From Candidatus Omnitrophota bacterium (GTDB lineage: Bacteria; Omnitrophota; Gorgyraeia; Aquiviventales; Aquiviventaceae), in the NCBI GenBank assembly GCA_016209275.1, contig JACQWM010000040.1, positions 1-44,947 on the forward strand: 44,947 nucleotides of DNA, read 5' to 3'. Of the stretch, positions 1-44,947 are shown one piece after another (the stretch's first letter is position 1; each line of letters opens with the position of its first letter). The notes below the pieces were generated by a model. That model was not told the DNA's origin. It did no database searches and saw only the letters and a program-made list of their open reading frames with translations. The translations under genes were made by a program, and so were the position numbers.

Positions 1-656
1 AAGGCCAGCGGAGCCACCTCAATAATGCCGCGGTTGATGTATCGCTGGACCATATCGAATTCCATCATCTCATACAGCGCATCATAGAGAGGTCGAAGGT
101 AGGGATTAATCTTTTCGGCAAGATCCCCTGGCAGAAACCCGAGTCGCTCCCCGGCTTCAACCGCTGGCCGCGTCAAAATGATTCGTGACACTTCACCTTT
201 GGTCAGCGTTTCGACCGCCATCGCCACAGCCAAAAAGCTTTTCCCGGTACCGGCAGGGCCAATGGCAAAGACAATATCGTGCGCCCGCATGGCTTCGACA
301 TAGGATCTTTGGCCCGGGGTGCGCGGAATAATAAACCGGCGCTTGGAGGGCACATCGATCCGCTGCTGATACATCTGGTTCAACTGCATCAGATTCGGAT
401 CGGAGAGGGTACGCAGCGCGTAATCGAAGTCTTCTTTATGCAAGGGCGAGCCGCCGCGCACGATCACCAGGAGATCCTCGAAGAGCTTGGAGGCCTTGGC
501 CACGGAAGATTCGGCTCCGGTCACCTTCACCTCTTCCCCGCGCCAGACCACCGAGACGCTCAGGGCCTGCTCGATGCGCCGCAAATGCTGGTCGTGCTTG
601 CCGAAGAGGGTTTGGGCTTCTTGGGTATTGCGGAGCGTCAAACGATGTTCAGCCAT
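1..656 (-). CDS. phoH: PhoH-family ATPase, 3' end outside the window
   Basis: Cytoplasmic P-loop ATPase of the PhoH/PhoL type, a family linked to RNA metabolism and phosphate-starvation or stress responses. The visible 218 residues run from an N-terminal KH-like segment into the ATPase core with Walker A GPAGTGKS and the following SRIILTRPAVEAGERLGFLPG block that is typical of PhoH. The C-terminal part, with the Walker B region, lies beyond position 1. The ATG at 656 overlaps by one base the TAA of the upstream LysM gene (TAATG), so the two are translationally coupled. Family assignment is secure; the precise role is not visible from sequence. Confidence 0.93.
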   Translation of the reverse strand, partial: MAEHRLTLRNTQEAQTLFGKHDQHLRRIEQALSVSVVWRGEEVKVTGAESSVAKASKLFEDLLVIVRGGSPLHKEDFDYALRTLSDPNLMQLNQMYQQRIDVPSKRRFIIPRTPGQRSYVEAMRAHDIVFAIGPAGTGKSFLAVAMAVETLTKGEVSRIILTRPAVEAGERLGFLPGDLAEKINPYLRPLYDALYEMMEFDMVQRYINRGIIEVAPLA

Positions 657-1177
657 TATTTCTTCAATGCCGTTCCTTCGTCGTTCTGCTGGGTCGTCTT
701 GCCACGGGGAATCTTGAGCACCATGCCGGGACGGACCTGATCCGGGGTCTTGAGGATATCGCGGTTGGCATCATAGATGCGGCGCCAGCGCGTGGCTTTG
801 CCGTACACCTCCGGCTTGGCCGCGATAGACCACAACGACTCGTTCTTCTTCACGGTGTAGGTGTCATAGGGGCCGGGCTCCACCGCGGCTGGAGCGGCGT
901 CCTGTTCCGATAAATCGACTTCGGGCGGGGCCACCTCCTTCAGCACCTTGCCGCCGCCGGGCTTCGGTTGATACAGGCTGGGAATTTCCACGTCGGTCTG
1001 GACCATTTGCCGGCTCGTCTTCTGCTCCATCGGAGGAGGGGGTGTGCCGATCAGGTAGCCTCGATTGCCGCCTTCAAGGACGAGATCAACCCGCGGCACA
1101 TCGGCCACGCGCGTCGCCGTCCGGCATCCTGCCATGAGCAATCCGACCGCGCTGATGAACAATGTTCGCTTGACCAT
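656..1177 (-). CDS. LysM-domain lipoprotein
   Basis: A 173-residue envelope lipoprotein. It begins with a lipoprotein signal peptide ending in the lipobox LMAGC (Cys18), followed by a low-complexity linker with a GNRGYLIGTPPPP stretch and Pro-rich segments. A single C-terminal LysM domain spans about residues 106-158 (YTVKKNESLWSIA ... VRPGMVLKIPR). LysM modules bind N-acetylglucosamine chains in peptidoglycan, so the protein probably tethers a membrane to the wall. A ribosome site (GGAGGAG) lies just before the ATG. Its stop overlaps the phoH start. The linker motif reminds me of LysM proteins in Omnitrophota genomes, but I cannot verify that here. Confidence 0.85.
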   Translation of the reverse strand: MVKRTLFISAVGLLMAGCRTATRVADVPRVDLVLEGGNRGYLIGTPPPPMEQKTSRQMVQTDVEIPSLYQPKPGGGKVLKEVAPPEVDLSEQDAAPAAVEPGPYDTYTVKKNESLWSIAAKPEVYGKATRWRRIYDANRDILKTPDQVRPGMVLKIPRGKTTQQNDEGTALKK

Positions 1178-1195
1178 GTCTGTTCGCTCCTCCTC

Positions 1196-2590
1196 TTATG
1201 ATTTTTTGGGTACCAATACGGCGATGTGCAATTCTTTCAATTGTTGATCGTTCGCCGGCGAGGGCGCATTCGTCACCGGATCAACCGCCTTCGCCGTCTT
1301 GGGAAACGCAATGACGTCGCGAATCGACGGGGACTGCGTCATGAGCGCCACGAGCCGATCCAAGCCGAACGCAAAGCCGCCGTGCGGCGGGGCCCCGTAA
1401 GAAAACGCCTTGAGCAAAAATCCGAACCGCTCCTGCACTCGCTCATTGGATAATCCCATCACCTTAAACACCTGCTGCTGTATCGGCGTTTGATGGATAC
1501 GAATGCTGCCGGAGCCCAGCTCCATCCCGTTGAGCACGAGATCATAGGCGCGCGCGCGCACCGCGCCAGGGTCGGTTTCGAGCCGCCCCGCATCCTCAGG
1601 ATGCGGCGCGGTAAACGGATGGTGCTCCGCATCCCAGCGCTTGCCCTCAGCATCCCACCGGAAGAGCGGAAAATCCGTCACCCAGCAGAACGCCCAGGGC
1701 TGCTGCTCCGTGTGCAGGTCTGGCTTGTCCGTCTGGTGCTTGGCCATCGCCTCCTGATGAGTCATCCGAGGAAATGGGATGGGCAACTCGATGCTGAGTT
1801 CGGCCTTGAAGACGCGGCCGATGACCTGCTCAACGATCGTATACACGTCCTCTTCGTCGACGAACGACATCTCCAGGTCGAGCTGGGTAAACTCCGGCTG
1901 GCGGTCCGCGCGCAGATCCTCATCGCGGAAACAGCGCGCCACCTGAAAATACCGCTCCAGGCCGGAGACCATCAGCAGCTGCTTGAAGAGCTGCGGCGAT
2001 TGCGGCAGCGCAAAAAAATGGCCGGGATTCACCCGCGACGGCACGAGATAGTCGCGAGCGCCTTCCGGGGTGGATTTCGTCAGAATCGGCGTTTCGATTT
2101 CCAGAAACCCCAACTCGTTCATGGTCTGGCGAACGTTGTGGATGATGCGATGGCGCGCGATCAATTTCTGCTGGCTGGCGGGCCGCCGCAAGTCGACATA
2201 GCGCCATTGCATGCGGACTTCTTCGGACGCTTCGATGTGGTCATCGATTTCAAAGGGGGGCACCGTGGCGGTATTGAGCACGATTATCGCCGTCGCTGCC
2301 ACCTCCACCATCCCTGAGGGAAGTTTCGGGTTCTCCGTGCCTTTCGGCCGCGCGCGGACCGTGCCCGTGACCTGCAACACATACTCCGGGCCAAAACTCT
2401 TGGCCTCTTGATGCAACGCGGCGTTGGTGTTGGCATTGAGCACCACTTGAGCCAGACCTGAGCGGTCACGCAGATCAAAGAACGTGAGTCGGCCGTGGTC
2501 GCGCCGCCGGTGCAGCCAGCCGCACAGCGTCACGGTTTGGCCGACGAACGCTTCTTTCAGCTCTCCACAACCATGCGTTCTCAATGACAT
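1196..2590 (-). CDS. aspS: Aspartyl-tRNA synthetase, compact form without the GAD domain
   Basis: Charges tRNA-Asp with aspartate. The N-terminal OB-fold anticodon-binding domain (about 1-105, with [10 protein letters not shown]), motif 2 ([20 protein letters not shown], 221-240) and the C-terminal motif 3 ([14 protein letters not shown]) are all of the bacterial type. The protein has only 464 residues, whereas bacterial AspRS is normally about 590. The catalytic domain passes from [17 protein letters not shown] (276-292) almost directly to [14 protein letters not shown] (300-313), the point where the roughly 120-residue GAD insertion normally lies, so that domain is absent in frame. His at the RRDHG position is the residue I associate with non-discriminating AspRS (inference). 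The start overlaps the hisS stop by 10 bases. Confidence 0.95.
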
Positions 2591-3867
2591 GAAGGCTTCA
2601 GCATGTTGGCGACTTCATCGACAAATGCCTCAAGACGTGCGGGGGTTTCTTTGCCCTGTTCCAGGTCTTTGATCGCAATCGTCTGCTGCTCCAGCTCCTT
2701 CGGCCCAAGGACCGCCACGAATCGGCACCGGGCTTTGTCCGCCTCGCGCAATTGGGCTTTGAGGCTCTTGCCGTCATAATCCATGAGCGCGGTCACCCCG
2801 CGAGCGCGCAGCTGCTGCACATATCGGAAGCCCTGGGCGATCAGCGTCGGCTGCGCGACCGCAAGGTAGATGCCGTGACGAGGCGGCACGGTTTCAGCGC
2901 TGGGTGCGGCGGACTCCATCGTGAGCAAGACGCGCTCAATGCCTGCGGCCCACCCCACGGCTCCAAGTGACGGCCCGCCGAGCTCTTCCACCAGATGGTC
3001 ATACCGGCCGCCGGCGGCCACCGCATCCTGCGCGCCAAGGCCCTGAGCCCGGACTTCGAACACCGTGCGCGTGTAGTAGTCCAACCCGCGCGCAAAGACT
3101 TTGGTGTCATCGAACGGGATGCCGGCATCGCGCAGTCCCTGGCGAACCGCATCGAAATGTTTCTGGCAATCCTCGCACAGCAGAAACGGCGAGCCGGTGA
3201 TCGGTTTCCAGACCAGATCATGGCAGGCGGGATTCTTGCAGTCCAGCACACGGAAGATATTCTTCTCAAAACGCGCTTGGCATTCTTTGCACAGTTTCGC
3301 CCTATGCGGAGCCAGGCGCTCCCGCAGCAGGGCTGCGGAGCGCTCCTGATCCTTGCGGCAGCCCATGCTGGAGAGCCACACGACAAAATCTGCAACACCG
3401 CACTCTCGCAAGATATGGCAGGCGAGCACGATGACCTCCACATCCACCCAGGGACTTGCAGACCCGATGGCTTCAACCCCATACTGATGAAACTGCCGGA
3501 ACCGCCCGGCCTGCGGCCGCTCGGCACGGAACATCGGTCCGACATAAAAGAGCTTGGCGAACCCTTCGGTTTTATCAAGGTTCTGCTCAAGGTACGCGCG
3601 CACGACCGACGCGGTGCCCTCGGGACGCAGCACAATGTCATGGCCGCCTCGGTCCTCAAAGCGAAACATCTCTTTCTGCACGATGTCGCTGGTCTCCCCC
3701 ACCGAACGCAGAAAGAGCCCGGCCTCTTCGATGAGGGGAGTGCGGATGTCGTGATAGCCGTAGCAGCGCGCGAGGCGCTTGGCCGCGTGCTCAACCACAG
3801 ACCAGCGTTTCAGCTCGGCGGCGAGCACATCGCGTGTTCCGCGAAGGGCTTGGAATTGGCGGGTCAC
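2581..3867 (-). CDS. hisS: Histidyl-tRNA synthetase
   Basis: Class II synthetase that charges tRNA-His in the cytoplasm; 428 residues, the normal length. It opens with [10 protein letters not shown], has motif 2 around [20 protein letters not shown], the His-specific motif [14 protein letters not shown], an Fe/Zn-type Cys cluster in the insertion region ([20 protein letters not shown] and CHDL, CEDC) and a C-terminal anticodon-binding domain. The start is GTG at 3867. The gene runs directly into aspS with a 10-base overlap, so the two synthetases form an operon with the HU gene just upstream. Confidence 0.96.
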
Positions 3868-3893
3868 AGTTGCAGGGTCGTTTCGCAGAGAGG

Positions 3894-4172
3894 TTACTTG
3901 ATGTCCTGGCGCATCAGCAGGCCAGGTTTAAACACGACAACCCGCTTTGGCGGCACAGGCACTTCTTGGCCGGTTTTCGGATTGCGCCCCCGGCGGGGCG
4001 CTCGCTGCCGCACCTTGAAGACGCCGAAGTTGCGCAGCTCAATGGTGTTGCCTTCTTTCAGGCTTTGCACCAAATGATCAAGCGTTCGCTGAACAACCCG
4101 CTTAACCTCCACCTGGGTAATGCCGGTCTCCTTGGAAACCAACAGCACTAAGTCCTTCTTAGTCAGCGTCAT
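3894..4172 (-). CDS. HU/IHF-family DNA-bending protein
   Basis: Small nucleoid protein, 92 residues, the standard size of HU and IHF. It has the family features in order: an N-terminal helix pair (TKKDLVLLVSKETGITQ), the helix VKRVVQRTLDHLVQSL, the beta-arm entry IELRNFGVFKVRQRAPRRGRN and PKTGQEVPVPPKRVVVFKPG near the end. The flanking PPKRVVVFKPG pattern is closer to the IHF/HU single-gene type found in many phyla than to a distinct alpha or beta subunit, so I give no symbol. It precedes hisS by 26 bases. A promoter candidate lies immediately upstream. Confidence 0.93.
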   Translation of the reverse strand: MTLTKKDLVLLVSKETGITQVEVKRVVQRTLDHLVQSLKEGNTIELRNFGVFKVRQRAPRRGRNPKTGQEVPVPPKRVVVFKPGLLMRQDIK

Positions 4173-4182
4173 AGGATGAGTT

Positions 4183-4211
4183 AGGCTAACACAGCATCAG
4201 AAGGCTGTCAA
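4183..4211 (-). promoter_or_regulatory. Possible sigma-70 promoter for the HU gene
   Basis: On the minus strand TTGACA (4206-4211) is followed after 17 bases by TAGCCT (4183-4188). A small palindrome, GTTAG-G-CTAAC, covers 4180-4190. If used, the transcript would begin only a few bases before the HU start codon, leaving almost no leader, so this is a weak prediction. Confidence 0.3.
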
Positions 4212-4212
4212 G

Positions 4213-7200
4213 CTATTCGTCGAAGGTGCGGCTGGATTTGAAGGAAGGCTGAAAGGCCGCGGGCGGTTTTGGCGGCTGGCGGGTGATCACCACGGACTCA
4301 TCACCCAGCAGCCGGCCAAGCTCATCGAGCAGCTCGGGTTTCGGCTCCACCTTATACTGGTCGGACAGGCGCAGGCGCATCAGGGGCTGCTCCGTTCCCT
4401 GCACCCGCAGGTAGGTGGGGACGGCGCCTGGGAATTTGGCCAGCAACTCCTTCAGCTGCCCTAATAACTCCTTCTCCCCGCGTTTGTTATTGAGAATGAG
4501 ATCCAACGCCTGGGCCAGTTTGCCGACGCCCTGCTCCAGCGGCACAATTTGCTGGGCAATGAGCCTCGGCCGATCATCGCGAATCGCCACGCGGCCTTCG
4601 ACAAAGACAACCGCGTTGGGCTTCAGTTGGGGCGCGAGTTGGATAAAGGTGTTGGGAAAGACCAGAACTTCAACGTCGCCTTGCAGGTCTTCGAGCACGC
4701 AGACGGCCATCTGCTCATTGGTTCTCTTGGTCGTGGTATGCTTGATTTTCGTCAGCATGCCGCCCACGGTCGCCGCAGCCCCTTCTTCTTTCTGGAGCAG
4801 CTGCTGGGACGTCGCGGTTCCAAACGCTTTGATGGTGCGCTCATAGCGCGCCAGCGGGTGTCCCGAGACGTAGAATCCCAGCAGCGCTTTCTCAAACGCC
4901 AGCTTTTGGCTCTCAGGCCAGTCGCGCAATCGGGCGGGGGATCCGGCAGCCCCTGGGCCAGCCGCAGGCGGCTCTGGAGCCAAGCTCTCGAAAAACGTCA
5001 GTTGGCCGCGCACCCGATCCCGCTGCGCGCTGGTCGCCTCCTCCATCGCTTGATCAAGGCTCGCCAGGAGGCCTGCGCGCGAGAGGCCCATGCTGTCGCA
5101 GGCCCCCGCCTTGATCAGGCTCTCGCACACTTTGCGATTGACCAGCCGCAGGTCCGCGTCGCGGCAGAGCTGCTGCATCGAGGAAAATCGTCCGACCGCT
5201 CGGCGGGCCGTCACGATCGACTCAATCGCGGAGAGACCGACATTTTTGATCACGCCAAGCCCGCAGCGGATGGCGCCGTCTTCCACGACGGTAAAGTTCG
5301 CGTCGCTTTCATTGACGTCCGGCGGCAGGATGGTCACCCCCATGCGCTTGGCCTCATCTAAATAGATGACGAGCTTATCCGTATTGCCCATTTCGCTGGT
5401 GAGCAGCGCCGTCATAAACTCGACGAGATAATGCGCCTTCAGGTAGGCGGTCCGAAACGAAATCATGGCATACGCCGCGCTATGTGATTTATTGAAGCCA
5501 TAAGAAGCAAAATGTTCAATGAGTTCGAACATCTTCGTCGCCACGCGTTCACTGATATGATTTTTCTTACAGCCATCCATAAAGGTTTTGCGCTGCTTCT
5601 CCATGACCTCGGGGATCTTCTTGCCCATCGCGCGGCGCAACAGATCAGCTTGGGCCAGCGAAAACCCCGCAAGCTCATTCGCCACGCGCATCACTTGCTC
5701 CTGATAGACAATGATGCCGTACGTCGACTTCAGCACCGGCTCCAGGCGCGGATGCTCGTACTTGATGGGGATCTGCCCATGCTTGCGCCGCATGAAATCA
5801 TCCAGCATGCCCGAGCCCATCGGCCCCGGGCGGAACAGCGCGATCACCGAGATGATGTCTTCAAACTCGGTGGGTTTGATTTTCCGTAAGAGATCGCGCA
5901 TGCCGCCGCTTTCCAGCTGGAACACACCCATGGTCTCGGCGCGCGCGAGCAATTGGTAGGTCTTGGCGTCATCAAACGGCAGCGTGTCGATGTCGACGGC
6001 CACACCGTGCCGCTGCTGAATGAGCTGTTGGGTTTCGCTGATGACGGTCAGCGTGCGCAAGCCGAGCATGTCCATCTTGAGCAACCCGATATGCTCAAGC
6101 GACGTCATGTCAAAGCCGGTCGTGATCTGATCGTCGTTGCTCTTAAACAGGGGCGCGTACTCGGTGAGCGGCTTATCGGCGATGGTAATGCCGGCGGCAT
6201 GCGTTGAGGCATGGCGCGTGAGGCCCTCGAGCACCATGCCGGTATCAACCAATTGGCGGATCTGCTCGTTCGTCCGATAGAGATTCGCCAGCTCCGGCAC
6301 CTCGGCCAGCGCCTGCGAGAGTGTCATGTCGAGCTGATTCGGAATCAGTTTGGCCAGCCGATCCGCCTCGTTATACGAGAACTTCATGACGCGCGCCACA
6401 TCCCGGACCACCGCCTTGGCCTGCATGGTCCCGAAGGTGATGATTTGGGCGACGTTCGTCTTGCCATATTTCTGAATCACATAGTCGATCACTTCCCCAC
6501 GGCGCTCATAGCAGAAGTCGATGTCGATGTCCGGCTGGGTCACGCGCTGGGGATTCAGGAATCGCTCAAACAGTAAATCGTATTTCAGTGGATCGATGTC
6601 GGTGATGCCGAGGCAATAACTCACGATGCTGCCGGCCGCCGAGCCGCGCCCGGGCCCCACCGGGATGCCGCGCGATTTGGCGAAGCGGACGAAGTCCCAG
6701 ACGATTAAAAAGTAGCTGTTGTAGTTGGCCTGATGGATGACCGACAGCTCGTATTCCAGGCGATCGGTCATCGTCTTGGTCGGCGCGCCATACCGACGAG
6801 ACAAGCCCTCGGTGCACAATTCGCGCAGATACTGCGGCTGCGTCTTGCCCGCCGGCGGCTCGTAGTACGGCAGATGGAGTTTGCCCAGGGCGAGTTCCAG
6901 ATTGCAGCGCTCGGCGATTTCCAACGTGGTCTTGACCGCCTCCGGGGCCTCCGGAAACAGCGCGCGCATCTGGTCGGCGGATTTGAGATAAAACTCCGGC
7001 TGCTCATAGCGCAGCCGGTGGGGATCATCGATCGTGGTTTGCGTCTGGATGGCCATGAGCGCGTCATGTGCCTGGGCATGTCCCTGCTCGATGTAGTGCA
7101 CATCATTGGTGGCGACGCACTTCAGCCCCGCGTCCGCAGCCAGCCGCTGCAACAGCGGGCGGACTTTATGCTCCAGCGGAAGGTTGTGGTTGTGGAGTTC

Positions 7201-7728
7201 GATATACACATTGTCCTTCCCCATGATGTGGATGAAGTCATCCAGTTCCCTCCGCGCTAAGTCATACTGATCTTGCGTCAAATACACATTGAGCACCCCT
7301 TTGAGGCAGCTCGTCAGGATGATGAGGCCGTCTTTGTGTTTGGCGAGCGTCTCTTTATCGAAGCGGGGCTTATAGTAGAAGCCTTCGAGGTAGCCGATCG
7401 TGACGAGCCGCATGAGGTTGGCGTAGCCGACCTCGTCTTTGGCGAGGAGCACGATGTGGGCGTTGCTCTCGCGGATCCCCATGCCTGATTTGTCGAAGCG
7501 ACTCTTGGGGGCGATGTAGCCTTCCACGCCGATGATGGGCTTGATCCCCTCTTTCTGGCACGTCTCGTAGAATTCGACGGCCCCGAAGAGGTTGCCGTGG
7601 TCGGTCATGGCGATCGCGGGAAACTTCAACTCGACCGCCTTCTTGATCAGCGGCCCAACCCGGCACGCGCCATCCAGGAGGGAGTAGTTCGTGTGGAGAT
7701 GCAGGTGGGCGAATTCGCTGTGGAGCAT
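4213..7728 (-). CDS. dnaE: DNA polymerase III alpha subunit
   Basis: Replicative DNA polymerase subunit, 1171 residues, in the usual DnaE range. The N-terminal PHP domain starts with FAHLHLHTNYSLLDGA and continues with AIAMTDHGNLFGAVEF. The palm contains GPGRGSAAGSIVSYCLGITDIDP and the catalytic acidic motif PDIDIDF. The fingers region, the helix-hairpin-helix, the OB domain near residues 960-1060 (VGGMLTKIKHTTTKRTNEQMA) and a C-terminal tail are all present. It is the DnaE1 type without an exonuclease insertion. It is the single long gene between the HU gene and the LOG-family gene. Confidence 0.97.
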   Translation of the reverse strand: MLHSEFAHLHLHTNYSLLDGACRVGPLIKKAVELKFPAIAMTDHGNLFGAVEFYETCQKEGIKPIIGVEGYIAPKSRFDKSGMGIRESNAHIVLLAKDEVGYANLMRLVTIGYLEGFYYKPRFDKETLAKHKDGLIILTSCLKGVLNVYLTQDQYDLARRELDDFIHIMGKDNVYIELHNHNLPLEHKVRPLLQRLAADAGLKCVATNDVHYIEQGHAQAHDALMAIQTQTTIDDPHRLRYEQPEFYLKSADQMRALFPEAPEAVKTTLEIAERCNLELALGKLHLPYYEPPAGKTQPQYLRELCTEGLSRRYGAPTKTMTDRLEYELSVIHQANYNSYFLIVWDFVRFAKSRGIPVGPGRGSAAGSIVSYCLGITDIDPLKYDLLFERFLNPQRVTQPDIDIDFCYERRGEVIDYVIQKYGKTNVAQIITFGTMQAKAVVRDVARVMKFSYNEADRLAKLIPNQLDMTLSQALAEVPELANLYRTNEQIRQLVDTGMVLEGLTRHASTHAAGITIADKPLTEYAPLFKSNDDQITTGFDMTSLEHIGLLKMDMLGLRTLTVISETQQLIQQRHGVAVDIDTLPFDDAKTYQLLARAETMGVFQLESGGMRDLLRKIKPTEFEDIISVIALFRPGPMGSGMLDDFMRRKHGQIPIKYEHPRLEPVLKSTYGIIVYQEQVMRVANELAGFSLAQADLLRRAMGKKIPEVMEKQRKTFMDGCKKNHISERVATKMFELIEHFASYGFNKSHSAAYAMISFRTAYLKAHYLVEFMTALLTSEMGNTDKLVIYLDEAKRMGVTILPPDVNESDANFTVVEDGAIRCGLGVIKNVGLSAIESIVTARRAVGRFSSMQQLCRDADLRLVNRKVCESLIKAGACDSMGLSRAGLLASLDQAMEEATSAQRDRVRGQLTFFESLAPEPPAAGPGAAGSPARLRDWPESQKLAFEKALLGFYVSGHPLARYERTIKAFGTATSQQLLQKEEGAAATVGGMLTKIKHTTTKRTNEQMAVCVLEDLQGDVEVLVFPNTFIQLAPQLKPNAVVFVEGRVAIRDDRPRLIAQQIVPLEQGVGKLAQALDLILNNKRGEKELLGQLKELLAKFPGAVPTYLRVQGTEQPLMRLRLSDQYKVEPKPELLDELGRLLGDESVVITRQPPKPPAAFQPSFKSSRTFDE

Positions 7729-7749
7729 GACCTTGCTAGTCTACGACTT

Positions 7750-8805
7750 CTACGTCTTGGTAGCAAACTCGTTGATGCGGTAAATCAATTGCATGAGGCG
7801 GCCGAATTGCTGGCGGTTGAAATTGAACACCAGGCGCGGCAGCAGCGCGAGCTCCGGTTCATCGGCTTCTCCGGGAAGGACCGACCCCTGCACGATGGCG
7901 CCGGAGGCGAGCAGATCGCCAAATTCACGGGTCAGTTGAGCGGGGGCTTGGGTTGGCAGCGGATGCTGCAAGCGCAACACCAATTTGTCCCCCACATACC
8001 GCATCGAGTGATAGATGCTGTAAAAGCGCAGAATTTTTCGGGCCGCCTCCTCCGGCGAAGACGCCATTTCGTAGATCGCGCGATCGCTCTCTGAAATCAT
8101 CTTTTCATGGATGAGCTGCCGATCAAAAAATTTCAGCAGCGGTTTCCAAAACGTCTTCTTCGGCGGGTCGACAAACACGATCGGGCGCGGATCAGATTTT
8201 CCTGTCTGCACCAGGGTGAGGGATTCGAATCCTTCGTCGAGCGTTCCGAAGCCGCCGGGAAACAAGGCCGTGGCATGGGATTCCTTGATGAACAGCAGCT
8301 TTCGCGTGAAAAAGTACTTGCAGTTAATCAGCTTCGAGTCTGTGGCGATGACCGGGTTGGCCTCCTGCTCAAACGGCAGGCGGATGTTCAAGCCGAAACT
8401 CGCGGAGCGGCCCGCGCCCTCATGGCCGGCCTTCATGATGCCGCTGGCGGCTCCGGTAATCACCATCCAGCCGGCCTTGACCATCAGCCGCCCGAACTCT
8501 TTCGCCATGCCGTAGGCCGGATGCTGGCGGCCAACCCTGGCGGAGCCGAAGAGGGCGACTTTCCGCAGATGCCGATACGGCTGAAAGATCTTGAAGGCGT
8601 ACCGCAGCTCCTTGAGCGCCGCGTTGATGATTTTCAAATCGCCTGTCGAGGCGCGATCCGCCCCAAGACGGTACACCGACACCATCAGCTCCGTCAACAG
8701 GCGCCGATCTAACTCGTCTGGCACTTGCTTGACGAGACTGGCGATTTGCGCATCGATGGCTGCGTTATGCGTGGTGTAGATGCGTGTCGAGGGTCGAAGC
8801 GCCAT
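7750..8805 (-). CDS. LOG-family (TIGR00730-like) Rossmann protein
   Basis: Cytoplasmic Rossmann-fold protein of the LOG/lysine-decarboxylase-like family, whose studied members release cytokinin bases or other nucleobases from nucleoside monophosphates. The signature PGGFGTLDEGFESL, the GSAR nucleotide loop (KVALFGSARVG) and GWMVITGAASGIM are present. With 351 residues it is longer than the usual 180-250, owing to an N-terminal helical extension and a C-terminal extension of about 100 residues. I chose the ATG at 8805 because GGAGG sits five bases upstream; a longer reading would overlap the miniprotein at 8828. The substrate is unknown. It marks the end of the housekeeping block next to the metal island. 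Confidence 0.82.
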   Translation of the reverse strand: MALRPSTRIYTTHNAAIDAQIASLVKQVPDELDRRLLTELMVSVYRLGADRASTGDLKIINAALKELRYAFKIFQPYRHLRKVALFGSARVGRQHPAYGMAKEFGRLMVKAGWMVITGAASGIMKAGHEGAGRSASFGLNIRLPFEQEANPVIATDSKLINCKYFFTRKLLFIKESHATALFPGGFGTLDEGFESLTLVQTGKSDPRPIVFVDPPKKTFWKPLLKFFDRQLIHEKMISESDRAIYEMASSPEEAARKILRFYSIYHSMRYVGDKLVLRLQHPLPTQAPAQLTREFGDLLASGAIVQGSVLPGEADEPELALLPRLVFNFNRQQFGRLMQLIYRINEFATKT

Positions 8806-8827
8806 CGTTACCTCCGCTGTCTGCTCC

Positions 8828-8920
8828 TTACTTCCATAGGTGTAATAGTATGCCCACTCCTGCGACCAGAGGCAATGCCACAATGCTCAACCACACGACG
8901 GTGCGCCGACCGATGTTCAT
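8828..8920 (-). CDS. Putative 30-residue membrane miniprotein
   Basis: A short reading frame starts with an ATG that overlaps the TGA of the CDF gene (ATGA, 8917-8920), the usual sign of translational coupling. The peptide starts MNIGRRTVVWLSIVALPLVA and ends GVGILLHLWK, that is a positive N-terminus followed by one hydrophobic helix and a Lys end. This is the design of a small single-pass membrane peptide. There is no strong separate ribosome site. It could be an accessory of the transporter, but it is also short enough to arise by chance; the coupling and the composition are the only support. Confidence 0.45.
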   Translation of the reverse strand: MNIGRRTVVWLSIVALPLVAGVGILLHLWK

Positions 8921-9543
8921 CCACTTTCACAGGTCGCCTCCCACCCCTCTTTCACCATCAGCGGCACCATGGCTAGGGCGGCCGCCGGATCGGCCCACCA
9001 CCACCCCCAGAAGGCGTTCAGGCTCAATCCCAAGAGCAGCGTGAACGACAGATAGGTGCAGATCAAGGTCTCGATGGCATCAGCCGCTAATGCCCGACTG
9101 CCAAGTCGCTTGGCGAGCACTCGCTGGCGCGCCGCGGCGAGCGGCATCATGACCAACGACAGACACGAGAGGATGATCCCAACGAGGCTGACCTCAGGCG
9201 GCTGGTGTTGTGCGAGTGTGCTTCCAGCCTGATACAGGACATAGGCCGCAAGCAGGAAGAACGTCACCCCGACGATTCTCAGCGCTTGCTTTTCCTTGGC
9301 CGTTTCCTCATCCGGGGAACCCCGATGAGACAGGCGCCACACCAGCATGCCAGCTGCCAAGACTTCAATGACACTATCGATCCCAAATCCGACGAGCGCA
9401 ATGCTCCCAGCGGCGATGCCCGCCGTGATGGCGATGAGCCCCTCCAAGACGTTGTAGCCCACCAAGAACCATTGGATGAATAGCGCCTGCTTGAGCAGCT
9501 CACTGCGTCCAGCGCCCTGTGAACTTTCAGGTTCCCGGTTCAT
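8917..9543 (-). CDS. Cation diffusion facilitator-type transporter, membrane domain only
   Basis: Inner-membrane metal transporter-like protein of 208 residues. About five or six hydrophobic helices are visible. CDF-like Asp motifs occur in two helices: GFGIDSVIEVLAAGMLVWR (helix 2) and ALAADAIETLICTYLS plus WWADPAAALAMVPLMVKEG (helices 5-6). The C-terminal cytosolic domain that CDF proteins use for dimerisation and metal sensing is missing; the protein ends right after the last helix. Known CDF proteins export Zn, Co, Cd, Fe or Mn by proton antiport; the metal here cannot be named. It follows copA by 12 bases in the same operon. Confidence 0.78.
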   Translation of the reverse strand: MNREPESSQGAGRSELLKQALFIQWFLVGYNVLEGLIAITAGIAAGSIALVGFGIDSVIEVLAAGMLVWRLSHRGSPDEETAKEKQALRIVGVTFFLLAAYVLYQAGSTLAQHQPPEVSLVGIILSCLSLVMMPLAAARQRVLAKRLGSRALAADAIETLICTYLSFTLLLGLSLNAFWGWWWADPAAALAMVPLMVKEGWEATCESG

Positions 9544-9555
9544 ACGAGACCCCCC

Positions 9556-11829
9556 TCAGAGCTTGATGTTGCGTAAGCGCAGGGCGTTGCTGATCACGGA
9601 CACGGAGCTGAACGTCATGGCTGCACCCGCCAGCATGGGGCTCAGGAGCACACCGCAGAATGGATAGAGCGCCCCAGCGGCCACCGGCACACCCAGGGCG
9701 TTATAGATGAAGGCGAAGAATAAATTCTGCCGGATGTTGCGCATGGTCGCCCGACTCAAGCGTCTCGCTCTGGCAAGGCCACGCAGATCGCCCTTCACCA
9801 GCGTGATGTCCGCGCTTTCCATCGCGACATCGGTGCCTGTGCCCATGGCGATACCGACGTTCGCCTGCGCGAGGGCCGGCGCGTCGTTGACCCCATCGCC
9901 GGCCATGGCGACGATGCGGCCCTCGGCTTGCAGTCGCTTGATCAACGCGCCTTTCTGCTCCGGGAGCATGTCCGCGTGCACGTGCTTCAGGCCCAGTTGC
10001 CGAGCAACCGCCTCCGCCGTGGTGCGACCGTCTCCGGTCACCATCACCACCTGCACGCCGGCTCGGCGGAGAATCTCCAAAGCTTCAGGGGTTGAGGATT
10101 TGATCCGATCGCCGATCCCCAAAAAACCCGCCAGTTTCCGATCCACGGCCACGAAGACCACCGTATGTCCCTCGTTGCGCACGGCCTCGGCACGATCCGC
10201 GAGCGCCTCGACGGCGATTCCACGGTCCTCCATGAGTTTCTGGCCGCCGACAACAATGGCACGTCCGTCGATGGTTCCGCTCACCCCTTTGCCTGTGAGC
10301 GATTGAAACGCTTGAGGCTGCGCCAACGTCAACTCCCGGGCCTTAGCACCCTCCACAATCGCCGCGGCCAGCGGATGCTCACTGCCACGCTCAAGGCCGG
10401 CCGCCGCTCGGAGGAGGTCTGATTCGCTCCAGCCGGGTGCCGGCACCACAGTGAGCACTCGCGGTTTGCCCTCGGTGAGCGTGCCGGTCTTATCGACGAT
10501 CACCGTATCCACACGTCCCATGACTTCCACGGCCTCCGCGTTCTTGATCAGGACTCCTACCTGCGCACCGCGACCCACCCCCACCATGATGGACATCGGC
10601 GTGGCCAGCCCCAACGCGCAAGGACAGGCAATGATCAGCACCGCGATGGCGCTGATCAACGCATGGGCGAGCCGCGGCTGCGGTCCCACCAGATTCCAGA
10701 CGAGAAAGGTGCTGAGGGCGATGACGACCACGGCGGGGACGAACCAGGCCGAAACCACATCAGCAATCCGCTGGATGGGCGCTCGGCTGCGCTGGGCTTC
10801 GCTGACGAGTCGCACGATTTGCCCCAACAAGGTTGCCTGGCCCACCCGTTTGGCTTCCATCACAACGCCGCCGGTGCCGTTGACGGTTCCTCCGGTCAGC
10901 CAGCCACCAAGACGTTTCTCGACGGGCATAGGTTCACCGGTGATCATCGACTCATCGACGGAGCTTGTGCCTTCGATGACCATCCCATCAGCGGGAACGT
11001 GCTCACCGGGCCGCACGCGGAGCCGATCTCCAACCTGAACCTGCGTTAGTGGCACATCCACTTCACGCCCGTCAGTCTCTAGGCGTCGAGCGGTCTTCGG
11101 CGCAAGATTCAGCAAGACCTTGATGGCCTCGCTGGTGCGGCTCCTGGCTCGAAGCTCCAACACCTGCCCTAAGAGTACGAGCGTGGTGATGACGGCGGCT
11201 GCCTCGAAGTAGACCGGCACGGTCCCGTGCGGTCCGACCACGGAGGCTGGAAACAGGCCCGGCGCGAAAACGGCCAACACGCTATAGCCGTAGGCGGTGC
11301 CCGTGCCAATCGCAATCAGCGCGAACATATTCAGGCGTCGTCGGACGATGGACTGCCAGCCTCGTTGAAAGAACGGCCCACCGCCCCACAGCACCACCGG
11401 CGTGCTGAGTAAGAGTTGCAGCCACAGGCTGAGGCGGACGGAGATCACGTGTCCCAGCGGATTGCCGGGGATCATCTCCGACATGGCCAGCGCCAAGACT
11501 GGAATGGCGAGGACGAGGCTCAGCCGAAATCGGCGAGTCATGTCACGCAGCTCAGGGTGTGTCGGCTCCTCGGCGATTGGCTCGAGCGGCTCCAGCGCCA
11601 TCCCACAGATCGGACATGCGCCGGGTCCGGGCTGACGAATCTCAGGATGCATCGGACACGTGTAGACGGCGTGGGCGGCTGGCTGAGCGGCAGCCGGCAT
11701 CTGTTGCCGTCGCTGCCGTCGCTCAAATTCGGCGGCGCAACGCTCGCTGCAAAACCATCGGCCATGACGCTCAATCGTGCCGGTCATCCCGCAGATGGGA
11801 TCTCGAATGGCAAGCGGGGGAACGGTCAT
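9556..11829 (-). CDS. copA: Copper-exporting P1B-type ATPase with N-terminal YHS and heavy-metal-binding domains
   Basis: Pumps Cu(I), or possibly Ag(I), out of the cytoplasm using ATP. The first part is a YHS/TRASH domain (Cys13 in PICGM, then Cys27 and Cys31 in FCSERC), followed by a Cys-type heavy-metal-binding domain (Cys58, Cys72, Cys75 in CPMHPEIRQ ... CPICGM). The usual HMA (GMxCxxC) domain is absent. The core has the transport motif [10 protein letters not shown], phosphorylation motif [11 protein letters not shown], the SEHPLA nucleotide motif and [15 protein letters not shown] with this topology indicates the monovalent-copper subgroup. With 757 residues it is full length. It begins two bases after the glgP stop, so it is in the same transcript. 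Confidence 0.95.
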
Positions 11830-11830
11830 C

Positions 11831-13513
11831 TTAGCGAGTGTACGCGTTCATCACATACTGCTGGAGCATCCGCTGCGTATTGAAGAATGCGCCATTGATG
11901 GCGATCGCATGGCGCATCACATCGATGAACCGGTCTCGGTTGCGATAGAACAAGGGCGCCACGGTCTGTTCCAGCGCGTCGTACAGAAAAGCGGCGTCCT
12001 GCGCAGCGTCTCGTGGCGTTCCCTCGTTACCGCCATCCTGGCCAATCGCCCAGCCTGTGATCCCTTCAATGTGACCCTCGAGCCACCAGCCATCGAGAAT
12101 GCTCAGACTCGGCACCCCGTTGAGCGCGGCCTTCATGCCGCTGGTCCCCGAGGCCTCGAGCGGTGGCTGAGGGGTGTTCAACCACACGTCCACCCCCGCC
12201 GTTATGAACTGGCCCAGCTCCATGTCGTAGTTCTCCAGGTAAGCCACTTTGAGGTAGGGTTGCAGCGCCTCCTTGGCCTTGATGATGCGCTGAATGAGCG
12301 CTTTCCCTTCCTGATCCTGTGGATGCGCCTTGCCCGCATAGATCACTTGGATCGGGCCGGTTTTCGCCACGATGCGCTTGAGCCGCTCCAGATCGTGGAA
12401 TAGCAAGTCGGTTCGCTTGTACGTCGCCGCCCGCCGCGCAAACCCAAGCGTGAAATGATCGATGTCCATCCCCAGATTCGTCTGGTCGTTTACGTACTCG
12501 AGGAGCCGCTTCTTGGCCTGCAGATGGGTCGCCCACAACTCTTGTCTTGAGATGTTCAGGGCATAGCGAAGGCTGAAGTTGTCCCCTCGCCAGCCGGAGA
12601 TGTAGCGATCGAATAACTGCTGAAAGGGTGGTGAGGTCCATGTCGCGGCGTGGACGCCATTGGTGATCGCATCGATCTTGTAGCGGGCGAACATGAGCTG
12701 GGAGACTTCTCCATGGCGCTTGGCGACCCCGTTGACGTAGTGGCTCAGGTTCAGTGCCAGATAGGTCATATTCAGCAGCCCTTCGCAGCAGAACACCTCG
12801 TGCATGTCATACACGTCGCGGCGCCCCAGCACCTGGATGACGAGGTCCATCGGAAACTTGTCATGCCCGGCCGGCACCGGGGTGTGGGTCGTGAATACGC
12901 ATTGCTTGCGGACGACGTCGACATCGTCATGCGTGATGGCTGTTCGTCCTGCCTGCGTGGCCGCCTCATCGAGCAATTCCAAGGTCAACAAACTTGCATG
13001 CCCTTCGTTCATGTGGAACCGCGTGATCTGGTCATGGCCCAACGCCCGGAGCATCCGCACCCCGCCGATCCCGAGGACAGTTTCCTGGCAGAGCCGATAG
13101 TGCTGGTCCCCGCCGTAGAGGTAGTGGGTCAGCGTCCGATCACCCTCGGCATTCTCCGGCAGGTCAGTGTCGAGAAGAAAGACCGGCACGGTAAATCCCT
13201 CGGCACCCTTGACGTCGTACTGCCAGGCACGGATGTGGACGGCGCGTCCCTCAATCATGACTGTGACGCGCTGGGACCGTTCGGTCAGGTAGTCCTCGAT
13301 CGCCCACGCCACCGGCTCTTCTCGCTGCCAGCCAGTGGCATCCAGCCGCTGGTAGAAATATCCTTTCCGATAGAGCAACGTGACCGCGACCAGGGGAATC
13401 TGAAGATCAGCCGCCGAGCGAATCGTATCGCCCGCCAGCACGCCCAACCCACCGCTATACGTGGGAATCCCGTGTTCCAAGCAGATCTCCATGGAGAAGT
13501 AGGCGATGCTCAT
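11831..13513 (-). CDS. Alpha-glucan (glycogen/maltodextrin) phosphorylase, short family
   Basis: Releases glucose-1-phosphate from alpha-1,4-glucans with phosphate and pyridoxal phosphate. It belongs to the TIGR02094 alpha-glucan family, but at 560 residues it is a short version that begins directly at [20 protein letters not shown], the conserved glycan/phosphate loop, with no N-terminal extension. Other landmarks are [40 protein letters not shown] and the PLP-lysine motif [19 protein letters not shown]. The start overlaps the kinase-YHS stop (ATGA), so the enzymes are made together. Its presence inside a copper operon is unusual; a link of glycogen breakdown to metal stress is inferred only from position. 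Confidence 0.88.
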
Positions 13514-14631
13514 GCCGTAACGTTCCTGACGAATCGTTGGGGAGCTGCCTCAAATTGTTGCTGGCACTTGAGGGAACAGAACTGATAGACCGTCCCTCGA
13601 TCGGTCGCTGAAAAACCAGAGAGCGCGGGGTCCACGTCCATGCCGCAGACGACATCTCGCACGCTCGTCGTCTCTGCTAGCACCTGGGACGATGCGGCAG
13701 TTTTCAGCGGCGTGATCGTGATCTGATCCACCAGTCGCTCCACATCTTCTCTGCGGCAAAGCTGGGTGCCCTCGTGCATGACCGCGGCTGTGCCGGCGGC
13801 GGTGCCCAGCCTCACGGCCGATTCCAGTGATTGCCCGTGCGAGAGCGCGAGCACAACGCCCGCGAGGAAGGAGTCGCCAGCCCCGACCTTGCTGCGGACT
13901 TCCACATCAGGGCTCGCGACGTGAAGAGCCTTTCCTTGGCTGACGATCAACGCACCCTTGCGCCCTAACGTGATGGCCACGACCTGAACCCCGCCGGCGA
14001 TGACTTCTTGAGCGGCGTCGATCAAGGACTGTTCCGTGGGCAGCGGACGGCCGATCAGACGGGCAAACTCATGTTCGTTTGGTTTGATCAGGTATGGGTT
14101 GGCTTGCAAGCCGAGTTTCAGGGCTTCGTCATCGGCATCCAGCAGACATTTCGCGCCGCGCTGCTGGAGGCTGCTGATCACTCTGGCATAGAAGTCGTCC
14201 GGAACGCCCGGCGGCAGGCTGCCGCCGAGGACCCACCACGCCGGAAATGGTTCACAGCTCACGATCTTGGCGGTGAACTGCTCAAGCTCTGCCAGCGTGA
14301 TCCGAGGACCTGGCGCGCTGATGCGGGTTTGCGTCCAGTCGGACCGGTCGGTGAGGATCACGTTGATGCGGGTCTCCTCCGGGACCTCGATGGCCTCACA
14401 TGGAATGCTATGCTCGGCCATGAGGTTCTTCAGCATGTACCCGGCGCAGCCGCCGGACACCCCGAAGGCCACCGTCTCGCCACCAAGCTCTTTCACAACC
14501 CGCGAGACGTTGATCCCCTTCCCGCCTGGGTCTCGGCGAATCTCGCGCGCCCGGATGGCGTCATCCTTCGTCAGCCTGTCGATGAGAATGTGCTGATCGA
14601 TGGATGGGTTGATGGTAACCGTGCCGATCAT
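13510..14631 (-). CDS. PfkB-family phosphofructokinase-like kinase with C-terminal YHS domain
   Basis: Residues 1-310 are a ribokinase-fold sugar-phosphate kinase of the PfkB/1-phosphofructokinase/tagatose-6-phosphate kinase group: [13 protein letters not shown], the [17 protein letters not shown] substrate motif and the catalytic [14 protein letters not shown] with its Asp base. Residues about 323-370 form a YHS/TRASH metal-binding domain: [14 protein letters not shown] (Cys329) and [19 protein letters not shown] (Cys352, Cys356). Such a fusion is very uncommon to my knowledge. With the phosphorylase next door it could feed glycogen-derived hexose phosphate into glycolysis, with the YHS part sensing or localising by copper; that is inference. 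There is no frameshift between the two parts: the reading frame is continuous. Confidence 0.85.
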
Positions 14632-14671
14632 CGCTGCTTTCCCTCGAGATGCGGTACGCTCTCAACTGCTT

Positions 14672-14827
14672 TTACTGGCAGTCGCACGTCTTGCCCTGCG
14701 CACAGTCCGGGCAGCAATAGATCTTGCCGTTGATTGTGACTGCGGCGGTCTTCAGGATGCTCCTCTCGCAGCTGCTGCATTTGACATATTCCTGCTGTTG
14801 TGTGGCCTGGTCCTTTCGCTTCGCCAT
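14672..14827 (-). CDS. 51-residue metallothionein-like Cys-rich protein
   Basis: A small cytoplasmic protein with eight cysteines: KCSSC near residue 17-20, then NGKIYCCPDCAQG and a C-terminal KTCDCQ. The order C-x2-C, an INGKIYC core and a C-x-C tail resembles bacterial SmtA/BmtA metallothioneins, which wrap Zn or Cu in one Cys cluster around a small zinc-finger core; it also resembles half of a YHS domain. The start at 14827 has a strong ribosome site (AGGGGAGG, 14833-14840). It lies between the PfkB-YHS and PilT-YHS genes, downstream of a four-hairpin array. Copper or zinc buffering is the likely role. Confidence 0.75.
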   Translation of the reverse strand: MAKRKDQATQQQEYVKCSSCERSILKTAAVTINGKIYCCPDCAQGKTCDCQ

Positions 14828-14845
14828 CTCAACCTCCCCTCTGAA

Positions 14846-14950
14846 GCGGCTGCCATCAGGGCAGCCGCGGCCGGAGCCCTTCCGGCTCCGGCACTCCGCG
14901 CCGACCCTGATGGTCGGCGCTCTGGAATACCGAGCGCGGCGGGCGCTCGG
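14846..14950. repeat. Array of four perfect GC-rich hairpins with five-base loops
   Basis: Four inverted repeats stand head to tail. H1 at 14846-14868 has arms GCGGCTGCC/GGCAGCCGC with loop ATCAG. H2 at 14870-14892 has arms GCCGGAGCC/GGCTCCGGC with loop cttcc. H3 at 14898-14920 has arms GCGCCGACC/GGTCGGCGC with loop CTGAT. H4 at 14930-14950 has arms CCGAGCGC/GCGCTCGG with loop ggcgg. The loops of H1 and H3 are complementary. The array fills nearly the whole gap between the PilT-YHS stop and the ribosome site of the metallothionein-like gene. No T-run follows, so it is not a standard terminator. Confidence 0.85.
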
Positions 14951-14954
14951 CCTT

Positions 14955-16415
14955 CTACTTGACGCCCAGCCAGCGGCTCAGTGTTGGTCGCTTCCGCGGT
15001 TCCTCATCCGATTCGATCGGTCCCACCAAGGTTGAAGCCGCCTCGCGCAACGCCTCCTCTCCGACGATCCCCTGCGTGACCAGCGACTTGATGCTGCTTT
15101 CCAGCGCGTGCATCCCTTCATGGACTCCGAGCTCGATGTAGCCGCGCAGCTCATGCAGCGCGTTGCGGCGGATGACGTTGCGCACCGCCAAGGTGGCCAG
15201 GAGCACCTCGGTCGCCGCGACCATCCCGGAGCCATCCCGTCGTTTCAGGAGGCGTTGCGCCACAATGGCCTGCAGCGACTGCGTCAGTTGAATGCGGATT
15301 TGTCCCTGGAGCTCGGCCTCGAACACGTCCAGGATCCGCGTGACTGCCTGAATCGTCGTCCCACTGTGGAGCGTGCCCAGCACCAGGTGGCCGGTCTCCG
15401 CCGCCCGGACGGCCAGCGCGATACTCTCCCGGTCCCGCAGCTCCCCGACCATGATGATGTCCGGGTGTTCGCGCAGGGCGCTGCGCAACCCATCGGCGAA
15501 GGACCTGGTATGCGCGTCCAACTCCCGCTGGTGAATCAAGGAGCGCTTGTTGGGAAACACATACTCAATAGGATCCTCAATCGTAATGATGTGCCGCTCA
15601 TCCTGCTGGTTGATGGCATCAATGAGAGCCGCCAGCGTCGTGGACTTGCCGCTTCCCGCAGGACCGGTTACCAGGATGAGGCCCCGCGAGCAGCGGCTGA
15701 GACTCTCGAAGATTGGCGGCAGTCCCAACTCCGCCAAGGTTGGAATCCGATGGGGCAGGGGACGAAACGCGATGGCCTGCCCGTCTTGTTCCCGGAAAAC
15801 GTTTACCCGGAAGCGTGAGAGGCCCTCGATCCCGATCCCCACATCCACCTCACGGCCTTCGAGGAATTGCGCTCGCTTAGCCTCCGGCAACAACGCCTCG
15901 ATGATTTGGGACATACGGTCTGTGGTCAGCGGAGGTTCATTGAGCGGCTTAAATGAGCCATACACCTTGAGCGTGGGCCGATCGGCGACAGCCAGGAAGA
16001 GGTCGGATGCATGCTGCCGAACCGCCTGTTCCAACCATGGCAGCAGTCCGCAGTGAGTCAGGCGTTCGATGAGGTTGTCCGGCTGCTGGGCACTTTGAAC
16101 AAGAGATGGTACGGGGCGTTCGCCAGATTGACTCAGAAACACTGAGGCACAGGTCGGACAGCAGAACTGGTACGTTGATCCCCGAATTGTGAGCGGGGAA
16201 ACCGTTTCACCCACGTGAATCGTCTTGCGGCACAGCTCACAATGTCCTGTGGGCGCTTGCGGCTGCTGAGCGAGAAAGCGCTCCGGCTTCATGAGGAAGA
16301 CACGTCGGCAGGCCTCAGCACAGAAGACATACCGTGTGCCGGCGTGGTCCTCAGAGAACTGCGCTTGCTCGCCCTGTTCGACCACCACCTCCATCCCACA
16401 TACGGGATCACGCAT
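14955..16415 (-). CDS. PilT-type ATPase with N-terminal YHS domain and second Cys cluster
   Basis: A fusion of 486 residues. Residues 1-48 are a YHS/TRASH metal-binding domain (RDPVCGM with Cys6; FCAEACRRVF with Cys32 and Cys36). Residues 57-95 are a second treble-clef-like cluster (Cys59, Cys62, then CCPTC at 85-89). From about residue 115 it is a GspE/PilT-family secretion ATPase: Walker A GPAGSGKS (251-258), the Asp-box IITIEDPIEYVF, Walker B PDIIMVGELRD and the His-box AAETGHLVLGTLHSGTT. PilT hexamers normally retract type IV pili, but no pilus gene is visible here. I chose the ATG at 16415, preceded by AAGGAGG. A copper-responsive mechanical or remodelling ATPase is inference. Confidence 0.88.
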   Translation of the reverse strand: MRDPVCGMEVVVEQGEQAQFSEDHAGTRYVFCAEACRRVFLMKPERFLAQQPQAPTGHCELCRKTIHVGETVSPLTIRGSTYQFCCPTCASVFLSQSGERPVPSLVQSAQQPDNLIERLTHCGLLPWLEQAVRQHASDLFLAVADRPTLKVYGSFKPLNEPPLTTDRMSQIIEALLPEAKRAQFLEGREVDVGIGIEGLSRFRVNVFREQDGQAIAFRPLPHRIPTLAELGLPPIFESLSRCSRGLILVTGPAGSGKSTTLAALIDAINQQDERHIITIEDPIEYVFPNKRSLIHQRELDAHTRSFADGLRSALREHPDIIMVGELRDRESIALAVRAAETGHLVLGTLHSGTTIQAVTRILDVFEAELQGQIRIQLTQSLQAIVAQRLLKRRDGSGMVAATEVLLATLAVRNVIRRNALHELRGYIELGVHEGMHALESSIKSLVTQGIVGEEALREAASTLVGPIESDEEPRKRPTLSRWLGVK

Positions 16416-16426
16416 TGGGACCTCCT

Positions 16427-17065
16427 TCACTCACGCAGGGCTTTAAGGAGCGCCTCGAGCCCCTGATCGTCGTACAAACGCTGTAGTCGCTTTCGCTCCG
16501 TCCGAAGCGCGGCATCAGCTTCAGGGGTCTGAATCTCCTGCATCGCCGGAAGCCAGATGGTCCCATCTTGGAAGCGCACCATTTTCACCATCAGGAGGGC
16601 TTTCACCACCTCATCAGCCTTGGATATTTGCTGTTCCCACCGGCGATCATGTGTTTCCCCGGGGGCAAGCTCTTCGCTGTCCGTCACCTCGACAACCCAC
16701 TGGGGCTGATCGAACGCGTCGAGCAACTTCCACTGAAACCGGACGGCACTGACGCTCCGTTTACTGCGGTTGCGATACTGAAGCCGACCCTCCCAGTGGG
16801 TGAACTGCGCACTCTCGATGTTCACCGACTTCGTCTGCGTGTGCCGCGAGACACCGACCCGCGAAGGGACCGCTTGATACTCCAGGAGCTGCCCTGTGGT
16901 ATCGAGCACGTCGATCGGTGCATCAGGCACCTTCGCCACCCCAACCGGAACCTCCTGATCAGCAAGCGCACGCCCCAATATTGAGCCATACAACATGGTG
17001 GCCACAACCAGCCATCTGAGTAACCGGCGCACGGCGTGTTTTGGGGATTGCCTCTCGCTTCGCAT
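16427..17065 (-). CDS. Secreted protein of unknown function
   Basis: I do not recognise this 212-residue protein. It has a basic N-terminus (KHAVRRLLRW), a hydrophobic stretch and a signal-peptidase-type site near ALADQEV, so it is probably periplasmic. The middle looks beta-rich (FTHWEGRLQYRNRSKRSVSAVRFQWKLLDAF), like an immunoglobulin-type or DUF-type accessory domain, and the end is helical and charged (RTERKRLQRLYDDQGLEALLKALRE). A GTG three bases upstream could also start it. It lies 11 bases before the PilT-YHS gene, so it is in the operon, but nothing in it shows metal binding: there is no Cys and there are few His. Confidence 0.7.
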   Translation of the reverse strand: MRSERQSPKHAVRRLLRWLVVATMLYGSILGRALADQEVPVGVAKVPDAPIDVLDTTGQLLEYQAVPSRVGVSRHTQTKSVNIESAQFTHWEGRLQYRNRSKRSVSAVRFQWKLLDAFDQPQWVVEVTDSEELAPGETHDRRWEQQISKADEVVKALLMVKMVRFQDGTIWLPAMQEIQTPEADAALRTERKRLQRLYDDQGLEALLKALRE

Positions 17066-17074
17066 CACACCCTA

Positions 17075-17470
17075 TCACCAACCCTTCAGCAACTCCTGGA
17101 GCCCTTCCAATCCTTCCGCGTGTCCTTCGTGCTCTTCGGCCAGCGCCTCAGCAGCCTCGGCCGCCTCGAGGTACTTCTTGCTCAAATACTCGCAGTGCGC
17201 TAGCCACTCGTCCCGCTCCCGCGGCCCGCTCCACGACGGGTTGGCGCGGACCTTCTCCGCCATCGCCGTGTGGTAGGCCGCCCGTTTGCGAAGCGTCGCC
17301 GCTTCTTTGTGATAGGCGGACGCCAACCGCTGATGGGTCTTTGGATTCAGGGAGTGCGCGGCCGTCTTCTCATACCACGAGAGCGGCAGTCCGCTGGTCG
17401 CACAGCCTTGGAGGGTGAACGCGAGGAGCCCCATGATCACCGTCAGGAATACACGTACACGCTGACCCAT
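17075..17470 (-). CDS. Small helical lipoprotein
   Basis: A 131-residue predicted lipoprotein: signal peptide ending in the lipobox LQGCATSG, then a long alpha-helical region rich in Ala, Glu and Lys (KTHQRLASAYHKEAATLRKR ... AEAAEALAEEHEGHAEGLEGL). The helical part looks like a coiled coil facing the periplasm. I place the start at the ATG at 17470 because AGGGGG precedes it; a TTG four codons upstream is less likely. The function is unknown. Similar small helical lipoproteins occur beside metal-efflux systems, but I do not know a named family for this one. Confidence 0.7.
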   Translation of the reverse strand: MGQRVRVFLTVIMGLLAFTLQGCATSGLPLSWYEKTAAHSLNPKTHQRLASAYHKEAATLRKRAAYHTAMAEKVRANPSWSGPRERDEWLAHCEYLSKKYLEAAEAAEALAEEHEGHAEGLEGLQELLKGW

Positions 17471-17493
17471 CGTCCCCCTCAACGCAGATTGAT

Positions 17494-17682
17494 TCAGTTC
17501 CGCACGCCAGATTGAGCTCTCACCAACCGCTCAGCTTCCAGCCAGTGCTCCAAATCCCGACCTTCCACGCGGCCGCTCTGCTCGTACAGCTCATACGCCT
17601 TCTTCGCGACCAGTTGTTGCAGGTCTTGATTTGTCCCTACCTGCTGAGTCGCGAACCTTGCGTCTTTCCGAGATTGCGCCAT
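17494..17682 (-). CDS. DUF2934-family small protein
   Basis: A 62-residue cytoplasmic protein. The segment VAKKAYELYEQSGRVEGRDLEHWLEAERLV fits the DUF2934 signature (AYELYE, GR, DLEDWLxAE), a domain of unknown function that is common in soil and aquatic bacteria. I chose the ATG at 17682 (MAQSRKD) because GGGGAGG lies upstream with good spacing; a frame extended 13 codons further upstream has no ribosome site. It sits between a lipoprotein gene and a small membrane-protein gene in the operon. No metal ligand is obvious. Confidence 0.72.
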   Translation of the reverse strand: MAQSRKDARFATQQVGTNQDLQQLVAKKAYELYEQSGRVEGRDLEHWLEAERLVRAQSGVRN

Positions 17683-17698
17683 TCTAATCTGCCTCCCC

Positions 17699-17947
17699 TC
17701 AGCGTGTTGGTTGCTGCGCAATGTGCCCCATCGGACACCACCCGATCCGGTGGTGGAGCGCAGGGCAAGCGAGAAACGTCCACACCAGCATGACCCCGGT
17801 AGCCGCCACCAGCGTCCACATCAACAACCGGCGGTACCGCCCTCGCACGCCCGCCACGACTCCGCGAAAGAACGACTGCTCAGCCAAGCGCAGCTCAAGA
17901 TTGGCTTGTTCCACGTCTATCCCTGTATGCCCCTCTCGCGTATCCAT
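17699..17947 (-). CDS. Small single-span membrane protein
   Basis: An 82-residue protein with a charged N-terminal half (LELRLAEQSFFRGVVAGVRGRYRR), one transmembrane helix (LLMWTLVAATGVMLVWTFLAC) and a short tail with Cys, His and Met (CPALHHRIGWCPMGH). The CPMGH ending resembles the metal-binding CPMH loops found elsewhere in this island, so the tail may hold a metal at the membrane surface (inference). The start is supported by GGAGG upstream with seven-base spacing. It is not a family I recognise. Confidence 0.6.
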   Translation of the reverse strand: MDTREGHTGIDVEQANLELRLAEQSFFRGVVAGVRGRYRRLLMWTLVAATGVMLVWTFLACPALHHRIGWCPMGHIAQQPTR

Positions 17948-17961
17948 CGATTCCCTCCGTG

Positions 17962-18093
17962 CTAGTGGCAGCTCCGGCTTTGATCCTTCGGCGCGTCCTT
18001 GTCGTCACCTTTCCCCATGCCGCAACAGCCACCCCGCCGCATGAACCAAATTGCAACACCGATCACGACGAGCATCAGCAGCATCTGCCACAT
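17962..18093 (-). CDS. 43-residue membrane microprotein with Cys-rich tail
   Basis: A tiny protein: MWQMLLMLVVIGVAIWFMRR forms one hydrophobic N-terminal helix, followed by GGCCGMGKGDD and a tail that ends SCH. The Cys-Cys-Gly-Met group and the terminal Cys-His are possible soft-metal ligands. An AGGAGG ribosome site lies eight bases before the ATG, which is strong support for a real gene. Small DUF-type membrane peptides of this type often accompany Cus and Cop efflux systems. The function is unknown. The adjoining gap up to 18153 holds nothing I can name. Confidence 0.6.
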   Translation of the reverse strand: MWQMLLMLVVIGVAIWFMRRGGCCGMGKGDDKDAPKDQSRSCH

Positions 18094-18152
18094 CGCATAT
18101 TCCTCCTTGCGGTTGAACTCCCTCGATGTTTACCGTCCTGCAATGTCACCGC

Positions 18153-18488
18153 CTAATCGTGACAGGTGCACTCTCCCGATGAACAGCGACATGGCGCCAG
18201 GGCATTGGCCGCCAATTCAGTCTGGGTTTGCTCCGCGGCCGCCACCGCCTGTTTCAAGGTGCTCGCCAGCACTGACAGGCCTGTGACCTCACCACTCAAA
18301 TCCCGTCCTGCCGCGTCAATGCGCTCCAAGAGCGCAACCCGAGCGCACGCAGTACACGGAGGTAATGTCTGCAAGGCGTTCTCAAATGCTGCGGCAAGGC
18401 CCTGAACTCGCACTAGGGCTTGCCGCAGCTCATCGAGTCCGACACGCCGCCAGAGATCTTCGCTATTCAACTCCGGTATCGTCGCCAT
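18153..18488 (-). CDS. Helical cytoplasmic protein with Cys-rich C-terminus
   Basis: A 111-residue protein. The N-terminal two thirds are helical and resemble a four-helix-bundle (DELRQALVRVQGLAAAFENAL ... SVLASTLKQAVAAAEQTQTEL). A CTAC pair occurs in the middle (PPCTACARVALL) and the end is CRCSSGECTCHD, that is four Cys and a His in eleven residues. This looks like a soft-metal-binding tail on a helical scaffold. The ATG at 18488 (MATIPEL) is used because a longer frame would read back into the YHS gene. The family is not recognised; metal storage or delivery to CusA is inference. Confidence 0.65.
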   Translation of the reverse strand: MATIPELNSEDLWRRVGLDELRQALVRVQGLAAAFENALQTLPPCTACARVALLERIDAAGRDLSGEVTGLSVLASTLKQAVAAAEQTQTELAANALAPCRCSSGECTCHD

Positions 18489-18510
18489 TGTGACACCCCC
18501 GCTCCTTCGC

Positions 18511-18948
18511 TCAATGCTGATGCTCAAGAGGCGCCTCATCACCGGATGACGGCTGTGTCTGCCGCAGAAACTGCGCGGGCTCCTTAGCAAATGCCCCGAG
18601 ATGCGCTTCATTGGCGAAAAAGTAAGCCTGCCCCTCGTAGCCATAGATCAGCGCTTGCGCCTTGTCGACTGGCTGGCCACTGACCGGGTCTGTGGCATGG
18701 CTAAACCGCTCCGGGTCGCTGCCGAATCGCTTCAGACAGCCGGCGCAACAGAGGTAGTAGGTTTTGCCTTGGTACATGTATTCCAAGCCTGGTTGACTCT
18801 GAAGGTTATCATCAATCATGCAGACACGACTGCGGTCTTCCACTCGACCTGACGGGATCGCCGTGGTCGGCACACCTTCTGCGCTTGCGAAGGCCATGAG
18901 TAATCCAGACACTCCAATAGACAGCACGAGTCTAGTTAGTAGTCTCAT
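18511..18948 (-). CDS. Secreted YHS/TRASH-domain protein
   Basis: A 145-residue periplasmic protein. A signal peptide (LTRLVLSIGVSGLLMAFASA) is followed by a YHS-type metal-binding module: RVCMIDD then YYLCCAGCLKRFGSDPERF, and a second half DPVSGQPVDKAQALIYGYEGQAYFF without Cys, which looks like a degenerate YHS repeat. The end is His-rich (LEHQH). Members of this group are thought to bind copper or silver in the periplasm. GAGAGGAG precedes the ATG. It lies 14 bases before cusA in the downstream direction of the same transcript, consistent with a periplasmic copper chaperone role. Confidence 0.82.
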   Translation of the reverse strand: MRLLTRLVLSIGVSGLLMAFASAEGVPTTAIPSGRVEDRSRVCMIDDNLQSQPGLEYMYQGKTYYLCCAGCLKRFGSDPERFSHATDPVSGQPVDKAQALIYGYEGQAYFFANEAHLGAFAKEPAQFLRQTQPSSGDEAPLEHQH

Positions 18949-18962
18949 GTGCTCCTCTCATG

Positions 18963-21900
18963 TTATGACACCGCCGCCTGCCGAGCCACCCAGTCAGCCT
19001 TGCCCTCTTTCATCTCAAACTTCCATTTCCAAATCGCGTAGACGGACGGGTAGACCAACAGCTCCATGATGAATGACGTGAAGAGGCCGCCAACCATGGG
19101 TGCTGCGACGCGCTTCATCATGTCCGCTCCGCTTCCGATCGACCACATGATGGGCAGCAACCCCATGAAGGCCGCCATCACGGTCATCATTTTCGGCCGG
19201 ACCCGTTTCACCGCGCCATGGATGATCGCTTCTTCCAGATCGTGCTCGTTGCGCATCTTTCCCTTCTGAATCGCCTCATGATACGACAGGTCCAAAAACA
19301 GCAGCATGAACACGCCGGTTTCCGCATCCAGCCCCATCAACGCAATCATACCCACCCAGACCGCGATGGAGATGTTGTAGCCGAGAAACCAGAGCAGCCA
19401 CACCGCGCCGATCAGGGAAAACGGCACCGCCAGCATGACGATCGCCGTCTTCACCATGGACTTCGTGTTCATGTAGAGCAGCAGACAGATGATGAAGATG
19501 GTCAGCGGCAGCACGACCTTCATCCGCTCTTTGACCCGGATCATATTCTCGTACTGGCCGCTCCACGTCAGAGCGTAGCCAGCGGGAAGCGCGAGCTCCT
19601 TCGCCACGATCTTCTTCGCCTCGGTCACATAGCTGCCGATGTCTCGTCCGGCCATGTCGACGTAGACGTACCCCGCCAACAATCCATTTTCATTTCGAAT
19701 CATGGCGGGGCCGGAGACCGGCCGGATATCGGCCAACTGCACCAAGGGGATGTGCTGACCCGCCGGGGTGGGTACGAGGACGCGCTTCAATTTCTCGATG
19801 TCATCCCGAAACTCCCGGGAGTAGCGGACATTGACCGGATACCGCTCGCGACCCTCAATGGTCGTCGTGATGTTCTCCCCGCCAATCGCGGACATGATGA
19901 CCATCTGGACCTCACCGACGGAGAGGCCATACCGGGCCAGCTCGTCGCGCTTGAGATCAACATCCACGAAGTAGCCGCCCGCCACACGTTCGGCGTAGAT
20001 GCTGCGCGTGCCGGGCACGTCCTTGAGGACCATCTCCAAGTGCGTGCCAAGCTCCTCGATCTTCTTCAGATCCGCGCCGAAAATCTTGATGCCGATCGGC
20101 GTGCGCACTCCGGTCGTGAGCATGTCAATACGATTCTTGATCGGCATCGTCCAGGCGTTCGTGACGCCGACGATCTTGAGTGAACGGTCCATCTCATCGA
20201 TGAGCTGTTCATACGAGATATGGCAGGGCCAAAACGGCCGAAAGGGTGCCTCCATCCAGTCCGGCAGCCACGAGTACCACCGCGTAACCTTGCGCCATTC
20301 CCGCTCCGGTTTCAGCAGGACGACCGTCTCCATCATCGAGAAGGGTGCGGGATCGGTCGAACTCTCCATACGGCCCGATTTACCGAACACCCGCTCGACT
20401 TCAGGAAAAGTCTTGAGCACCTGGTCCTGCTTTTCCAGAAGCGCTTGGGCTTCAGTGACCGAAATCCCCGGGAGGGTGGTGGGCATGTACAGGAGGCTGC
20501 CTTCCCGAAGCGGCGGCATGAACTCTGAACCCAGCCGCAAGTAGATAGGAATCGTGGTCAGAACCAACCCGAGGGCCGTCAAGATAGTCGCCTTGCGGTG
20601 CTTGAGGACGAACCGGCAGGCCGGCTCATAGATGCGGAAGAGCACTTTACTGACTGGATGCTTTTCCTCTGGATAGTAGGTGCCGACGGCAATCGTCGTG
20701 GCGATTTTAGACGCCATCCCCCGGATGCGCTGCGGGATCCAGCGGGTTTTCAGCGTGATCGGCTCCATGCGGGTGAACAGCATCCGCATGGCGGGATCAA
20801 GCGTCACGGCCAGAATCGCCGCGATCGCCATCGCCAGGTTTTTTGCCCAAGCGAGCGGCTTGAACAGACGCCCCTCTTGATCGACCAGCGTGAAGATCGG
20901 CATGAACGCGACGGCGATCACGAGCAGCGAAAAGAAGACCGAGGGGCCCACTTCCTTGAGCGCCTTAAGCCGGATGGCATGATAGTCGCCCTTGCGGCCG
21001 CCTTCAATCCACTGCTCCAAACGTTTATAGGCGTTCTCCACCTCGACGATCGCCCCATCGACGAGTACGCCGATGGAGATGGCAATCCCCGATAAGGACA
21101 TGATGTTGGAGGTCAGCCCCATCCCGAAGAGGGGGATGAAAGAGAGAATGACGGAGACCGGGATCGTCACAATCGGAATGACCGCAGAAGGAAAATGCCA
21201 GAGGAAGATGAGGATGACGATGCTGACGATGATCATCTCTTCCACAAGCTTTTCCTTCAGATTCTTGATGGAATGCAGGATCAGCTCGGAACGATCATAC
21301 GTCACCTCGACCTTAACCCCGGCCGGCAGCGAGGGCTCGATCTCGTTCAGCTTGGCTTTGACTCGGTTGATGACATTGAGGGCGTTTTCGCCGAAGCGCA
21401 TGATGACGGTGCCACCTACGACGTCGCCACGGCCGTCGAAGTCCGCCAAGCCGCGCCTGATCTCAGGACCCAGCACCACGGTCCCGATATGTTTCACAAG
21501 GATCGGGGTGCCCTTTTGATCCGTCCCGACGACGATTTTCTCAATGTCCTCGACGGACTTCAGATACCCGCGGCCTCGAACCATGTATTCCGCCCCGGAG
21601 AACTCCAAGAGTCGGCCGCCGACCTCCTGGTTTCCCATTCGGATCGCGTCGACCACCTTTGTCAGCGGGATGTTGTAGGCGAGTAACCGGTTGGGATCGA
21701 TCGTGACTTGATACTGTTTGACGAATCCGCCGATTGAGGCGACTTCCGCGACACCCGGAACGCTCTGGAGGTAGTACCGCAGATACCAATCTTGGAAGCT
21801 CCGAAGTTCTTGCAGGTTATGCTGGCCGGACTCATCGACGAGGGCGTACTGGAACACCCAGCCAACCCCTGTCGCGTCCGGTCCCATCTCCGTTTTGACA

Positions 21901-22319
21901 CCTTCGGGAAGCCTCGGGATGATCTTGCTGAGATATTCCAGAGTGCGGCTGCGCGCCCAGTAGATGTCGGTGCCGTCCTTGAAGATCACATAGACGTAGG
22001 AGAAGCCAAAGTCGGAGAACCCGCGGATCGCCTTGACCCGTGGAGCCCCCAGCATCGCGGTGACGATGGGATAGGTCACCTGGTCTTCGATGATGTCCGG
22101 GCTGCGATCCCACCGGGAGTAGATGATGACCTGCGTGTCGGAGAGATCTGGAATGGCATCAAGGGGAATGTTGCGCATCGCCCAGATCGAGGCAACCAGG
22201 GCGAAGGCTACGAAGATCAGGACGAGGAATTTATTGTGTGCCGAGAATTCGATGATTTTCTCGATGAATCCCCCCTGGCGCAGGGATGGAGACTGGCCGG
22301 CTTCGGTTTCACTGGCCAT
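18963..22319 (-). CDS. cusA: Copper/silver RND efflux pump, inner-membrane subunit
   Basis: Proton-driven heavy-metal RND transporter that moves Cu(I)/Ag(I) to the outer membrane channel. Twelve transmembrane helices are arranged as 1+6+5 with two large periplasmic loops. Family landmarks are the opening IPLDAIPDLSDTQVIIYSRW, helix 4 VDGAIVEVENAYKRLE, and the Met-containing stretches DPAPFSMMETVVLLKP and NRIDMLTTGVRTPIGIKI, which place it in the monovalent-metal (CusA/SilA) group rather than CzcA. It has 1118 residues. I use the ATG at 22319: the upstream in-frame GTG at 22334 contains the ribosome site GGAGG itself. The start overlaps cusB by 11 bases. Confidence 0.96.
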   Translation of the reverse strand: MASETEAGQSPSLRQGGFIEKIIEFSAHNKFLVLIFVAFALVASIWAMRNIPLDAIPDLSDTQVIIYSRWDRSPDIIEDQVTYPIVTAMLGAPRVKAIRGFSDFGFSYVYVIFKDGTDIYWARSRTLEYLSKIIPRLPEGVKTEMGPDATGVGWVFQYALVDESGQHNLQELRSFQDWYLRYYLQSVPGVAEVASIGGFVKQYQVTIDPNRLLAYNIPLTKVVDAIRMGNQEVGGRLLEFSGAEYMVRGRGYLKSVEDIEKIVVGTDQKGTPILVKHIGTVVLGPEIRRGLADFDGRGDVVGGTVIMRFGENALNVINRVKAKLNEIEPSLPAGVKVEVTYDRSELILHSIKNLKEKLVEEMIIVSIVILIFLWHFPSAVIPIVTIPVSVILSFIPLFGMGLTSNIMSLSGIAISIGVLVDGAIVEVENAYKRLEQWIEGGRKGDYHAIRLKALKEVGPSVFFSLLVIAVAFMPIFTLVDQEGRLFKPLAWAKNLAMAIAAILAVTLDPAMRMLFTRMEPITLKTRWIPQRIRGMASKIATTIAVGTYYPEEKHPVSKVLFRIYEPACRFVLKHRKATILTALGLVLTTIPIYLRLGSEFMPPLREGSLLYMPTTLPGISVTEAQALLEKQDQVLKTFPEVERVFGKSGRMESSTDPAPFSMMETVVLLKPEREWRKVTRWYSWLPDWMEAPFRPFWPCHISYEQLIDEMDRSLKIVGVTNAWTMPIKNRIDMLTTGVRTPIGIKIFGADLKKIEELGTHLEMVLKDVPGTRSIYAERVAGGYFVDVDLKRDELARYGLSVGEVQMVIMSAIGGENITTTIEGRERYPVNVRYSREFRDDIEKLKRVLVPTPAGQHIPLVQLADIRPVSGPAMIRNENGLLAGYVYVDMAGRDIGSYVTEAKKIVAKELALPAGYALTWSGQYENMIRVKERMKVVLPLTIFIICLLLYMNTKSMVKTAIVMLAVPFSLIGAVWLLWFLGYNISIAVWVGMIALMGLDAETGVFMLLFLDLSYHEAIQKGKMRNEHDLEEAIIHGAVKRVRPKMMTVMAAFMGLLPIMWSIGSGADMMKRVAAPMVGGLFTSFIMELLVYPSVYAIWKWKFEMKEGKADWVARQAAVS

Positions 22320-23727
22320 GTTGGTGCCCTCCACTTCCGCTCATCCCTTCCAAGGCGGCTTTGAGGCGGCTCTCCGAGTCGATCAGGAAATTGCCGCTGG
22401 TGACCACGAGTTCCCCTTCGGCGACACCACTCTTAATCTCGTAGGAACCCTCTGCCTTGATTCCGACCGTCACATCACGCGGCTCAAAGAGCCCCTCGCC
22501 TTTGTCGACGAAGACGACCCGCTTCGTTCCCGTATCAAACACCGCCTCTTCGGGAATCGCAAGCACCTCGCCTGCAGCGATCTGAATTGAGGCGTTTACG
22601 AACATCTCTGGCTTGAGCGCACCTTCAGAGTCGGTGAGGATCGCGCGGACCCTGGCTGAGCGTGAGGCCGGATCCAACACCGGGTCGATGGAACGGATGA
22701 TCCCCTCCCAGGTCTTGCCTGGCACCGACGCTGATTCGGCGACAATGGTTTGTCCGATCTGGACGAATGGCAACTCGAACTCATAGATGGGGGCGTAGAG
22801 CCATACCTGCCCGCTGGGATCGGCCAGGAGCAGACGCTGGTCAGGCCCGGTCCAGCTCGCCATCTCATCGATCAGCTCATGGCTCAGACCCAATCGACGC
22901 AGCCGCAGGCGGCTGGAGTCGACGAGCCGCTGCGCTCGCTCAGTCACCTCTGGCATGGTGCCGGTCTTGGCTTGTCCCAAGGCTTTCAGCGCCTGAAGGT
23001 ATTCCTGCTGCGCTTGGTAGAGTTCCGGGTCGTTGGCGATCTGGCCCACGGTTCGGATGATTTTGTTGATCGTCCGCCGCTGTACGGGTGCTGTGGTCAC
23101 ACCGATGAACTGCCGTTTCTGCGGCGCGACCAGGATCGGCGCATAACCCTCAGGAGCCGCGGCGGTCGCAGCACCCGGAGCGCCGTTTTCCTCGTAGACT
23201 GGAATCAAATCCATCCCCATGGGCGATTTGCCGGGCTTGTCCGATTTGTAGCCTGGCAGCATCGGATCAGTCCAGTAAAGAGTTTTCTTCTCCCCCATGG
23301 CCGGTGTGACGGACGGACCGGTCGCTGCCTCGGCCACATGGGTTCCACAGATGGGGCAGACGACTTTCTCGCCCGCCTTGGCCACGACGAGCATCGGGCA
23401 TTGTTGGCCCGGCTTCATCATGGGGCAGTTGTGCATGTAGCAAATGTCTTTGGCAGCTCTGGGCTCTGGGCTCTGGGCTCTGGGCAGGCTCGGTTGGCCC
23501 TGCGCCCCCAACCCCGAACCCTGAGCTTCTCTTTTCACCAGCGTCATATTGCAGATCGGGCAGCTCCCTGGACGGTTCGAGGTGTACGTCGGATGCATGG
23601 GGCAGTAGTAGACCACAGCCTGATGCGCGCCATGGCGCCTGCCGCTCCTGGCGACTACGGCACCGACCCCGATGAGCAGCGCGGCGGCAAGGCCGATGAT
23701 GAGCACTTGTTTTCGACTGGGCGTCAT
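22309..23727 (-). CDS. cusB: Cus-type membrane-fusion protein with three metal-binding modules
   Basis: Periplasmic adaptor linking CusA to the outer-membrane channel. After an N-terminal membrane anchor (VLIIGLAAALLIGVGAVVA) come a heavy-metal-binding loop (YYCPMHPTYTSNRPGSCPIC), a second Cys/Met cluster (CYMHNCPMMKPGQQCPML ... CPICGTHV) and the standard CusB module (YWTDPMLPGYKSDKPGKSP). The helical hairpin, lipoyl-like (VVAPQKR ... SGQVWLYAPIYE) and beta-barrel domains follow, ending His-rich. Between the first two modules is a low-complexity insertion from tandem GGGCTCT DNA (about 23456-23490). AGGAGG precedes the ATG, which overlaps the cusC stop (ATGA). Confidence 0.94.
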   Translation of the reverse strand: MTPSRKQVLIIGLAAALLIGVGAVVARSGRRHGAHQAVVYYCPMHPTYTSNRPGSCPICNMTLVKREAQGSGLGAQGQPSLPRAQSPEPRAAKDICYMHNCPMMKPGQQCPMLVVAKAGEKVVCPICGTHVAEAATGPSVTPAMGEKKTLYWTDPMLPGYKSDKPGKSPMGMDLIPVYEENGAPGAATAAAPEGYAPILVAPQKRQFIGVTTAPVQRRTINKIIRTVGQIANDPELYQAQQEYLQALKALGQAKTGTMPEVTERAQRLVDSSRLRLRRLGLSHELIDEMASWTGPDQRLLLADPSGQVWLYAPIYEFELPFVQIGQTIVAESASVPGKTWEGIIRSIDPVLDPASRSARVRAILTDSEGALKPEMFVNASIQIAAGEVLAIPEEAVFDTGTKRVVFVDKGEGLFEPRDVTVGIKAEGSYEIKSGVAEGELVVTSGNFLIDSESRLKAALEGMSGSGGHQHGQ

Positions 23728-25013
23728 GGTCGTCCTCCTTGAGATGTCAGATCCGTTCCAATGGCCCGCTCGAGGGCTGCGAAACTTTTCATCGCCTCGG
23801 CCAGCGCTTGGTAGTACGCGACTTGGGCGTTGAGATAGACACGTTCGCTGTCAATAAGATTCAGCACATCGACACGGCCGGCCTCATATCCGGCTTGATC
23901 AGATTGGAAGGCGACCTGCGCTTCTGGGATCAGGGCGTTTTGATAGACTTCCACCACTTGCTTGGCCGCCGTGAAGCGGTAGTAGGCATCCTTGACGTCG
24001 TACTCGGTGAGGTTCTCGGCCTGTGCGAGTCTGGCCTGGCTGGCCCTGAGGTTGCGCTTGGCTTCGAGCACACTGGGAATCAGGCGGTTTTGCCACAGCG
24101 GCACGTTGATCTTCAGCGGCACCATCCAGGCATCGCGTCCGTCATTGGGCTCGGTCGTCATGCCGGCGCCAATTGTGGTGTATTGGAATCCCACGGTCAG
24201 ATCCGGCACATACTCCAACTTCGCCAACATATTCGCATGCTTCTCCCGCTTGACCATTGCCGACGCCTCTCCTAATTCAGGGCGGGATTTCTGCGCCATG
24301 GCCAAGAGCTCCTCAAGTGTTGAAGACAGCGTCGGCAGCTCGGGTTTCTCAGCGTGTCCTACCGGCGTATGAGGATCGCGGTCGAGCAGCGCGTTGAGCA
24401 GCGCCGCAACGGTCTGGCGTTGCTGACGCAGCATTAACAACCGCTGAAGCACATCGGAGACTTCCGTCTGCGCCTTGGCCACATCACGCTGCGATCCGCC
24501 TTGAGCCGCGTAGCGCGCCTGCGCGATCCCCTCGAATTTCTTCAACGCCTCGTCGATTTCTTCGACCGCACCAGTCACAGCATCGACGGCGTAGAGGTCG
24601 TAGTACACGTCGGAAACCTTGAGGATCACGTCGCGCTCCGTCATCCGCAACTTGGCTTGTGAGGCTCGGGCTTCCGCACCGGCGATCCAATGCTTTTCCC
24701 AGAGTTTGCCGGGAAACGGAATCATCTGCTCCGCTTCATAGACGTTCATTTGGGGCCCGACCCTGGTTTCCAGGTCTGGTCCCATGATGGCGTAGCCCAC
24801 GGTTGGGTCGGGGAGCGCTGAGGCCTGCGGGATGCGCAATTTCGCGGCGTGCCACTCTTCCTTCGCCGCCTTCAGTCCAGGATTTCTCTGGAGCGCCTCA
24901 GCAATGATATCCTGCAGGCCAAGCTCCTTCGACGGCTGGTCATTCGCCGCAGCATCAGGCAACCGCACCGCCTGCAGGACGAGCATTAGGACCCACAGAA
25001 GAACTCCCCGCAT
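23724..25013 (-). CDS. cusC: Outer-membrane efflux channel of the Cus system (TolC family)
   Basis: Trimeric outer-membrane channel partner of CusBA. Two TolC/OEP repeats are visible: the first begins LGLQDIIAEALQRNPGLKAAKEE and the second ALLDRDP ... LEELLAMAQKSRPELGEAS, each with long helical stretches. A Sec signal peptide (GVLLWVLMLVLQAVRLPDAAA) precedes the mature protein; no lipobox Cys is present, unlike E. coli CusC. I start at the ATG at 25013 (MRGVLLW), with AAGGAGG six bases upstream, giving 429 residues. The 100 bases between this start and the small secreted gene above hold no further feature I can identify. Confidence 0.92.
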   Translation of the reverse strand: MRGVLLWVLMLVLQAVRLPDAAANDQPSKELGLQDIIAEALQRNPGLKAAKEEWHAAKLRIPQASALPDPTVGYAIMGPDLETRVGPQMNVYEAEQMIPFPGKLWEKHWIAGAEARASQAKLRMTERDVILKVSDVYYDLYAVDAVTGAVEEIDEALKKFEGIAQARYAAQGGSQRDVAKAQTEVSDVLQRLLMLRQQRQTVAALLNALLDRDPHTPVGHAEKPELPTLSSTLEELLAMAQKSRPELGEASAMVKREKHANMLAKLEYVPDLTVGFQYTTIGAGMTTEPNDGRDAWMVPLKINVPLWQNRLIPSVLEAKRNLRASQARLAQAENLTEYDVKDAYYRFTAAKQVVEVYQNALIPEAQVAFQSDQAGYEAGRVDVLNLIDSERVYLNAQVAYYQALAEAMKSFAALERAIGTDLTSQGGRP

Positions 25014-25112
25014 CCGCAACCTCCTTCTCAAACGTCCCCCATTCATGTGGTGAACCAGCGCCTAGACACATCTTCTCAAGAAATCGTGCGCAGCACAACC
25101 TCTTCGGGAGGA

Positions 25113-25445
25113 TTACAGGCGAAAAATACAGGCCAGGAGATACCGCCGCAAAGGCGGGGCGTGAAGCGAAGGTGGATCATACCGTGCGGGTTGAAGCCTT
25201 ACGGGAGCAAGGTCGGGAGAACGTACTGCAACCATCGCGACCAACGGCGTGGGTGAGCTGGTCAACATCGGTGCCGGGGTGATTTCGGTTGCGACTGGCA
25301 CAGCCGGCTGAATCGAACACGGCATATGGCAAGGGACGGAAGATTGTGACGCTGGCTCGCAACAACATGGGTGCTGCGCAGCCGAGGCCAACGGAGCCGC
25401 CAGAAACACCGTGGTCAGCACCAGCGCGAGAGTTTGTCGAGTCAT
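25113..25445 (-). CDS. Small secreted Cys-rich protein
   Basis: A 110-residue protein with a clear signal peptide (QTLALVLTTVFLAAPLASA) and a mature N-terminus rich in Cys (HPCCCEPASQ, PCHMPC). The rest is Pro-rich and ends PPLRRYLLACIFRL. I do not recognise a domain. Its place, directly after csoR and before cusC, mirrors that of the protein at 30346, which also comes after a CsoR-type operator and before a TolC gene. The start overlaps the csoR stop (ATGA). A periplasmic copper-binding function is plausible from the Cys cluster only. Confidence 0.65.
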   Translation of the reverse strand: MTRQTLALVLTTVFLAAPLASAAQHPCCCEPASQSSVPCHMPCSIQPAVPVATEITPAPMLTSSPTPLVAMVAVRSPDLAPVRLQPARYDPPSLHAPPLRRYLLACIFRL

Positions 25446-25711
25446 TTGACGAACCTCGTAATCGTCTGCATCAACTCGTTGATCTTCCCTGCTCCCTCGC
25501 GCTTACGGATGGCCTCGCTCACGCACGTATTGATGTGGCTGTTCATGATCTGCAGTGAGACTTGATCCAAGGCCTTGCGGGCCGCCGTGAGCTGCTGCAC
25601 GATATCGATGCAGTAGCGCCGGCCCTCCACCATGCGCGTGATCCCTCGAATTTGGCCTTCGATCCGCCGAAGCCGAGGTACGACGCTGTTATGTCGAGGA
25701 TACCTGGCCAT
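25442..25711 (-). CDS. csoR: CsoR/FrmR-family copper-sensing repressor
   Basis: Cytoplasmic all-helical repressor that leaves DNA when Cu(I) binds. The core RLRRIEGQIRGITRMVE and the ligand set Cys34 (RYC), His59 and Cys63 (NSHINTC) match the CsoR Cys-His-Cys copper site; the 25- and 4-residue spacings equal those of M. tuberculosis CsoR (C36, H61, C65). This supports a copper sensor rather than FrmR or RcnR. I use the ATG at 25711 (89 residues), because the upstream ATG at 25741 falls inside the promoter's minus-10 region. Its own promoter has two operator-like sequences, consistent with autoregulation and control of cusCBA. Confidence 0.9.
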   Translation of the reverse strand: MARYPRHNSVVPRLRRIEGQIRGITRMVEGRRYCIDIVQQLTAARKALDQVSLQIMNSHINTCVSEAIRKREGAGKINELMQTITRFVK

Positions 25712-25715
25712 CCTG

Positions 25716-25761
25716 ATATACACCTGGGGAGTATATACCATACTCCCCAGGGGTATGTCAA
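25716..25761 (-). promoter_or_regulatory. csoR-cusCBA promoter with two CsoR-type operators
   Basis: Minus-strand TTGACA (25756-25761) is followed by TATATACT (25730-25737). The minus-10 TATATA is 18 bases after the minus-35. Between them lies operator 1 (25740-25756, ATACCCC and GGGGAGTAT halves on the minus strand). A second copy, in opposite orientation, covers 25719-25735 (TGGGGAGTAT half and ATACACC half on the plus strand). Such G/C-tract dyads flanked by TA are typical of CsoR sites. Bound repressor would block RNA polymerase. Confidence reflects sequence fit only; I saw no binding data. Confidence 0.72.
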
Positions 25762-25766
25762 GCCAA

Positions 25767-25787
25767 AAAAAGTGTCTGACACTTTTT
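25767..25787. repeat. GTGTCTGACAC palindrome, copy 1
   Basis: A perfect inverted repeat with 10-base arms (AAAAAGTGTC and GACACTTTTT) and one central base. It lies six bases beyond the stop of the DUF2231 gene and six bases before the minus-35 box of the csoR promoter. On the minus strand the right arm is followed by extra T, so it could act as a terminator for the upper operon. It shares its core with copies at 42513 and 44118. Confidence 0.75.
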
Positions 25788-25792
25788 ACGCC

Positions 25793-26344
25793 TTAGTGGC
25801 TGTGCTGATGCCCTTCTTCGTGATGGTGCTGTGGCTCAGCCTCCGCTTCCCTGTGGTCATGTTGATGGCTCTTGTTGATCACGGGGATAGCGGCCTTGAC
25901 ACCAGCGCCTTCAACAAAAACCATCCGGGCCCCGAGATCGGCGGTTTGAGTCACCAAACCGGTGACGACGGTGAGCGTCAGCAAAAAGCCGTAGCGGAAG
26001 GTCGGCTGCTGGGCCTTGTGCCGGAAGCTCCAGCCGGTCAACAGCAGCGCCAGTGGAGCGATCGTGAGGCCGAGTGTCCTGTGCGTCATCATCAGGTGAT
26101 GGATGCGTTCGTTATGCGGGATGCTTTGGGCGGTCAAGCCCGTCACCACTGCGATGAGAGTCCCGGCGGTCGCCAGATACAGGCACGCCCGCCCAGCGAT
26201 ACACGCCGCGCGCCAGTCCAGCACAATGCCGAGACCATACAGGAGCAACGCGCTTGGAAAGAGGGCGATGGGGAAATGGACGAATACCGGGTGCACATTG
26301 AAGACTTCCCGCAGCCCTTGTAGTCCGAACAGTAATGGGTCCAT
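25793..26344 (-). CDS. DUF2231-type membrane protein with His-rich tail
   Basis: A polytopic inner-membrane protein. The N-terminal motif VHPVFVHFPIALFPSALLLYG is the DUF2231 signature. Four hydrophobic helices follow (with CIAGRACLYLATAGTLIAVV, LGLTIAPLALLLTGW and FLLTLTVVTGLVTQTADLG). The C-terminus, about 30 residues, is unusually rich in His (HQHDHREAEAEPQHHHEEGHQHSH), a likely metal-binding tail in the cytoplasm or periplasm. The exact start is uncertain between this ATG and a GTG six bases upstream. The family function is unknown; similar membrane proteins accompany cytochrome and copper genes. Confidence 0.75.
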   Translation of the reverse strand: MDPLLFGLQGLREVFNVHPVFVHFPIALFPSALLLYGLGIVLDWRAACIAGRACLYLATAGTLIAVVTGLTAQSIPHNERIHHLMMTHRTLGLTIAPLALLLTGWSFRHKAQQPTFRYGFLLTLTVVTGLVTQTADLGARMVFVEGAGVKAAIPVINKSHQHDHREAEAEPQHHHEEGHQHSH

Positions 26345-26368
26345 TTCCACCCTGCTGCTCCCAGCGAC

Positions 26369-26473
26369 TCAGTGGCTGTGTCCCGAGTGCCCGTCTCCGC
26401 ACCCGGTCACCATCAGGACCACACTCACCACCATCAACAATGTCGGCCAGTGCCGAAGATACGTCAGGTACAT
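26369..26473 (-). CDS. 34-residue His-rich lipoprotein
   Basis: A very small gene between the two DUF2231 genes. It encodes a hydrophobic signal (LLMVVSVVLMVTGC) with a clean lipobox VTGC, after which the mature lipopeptide would be only about 11 residues: CGDGHSGHSH with three His. The ATG is preceded by AGGAGGAGG, one of the strongest ribosome sites in the window, so translation is likely. The tip would sit on a membrane surface with possible Cu or Zn ligands. I do not know any named family of this kind. Confidence 0.55.
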   Translation of the reverse strand: MYLTYLRHWPTLLMVVSVVLMVTGCGDGHSGHSH

Positions 26474-26486
26474 TGAGTCCTCCTCC

Positions 26487-26957
26487 TTATTTCGTAAACT
26501 GAATCGGTTGCCGGCACGCCGTGCCGCCGGCGTTGTAGTCATAGACCATCCGCCCGCCGAAGTCGGCTCCCACCGTCATCACCCCGATCATCGCGAGCAC
26601 CAGGAGCAGAAACAGCGGTCGGCCCCTCTTGGGAAACGGCCGTGCCGAAATCGCCCAAATGGTGAGAACCGTACAGATCGCTGTGGTCGCCAGCATGTAG
26701 CTCTTGTGCGGCGTCAGCAGCGCGTCGCGGACCGAGAGGGCCAGCATGACGCCTTGTTCCGCGTAGAGACCCGTCGCTACGGCTCCCACCAGAGACAGCG
26801 CACCCAGGATCAGCACCACAAAGGCCGAGTGCGCGAAGCGTTCGCTCTTCAACAGCCACGCCGCCACGTACAGAAGCGCAGCACCGCACAGAAACGCGAT
26901 CGGAAAGTGGATCACAAGCGGATGGACATTCTGTAGGTGCTGCGCTCCGGATAACAT
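26487..26957 (-). CDS. DUF2231-type membrane protein
   Basis: Inner-membrane protein of 156 residues with the signature VHPLVIHFPIAFLCGAALLYVAAWLL near the N-terminus and about four transmembrane helices, ending with the conserved GADFGGRMVYDYNAGG. It is clearly related to the protein at 25793 but lacks the His-rich tail; the two are in tandem around the 34-residue lipoprotein. DUF2231 proteins have been proposed to be associated with heme or cytochrome functions, but the activity is not known. GGAGT precedes the ATG. Confidence 0.78.
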   Translation of the reverse strand: MLSGAQHLQNVHPLVIHFPIAFLCGAALLYVAAWLLKSERFAHSAFVVLILGALSLVGAVATGLYAEQGVMLALSVRDALLTPHKSYMLATTAICTVLTIWAISARPFPKRGRPLFLLLVLAMIGVMTVGADFGGRMVYDYNAGGTACRQPIQFTK

Positions 26958-26962
26958 CGTCG

Positions 26963-27364
26963 TTACTCCACCGACTCGACGGTCACGTAGCGTTGGCCGC
27001 CGTTCTCATAGAGATCACCTTTCAGGGTCACGGGCTCTCCCATCTTGTTGATCACATCCGCCGGATAGCCGGTCTTGTCTTCTTTGGGCAGCACGGTGTA
27101 GAGCTTGCCGGTCCCATCTTCCAGGATGCTGATCGGAATGCCGGCCTTCGCGCAGTCGATTGCGCACTGCTTGTGTCCGGCCCCTTTGGCGTTCATTGCC
27201 ACGTAGCAGAGCGAATCCACCAACTCGCCCTTGATGGTCACCGCTTGCATGCCCTGGCCGTGCGCGTGCTCATGCGCGGCGTGGTCGTGTGCCTCCTCCG
27301 CCCATCCTGATGCTGCACCCACGAGTAACGCGATCCCAACGACTCCTCCTACAACCTGCTTCAT
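26963..27364 (-). CDS. Secreted protein with His-rich start and Cys-rich conserved domain
   Basis: A 133-residue periplasmic protein. A signal peptide (VGGVVGIALLVGAASGWAE) leads to a His-rich stretch (HDHAAHEHAHGQG). The main part (TIKGELVDSLCYVAMNAKG, HKQCAIDCAKAGIPISIL, GKLYTVLPKED) has Cys residues in the pattern C, C-x3-C and looks like a small beta-barrel (OB-like) domain; the form is shared by several metal-cluster neighbours, but I cannot name a family. GAGGGAG precedes the ATG at 27364. Position between the multicopper oxidase and the DUF2231 genes suggests copper handling in the periplasm. Confidence 0.68.
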   Translation of the reverse strand: MKQVVGGVVGIALLVGAASGWAEEAHDHAAHEHAHGQGMQAVTIKGELVDSLCYVAMNAKGAGHKQCAIDCAKAGIPISILEDGTGKLYTVLPKEDKTGYPADVINKMGEPVTLKGDLYENGGQRYVTVESVE

Positions 27365-27397
27365 TCGAACTCCCTCCTCTATTGAGGCCATCCTGGC

Positions 27398-28891
27398 CTA
27401 GTGATGATGCATTCCTTCATGATGCTCCTGTGATCCCATTGGCTCTCTTGATTCAGACTGGCGATTGCCATCTCCTTCTTCCGCTGGCTCTGCCTTCTGG
27501 GGTTTGAGGGTCATGCCGCACTTCGGACAGGAGCCGGGCTCTGACTGTCGGACTTCGGGGTGCATCGGACAGACGTATGCGCCGATCTTCTGCTTGCCGA
27601 AGTCGGGATTGATCGACTCGGCCACCGTGCCCGGTGGGTTGTCGTACCAGCCTCCATCATCCGGCAATTGGATCTGTTTGGTGTAGTCGTCCGCAGTCGC
27701 AAACCGCGGCGCATTCTCGTGGACTTTGAGCACCGTAAACATCCCGCCCATGCCGATCGGTCCGAACGGCCCCTGGCCGCCCATCATCGGCAGCGTATTC
27801 GGTGGGCCGGCCATGTGCTTGGCATGCTCCGCGTGCTCATGCATTCCGGTCTCGCCCATCGCCATGTAGCCGGGCACGAGCGCTTGGATTTTCTCTTCCA
27901 CGCCAGCTTGATTGACCCCGAGGACATTCGGGATGTCATGGCCCATCGCATTCATCGGATGATGCCGCAGATGACAATGTAGCGCCCAGTCGCCGGGAAT
28001 GGCGATGAACTCGTAGTCCCGCGTTTGTCCCGGGCCGATGGCGACGGTGGTTTCCATCCACTGAGCGGTCTCAGGAATATCGCCGCCGTCGGTCGCCACG
28101 ATCGTGAAGGAGTGCCCGTGCATGTGAATAGCATGAAAGTCCTGTCCGACATGGCCCAGCCGGACGCGGACGCGCTCCCCGGGTCTGGCCAAGAGCGGCG
28201 CTGTACCGGGAAAGGCCCGGCTGTTGAAGGTGAAGATATTGAAGTCGGTCATGACATTGGGATCAGGCCTCGCCGTGCCCGGCTGGACGAACCATTCGTT
28301 GAGAAAGATCGCATAGTCACGATCGATCTTATGCGTCGGTCGCTTCGGGTGGATGATAAAAAATCCCATCGCGCCCAGACCGATCTGCACCATCTCATCG
28401 CCGTGCGAGTGATACATCTGCGTGCCATGCTGCTTCAGCGTGAACTCGTACTTGAAGGTGTCCCCTGGCGGGATGGGCCACTGGGTGAGTCCGGCAACAC
28501 CATCCATTCCACTCGGTAAAATCACTCCATGCCAGTGGACCGCCGTCGGCTCGGGCAGCTTGTTTTCTACCAGAATTCGCACGCGATCGCCCTCGACGGC
28601 TTCAATCGTCGGGCCTGGTGTTTGGCCGTTGTAACCCCACGCCTTAACGACCATCCCCGGCGCCATTTCCCAGGTGATCTCTTCCACCGTCAGATGGAAC
28701 TCCTTTGTCCCGTCGACCATCTTCCATGGCAGTGTAGAGCCGTTGAGCGTCACGACCGGGGTGTAGGGCAGGTCCTTGACCGTCTCGGAGGTCAACGATG
28801 TTTGCCCACTGACGACCCGCTGAGCAAGCACCGTCGCCATACTGAGGACGACAACGACCGCTCCAAACAGAATGAGTCGCTTTATGCTCAT
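27398..28891 (-). CDS. Two-domain multicopper oxidase with C-terminal heavy-metal-binding module
   Basis: Periplasmic copper enzyme that would oxidise Cu(I) or organic substrates with oxygen. All four copper motifs are visible: HWHG (119-122), HSH (161-163), HAIHMHGHS (253-261) and HCHLRHHPMNAM (305-316; type 1 ligands Cys306, His311, Met316). The first and last are only about 190 residues apart, so the core is a two-domain type with the type 1 copper only in domain 2, as in trimeric two-domain laccases. After a Met/His linker come a metal-binding loop (YVCPMHPEVR ... CPKCGMTL) and a His tail. The start overlaps the TolC stop (ATGA). It has a Sec-type signal sequence. Confidence 0.9.
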   Translation of the reverse strand: MSIKRLILFGAVVVVLSMATVLAQRVVSGQTSLTSETVKDLPYTPVVTLNGSTLPWKMVDGTKEFHLTVEEITWEMAPGMVVKAWGYNGQTPGPTIEAVEGDRVRILVENKLPEPTAVHWHGVILPSGMDGVAGLTQWPIPPGDTFKYEFTLKQHGTQMYHSHGDEMVQIGLGAMGFFIIHPKRPTHKIDRDYAIFLNEWFVQPGTARPDPNVMTDFNIFTFNSRAFPGTAPLLARPGERVRVRLGHVGQDFHAIHMHGHSFTIVATDGGDIPETAQWMETTVAIGPGQTRDYEFIAIPGDWALHCHLRHHPMNAMGHDIPNVLGVNQAGVEEKIQALVPGYMAMGETGMHEHAEHAKHMAGPPNTLPMMGGQGPFGPIGMGGMFTVLKVHENAPRFATADDYTKQIQLPDDGGWYDNPPGTVAESINPDFGKQKIGAYVCPMHPEVRQSEPGSCPKCGMTLKPQKAEPAEEGDGNRQSESREPMGSQEHHEGMHHH

Positions 28892-30258
28892 GACCCACCT
28901 CCCTCAGGCAACCGGCCGCCGACGGCTCGCTCCAACTCGGCCCGCGCCATCCAATAATCCCGCAGCGCCTCAATGGAGGCCTGCTGCGCGGCGATCTCTT
29001 GCTGTTTGAGCTGCAGGAGCTGGAACGCTCCGATGAGCATATAGTTGAAGTGCCGTTGGGAGGAAGCGACGATTTGGCGACGCAAGGGCAGCAGTCGATC
29101 CTGGTAGCGCTCCACGAGCTGCCGCTGTGCCGCAAGACGGTGAGATGCGATGCGGACCTCTGAACGGACCGCCACTTCAAGGGCGGCCAGTCGATGCTGG
29201 CTCTGCCGCAGCTGCGCCTTCAGCCGTCCGCGTCTCGCCTGCCCCCAATCGAAAATCGGCACTTCCACATCCCACATCGGACCGGTCACCCGGTCGCCGT
29301 CAGGCTCGGTCTCCGTATTGATCGCCGCAACGGTTGCAGGAAGCATCCCAAAGCGAGCCGCGGTCAGTCCGCGTTGCAGGACTTCCAATTCTTGCCGTGC
29401 CGCTGCCAGATCGAGCCGCTCGCGCATCGCCAGCATTTCCAATTCTTCTACCGACGGATCGTGAACAGGAAGAGCCGGCAGGACGGTGGCCACCCACCAG
29501 GTCCCGGTGTCTGAATGGGACAGTCCTAAGATCTTGGTCAGGGCTTCCCGGGCAGCGATCCGTTCAGTTTGAGCGTGAATCAACTCGGTCTGGGCCTCCT
29601 CAGCGGCAGCTTGTTCAGTCGCCAGATCGAAATCCCTGATGTTGCCCGCGTCATACTGCCGTTGGGCCAACTCTGCGGCAGCTTCTGCAGCCTGCAGCAC
29701 GGTGCCTCGCATGGTGACGAGTTGTTCTGTCGCTTGCACGGCGTAGTAGGTCGTTTTGACCTCAGCTAAGAACCGCAGAATGGCATCGGTCACCTGGAGT
29801 TTGATCTGCTCAAACTGGGCGCGAGCCACCCGCTGGCGTAAGGGAAGCAACAAGGTTTCGACCACCGACTGAGCGAGTGCTAATTCCAGGTTTGTCTTGC
29901 CTTCGTCTTCCGGCACCCTGGCATGGCCCGAGAAGACGGGGTTGCTGAGCAGGCTCACTTGGATCGCATCCGCTCGGGCGATCCCTAAGGCTTCCAACGT
30001 CGCTTGAAGCGATCGATTATTCAGCAGCGCAATCTGCACGGCCCGATCAAGGGTCAGCTCTTCACGCAGCAGATCATGGATCCTTTCAGCGACGAGGCCC
30101 GTCGGTGCGCCAGTGTATTGTTGGATGCGCACGCCAGTGCGCTGTTCAATGGTCTTGACCACCTCAGGAAGGCCTGTCTGTCGGGGAATGATCGCGCAGC
30201 CGAAGACCAGACCTGCGCTGAAGACGACCCCAATGAACGCTCTCGCGCTATGCCGCAT
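28888..30258 (-). CDS. TolC-family outer-membrane lipoprotein
   Basis: A 456-residue outer-membrane efflux protein. The signal peptide ends at a lipobox (VFGCAII), so the N-terminus is lipidated, as in CusC/OprM. Two helical-repeat regions of the OEP fold are visible (LDRAVQIALLNNRSLQATLEALG and LEMLAMRERLDLAAARQELEVL). It ends RAVGGRLPEGGGS. It precedes the multicopper oxidase with an ATGA overlap, an arrangement reminiscent of copper-resistance loci in which an outer-membrane protein partners an oxidase. No membrane-fusion protein is linked to it here; it may share CusB or act alone. Confidence 0.88.
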   Translation of the reverse strand: MRHSARAFIGVVFSAGLVFGCAIIPRQTGLPEVVKTIEQRTGVRIQQYTGAPTGLVAERIHDLLREELTLDRAVQIALLNNRSLQATLEALGIARADAIQVSLLSNPVFSGHARVPEDEGKTNLELALAQSVVETLLLPLRQRVARAQFEQIKLQVTDAILRFLAEVKTTYYAVQATEQLVTMRGTVLQAAEAAAELAQRQYDAGNIRDFDLATEQAAAEEAQTELIHAQTERIAAREALTKILGLSHSDTGTWWVATVLPALPVHDPSVEELEMLAMRERLDLAAARQELEVLQRGLTAARFGMLPATVAAINTETEPDGDRVTGPMWDVEVPIFDWGQARRGRLKAQLRQSQHRLAALEVAVRSEVRIASHRLAAQRQLVERYQDRLLPLRRQIVASSQRHFNYMLIGAFQLLQLKQQEIAAQQASIEALRDYWMARAELERAVGGRLPEGGGS

Positions 30259-30345
30259 GAAGCCTCACGTCGTTAATCGCAGAAGACAACTCAGGAAATG
30301 AGGAAAAGCGACGGACCAGGACTCTCACAACCTTGAGAGCCCCAC

Positions 30346-30801
30346 TTAGGTGAGACGTACTGGGGGCGCGTGGTTCGCGTAGGTCGTGCGGTAGAACGGT
30401 CTGACTGATGTCGGTTCTCGCGGAGGAGGGCTTAAGCCGCTTGCCGCACGAATGGGGTCAAGGAGTGAAGTGAGCCACGATGCCCGCACCATGAGAGGAT
30501 GCAGCTGCCATGCCAGATTCGATGTCAGGTGGAACGCTATCTTCGGGCTCGTCACAGCCTGCACTGCCGCGCAACAGGCGTCCGACGCATCCTCGTGATC
30601 ATGCGCCGGCGTTGAAGAAGCGTCGTTGTCCTGATGCTCTGACGCCGTGGCGTGGTGAGAACGCTCGCTGTGCGCGGGATGCGCCGCGACCGCTTCCAGA
30701 TTGCAGTAGTTGCTCGCTCCAAAAAATGCCACACTGCAAAGGATACCGAACCAGGGACTGCTACATTGCTTTCCGCGGCCCATGCTCATTGGGGTTCTCA
30801 T
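30346..30801 (-). CDS. Secreted His/Cys-rich protein
   Basis: A 151-residue protein that is first in the upper copper operon. An N-terminal hydrophobic segment (PWFGILCSVAFFGASNYC) is followed by a His-rich region (AHPAHSERSHHATASEHQ, PAHDHED) and DACCAAVQ with adjacent Cys. The end is Pro-rich (GLSPPPREPTSVRPFYRTTY). Like the protein at 25113 it follows a CsoR-type operator and precedes a TolC gene, but similarity between the two is limited to general composition. Several ATGs occur at the start; the first is used here. Function unknown; periplasmic metal binding is likely. Confidence 0.65.
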   Translation of the reverse strand: MRTPMSMGRGKQCSSPWFGILCSVAFFGASNYCNLEAVAAHPAHSERSHHATASEHQDNDASSTPAHDHEDASDACCAAVQAVTSPKIAFHLTSNLAWQLHPLMVRASWLTSLLDPIRAASGLSPPPREPTSVRPFYRTTYANHAPPVRLT

Positions 30802-30815
30802 GATCTTGTTTTTAG

Positions 30816-30844
30816 TATATACCCCGCCGGGGTACGTTTGTCAA
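30816..30844 (-). promoter_or_regulatory. Upper copper operon promoter with embedded CsoR-type operator
   Basis: Minus-strand TTGACA (30839-30844) and TATATA (30816-30821) are 17 bases apart. A perfect dyad TACCCC-GCC-GGGGTA (30820-30834) fills the right part of the spacer and touches the minus-10. The start codon of the next gene is only about 15 bases downstream of the minus-10. Near-consensus boxes mean a strong promoter that needs a repressor; the dyad matches the CsoR site at 25740 in its core. This links the upper operon to the csoR gene about 5 kb away. Confidence 0.75.
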
Positions 30845-30863
30845 CTTTACCGCATCCCGATGC

Positions 30864-30957
30864 TCAAAACTCCAGGGCGACCCCGGTTCGGATCAGATCA
30901 TCACTTACCCCTGGCAGTCCGAAAGCTGCCCCGACATGGATACACGGCTTCCACGAG
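30864..30957 (-). pseudogene. Possible 3' remnant of an outer-membrane protein gene
   Basis: After the TatA stop, another minus-strand frame reads about 30 codons to a TGA at 30864: it contains GAAFGLPGVSDDLIRTG and ends VALEF. An amphipathic last strand that ends in Phe is the usual C-terminal signature of beta-barrel outer-membrane proteins. The frame has no start or upstream part of its own; the upstream part of the frame is the antisense-free overlap with tatA in another frame. It may be a leftover of a deleted gene at the edge of the copper island. Weak evidence. Confidence 0.3.
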
Positions 30958-31137
30958 TTACGTCTCGTCGGTCTTGGAATGTTCCAGCTCTTTTTCGACG
31001 CTCTTGAGGCCCTTCTTAAACTCCAGGATCGACCGGCCGAACGAGCGGGCAATCTCCGGCAGCCGCTTGGCGCCGAAGAGCAACAGCGCGATCAGCAGGA
31101 CGATCAAGAGTTCCGGAACACCGATCCTTCCGAACAT
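30958..31137 (-). CDS. tatA: Twin-arginine translocase subunit TatA
   Basis: A 59-residue Tat export component: one N-terminal transmembrane helix (PELLIVLLIALLLFGAKRLPE) with the conserved FG hinge, an amphipathic helix (IARSFGRSILEFKKGLK) and a charged tail. The ATG at 31137 has GGAGG upstream with eight-base spacing. It is a stand-alone tatA, not linked to tatC here. Its place at the end of the respiratory operon fits, because the molybdopterin-type and Fe-S subunits of that operon carry twin-arginine signals and need Tat for export of folded, cofactor-loaded protein. Confidence 0.9.
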   Translation of the reverse strand: MFGRIGVPELLIVLLIALLLFGAKRLPEIARSFGRSILEFKKGLKSVEKELEHSKTDET

Positions 31138-31185
31138 CACGCTCACCTCCCTCCTCAGGTTGGCTTCAACCGTCGTCGTGGCGTG

Positions 31186-31521
31186 TTATGGCTGTTCGCC
31201 TTGCACCTCAAAGATCGCTTCAATGACCAAGGGAAGATACCGATAGAGACAACACTCAGCTTGCTCCCGAACGGGGCAGCGGTCCTCGGCAGTCAGGTTG
31301 CCGCACTGGTGGCACACGCGCTCGCGCATGACCGCCTCATAGTCGGCCAGGTTGTCGCTGCGAATCTGGCGAACCATCTGGACCAGCTCCGGGAGGAACC
31401 GGTCGATGCGGCACCCCGCCTCGGTATCGATCACGGAGGTCGGGTCCAGGTTGCGATCGAGGCAGACGGCATGCACCTTGCGTGCCAGGGCGTCCCGATA
31501 GGGCTGTAGTGGGTCGCTCAT
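31186..31521 (-). CDS. Cys-rich cytoplasmic protein of unknown function
   Basis: A 111-residue protein with no signal peptide. The first half is helical (DALARKVHAVCLDRNLDPTS, RFLPELVQMVRQIRSD). The second half contains CHQC and CPVREQAECC in VCHQCGNLTAEDRCP, a pattern that could hold a zinc ion or an Fe-S cluster, and then LYRYLPLVIEAI. I do not recognise it. GAGAGGGGG precedes the ATG. It follows the cytochrome gene by 18 bases, so it belongs to the respiratory operon; a role in cofactor assembly or sensing of redox state is a guess. Confidence 0.7.
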   Translation of the reverse strand: MSDPLQPYRDALARKVHAVCLDRNLDPTSVIDTEAGCRIDRFLPELVQMVRQIRSDNLADYEAVMRERVCHQCGNLTAEDRCPVREQAECCLYRYLPLVIEAIFEVQGEQP

Positions 31522-31539
31522 CAGTACCCCCTCTCGATT

Positions 31540-32076
31540 TTACCAGAGCTTGGCTGCGTCATCCTCAAGCTCGTCATACAGTTCTTGGTATCGCTCAGGA
31601 TATTTCTGCTTGAATTCTTCCAAGAGCTGTTTGCGAAGGGCCTCGAACGCTTCTCGCCGGTCAAGCTTGCGCACCTGCGAGTCGTAGCTAAGGAACTCCC
31701 AGATCTGCCTGGCCTCCACCCCGTTGATTCCTGTCCCGGGCTTGTGCCACATCCGCTTGACGTACTGTTCCCAGAACGGGGGACTCGCCCACTGGGAATT
31801 GATGGGCCGGGCCAAGGTATGACACCTGGAGCACTTCTGGGCGAACAGCCCGTAGGACTGCTGCATCTGGCGTGGATAGGCCGACACGTCGATCTGGTCC
31901 GGCCCAAGGTCGTTGGCGTACGGCCGCTTCGCCGCTTCTTTGACGTCTTCCTCCACCAGTTGCCGTTCCATGAGTCGATCTGGCTCAGCCTCCGGCGGCG
32001 CGGCCGAGACCGAGGTGATCGCAACGCACAGGGTTGCCAGCGTCACAGCCTGCAGACGCTGATGAGCGGCCCTCAT
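31540..32076 (-). CDS. Monoheme c-type cytochrome, paralogue of the one at 37975
   Basis: A 178-residue exported cytochrome. A signal peptide (LQAVTLATLCVAITSVSAA) is followed by a segment with one heme motif CSRCH. Around it the pattern IDVSAYPRQMQQSYGLFAQKC and RPINSQW recurs almost unchanged in the cytochrome at 37975, so the two are duplicates. The Met axial ligand is probably in YVKRMWHK. It lies 13 bases after the NrfD gene; by analogy with the monoheme subunits of alternative complex III it may take electrons from the complex. The C-terminus is a charged helix. Confidence 0.85.
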   Translation of the reverse strand: MRAAHQRLQAVTLATLCVAITSVSAAPPEAEPDRLMERQLVEEDVKEAAKRPYANDLGPDQIDVSAYPRQMQQSYGLFAQKCSRCHTLARPINSQWASPPFWEQYVKRMWHKPGTGINGVEARQIWEFLSYDSQVRKLDRREAFEALRKQLLEEFKQKYPERYQELYDELEDDAAKLW

Positions 32077-32089
32077 CTCGCCTCGCGTG

Positions 32090-33457
32090 TCATCGCCATA
32101 CGCCCCATCGTTCCGTCGCTGGCTGCGCTGCGCCAGCCGGTCCTTCTGTTGGGAGATAGGTCTTCAGCCGCTCCACCGTCTCTGGAATGCCGCGCTCCTG
32201 TCCCTCTCGAATTTCCCAGATCGCAATGACCGGGAAGAGCTTCGCAAAAATGCAATAGAACAAGAGGAACATCGCAAACGCACCCGCTGTGATGGCGCCC
32301 TCGACCCACGTCGGATGGTAGATTCCACCGCGATACGGGAGTCGCGGATTGATCAGCGAGGGCACCACGATCAGAAACCTCTCAAGCCACATGCCGATCA
32401 AGACCAGCACTGAGGCGATGACGGTGCCAGGGATCGACCGTCCTTTCCGCAAGGCCAGGATCGGCACCGGAACCACAAAGCAACACGCCACCATCGTCCA
32501 AAAATAGGGGGCGTACGGTCCGGTGATCTTCGACCAGAAGACCTGCATCTCGTCCGGCTCGTTGCCGTAGAACGTCGTCAGATACTCCGCAAACGTAAAA
32601 TAAAACCAGCAGCAGGCCATGACCAGCAACAACACAGCTAGGTTGTTGAAGTGGATCGGCTTCAGATACGCCTCCAAGCGATAGGCCTTGCGGATCACCG
32701 CCATCGCGATGATGAGGGCGGCGATCCCGGAGAAGATCGCGCCGACGACGAAGTAGGGGCCGAAGATGGTGCTATGCCACATCGGCTGCACCGTCATGGC
32801 GAAGACCCACGAGACCACGGTGTGGACGGTGATCGCGATGGGGATCACGAGCACCGCCATGATCGAGATGGCGACTTCGAGCCAGTGCTGCTGTCGTGGC
32901 GTCCCGGTCCAGCCCAAGGCCAGCAGTCGATAGAACCACCGGCGCTTCGGGACGCGGTCCCTGAGCAGCGCGAGGTCCGGGATGAGGGGCAGATACAGGT
33001 ACAAGGTGCTCGCGGTCAAGTACGTTGTGATGCTCGTCACGTCCCAGAGTAGCGGCGAGCGGAAGTTCGGGTGGAGGAGGACGTTCAGCGCCCGGTCCGG
33101 CCGGCCTAGATCCATAAGGATGTTGCCAGCGCCGATGAACAGCACCAGCACGGTGATCGCCTCCGCCATTCTGGTGATTGGTCGTCGCCATTCCGCCCGG
33201 CACAGCCGGAGGATGGCCGAGATCAGCGTTCCGGCGTGGCTGATCCCGATGAAGAAGACGAAATTGGTGATGTAGATGCCCCAGAATACCGGGCGGTTGA
33301 GACCGGTCATCCCTAAGCCGAACACCAACTGGTGGAGCCAGGCATAGGCTGCCACCGCGATCACCACCAGGAGACAGCCGATCACTGCGAAGAACCCGGG
33401 CGAGAACCGGGTGATGGGGGTGATCAGATCCGACTCCAGGCGGGAGGGTTGGCTCAT
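32090..33457 (-). CDS. NrfD/ActC-like quinone-interacting membrane subunit
   Basis: An integral membrane protein of 455 residues with about ten transmembrane helices. The stretch LGMTGLNRPVFWGIYITNF ... GISHAGTLISAILRL, followed by FRSPLLWDVTSITTYL and WLEVAISIMAVLVIP, is characteristic of the ActC subunit of alternative complex III and of QrcD, PsrC and DmsC relatives, which bind quinol in the membrane. No heme is bound by this family. It follows the Fe-S subunit by two bases, as in complex operons. The direction of electron flow (quinol oxidation or quinone reduction) cannot be read from sequence. Confidence 0.92.
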   Translation of the reverse strand: MSQPSRLESDLITPITRFSPGFFAVIGCLLVVIAVAAYAWLHQLVFGLGMTGLNRPVFWGIYITNFVFFIGISHAGTLISAILRLCRAEWRRPITRMAEAITVLVLFIGAGNILMDLGRPDRALNVLLHPNFRSPLLWDVTSITTYLTASTLYLYLPLIPDLALLRDRVPKRRWFYRLLALGWTGTPRQQHWLEVAISIMAVLVIPIAITVHTVVSWVFAMTVQPMWHSTIFGPYFVVGAIFSGIAALIIAMAVIRKAYRLEAYLKPIHFNNLAVLLLVMACCWFYFTFAEYLTTFYGNEPDEMQVFWSKITGPYAPYFWTMVACCFVVPVPILALRKGRSIPGTVIASVLVLIGMWLERFLIVVPSLINPRLPYRGGIYHPTWVEGAITAGAFAMFLLFYCIFAKLFPVIAIWEIREGQERGIPETVERLKTYLPTEGPAGAAQPATERWGVWR

Positions 33458-33459
33458 CG

Positions 33460-34302
33460 TCAGGCCTCTGACAAGTAGGTCACCTTCGGCTTCGTGCCGA
33501 GTTCTTCCTGCAATAAGAAGCGACGCGGGTTGTGCCGCTCCGCAGAGACGGCGCTCTTGGGATCCTCAAGGTCGCCGAACCGGATCGCCTGGGCCGGGCA
33601 GGCCTGCATGCAGGCCGGCACATAGTCTCCCTCGCGCAGCGGACGGCCTTCCCTCGCCGCACGCTCCTTGGCTTGCTGCAGACGGTGATGGCAGAAGCTG
33701 CACTTTTCAGTAACCCCTCTCGGCCGAACCGAGACGTCCGGGTTGTGCATCGCGGCCATCTGTCCCGGCCACTGCGGCGCAGACCAGTTGAAGAACTTGC
33801 ACGTGTACGGGCAGGCGTTGACGCAGTACCGGCAGCCGATGCAGCGGGGATAGATCTGCGCCACCAGGCCCTCGGGGTTCTTGTACGTCGCAAACACCGG
33901 ACAGACCGCGGTGCATGGGGGGTCCTCACAGTGTTGACACGGGATCGGCAGCAACCGTTGGCGCACCGCCGGGTATTCGCCTTCCTGGACCGGGAGCACC
34001 TTCATCCACTCGATCACGCGACCCTCTCGATGCATCGTCGGATCGGGCAGCGGCTGATTGTTCTCCGTCCAGCATGCCACCATGCAGGCCTGACAGCCCG
34101 TGCATTTATCCAAGTCGATGACCATGCCCCACCGATGAGGCTGAGGATCGGCTGGGCCTGTCGGACGTTCCTCGGCGACGGCTTCGGTTTTCAGAAACCA
34201 GCGAAACAGGACGAGCGATGCGCTGGCGGTCAACGCCCGTTTCAACAGGGCGCGTCGGGAGAGCCTCAGGCCTGCCATGCCTTGACACGGGTTCCTTGCC
34301 AT
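33460..34302 (-). CDS. Tat-exported Fe-S subunit with four clusters
   Basis: Periplasmic ferredoxin-like electron-wire subunit, 280 residues. The N-terminus has a Tat-type signal (LSRRALLKRALTASASLVLF). Four cysteine groups follow: CTGCQACMVAC, CQHCEDPPCTAVC, CIGCRYCVNAC, and CSFC with CMQAC near the end, the layout of PsrB/DmsB/ActB2 proteins with four Fe-S clusters. It overlaps the molybdopterin-type gene by 37 bases, an unusually long overlap that includes the signal peptide start; an internal ATG at 34278 is an alternative. Electrons would pass between the large subunit, this protein and the membrane subunit. Confidence 0.93.
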   Translation of the reverse strand: MARNPCQGMAGLRLSRRALLKRALTASASLVLFRWFLKTEAVAEERPTGPADPQPHRWGMVIDLDKCTGCQACMVACWTENNQPLPDPTMHREGRVIEWMKVLPVQEGEYPAVRQRLLPIPCQHCEDPPCTAVCPVFATYKNPEGLVAQIYPRCIGCRYCVNACPYTCKFFNWSAPQWPGQMAAMHNPDVSVRPRGVTEKCSFCHHRLQQAKERAAREGRPLREGDYVPACMQACPAQAIRFGDLEDPKSAVSAERHNPRRFLLQEELGTKPKVTYLSEA

Positions 34303-36536
34303 GCGGTCCCTTGCGTACGCGCCTCTGATCCGTCGGCCAGCAGCTCCAATGGATTCGACCCGATCCCCTGAGCCCAGCGGCCCAGCGCCGTATGACCCAG
34401 CCCGATCGGAACCCCCACCACGCCTGGCGTCACCCCTTCATACCACCGCGCTCGGACTCGAATGCGTCCAGACGAAGAGGCCAGCCAGATCCCCCTACCA
34501 TCCTGAAGACCGTACTGTCGCGCCGTCGTCGGATGGATTTCCGCCCAGGTCTCCCACGCCTCATGCAGCTGGCTGCCTGCGATTTGCTGCAAGTGGGGCA
34601 AATGCGCCCCTGAGCCGTTCAAAAACGCCAGAGGCGTGTAGAGGTACAGCTTCAAGGGGTAGCCCTTCGCCGCCGCGTCCGGTTGATCCACAGACGATGA
34701 TGCCTCGTGAGCCCGAAGCAGCGCTGCGATCTGTTTGGGGAAAAACTCGAACCGTCCAGATGGGGTTTGGAAGGCCGGCCACGGAGCGGCCTCGGCGGGC
34801 CAGACCAATCCGCCCCTAGCTAGGATCATGTCCCAGAATTCATCGAAATCCACCGGAGGCTCCTCCTCTTCGGGAGACAGCCGGCCCGGCAGGGTCACCT
34901 GGGGCAGCAGCGTTCCTTCCCGCGCATCGTAGAGTCCCCGGACGTGCTCACGCACCATCTCTTCCATCGATGTCCAAGGAACCACGTCCGCCGCGGGCGA
35001 GCCCAGCATACCCGCCAACTGCAGGATGATGTCCTCGAGCGGCTTGGTTTGGCCTCGCGGAGGCAACGCCGGCTGGCTGATGTTCGCGACCACCGTGCCG
35101 TCCGTGGCGATCACCGGTGTGAAGTGCCATCGCTCCAGGGCGGTCGCCATGGGCAGGACCACGTCAGCGTGTAGCGCCGTCTCGTCCAGGAACGACGTGA
35201 GCACGACGACGAACGGAACCCGGCCCAACGCGTCGCTCCAGCGAGCGGGCGCGGGGCTGGCAAAGCACGGGTTGGCATCGGAGATAACCAGGGTGTCGAT
35301 GGACGCCAACCGCGAGACGATGCCATCAGCCCAGTCATCCGCCCCCGGCCCCGGTTGTCTCGACGTGGGCGGGGATGTTGCTGGGCGCTCGGAAGGAAGG
35401 GCATGCGACAGCCCCCGCGGCTGCCAGCGCCTGAGCACCCCGCCGCGTGCGTCGAGATTACCGACCAAGCCGTTCAACGCCATGACAGCCCACTGTGCGA
35501 GCAGGTCGGTTCGCGGTCCCAGCGCCAGGCCGCGTTTGAGGCCGAACTCTTTGGCCAGCCGCCTGAGCGTGTCTGGCGATATGCCGGTGCGCTGTGAGAC
35601 TGCGTCAGGGTTCCCGCGCGATTTGACGAGCTGGGTGAAGGCCTCGAAGTCCCCGGCGGCCTCGCGGACGAACCGCTCGTCAAAGAGCCGCTCCCGGATG
35701 ATGACGTGCGCCAGTGCCAGCGCCACATCAGCGACGTGTTCGGGCTGGATCGGGATCCACTCGTCGCTCTTGGCCGCGGTCATCGACAGGCGGGGCTCCA
35801 TGTGGACGATCCGCACGCGGCGATCCGCTCGCCCGCGCCGCAACATCCCGTACGCCCGCGACGCCTCGACAGGCGAGGGAAACGCCTGCAGCCAATCATG
35901 GCTGAACGACAGCACGAAGTTGGCCTGCGACAGGTCGTACAGCGGCTCTCCGGCTTCATCGACCATGAGCCGGAAGGCGTCGATTGGGAGCTCGCCAAGC
36001 GGCCAGCGCATGGAGTACAGATGCGATGATCCCAGCACCGCCAGAAATCGGCCCACGAGCTGTTGGCTCATTCCACTGGGTTGGCCCATCAGCCACGCGA
36101 ACCGACTGCCGCTGCCGTGTTGCTGGAGGCGATCGACCACCAAACGCATCGCCTCGTCCCAGCCGATCGGTTCAAACGCTCCGCTGCCGCGCGCCCCGAC
36201 GCGTCGCAGCGGCTGAAGTAACCGGTCCGGATGGTACAGCTCGGTGACGCCGGCAAAACCTCGGGGACACAGACTCCCCTGATTGATCGGGTGAGCCGGA
36301 AGCCCTTCGACCTTCACCACACGTCCATCGATGATCCGAGCCACAACCCCGCACCCGGCCGGACACAGCTGACACGCCGAGGGTGCCCAGCGCTCCGGCT
36401 CGCGCGAGACGACCGACCCTTCCTGGAGGGGCACCGGCAGGCCCAGTAGTCGGTATTTGACGAAGTTCGACAGCGCCCCCCACACGGTCGTGATGAGCCA
36501 AGCCAGGTCGAGGAACTCGCGTCGCGTTAGGTGCAT
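34266..36536 (-). CDS. Molybdopterin-oxidoreductase-family large subunit (ActB1/QrcB-like)
   Basis: A 756-residue Tat-exported catalytic-type subunit. The signal has RRE (LTRREFLDLAWLITTVW). A Cys group CQLCPAGC with a fourth Cys in LCPRG, 26 residues on, could bind a [4Fe-4S] cluster, unlike ActB1 of alternative complex III, which has lost its cofactor sites; the FeS site alone does not prove molybdenum. The C-terminal beta-barrel (IHPTTARQYGLQDGRGIWL) is present. A clear molybdenum-ligand Cys, Ser or Asp is not obvious to me. It is shorter than DMSO or nitrate reductases, as for Qrc/PsrA-type proteins. The substrate is unknown; a non-catalytic role is possible. Confidence 0.88.
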   Translation of the reverse strand: MHLTRREFLDLAWLITTVWGALSNFVKYRLLGLPVPLQEGSVVSREPERWAPSACQLCPAGCGVVARIIDGRVVKVEGLPAHPINQGSLCPRGFAGVTELYHPDRLLQPLRRVGARGSGAFEPIGWDEAMRLVVDRLQQHGSGSRFAWLMGQPSGMSQQLVGRFLAVLGSSHLYSMRWPLGELPIDAFRLMVDEAGEPLYDLSQANFVLSFSHDWLQAFPSPVEASRAYGMLRRGRADRRVRIVHMEPRLSMTAAKSDEWIPIQPEHVADVALALAHVIIRERLFDERFVREAAGDFEAFTQLVKSRGNPDAVSQRTGISPDTLRRLAKEFGLKRGLALGPRTDLLAQWAVMALNGLVGNLDARGGVLRRWQPRGLSHALPSERPATSPPTSRQPGPGADDWADGIVSRLASIDTLVISDANPCFASPAPARWSDALGRVPFVVVLTSFLDETALHADVVLPMATALERWHFTPVIATDGTVVANISQPALPPRGQTKPLEDIILQLAGMLGSPAADVVPWTSMEEMVREHVRGLYDAREGTLLPQVTLPGRLSPEEEEPPVDFDEFWDMILARGGLVWPAEAAPWPAFQTPSGRFEFFPKQIAALLRAHEASSSVDQPDAAAKGYPLKLYLYTPLAFLNGSGAHLPHLQQIAGSQLHEAWETWAEIHPTTARQYGLQDGRGIWLASSSGRIRVRARWYEGVTPGVVGVPIGLGHTALGRWAQGIGSNPLELLADGSEARTQGTAWQGTRVKAWQA

Positions 36537-36543
36537 CCCATCG

Positions 36544-37068
36544 CTATCGGTGACAGGCCAAGCAGTCCGTCGTCACGCGCTCCTTCCGGTGGCACTCGAG
36601 GCACCGTTCCATGTTGATCGGCACCGTCTGCCGATCAACCGGCCGTGTCACGTACTTCATCTCGCCGTGGCAGACGGCGCAGTCGAGCTTGGCCGTCGTC
36701 ACATGGCGCTGGTGCGAAAAATATACATGCGGCTGGACCCGGTGGACCTGCTGCCACGGGATCTCCTTTCCTTCGGCAGCGATCGCTTTCAGCTGCGGAT
36801 CGATCCGACTCAACTCCGGGGTCTTGGCGCGCCACGACGCATGACACTCAAGACACTCCTGCACCGTGGGGATCCCTGCGAACGGCTGCGAGTTGACGTA
36901 GACGTGGCAGCCCGCGCACTTGAACCCGGCTGCGATGTGTTTCTGGTGATTGAACGGGATGGACGGTTGGACAACGGCGGGACGGCGGGTTCGGCCCTGG
37001 CGCTCAGCGTACAGGACCGCGCCCGCGAGGAGGATGACGCCGACGAGCAGCAACAGTCGTTCCCTCAT
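36544..37068 (-). CDS. Pentaheme c-type cytochrome (ActA/QrcA-like)
   Basis: A membrane-anchored or periplasmic cytochrome of 174 residues. A signal/anchor helix (LLLLVGVILLAGAVLY) is followed by five CxxCH motifs: CAGCH, CLECH, CAVCH, CLECH and CLACH, with distal His in FNHQKH and FSHQRH, as in class III and c7 cytochromes. Five hemes and position before the large subunit fit the ActA subunit of alternative complex III and QrcA. Its ribosome site and stop codon lie close to the neighbours (7 bases before the next gene), so it is translated with them. Confidence 0.93.
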   Translation of the reverse strand: MRERLLLLVGVILLAGAVLYAERQGRTRRPAVVQPSIPFNHQKHIAAGFKCAGCHVYVNSQPFAGIPTVQECLECHASWRAKTPELSRIDPQLKAIAAEGKEIPWQQVHRVQPHVYFSHQRHVTTAKLDCAVCHGEMKYVTRPVDRQTVPINMERCLECHRKERVTTDCLACHR

Positions 37069-37090
37069 TGGGCCCCGCGCGAGGGAACGC

Positions 37091-37978
37091 CTAAGCCGAA
37101 GGCGCCGGCGGTTTAGGCGATTCCTTCAAGGCCTCTTTGGCTAACGCAGTCAACCCCGCGGCGGCTCCCAGCCCCATCGTCTCCACCGCCGTCGATGGGA
37201 CGATGATCACCGTCGAGCTTTGCCGCATCCCCTCCAGCAGGATGTTCATCGCACGCAGGTGCAGAGCGGTGGGATTCTCCACATACGATCGGGAGGCCTC
37301 AGCAAACGACATGGCCACTTGACGCTCTGAATCCCCTAAGATGATCCGGGCCTGTCGTTCCCGCTCGGCCTGGGCCTGCATGGACATCGCATTCTGCAGG
37401 GCGGGTGGAATCTTGACATCCCGGATCTCCACGGAGTGCGCCTTGATCCCCCACGGCTCGGAACGATGATCGATCATTTCGCACAGCAGGGCGTCGATCT
37501 TTTCCCGGCCCACCAGCATCTCCGAGAGATCGGTCTTGCCGATGACATCCCGAAGAGCCGTCTGAGAAGCCCAGGCGATGGCCTCTCGATAATTCTCAAC
37601 CTCCAGCGCTGCCTTCATCGAATCGATCACCCGCCAAAACAACACGGCGTCCACATCGACCGGGATGCTATCCTTTGTCAGGGTCTGCTCCGCCGTGAAT
37701 GGGGTCGTGATCGTCCGCACATCAATCCAGTACGGCACAGTGTCGATGAACGGAAGCACTACGAAGATCCCAGGCCCCTTGAGCTGGTAGAACTTCCCGA
37801 GTCGAAGGACGACGGCCTTCTGCCACTGCTTGCCTACTTTGATCGACACCCCCAGCAGTAGCCCGATGCCCGTGCCGACCGCAACAGCCCAGGCGTTGCC
37901 CGAAACCCCACACGCCCACAAGCCGGCGATGACGGATACGAGGAACAGCAAGACGGGCAACGGATGCGCACCCATCAT
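37091..37978 (-). CDS. SPFH-domain slipin/stomatin-like membrane protein
   Basis: A 295-residue inner-membrane protein. Two hydrophobic helices at the start (PVLLFLVSVIAGLWACG and WAVAVGTGIGLLLGV) are followed by an SPFH/band-7 domain (VVLRLGKFYQLKGPGIFVVLPFIDTVPYWIDVR) and a coiled coil (MQAQAERERQARIILGDSERQ). Slipins form ring or cage oligomers and organise membrane domains. It is unusual inside a respiratory operon; placement between two cytochrome genes (ATGA overlap with the upstream one) suggests that it stabilises or localises the complex. The usual partner NfeD protease is not in the window. Confidence 0.88.
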   Translation of the reverse strand: MMGAHPLPVLLFLVSVIAGLWACGVSGNAWAVAVGTGIGLLLGVSIKVGKQWQKAVVLRLGKFYQLKGPGIFVVLPFIDTVPYWIDVRTITTPFTAEQTLTKDSIPVDVDAVLFWRVIDSMKAALEVENYREAIAWASQTALRDVIGKTDLSEMLVGREKIDALLCEMIDHRSEPWGIKAHSVEIRDVKIPPALQNAMSMQAQAERERQARIILGDSERQVAMSFAEASRSYVENPTALHLRAMNILLEGMRQSSTVIIVPSTAVETMGLGAAAGLTALAKEALKESPKPPAPSA

Positions 37979-38385
37979 GGTTGACCTTTCTGGTCGCCCG
38001 ACGGCGGCGTCATGTACTGGGGTTTGCGGATTTGCGTGTCGTACACGAGAAACTCATAGATCTCCCGCTTGTCCTTCTTGCCAACCTCGCTGCCTTTCTT
38101 ACGCATCATTTTGTCCAGGTAGCCTTCCCATTCCTGCGGTGTGAACTCCGCGTTGATGGGGCGGGAGAGGTTGTGGCATTTGGCGCACTTTTGCGCGAAG
38201 AGCTCGTAGCGCTGCTGCATCTCGGGTGGGTACGCGGAGATGTCAATGGTCTGCGGCCCTTGATCCCACCTGGCCCGGCGCTCCTCCGGGGTTTCCTCTG
38301 ACTGCGCCAGCGCCAGCCCGGCCACAGCCAGGCCGGCTAGCGGCGCCAACAGTCTGAGCACTCGCTGGGGCGTTAATCTGGCCAT
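37975..38385 (-). CDS. Monoheme c-type cytochrome, paralogue of the one at 31540
   Basis: A 136-residue periplasmic cytochrome with a signal peptide (LLAPLAGLAVAGLALA) and one heme motif CAKCH in LFAQKCAKCHNLSRPINAE. The context IDISAYPPEMQQRYELFAQKC matches the cytochrome at 31540 nearly residue for residue, which shows a duplication within the operon with the complex genes between the copies. EFLVYDTQIRK is also shared. It probably serves as an electron acceptor or donor to the complex. The stop overlaps the start of the SPFH gene (ATGA). Confidence 0.86.
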   Translation of the reverse strand: MARLTPQRVLRLLAPLAGLAVAGLALAQSEETPEERRARWDQGPQTIDISAYPPEMQQRYELFAQKCAKCHNLSRPINAEFTPQEWEGYLDKMMRKKGSEVGKKDKREIYEFLVYDTQIRKPQYMTPPSGDQKGQP

Positions 38386-38403
38386 CGTTCCTCCATGGGT
38401 TCG

Positions 38404-38676
38404 TCAGTTGGAATTCTGCAAGTACTCGAGAATTTTCTGGCTTTCCTCTGCGGTCAGATTGGCCCGGACGCGCATGTGTCCCATCACGATCTTCCAGCGC
38501 TTATCCGAATGCTCCACCGGAGGCCGCGCGGCATGGCACCGGGCGCACGTCGCCTCGTACAGCCGCGCGCCCGTCCAGCCGGTTGAGGATTTCTCCTCCT
38601 TCGCCGAGACACCTCCTGTGGCGGCAACAAGCCCCAGCACCGTCAGGAGAACGCCGAATACAAACCGTCTCATCAT
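38404..38676 (-). CDS. Small monoheme c-type cytochrome
   Basis: A 90-residue cytochrome: signal peptide (FGVLLTVLGLVAATGGVSA), one heme motif CARCH in YEATCARCHAARPP and a Met ligand candidate in WKIVMGHM. Its C-terminal helix (LTAEESQKILEYLQNSN) is the standard ending of cytochrome c class I-type domains. I choose the first of two ATGs at 38676 with GGGGAGG upstream. It is different from the paralogous pair at 31540 and 37975. It lies between the porin and the respiratory complex, consistent with carrying electrons in the periplasm. Confidence 0.86.
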   Translation of the reverse strand: MMRRFVFGVLLTVLGLVAATGGVSAKEEKSSTGWTGARLYEATCARCHAARPPVEHSDKRWKIVMGHMRVRANLTAEESQKILEYLQNSN

Positions 38677-38692
38677 CTGTCCTCCCCTGCGA

Positions 38693-39943
38693 TCAGAAGC
38701 CATACGCGATCTGCGTGATGAACAGGTCATCGTCCACCTTCGCGGTGCCGGCATTCTCCTGGCTCCATTCATATGCCAGACGCCACACCAGGCTCGGGCG
38801 GAGATAGTAGTTCACGCCGATGCCGAACTCATGCTGGTTGTCGGTCCCGCTCGTCGTCTCGAGCGCCGCTTGGCTGAATCGCCCGACGAGCTCCGTGTTG
38901 CCGAGGTATCGGCTGCCGGGAAGATCGCCCAACCAGACGGCGAGATCGTTCAGGGAATACGCGGCTTGGAGGTACCAGCCTTTCTTCAGCAGGTCTTCCT
39001 GGTCGGTGTTTGGGGTCGCCACCTCCTGGAACGTGAGGATGTATTCACCGCGGATCTCGAGCGATTCGGTCGGATGGGCCGCCCAATCCAAGCCCCACAT
39101 GTTCAAATCCAGCGTGCCGTCGGTCGTGTAGGCGCCACGATACCAGGAGGTCCCGATGCTGCCCCACGGGAGCACCCGCAGCCCCCACCGGGTGCCGACG
39201 GCGATGTTGTCGTTGCTGTCCGTCACGTTATCGCGCAGGTCGCGCAAGCTTGCCCCAGATGCGCCTTCCAAGCCGTTCGTCAGATACGCGGTGTATTCCA
39301 CGTCGACGGGTCGGTCCGTCCCGAGGAACTTGTTGATCCCGACCGCGCCTCGTGCTTGGGCGCCGATCTCAGTCCATTCACCTGGCAGCACCTCGTCGAA
39401 GATGATGGGCCGAGTGGGGAACTTGTTGATCCACGTCGGATGGAGCCGGTCGTTCCACTCGCCGAAGGGCATAAGGAACTTGCCGCCTTCGAGCGTGAGG
39501 TAATCATTGACCATCCAGTCGATCGTCGCGTACTCCAACATCTTTTCATCGCCGCCATTCTCATACTCGAGCTCGGCTTGCATCAGGACGTTCTCGCCCA
39601 GCATTCCCAAAAAGATCGGGTTGAAGTGGCCGTTTTCGAATGTCCGAGAGGCGCTTTCGTTCGCCTGGTATGCCAGATCCACTGCGCCGGTCACCATGAC
39701 GCCGGTGTTCTGTCCCAGGTCGAGGCTTCCCAGCGGCCCGTGGGCCGCTTCCTTGACGGAGGCCAACTCCTTTCGGTCAGACTCTCGCTGCTGCTTGAGC
39801 TGATCGAGCTGGCCTTGGAGCGCACGCACCTGCGCTTCCAATTGGGCGATCTTGTCGTCCGTCGTATCAGCCCACACCGGCCCGCCGGCAACGCAGAGAC
39901 CGCCGATGAGCGCAACCGCTCGCCATCCCCCCGCTCTCCCCAT
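38693..39943 (-). CDS. Outer-membrane porin with N-terminal coiled coil
   Basis: A 416-residue beta-barrel protein. A signal peptide (WRAVALIGGLCVAGGPVWA) is followed by a coiled coil (KIAQLEAQVRALQGQLDQL) of the type found at the N-terminus of OprO/P-like trimeric porins, then alternating beta strands (MVTGAVDLAYQANES, ALEYENG-type, ending DDDLFITQIAYGF with a terminal Phe). I use the ATG at 39943 with GGGGAGG five bases upstream; a larger frame starting at 40063 lacks a signal peptide at its start. It is first in the operon of cytochrome genes. It might import an anion substrate of the complex or be a general pore. Confidence 0.82.
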   Translation of the reverse strand: MGRAGGWRAVALIGGLCVAGGPVWADTTDDKIAQLEAQVRALQGQLDQLKQQRESDRKELASVKEAAHGPLGSLDLGQNTGVMVTGAVDLAYQANESASRTFENGHFNPIFLGMLGENVLMQAELEYENGGDEKMLEYATIDWMVNDYLTLEGGKFLMPFGEWNDRLHPTWINKFPTRPIIFDEVLPGEWTEIGAQARGAVGINKFLGTDRPVDVEYTAYLTNGLEGASGASLRDLRDNVTDSNDNIAVGTRWGLRVLPWGSIGTSWYRGAYTTDGTLDLNMWGLDWAAHPTESLEIRGEYILTFQEVATPNTDQEDLLKKGWYLQAAYSLNDLAVWLGDLPGSRYLGNTELVGRFSQAALETTSGTDNQHEFGIGVNYYLRPSLVWRLAYEWSQENAGTAKVDDDLFITQIAYGF

Positions 39944-40047
39944 CATCTCCTCCCCTCCCGTGCCTGATCCGTCCTCACCGAACTCGTCCGCTGCGACGCT
40001 CGCGTTGGCGCACGACGGATGGAACGACACTCCGACAGTTGCCGGTA

Positions 40048-40102
40048 AGAATAGCGGGGGCACCTGAAGAAATGCTGAAGAATTGCTTAAGGTTTCTTAA
40101 GC
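40048..40102 (-). promoter_or_regulatory. Four 11-bp direct repeats and promoter before the porin operon
   Basis: On the plus strand two repeats CTGAAGAAATG (40064-40074) and CTGAAGAATTG (40075-40085) are followed by CTTAAGGTTTC (40086-40096) and TTAAGC. On the minus strand these are CTTMAG units spaced 11 bases apart, the helical spacing at which OmpR-family regulators bind. A minus-10-like TATTCT lies at 40048-40053, ten bases after the last unit. GCTTAAG-GTTT-CTTAAGC (40085-40102) is also a perfect hairpin that overlaps the sensor-kinase stop. The adjacent response regulator is the obvious candidate. Confidence 0.55.
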
Positions 40103-41488
40103 AAGCGGCAGGCGGATGCGGAAGGCAGTGCCTTGGCCCGAGGTGCTCTCGACACGGATGGTCCCCCCGTGAGCCTCGGCAATCATCTGGCAGATCGCCA
40201 AACCCAGTCCATGGCCGCCAACGGCACCATCGCGGCTCTGGTCGACCCGGTAGAACCGATCAAAAATATGCGGGAGGTGTTCAGGGGCGATGCCGATGCC
40301 AGTGTCTTTGACCGTCAGCTCGACATGTTCGTCGCTGGCCCAATATCCAAGGATGATCCGTCCTCTCTCAGGAGTGTACTTGACCGCGTTGTCCACGAGG
40401 TTGAGTAAGAGCTGCTTGAGCCGCATCTCATCGGCACGCACGATGATATCGCGGCCGTTCACGACGTCCACCTCAAGCTGCTTCGCTTCGCCGAGGAGCC
40501 GAGCGTCTTCCGCCATCTCGTGGATCAGCCTCGATAGGGAGACCGACTCCCGCTCGAGCTCCAGCCGACCGCCATCCGCCCGCGAAAGAAGCAGCAGGCC
40601 GTCGATCAGGCGGGTGAGTCGGTCAATCTCCGTCATGCAGTTCTGCAACGTCTCCTGACAGCGGCCCGGGACCGGGCACGCGCTGATTCCGGTTTCGATC
40701 TCCCCTTTGAGGACCGCCAGCGGCGTGCGCAACTCGTGGGACGCATCCGAGGTGAACTGGCGCATCTGGGCGAACGACCGGTGGAGCCGTCCGGCCATCT
40801 CGTTGAACGTGTTGGCAAGCCGCTCGACTTCATCGCCGGTCGCCGGCACCGGAATGCGTCGGTCGACGACGTTGTCCGCTTGGATCGCTTGCGCGCTATC
40901 GATCATGTGTCGCAGCGGTGCGAGCGCCCGATTGAGCAGCACCCATGCTCCGATGCTAGCCACGAGAAAAATGATAGGCACGAGAATCACCAGGGTTTCG
41001 AGCAGATGCCAGAGGCCTTCTTGCACGCCGCGAAGCGGCATCGCGACAGTGCCTACATAGGCTAGCCGACCGTCTTCGCGCACTTCCTGCCGAAGCGCAC
41101 GCCATCGCCCGGCGTGCGGCAGCCGGACGGAGACAGGTCGACCAGTACCGGCCTCTGCGGACACTCGCAGGGTGTCACTCACATCAAGCGGCAGCACGGC
41201 CGTGTCGTACAGGGTTTTGCCGGCGCCATCGGTGATGTGCACGTAGAGCTCGCGCTCGACCCCGTGGAGATCGGCCATCTCCTTGACGACACGGCCGACC
41301 TCGATCCCTTTGTGCTGGGGCAGCAGTTCAACCAAGCATCCCGTATAGGCCGCCAGCTGCTCATCGAACTCGCCATACAGCCGAGCGGACATGCGGTGAT
41401 ACAGGCTGGTTCCGACGACACCATGCACCAATCCCAGACTGACAACGTACCAGGTGATCAGACGAACGCGGATGTTGCGCACGGTCAT
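40097..41488 (-). CDS. Sensor histidine kinase, CusS-like heavy-metal type
   Basis: An inner-membrane two-component sensor of 463 residues. Two transmembrane helices flank a periplasmic domain of about 130 residues (YHRMSARLYGEFDEQLAAYT ... GRLAYVGTVAMPL), followed by a HAMP domain, the His box SDASHELRTPLAVLKGE (phosphorylated His) and the ATPase boxes LLLNLVDNAVKYTPERG, GIGIAPEHLPHIFDRFYR and GGHGLGLAICQMIAEAHGG. This layout resembles copper/silver sensors CusS and heavy-metal kinases. It starts directly after the regulator stop (TGA then ATG). The signal is not identified; the periplasmic segment has few Cys or His. Confidence 0.9.
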   Translation of the reverse strand: MTVRNIRVRLITWYVVSLGLVHGVVGTSLYHRMSARLYGEFDEQLAAYTGCLVELLPQHKGIEVGRVVKEMADLHGVERELYVHITDGAGKTLYDTAVLPLDVSDTLRVSAEAGTGRPVSVRLPHAGRWRALRQEVREDGRLAYVGTVAMPLRGVQEGLWHLLETLVILVPIIFLVASIGAWVLLNRALAPLRHMIDSAQAIQADNVVDRRIPVPATGDEVERLANTFNEMAGRLHRSFAQMRQFTSDASHELRTPLAVLKGEIETGISACPVPGRCQETLQNCMTEIDRLTRLIDGLLLLSRADGGRLELERESVSLSRLIHEMAEDARLLGEAKQLEVDVVNGRDIIVRADEMRLKQLLLNLVDNAVKYTPERGRIILGYWASDEHVELTVKDTGIGIAPEHLPHIFDRFYRVDQSRDGAVGGHGLGLAICQMIAEAHGGTIRVESTSGQGTAFRIRLPLA

Positions 41489-42169
41489 TCAGGCGACACA
41501 GGCTGGGTCGTGGATCGTATAGCCAGTCCCGCGGATCGTGTGAATCAGTGGCACCTGGCCACTCTGGTCCACCTTCCGCCGCAGATGGCTCAGGTGCACT
41601 TCGACCAAATTCGTGCCGCTGTCGAAGTCGTAGTTCCAGACGTGCTGCTCGATCATGGTCCGGGTGACGACCTGGCTGGCGTTGCGCATTAGGTATTCCA
41701 ACAGCGCGAATTCGCGCGGCGTGAACTCGAGCTGCCGACCGGCCCGGGTCACTCGCCGGGTCGCGGTATCCAGGACCAGGTCACCTACCTGCAGGAGATG
41801 CGTCTGGGGTGTGCGGCGTCTCAGCAGCGATTGCACTCGGGCCACGAGCTCGGCCACTGCGAATGGTTTGCTCAGATAGTCGTCACAACCAGCGTGCAGT
41901 CCCTCGACCCGGTTGTGCACGGCGCTTCTCGCGGTCACCGCCAGCACGGGGGTCGCAATCCCTTGTTGCCGCAGGGTCTTCACCAGGGCCAGTCCATCGA
42001 GCTTCGGCAGCCTCAGATCCAAGATGATCGCGTCGTAACTGGTGGCCTGCGCGAGGTCCAGTCCGGCCTCACCGTCGTGCGTGCAGTCCACCGCATAGCC
42101 GACCTCCGCCAGACTCCGCCGGATAAAGCTGGCGACCCGTTTCTCATCTTCCACGACGAGGATGCGCAT
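41489..42169 (-). CDS. OmpR/PhoB-family response regulator
   Basis: A 226-residue DNA-binding regulator. The receiver domain has the acidic pocket (VEDE at 6-9), the phosphorylation site Asp51 (IILDLRLPK) and Lys101 (YLSKPF). The C-terminal winged helix contains LEFTPREFALLEYLM and NLVEVHLSHLRRKVD with the recognition helix and IRGTGYTI. It is paired with the kinase in one operon. The repeats at 40059-40102 are of the type that such regulators bind, so it may switch the porin-cytochrome operon on. Similarity is to the CusR/CopR group but metal control is not proven. Confidence 0.92.
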   Translation of the reverse strand: MRILVVEDEKRVASFIRRSLAEVGYAVDCTHDGEAGLDLAQATSYDAIILDLRLPKLDGLALVKTLRQQGIATPVLAVTARSAVHNRVEGLHAGCDDYLSKPFAVAELVARVQSLLRRRTPQTHLLQVGDLVLDTATRRVTRAGRQLEFTPREFALLEYLMRNASQVVTRTMIEQHVWNYDFDSGTNLVEVHLSHLRRKVDQSGQVPLIHTIRGTGYTIHDPACVA

Positions 42170-42332
42170 ATCGGAAAAATTGTAAGGAACCGCACCTCTT
42201 CAATCTATGATCTGTGTCATGGGGTCGCTACGGTCCATGACGCATCTGAACGGTTTAGCTTCGTGGGACATCTCGCCACCATGCAGAAACGGTGAGGGCG
42301 GCTTTCGACCACCCTCACCTTACGCCATGAGG
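42170..42332. other. Regulatory gap before the response regulator
   Basis: This intergenic stretch has no open frame of note. It contains a 7-bp inverted repeat GTCATGG-N12-CCATGAC (42216-42241) about 47 bases before the regulator start, a candidate autoregulatory site, and the hairpin at 42291-42319 described separately. No clear minus-35/minus-10 pair was found. Confidence 0.3.
42291..42319 (-). terminator. Hairpin, probable terminator
   Basis: GGTGAGGG (42291-42298) pairs with CCCTCACC (42312-42319); two more G-C pairs extend the stem inward. On the minus strand GTTT follows, a weak U-tract. It lies 14 bases beyond the stop of the truncated Cys-rich frame at 42333, where a terminator for the pyruvate-kinase transcript would be expected, and insulates the two-component operon. 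Confidence 0.5.
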
Positions 42333-42515
42333 TCACAACTTCGCGAGCTCGCCCTGCTGGATTTTCTCCACCAGCGTGTTCCAGGCCTCTTTGGGAAGGC
42401 GGACGAGATTGCCTTCCTCGCCAATTCGGACTTCATCATTGGCCACGTCCCCGAGACAGCAGGAGCCCTGCGGATTGGTCACTTCGCAGTAGCAGTTGCC
42501 AGCTTTCCAGAGGTG
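42333..42515 (-). pseudogene. Remnant of a small Cys-rich protein gene, 5' end lost
   Basis: A minus-strand frame of 60 codons ends in TGA at 42333 and reads through KAGNCYCEVTNPQGSCCLGD and DEVRIGEEGNLVRLPKEAW to VEKIQQGELAKL. The NCYC and SCC groups and the coherent charged helix look like a real small metal- or redox-related protein. No ATG, GTG or TTG begins it: the frame runs back into a TGA that lies within the palindromic repeat at 42513-42551. The repeat therefore seems to have replaced the start. I cannot name the family. It could still be expressed from an unusual start codon such as CTG. Confidence 0.5.
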
Positions 42516-42551
42516 TCAGACGCTTCCTGAACGGGCGGAAGTGTCTGACGC
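42513..42551. repeat. GTGTCAGACRC repeat, copy 2
   Basis: Arms GTGTCAGACGCTTCC (42513-42527) and GGAAGTGTCTGACGC (42537-42551) pair with two G-T-type mismatches and a loop TGAACGGGC. It begins in the N-terminal part of the truncated frame and ends one base before the stop codon of pyk, so in RNA it would form a hairpin immediately after pyk. Sequence and loop match copy 3 closely (CTTCCTGAAC, then AGTGTCTGAC). Confidence 0.8.
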
Positions 42552-43595
42552 TTAACGGGTGCGGCGGGGGCCGCGGTAGGGGGCGTGGCGCTCGGTGTAC
42601 TCGATGATCGTGCGCATCATCTTCACCGTTTCCACCGGATACCGGCCCATCGCGGTCTCGCCGGAGAGCATGACGAAGTTGGAGCCGTCGATCACCGCAT
42701 TGGCCACATCGCTCACCTCGGCGCGCGTTGGCTGCGGATGGTCGATCATGTGTTCCAGCATTTGGGTAGCCGTGATCACTGGCTTCTTGTAGTGGTTACA
42801 GGCGGCGATCATCCATTTCTGCAGGATCGGGATTTCGTGGACCGGCAATGAGATCCCCAGGTCGCCGCGCGCGACCATAATGCTATCCGCCCGCCTGAGA
42901 ATCGCCGCTAGGTTCTGCACCCCTTCCCGGTTCTCGATTTTGGCGATGACCTGGCAGTGCGGCAAGGTTTCCCGCAGCAGCCGCTTGACCGCATCCACAT
43001 CCGCCGCGTTGCGCACGAATGATTGCGCCACATACTCGACCTTATGTTGAATGGCAAATGATAAATCGGCCATGTCCTTGCTGCTGATCGCCGGAAAATC
43101 CAGGTGGGTGTCCGGAATATTCACCCCTTTACGCTCGCCCAATTTGCCCCCTTGGATCACCTGGGTCACGACATGGTCCTCAAAACTTCGGAGCACGTTC
43201 AAGTGCAGATTGCCGTCATCGATGTAGATCATCTGTCCGGGTTGAATCCGGGTGAAGCGGCCGGTGTAACTCAGCGACACCCCCTCCCCTGTCCCTGTCC
43301 TGGGCTTGCGGTAGAGGATAAATCGCTGCCCTGTTTCCAGCAGGATGGCGCGGTGGCTGCGGAGCACTCCAGTGCGGATGCGATGGCCGGCCAAGTCTTG
43401 AAGGATGGCGATCGGACGGCTCAGGCCTCGCTGGGCCTTGCGGATCTGCGAGAGCATCCGCTCATGATCCTCCAGCGTGCCGTGGGAGAAGTTGAACCGG
43501 AAGACGCTGACCCCCTCCCGGATCAATTGGCGCAGAACCGTAGCGCTCGCGCAGCTAGGACCAACGGTGGCAATAATCTTTGTGCGCGTCTGCAT
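42552..43595 (-). CDS. pyk: Pyruvate kinase, short form without C-terminal domain
   Basis: Makes pyruvate and ATP from phosphoenolpyruvate in the last step of glycolysis. Recognisable parts are the N-terminal TKIIATVGPSCAS, FRFNFSHG, the catalytic-lysine region VIAKIENREGVQNL, IMVARGDLGISLP, and the signature PVITATQMLEHMI ... GSNFVMLSGETAMGRYP. It ends soon after at ERHAPYRGP, residue 347, so the roughly 120-residue C-terminal allosteric domain of normal pyruvate kinases is missing. No frame continues it. The ATG at 43595 overlaps the stop of the upstream gene by one base (TGATG). Confidence 0.94.
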   Translation of the reverse strand: MQTRTKIIATVGPSCASATVLRQLIREGVSVFRFNFSHGTLEDHERMLSQIRKAQRGLSRPIAILQDLAGHRIRTGVLRSHRAILLETGQRFILYRKPRTGTGEGVSLSYTGRFTRIQPGQMIYIDDGNLHLNVLRSFEDHVVTQVIQGGKLGERKGVNIPDTHLDFPAISSKDMADLSFAIQHKVEYVAQSFVRNAADVDAVKRLLRETLPHCQVIAKIENREGVQNLAAILRRADSIMVARGDLGISLPVHEIPILQKWMIAACNHYKKPVITATQMLEHMIDHPQPTRAEVSDVANAVIDGSNFVMLSGETAMGRYPVETVKMMRTIIEYTERHAPYRGPRRTR

Positions 43596-44176
43596 CAATC
43601 GAACACCGCTGCGCGTGGGGAACGCGCTGGCGGCTCAGGGCTCACAGGCAACGTGAGATCGAGGGACGCCTGGCCGGGGATGCACAGCTCCTTGCAGGCA
43701 AGCCAACTCACGGTCGCGTTGAGAGGAAGCTCGGTGTAGGCGTCTCTCACCGTCTGATACCGAAGCTCGCTGATCAGCGTGACGTCCTTCTCATAGCCAA
43801 ATGTCTTGATGTTTCCCGGGTCCATAAACCGTTTGGGGTTCGGCCACTGAAGCGGCCCGAACCAACACCCTGACGGCGCTGACCATTCGATCTTGGTGGG
43901 CAACCCCGCGTCGCCAGGGGTCTCATAGTAAATATGCCAGCCTGGCTCTATCGTAAAGCGCACCCCGACTCTCGTGGCGCCTCCGGGTTGAATCGTCGTG
44001 TGCTCGGCGATCAACTCAGCGTTGACCGGATGAGGGGCGGCGACATCAGGTTCCTTGCTGGGCGATTCATCCGCATCGGTGGCGGCCCGCCCGCATGCGC
44101 AGACCGTCAACAATAGAAGTGTCAGACACTTCCTGAACAGGCGCAAGTGTCTGACACCTGTTGGATCAGCGGACAT
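43595..44176 (-). CDS. Stand-alone DsbD N-terminal-type lipoprotein
   Basis: A 193-residue exported protein. The mature part has the immunoglobulin-like fold of the N-terminal domain of DsbD (thiol-disulfide interchange protein): VGVRFTIEPGWHIYYETPGDAGLPTKIEW, FGYEKDVTLISEL and VSWLACKELCIPGQ with two Cys that could exchange disulfides. There is no membrane or thioredoxin domain. The signal peptide (HLRLFRKCLTLLLLTVCACG) ends at a lipobox-like VCAC and is encoded by the repeat copy at 44118-44158, so the protein may have gained its signal from the repeat. The first ATG at 44176 is used. Confidence 0.78.
   Translation of the reverse strand: MSADPTGVRHLRLFRKCLTLLLLTVCACGRAATDADESPSKEPDVAAPHPVNAELIAEHTTIQPGGATRVGVRFTIEPGWHIYYETPGDAGLPTKIEWSAPSGCWFGPLQWPNPKRFMDPGNIKTFGYEKDVTLISELRYQTVRDAYTELPLNATVSWLACKELCIPGQASLDLTLPVSPEPPARSPRAAVFD
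44118..44158. repeat. GTGTCAGACAC repeat, copy 3, inside a signal-peptide region
   Basis: Arms AGTGTCAGACACTT (44118-44131) and AAGTGTCTGACAC (44145-44157), each itself palindromic, are separated by about 13 bases. On the minus strand the copy encodes VRHLRLFRKCLTL, the positively charged start and the first hydrophobic residues of the signal peptide of the DsbD-like protein. It shares CTTCCTGAAC and AGTGTCTGAC with copy 2. Confidence 0.8.
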
Positions 44177-44205
44177 CAGCGTATCGATCCGCGTTGATCA
44201 GCGAT

Positions 44206-44947
44206 CTAGGGCTTGCCTTCACGCTTCATGGCGCTGTCGATGGCGCCGCGCACGCGGCCGGCTTCGGTAATCGGCAGGTTCGCCTCCGTCGGCACGTAGA
44301 TCACTGCGTTCTGATTCTTCTGCAGTCCCTCAATCCATTTATAGCGCAGATACGGATCTGAGAGGCTGGCGGCGATGATCTCATTGCTCTTCGCGACCCC
44401 TTGCGCTCTGGCAATTTCAATCTCGGCGTCTTTTTTGGCCTTGGCCAGCTCAAACTCCTTTTGGAACGACTCTTGCTCGGCTCTGAGCTTGGCTTCGATG
44501 CTTTGGGCAAACGTCGGCGGCAGCCGCACATCGCGCAGCAGCACATCCTGCACCATGATGCCGCGCTGCTCCAGCTTATCCCGCAAAAACTTGAGGATGT
44601 TTTCGCCGATTTCCTTGCGGCCGGCATCGCTGTAGAGCGCCTTCACCGCATAGCCGCTGACGACGTTGCGGATGGCTTCGCGGACATACGGCTCCAAAAT
44701 GGTTTCACGATACCCGCCCCCGATCGTTTTGCGCACTTTGACCGCCTGCTCGCGCGGGATGTTATAAATCACGGACACATCCAACTGTGAAATCAGCCCT
44801 TCAGACGAGGGCACCTGGGCGGTCTCTTTGATCTCTTGCGTCTTCACATTCCAGGTCTCAACCCACGAGGTAAACGGGATATAAAAATGCCACCCGGAGG
44901 CCAGCGCCTCATCCGAGATCTTGCCAAAATCGGCCTTGACCCCGACC
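44206..44947 (-). CDS. SPFH/prohibitin-family membrane protein, 5' end outside the window
   Basis: The frame is open to the window end: the last 33 codons read GVKADFGKISDEALASG and HFYIPFTSWVETWNVKTQE, the standard opening of an SPFH domain, so the true start with its membrane anchor lies beyond 44947. The visible 246 residues include a prohibitin-type core (VIYNIPREQAVKV, RDVRLPPTFAQSIEAKL), a coiled coil (AEQESFQKEFELAKAKKDAE) and a C-terminal YVPTEANLPI. Such proteins form large membrane scaffolds and often control FtsH-like proteases. It differs from the slipin at 37091. A GTG at 44847 could be mistaken for the start but lies inside the domain. Confidence 0.88.
   Translation of the reverse strand, partial: VGVKADFGKISDEALASGWHFYIPFTSWVETWNVKTQEIKETAQVPSSEGLISQLDVSVIYNIPREQAVKVRKTIGGGYRETILEPYVREAIRNVVSGYAVKALYSDAGRKEIGENILKFLRDKLEQRGIMVQDVLLRDVRLPPTFAQSIEAKLRAEQESFQKEFELAKAKKDAEIEIARAQGVAKSNEIIAASLSDPYLRYKWIEGLQKNQNAVIYVPTEANLPITEAGRVRGAIDSAMKREGKP

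Follow-up and report, generated by a model that had tools for sequence, protein, structure and literature searches.

A PilT/PilU-family ATPase with fused YHS and TRASH-like domains in Omnitrophota, a candidate metal-responsive accessory pilus motor

Does a pilus retraction ATPase of the Omnitrophota carry its own metal-binding domains, and if so, what might such a protein do beside copper genes? The question is raised by a frame of 486 aa in a 44,947-nucleotide stretch of a Candidatus Omnitrophota genome (contig JACQWM010000040.1, positions 1 to 44,947; hereafter the window). The initial annotation described it as a YHS domain (Cys6, Cys32, and Cys36), a second Cys cluster (59, 62, 85/86, and 89), and a complete PilT-type core within a copper operon. 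The minus strand is translated from an ATG at 16415 to a stop at 14955 with no interruption, and the ORF list contains a GTG at 16430 as an alternative start that would add 5 aa. The Cys residues of the protein (6, 32, 36, 59, 62, 85, 86, and 89) are at the annotated positions, and Pfam agrees with both assignments. The YHS domain, with its Asp and three Cys, scored 44.1 bits against a cut-off of 30.3, and residues 59–94 matched TRASH_HVO_1752_C with 33.4 bits against a cut-off of 27. The ATPase part matched NCBIfam TIGR01420 (pilT_fam) with 415 bits against a curated cut-off of 319, Pfam T2SSE with 164 bits, and solved PilT structures with E-values down to 6e-87. Its catalytic boxes are all present and intact: Walker A (GPAGSGKST), Asp box (IEDPIEYV), Walker B (DIIMVGELRD), and His box (TGHLVLGTLHS).

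Table 1 Coordinates of the fusion gene, its domains, neighbouring genes, and the orthologous locus.
Feature	Position	Strand	Evidence
YHS-TRASH-PilT fusion gene, 486 aa	14955..16415	(-)	single open frame; orthologue in G330
YHS domain, residues 2-50; putative ligands D3, C6, C32, C36	16266..16412	(-)	Pfam PF04945
TRASH-like Cys4 domain, residues 59-94; C59, C62, C85/C86, C89	16134..16241	(-)	Pfam PF24273
PilT/PilU-family ATPase, residues 126-460	15036..16040	(-)	TIGR01420, PilT structures, motifs
213 aa gene, signal-peptide-like N-terminus, weak DUF5780	16427..17068	(-)	ORF list, Pfam
Lipoprotein-like 135 aa gene, same tight run, no Pfam family	17075..17482	(-)	ORF list, Pfam
DUF2934 protein	17494..17721	(-)	Pfam
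YHS-domain protein, N-terminal signal-like segment	18511..18948	(-)	Pfam
Cus-like efflux set: RND pump, CusB-like protein with HMBD, outer-membrane OEP	18963..25046	(-)	Pfam
Multicopper oxidase with HMBD	27398..28891	(-)	Pfam
PfkB-type sugar kinase, C-terminal YHS-like domain	13510..14631	(-)	YHS 27.5 bits, cut-off 30.3
CopA-like P-type ATPase, HMBD and N-terminal treble-clef-like Cys motif	9556..11829	(-)	Pfam
Aspartyl-tRNA synthetase, 464 aa	1196-2590	(-)	
Respiratory-type cluster	31540-37068	(-)	
Orthologous YHS-TRASH-PilT gene, 473 aa	G330:C153:5692-7113(-) = L051:6004-7422(+)		
103 aa protein, no Pfam family, directly upstream of the G330 fusion gene	L049 7162-7473	(-)	

When the N-terminal 122 aa were used as the sole query, a second Omnitrophota genome (G330), which belongs to another family (f41) of the same class, was found with an E-value of 2e-26. 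Its orthologue has the same three-part layout in a different neighbourhood. The two proteins share 56% identity over the full length, with 41–46% in the metal domains and 62% in the ATPase, and D3, C6, C32, C36, C59, C62, C85, C86, and C89 are all kept in the G330 protein. The G330 copy gave no TRASH match at 1e-5, although its Cys residues are kept. Because the N-terminus alone finds the same layout in an independent genome, the fusion is real, neither a product of chance nor of misassembly, and the assembly join that the initial annotation had considered is ruled out.

The architecture was found in 2 of about 470 Omnitrophota genomes (overlapping draws were searched) and was not found in the other genomes of the same family that were searched. 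A first scan of the genome contigs with P0001 gave no match, and scans of viral sequences found no fusion. A pattern scan of 84,980 species, by exact match to RDPVCG[MA]E and a second peptide, returned only the known G330 fusion among the best 80 matches, in which the remaining readable frames were mostly copper P-type ATPases. Matches on Pseudomonas and Pseudarthrobacter plasmids that seemed to reach query residues 43–51 were rejected as fusions because the PilT genes, as annotated, begin further downstream, and the additional residues fall in the preceding gene or in the gap ahead of PilT. Contamination of the bin was also rejected. On the same contig, an aspartyl-tRNA synthetase reaches 79% identity with its counterparts in same-family genomes, and the orthologue lies in a genome of the same class; therefore, the window belongs to the Omnitrophota. 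This synthetase is itself short, and its match in many other Omnitrophota families is split at residues 293/296 within frames of ca. 590–600 aa, indicating that the enzyme of the host lineage has no internal insert domain.

The annotated copper operon was borne out by Pfam, which identified an RND pump, CusB-like protein, OEP, multicopper oxidase, and P-type ATPase, with HMBDs in the CusB-like protein, the oxidase, and the P-type ATPase (Table 1). A DUF2231 protein and glycogen phosphorylase are further neighbours. The 213 aa gene ends 11 bases before the ATG of the fusion gene, and the lipoprotein-like gene is 6 bases from the 213 aa gene. Such short gaps make co-transcription of the three genes probable; a search of this stretch gave no sigma-70-like promoter. 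Two other features of the window were recorded. The PfkB-type (1-phosphofructokinase-like) kinase with a YHS-like end adjoins the glycogen phosphorylase and is a second enzyme-YHS fusion of the cluster. The respiratory-type cluster encodes a molybdopterin oxidoreductase, an Fe-S protein, NrfD, and two small cytochrome-like proteins with CxxCH motifs.

A class-wide profile search yielded four closer relatives that have no metal domains, each from a different Omnitrophota genome (G372, G157, G292, and G472; loci L133, L134, L135/L138, and L136/L139). In a 64-sequence tree, these and the two fusion proteins formed one clade (support 100/100, stem 0.82) separate from canonical PilT and PilU; it lay closer to one group of PilTs (91/98), yet apart from them. 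The architecture proposed in the initial annotation stands, whereas a plain PilT that gained a metal tag does not, since the ATPase belongs to a distinct orphan clade in which metal domains occur in only 2 of the 6 members. All six have intact catalytic boxes, single letters aside. No member was found in two sets of 198 genomes each, one from the phylum of a Nitrospirae bin (G484) and the other from that of a 'Deltaproteobacteria' bin (G480), or in 44 diverse genomes. The highest scores outside the Omnitrophota (up to 420 bits) are consistent with ordinary PilT, and the sequences tested from among them grouped with PilT in the tree. So far, the clade is known only from Omnitrophota.

All six members lie outside pilus clusters, as far as the contigs extend. 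The G330 fusion gene has YegS, PAP2, GtrA, and DUF5329 neighbours and no copper operon. The orphan PilT genes are accompanied by YegS, DUF502, and glyoxalase genes in G372, FMN reductase and MarR in G157, trehalose, DUF2934-like, MdoG-, and MdoH-like genes in G292, and DJ-1/PfpI in G472. The weak DUF2934-like gene of G292 is directly upstream of the orphan PilT gene, and a DUF2934 gene is also present in the window cluster. Since the G330 fusion gene adjoins YegS, PAP2, and GtrA genes, the copper link comes from one locus. We read the common theme of the clade loci as stress, envelope, and detoxification rather than only copper, an interpretation drawn from a few loci and not from statistics.

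The initial annotation had noted that no pilus gene is near. This holds within the window, where a scan found no other pilus gene, but not genome-wide: contig C56 of the host genome carries a canonical PilT beside PilB-like ATPases and PilC, and PilM homologues are also present. All six carrier genomes likewise hold a canonical, higher-scoring PilT and have PilM matches, which are above the cut-off in four.

The fusion protein shares the whole ATPase core and catalytic boxes with PilT, the type IVa retraction ATPase, and is 44% identical to the canonical PilT of the same genome. An AIRNLIRE-like pattern is kept throughout the clade, although its letters vary between members; in the fusion protein it reads AVRNVIRR (5 of 8 letters identical). 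In contrast, the fusion protein differs from PilT by its N-terminal YHS-TRASH part, its separate long-stem clade, its location away from pilus genes, and three positions. Position 140 is F in the orphan clade and H in 35 of 36 sampled PilTs, position 150 is K instead of the R found in all sampled PilTs, and position 366 is D or E instead of the P found in all 50 sampled PilTs and PilUs. PilU forms a separate homohexamer and works in a PilT-dependent way (PMC6821130), and AIRNLIRE is absent from PilU (PMC6762196). As an extra paralogue alongside canonical PilT, the fusion protein may have a PilU-like role; however, it is not in the PilU clade, does not adjoin pilT, and retains the AIRNLIRE-like motif.

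A fused YHS domain with Asp and three Cys in the adenylyl cyclase of Mycobacterium phlei is thought to sense copper; the cyclase is activated by 1–10 µM Cu2+ with Mg2+ and not by Zn, Fe, Cr, Co, or Ni (PMC4626032, Linder 2015). D3-C6-C32-C36 of the fusion protein is the same Asp+Cys3 set, and both proteins are enzymes with a fused YHS domain. However, the cyclase is a different enzyme, its YHS domain is C-terminal, and it has no second TRASH domain. The best non-PilT matches of the fusion N-terminus were YHS/HMBD copper P-type ATPases (about 30–50% identity), which have a similar N-terminal YHS domain, often in tandem, but are transporters. Structure prediction of residues 1–106 reached a mean pLDDT of 78.2 from two sequences in only one of five models. 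This model was nearest to archaeal ribosomal L24e and an MYM-type TRASH finger (2das), with high Foldseek probabilities and E-values of only 0.04–0.08, and the MYM TRASH finger was also listed, weakly, by sequence search. The full-length AlphaFold model was poor (pLDDT 51.8, three sequences) and was taken as context only.

We tentatively favour, at somewhat below an even chance, the reading that the fusion protein is an accessory PilT/PilU-family retraction ATPase that acts in trans with canonical PilT and has YHS-TRASH as an N-terminal metal-sensing input. In this model, the gene would be expressed together with the copper-efflux cluster, and the ATPase would form a second, PilU-like hexamer that serves the type IV pilus platform alongside canonical PilT. 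The sets D3/C6/C32/C36 and C59/C62/C85-86/C89 would bind copper (or zinc), and the bound metal would shift the N-terminal domain and thereby change the ATPase rate. Pilus retraction would thus be coupled to metal stress in adhesion, detachment, or the withdrawal of metal-exposed filaments. This model is the simplest that uses all the facts. It is supported by the domains, motifs, and ligands kept in a second family, by the YHS Cu2+-switch and PilU precedents together with the copper cluster, by the separate clade that keeps an AIRNLIRE-like motif, by the fold resemblance of residues 1–106 to L24e and the MYM TRASH domain, and by the canonical PilT and PilM matches in every carrier genome. On the other hand, the occurrence of only two fusions, one of them away from a copper operon, the four of six clade members without a metal domain, the changed residues at positions 140, 150, and 366, and the possibility of a structural zinc site in the TRASH part count against this model. 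The architecture, the ligand assignment, and the 'metal-controlled motor' of the initial annotation agree with the evidence and with the YHS precedent (PMC4626032); metal binding and gating, the identity of the metal, the direction of its effect, and the action on pili are inferred. The more specific claim, that a type IV pilus retraction motor is gated directly by copper via the fused YHS-TRASH sensor, is possible but on the whole doubtful.

YHS-TRASH might instead be a structural or redox-sensitive zinc module serving assembly, localisation, or protein contact, the orphan pilus motor being regulated by expression alone. The Cys4 set of the TRASH part may well have a structural role in zinc binding, given its resemblance to structural zinc fingers (L24e and MYM), and both the G330 copy outside a copper operon and the four relatives without YHS-TRASH fit this explanation. 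However, the Asp+Cys3 set of the YHS part is linked to Cu2+ switching, and several window neighbours also carry YHS or HMBD metal domains; we regard a zinc module as rather unlikely. The changes from H140 to F, R150 to K, and P366 to D/E leave room for an output other than pilus retraction, and the orphan clade might drive another membrane or envelope process independent of pili, such as secretion or stress-response envelope remodelling. The clade loci, outside pilus clusters and beside trehalose, MdoG/MdoH-like, YegS/PAP2, DUF502, glyoxalase, DJ-1/PfpI, or copper genes, and the altered positions that are invariant in sampled PilT and PilU, such as P366, are in its favour. Conversely, the pilT_fam score is well above the cut-off, the AIRNLIRE-like motif is kept, and neither a gene for another platform (PilC/GspF-like) nor a pilin gene adjoins; we consider a function apart from pili less likely still, and the new type of secretion ATPase raised by the initial annotation is not favoured. 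Both of these explanations keep some probability because the signature positions differ and four of the six relatives have no metal tag. The rarity of the architecture would fit a lineage-specific fusion that is inert or decaying, or else a wrongly joined contig. This is very improbable: the second genome, which has an identical layout and every ligand kept at 56% identity, already largely refutes it, and the intact frame and catalytic motifs and the near-even G+C of the single contig also speak against it.

The control of pilus retraction ATPases is usually ascribed to partner proteins, second messengers, or expression. The literature searched on PilT and type IV pili in Omnitrophota did not describe a fusion protein of this kind, and the one paper in it naming both 'YHS domain' and 'PilT' appears to be an unrelated genome description. 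In the sources searched, the single parts are known, whereas the combination of these parts and the orphan clade seem to be undescribed. If the accessory-motor model with a metal input is true, the fused sensor would be a direct link from metal stress to pilus dynamics within a single protein. An orphan clade that is kept in addition to canonical PilT and located in stress islands points to pilus motors for specific conditions in Omnitrophota. Type IVa pili are common in this phylum and predation is suspected (PMC10066038); a copper-gated motor, if true, would make pilus dynamics depend on metal stress in bacteria for which predation and surface attachment are suspected.
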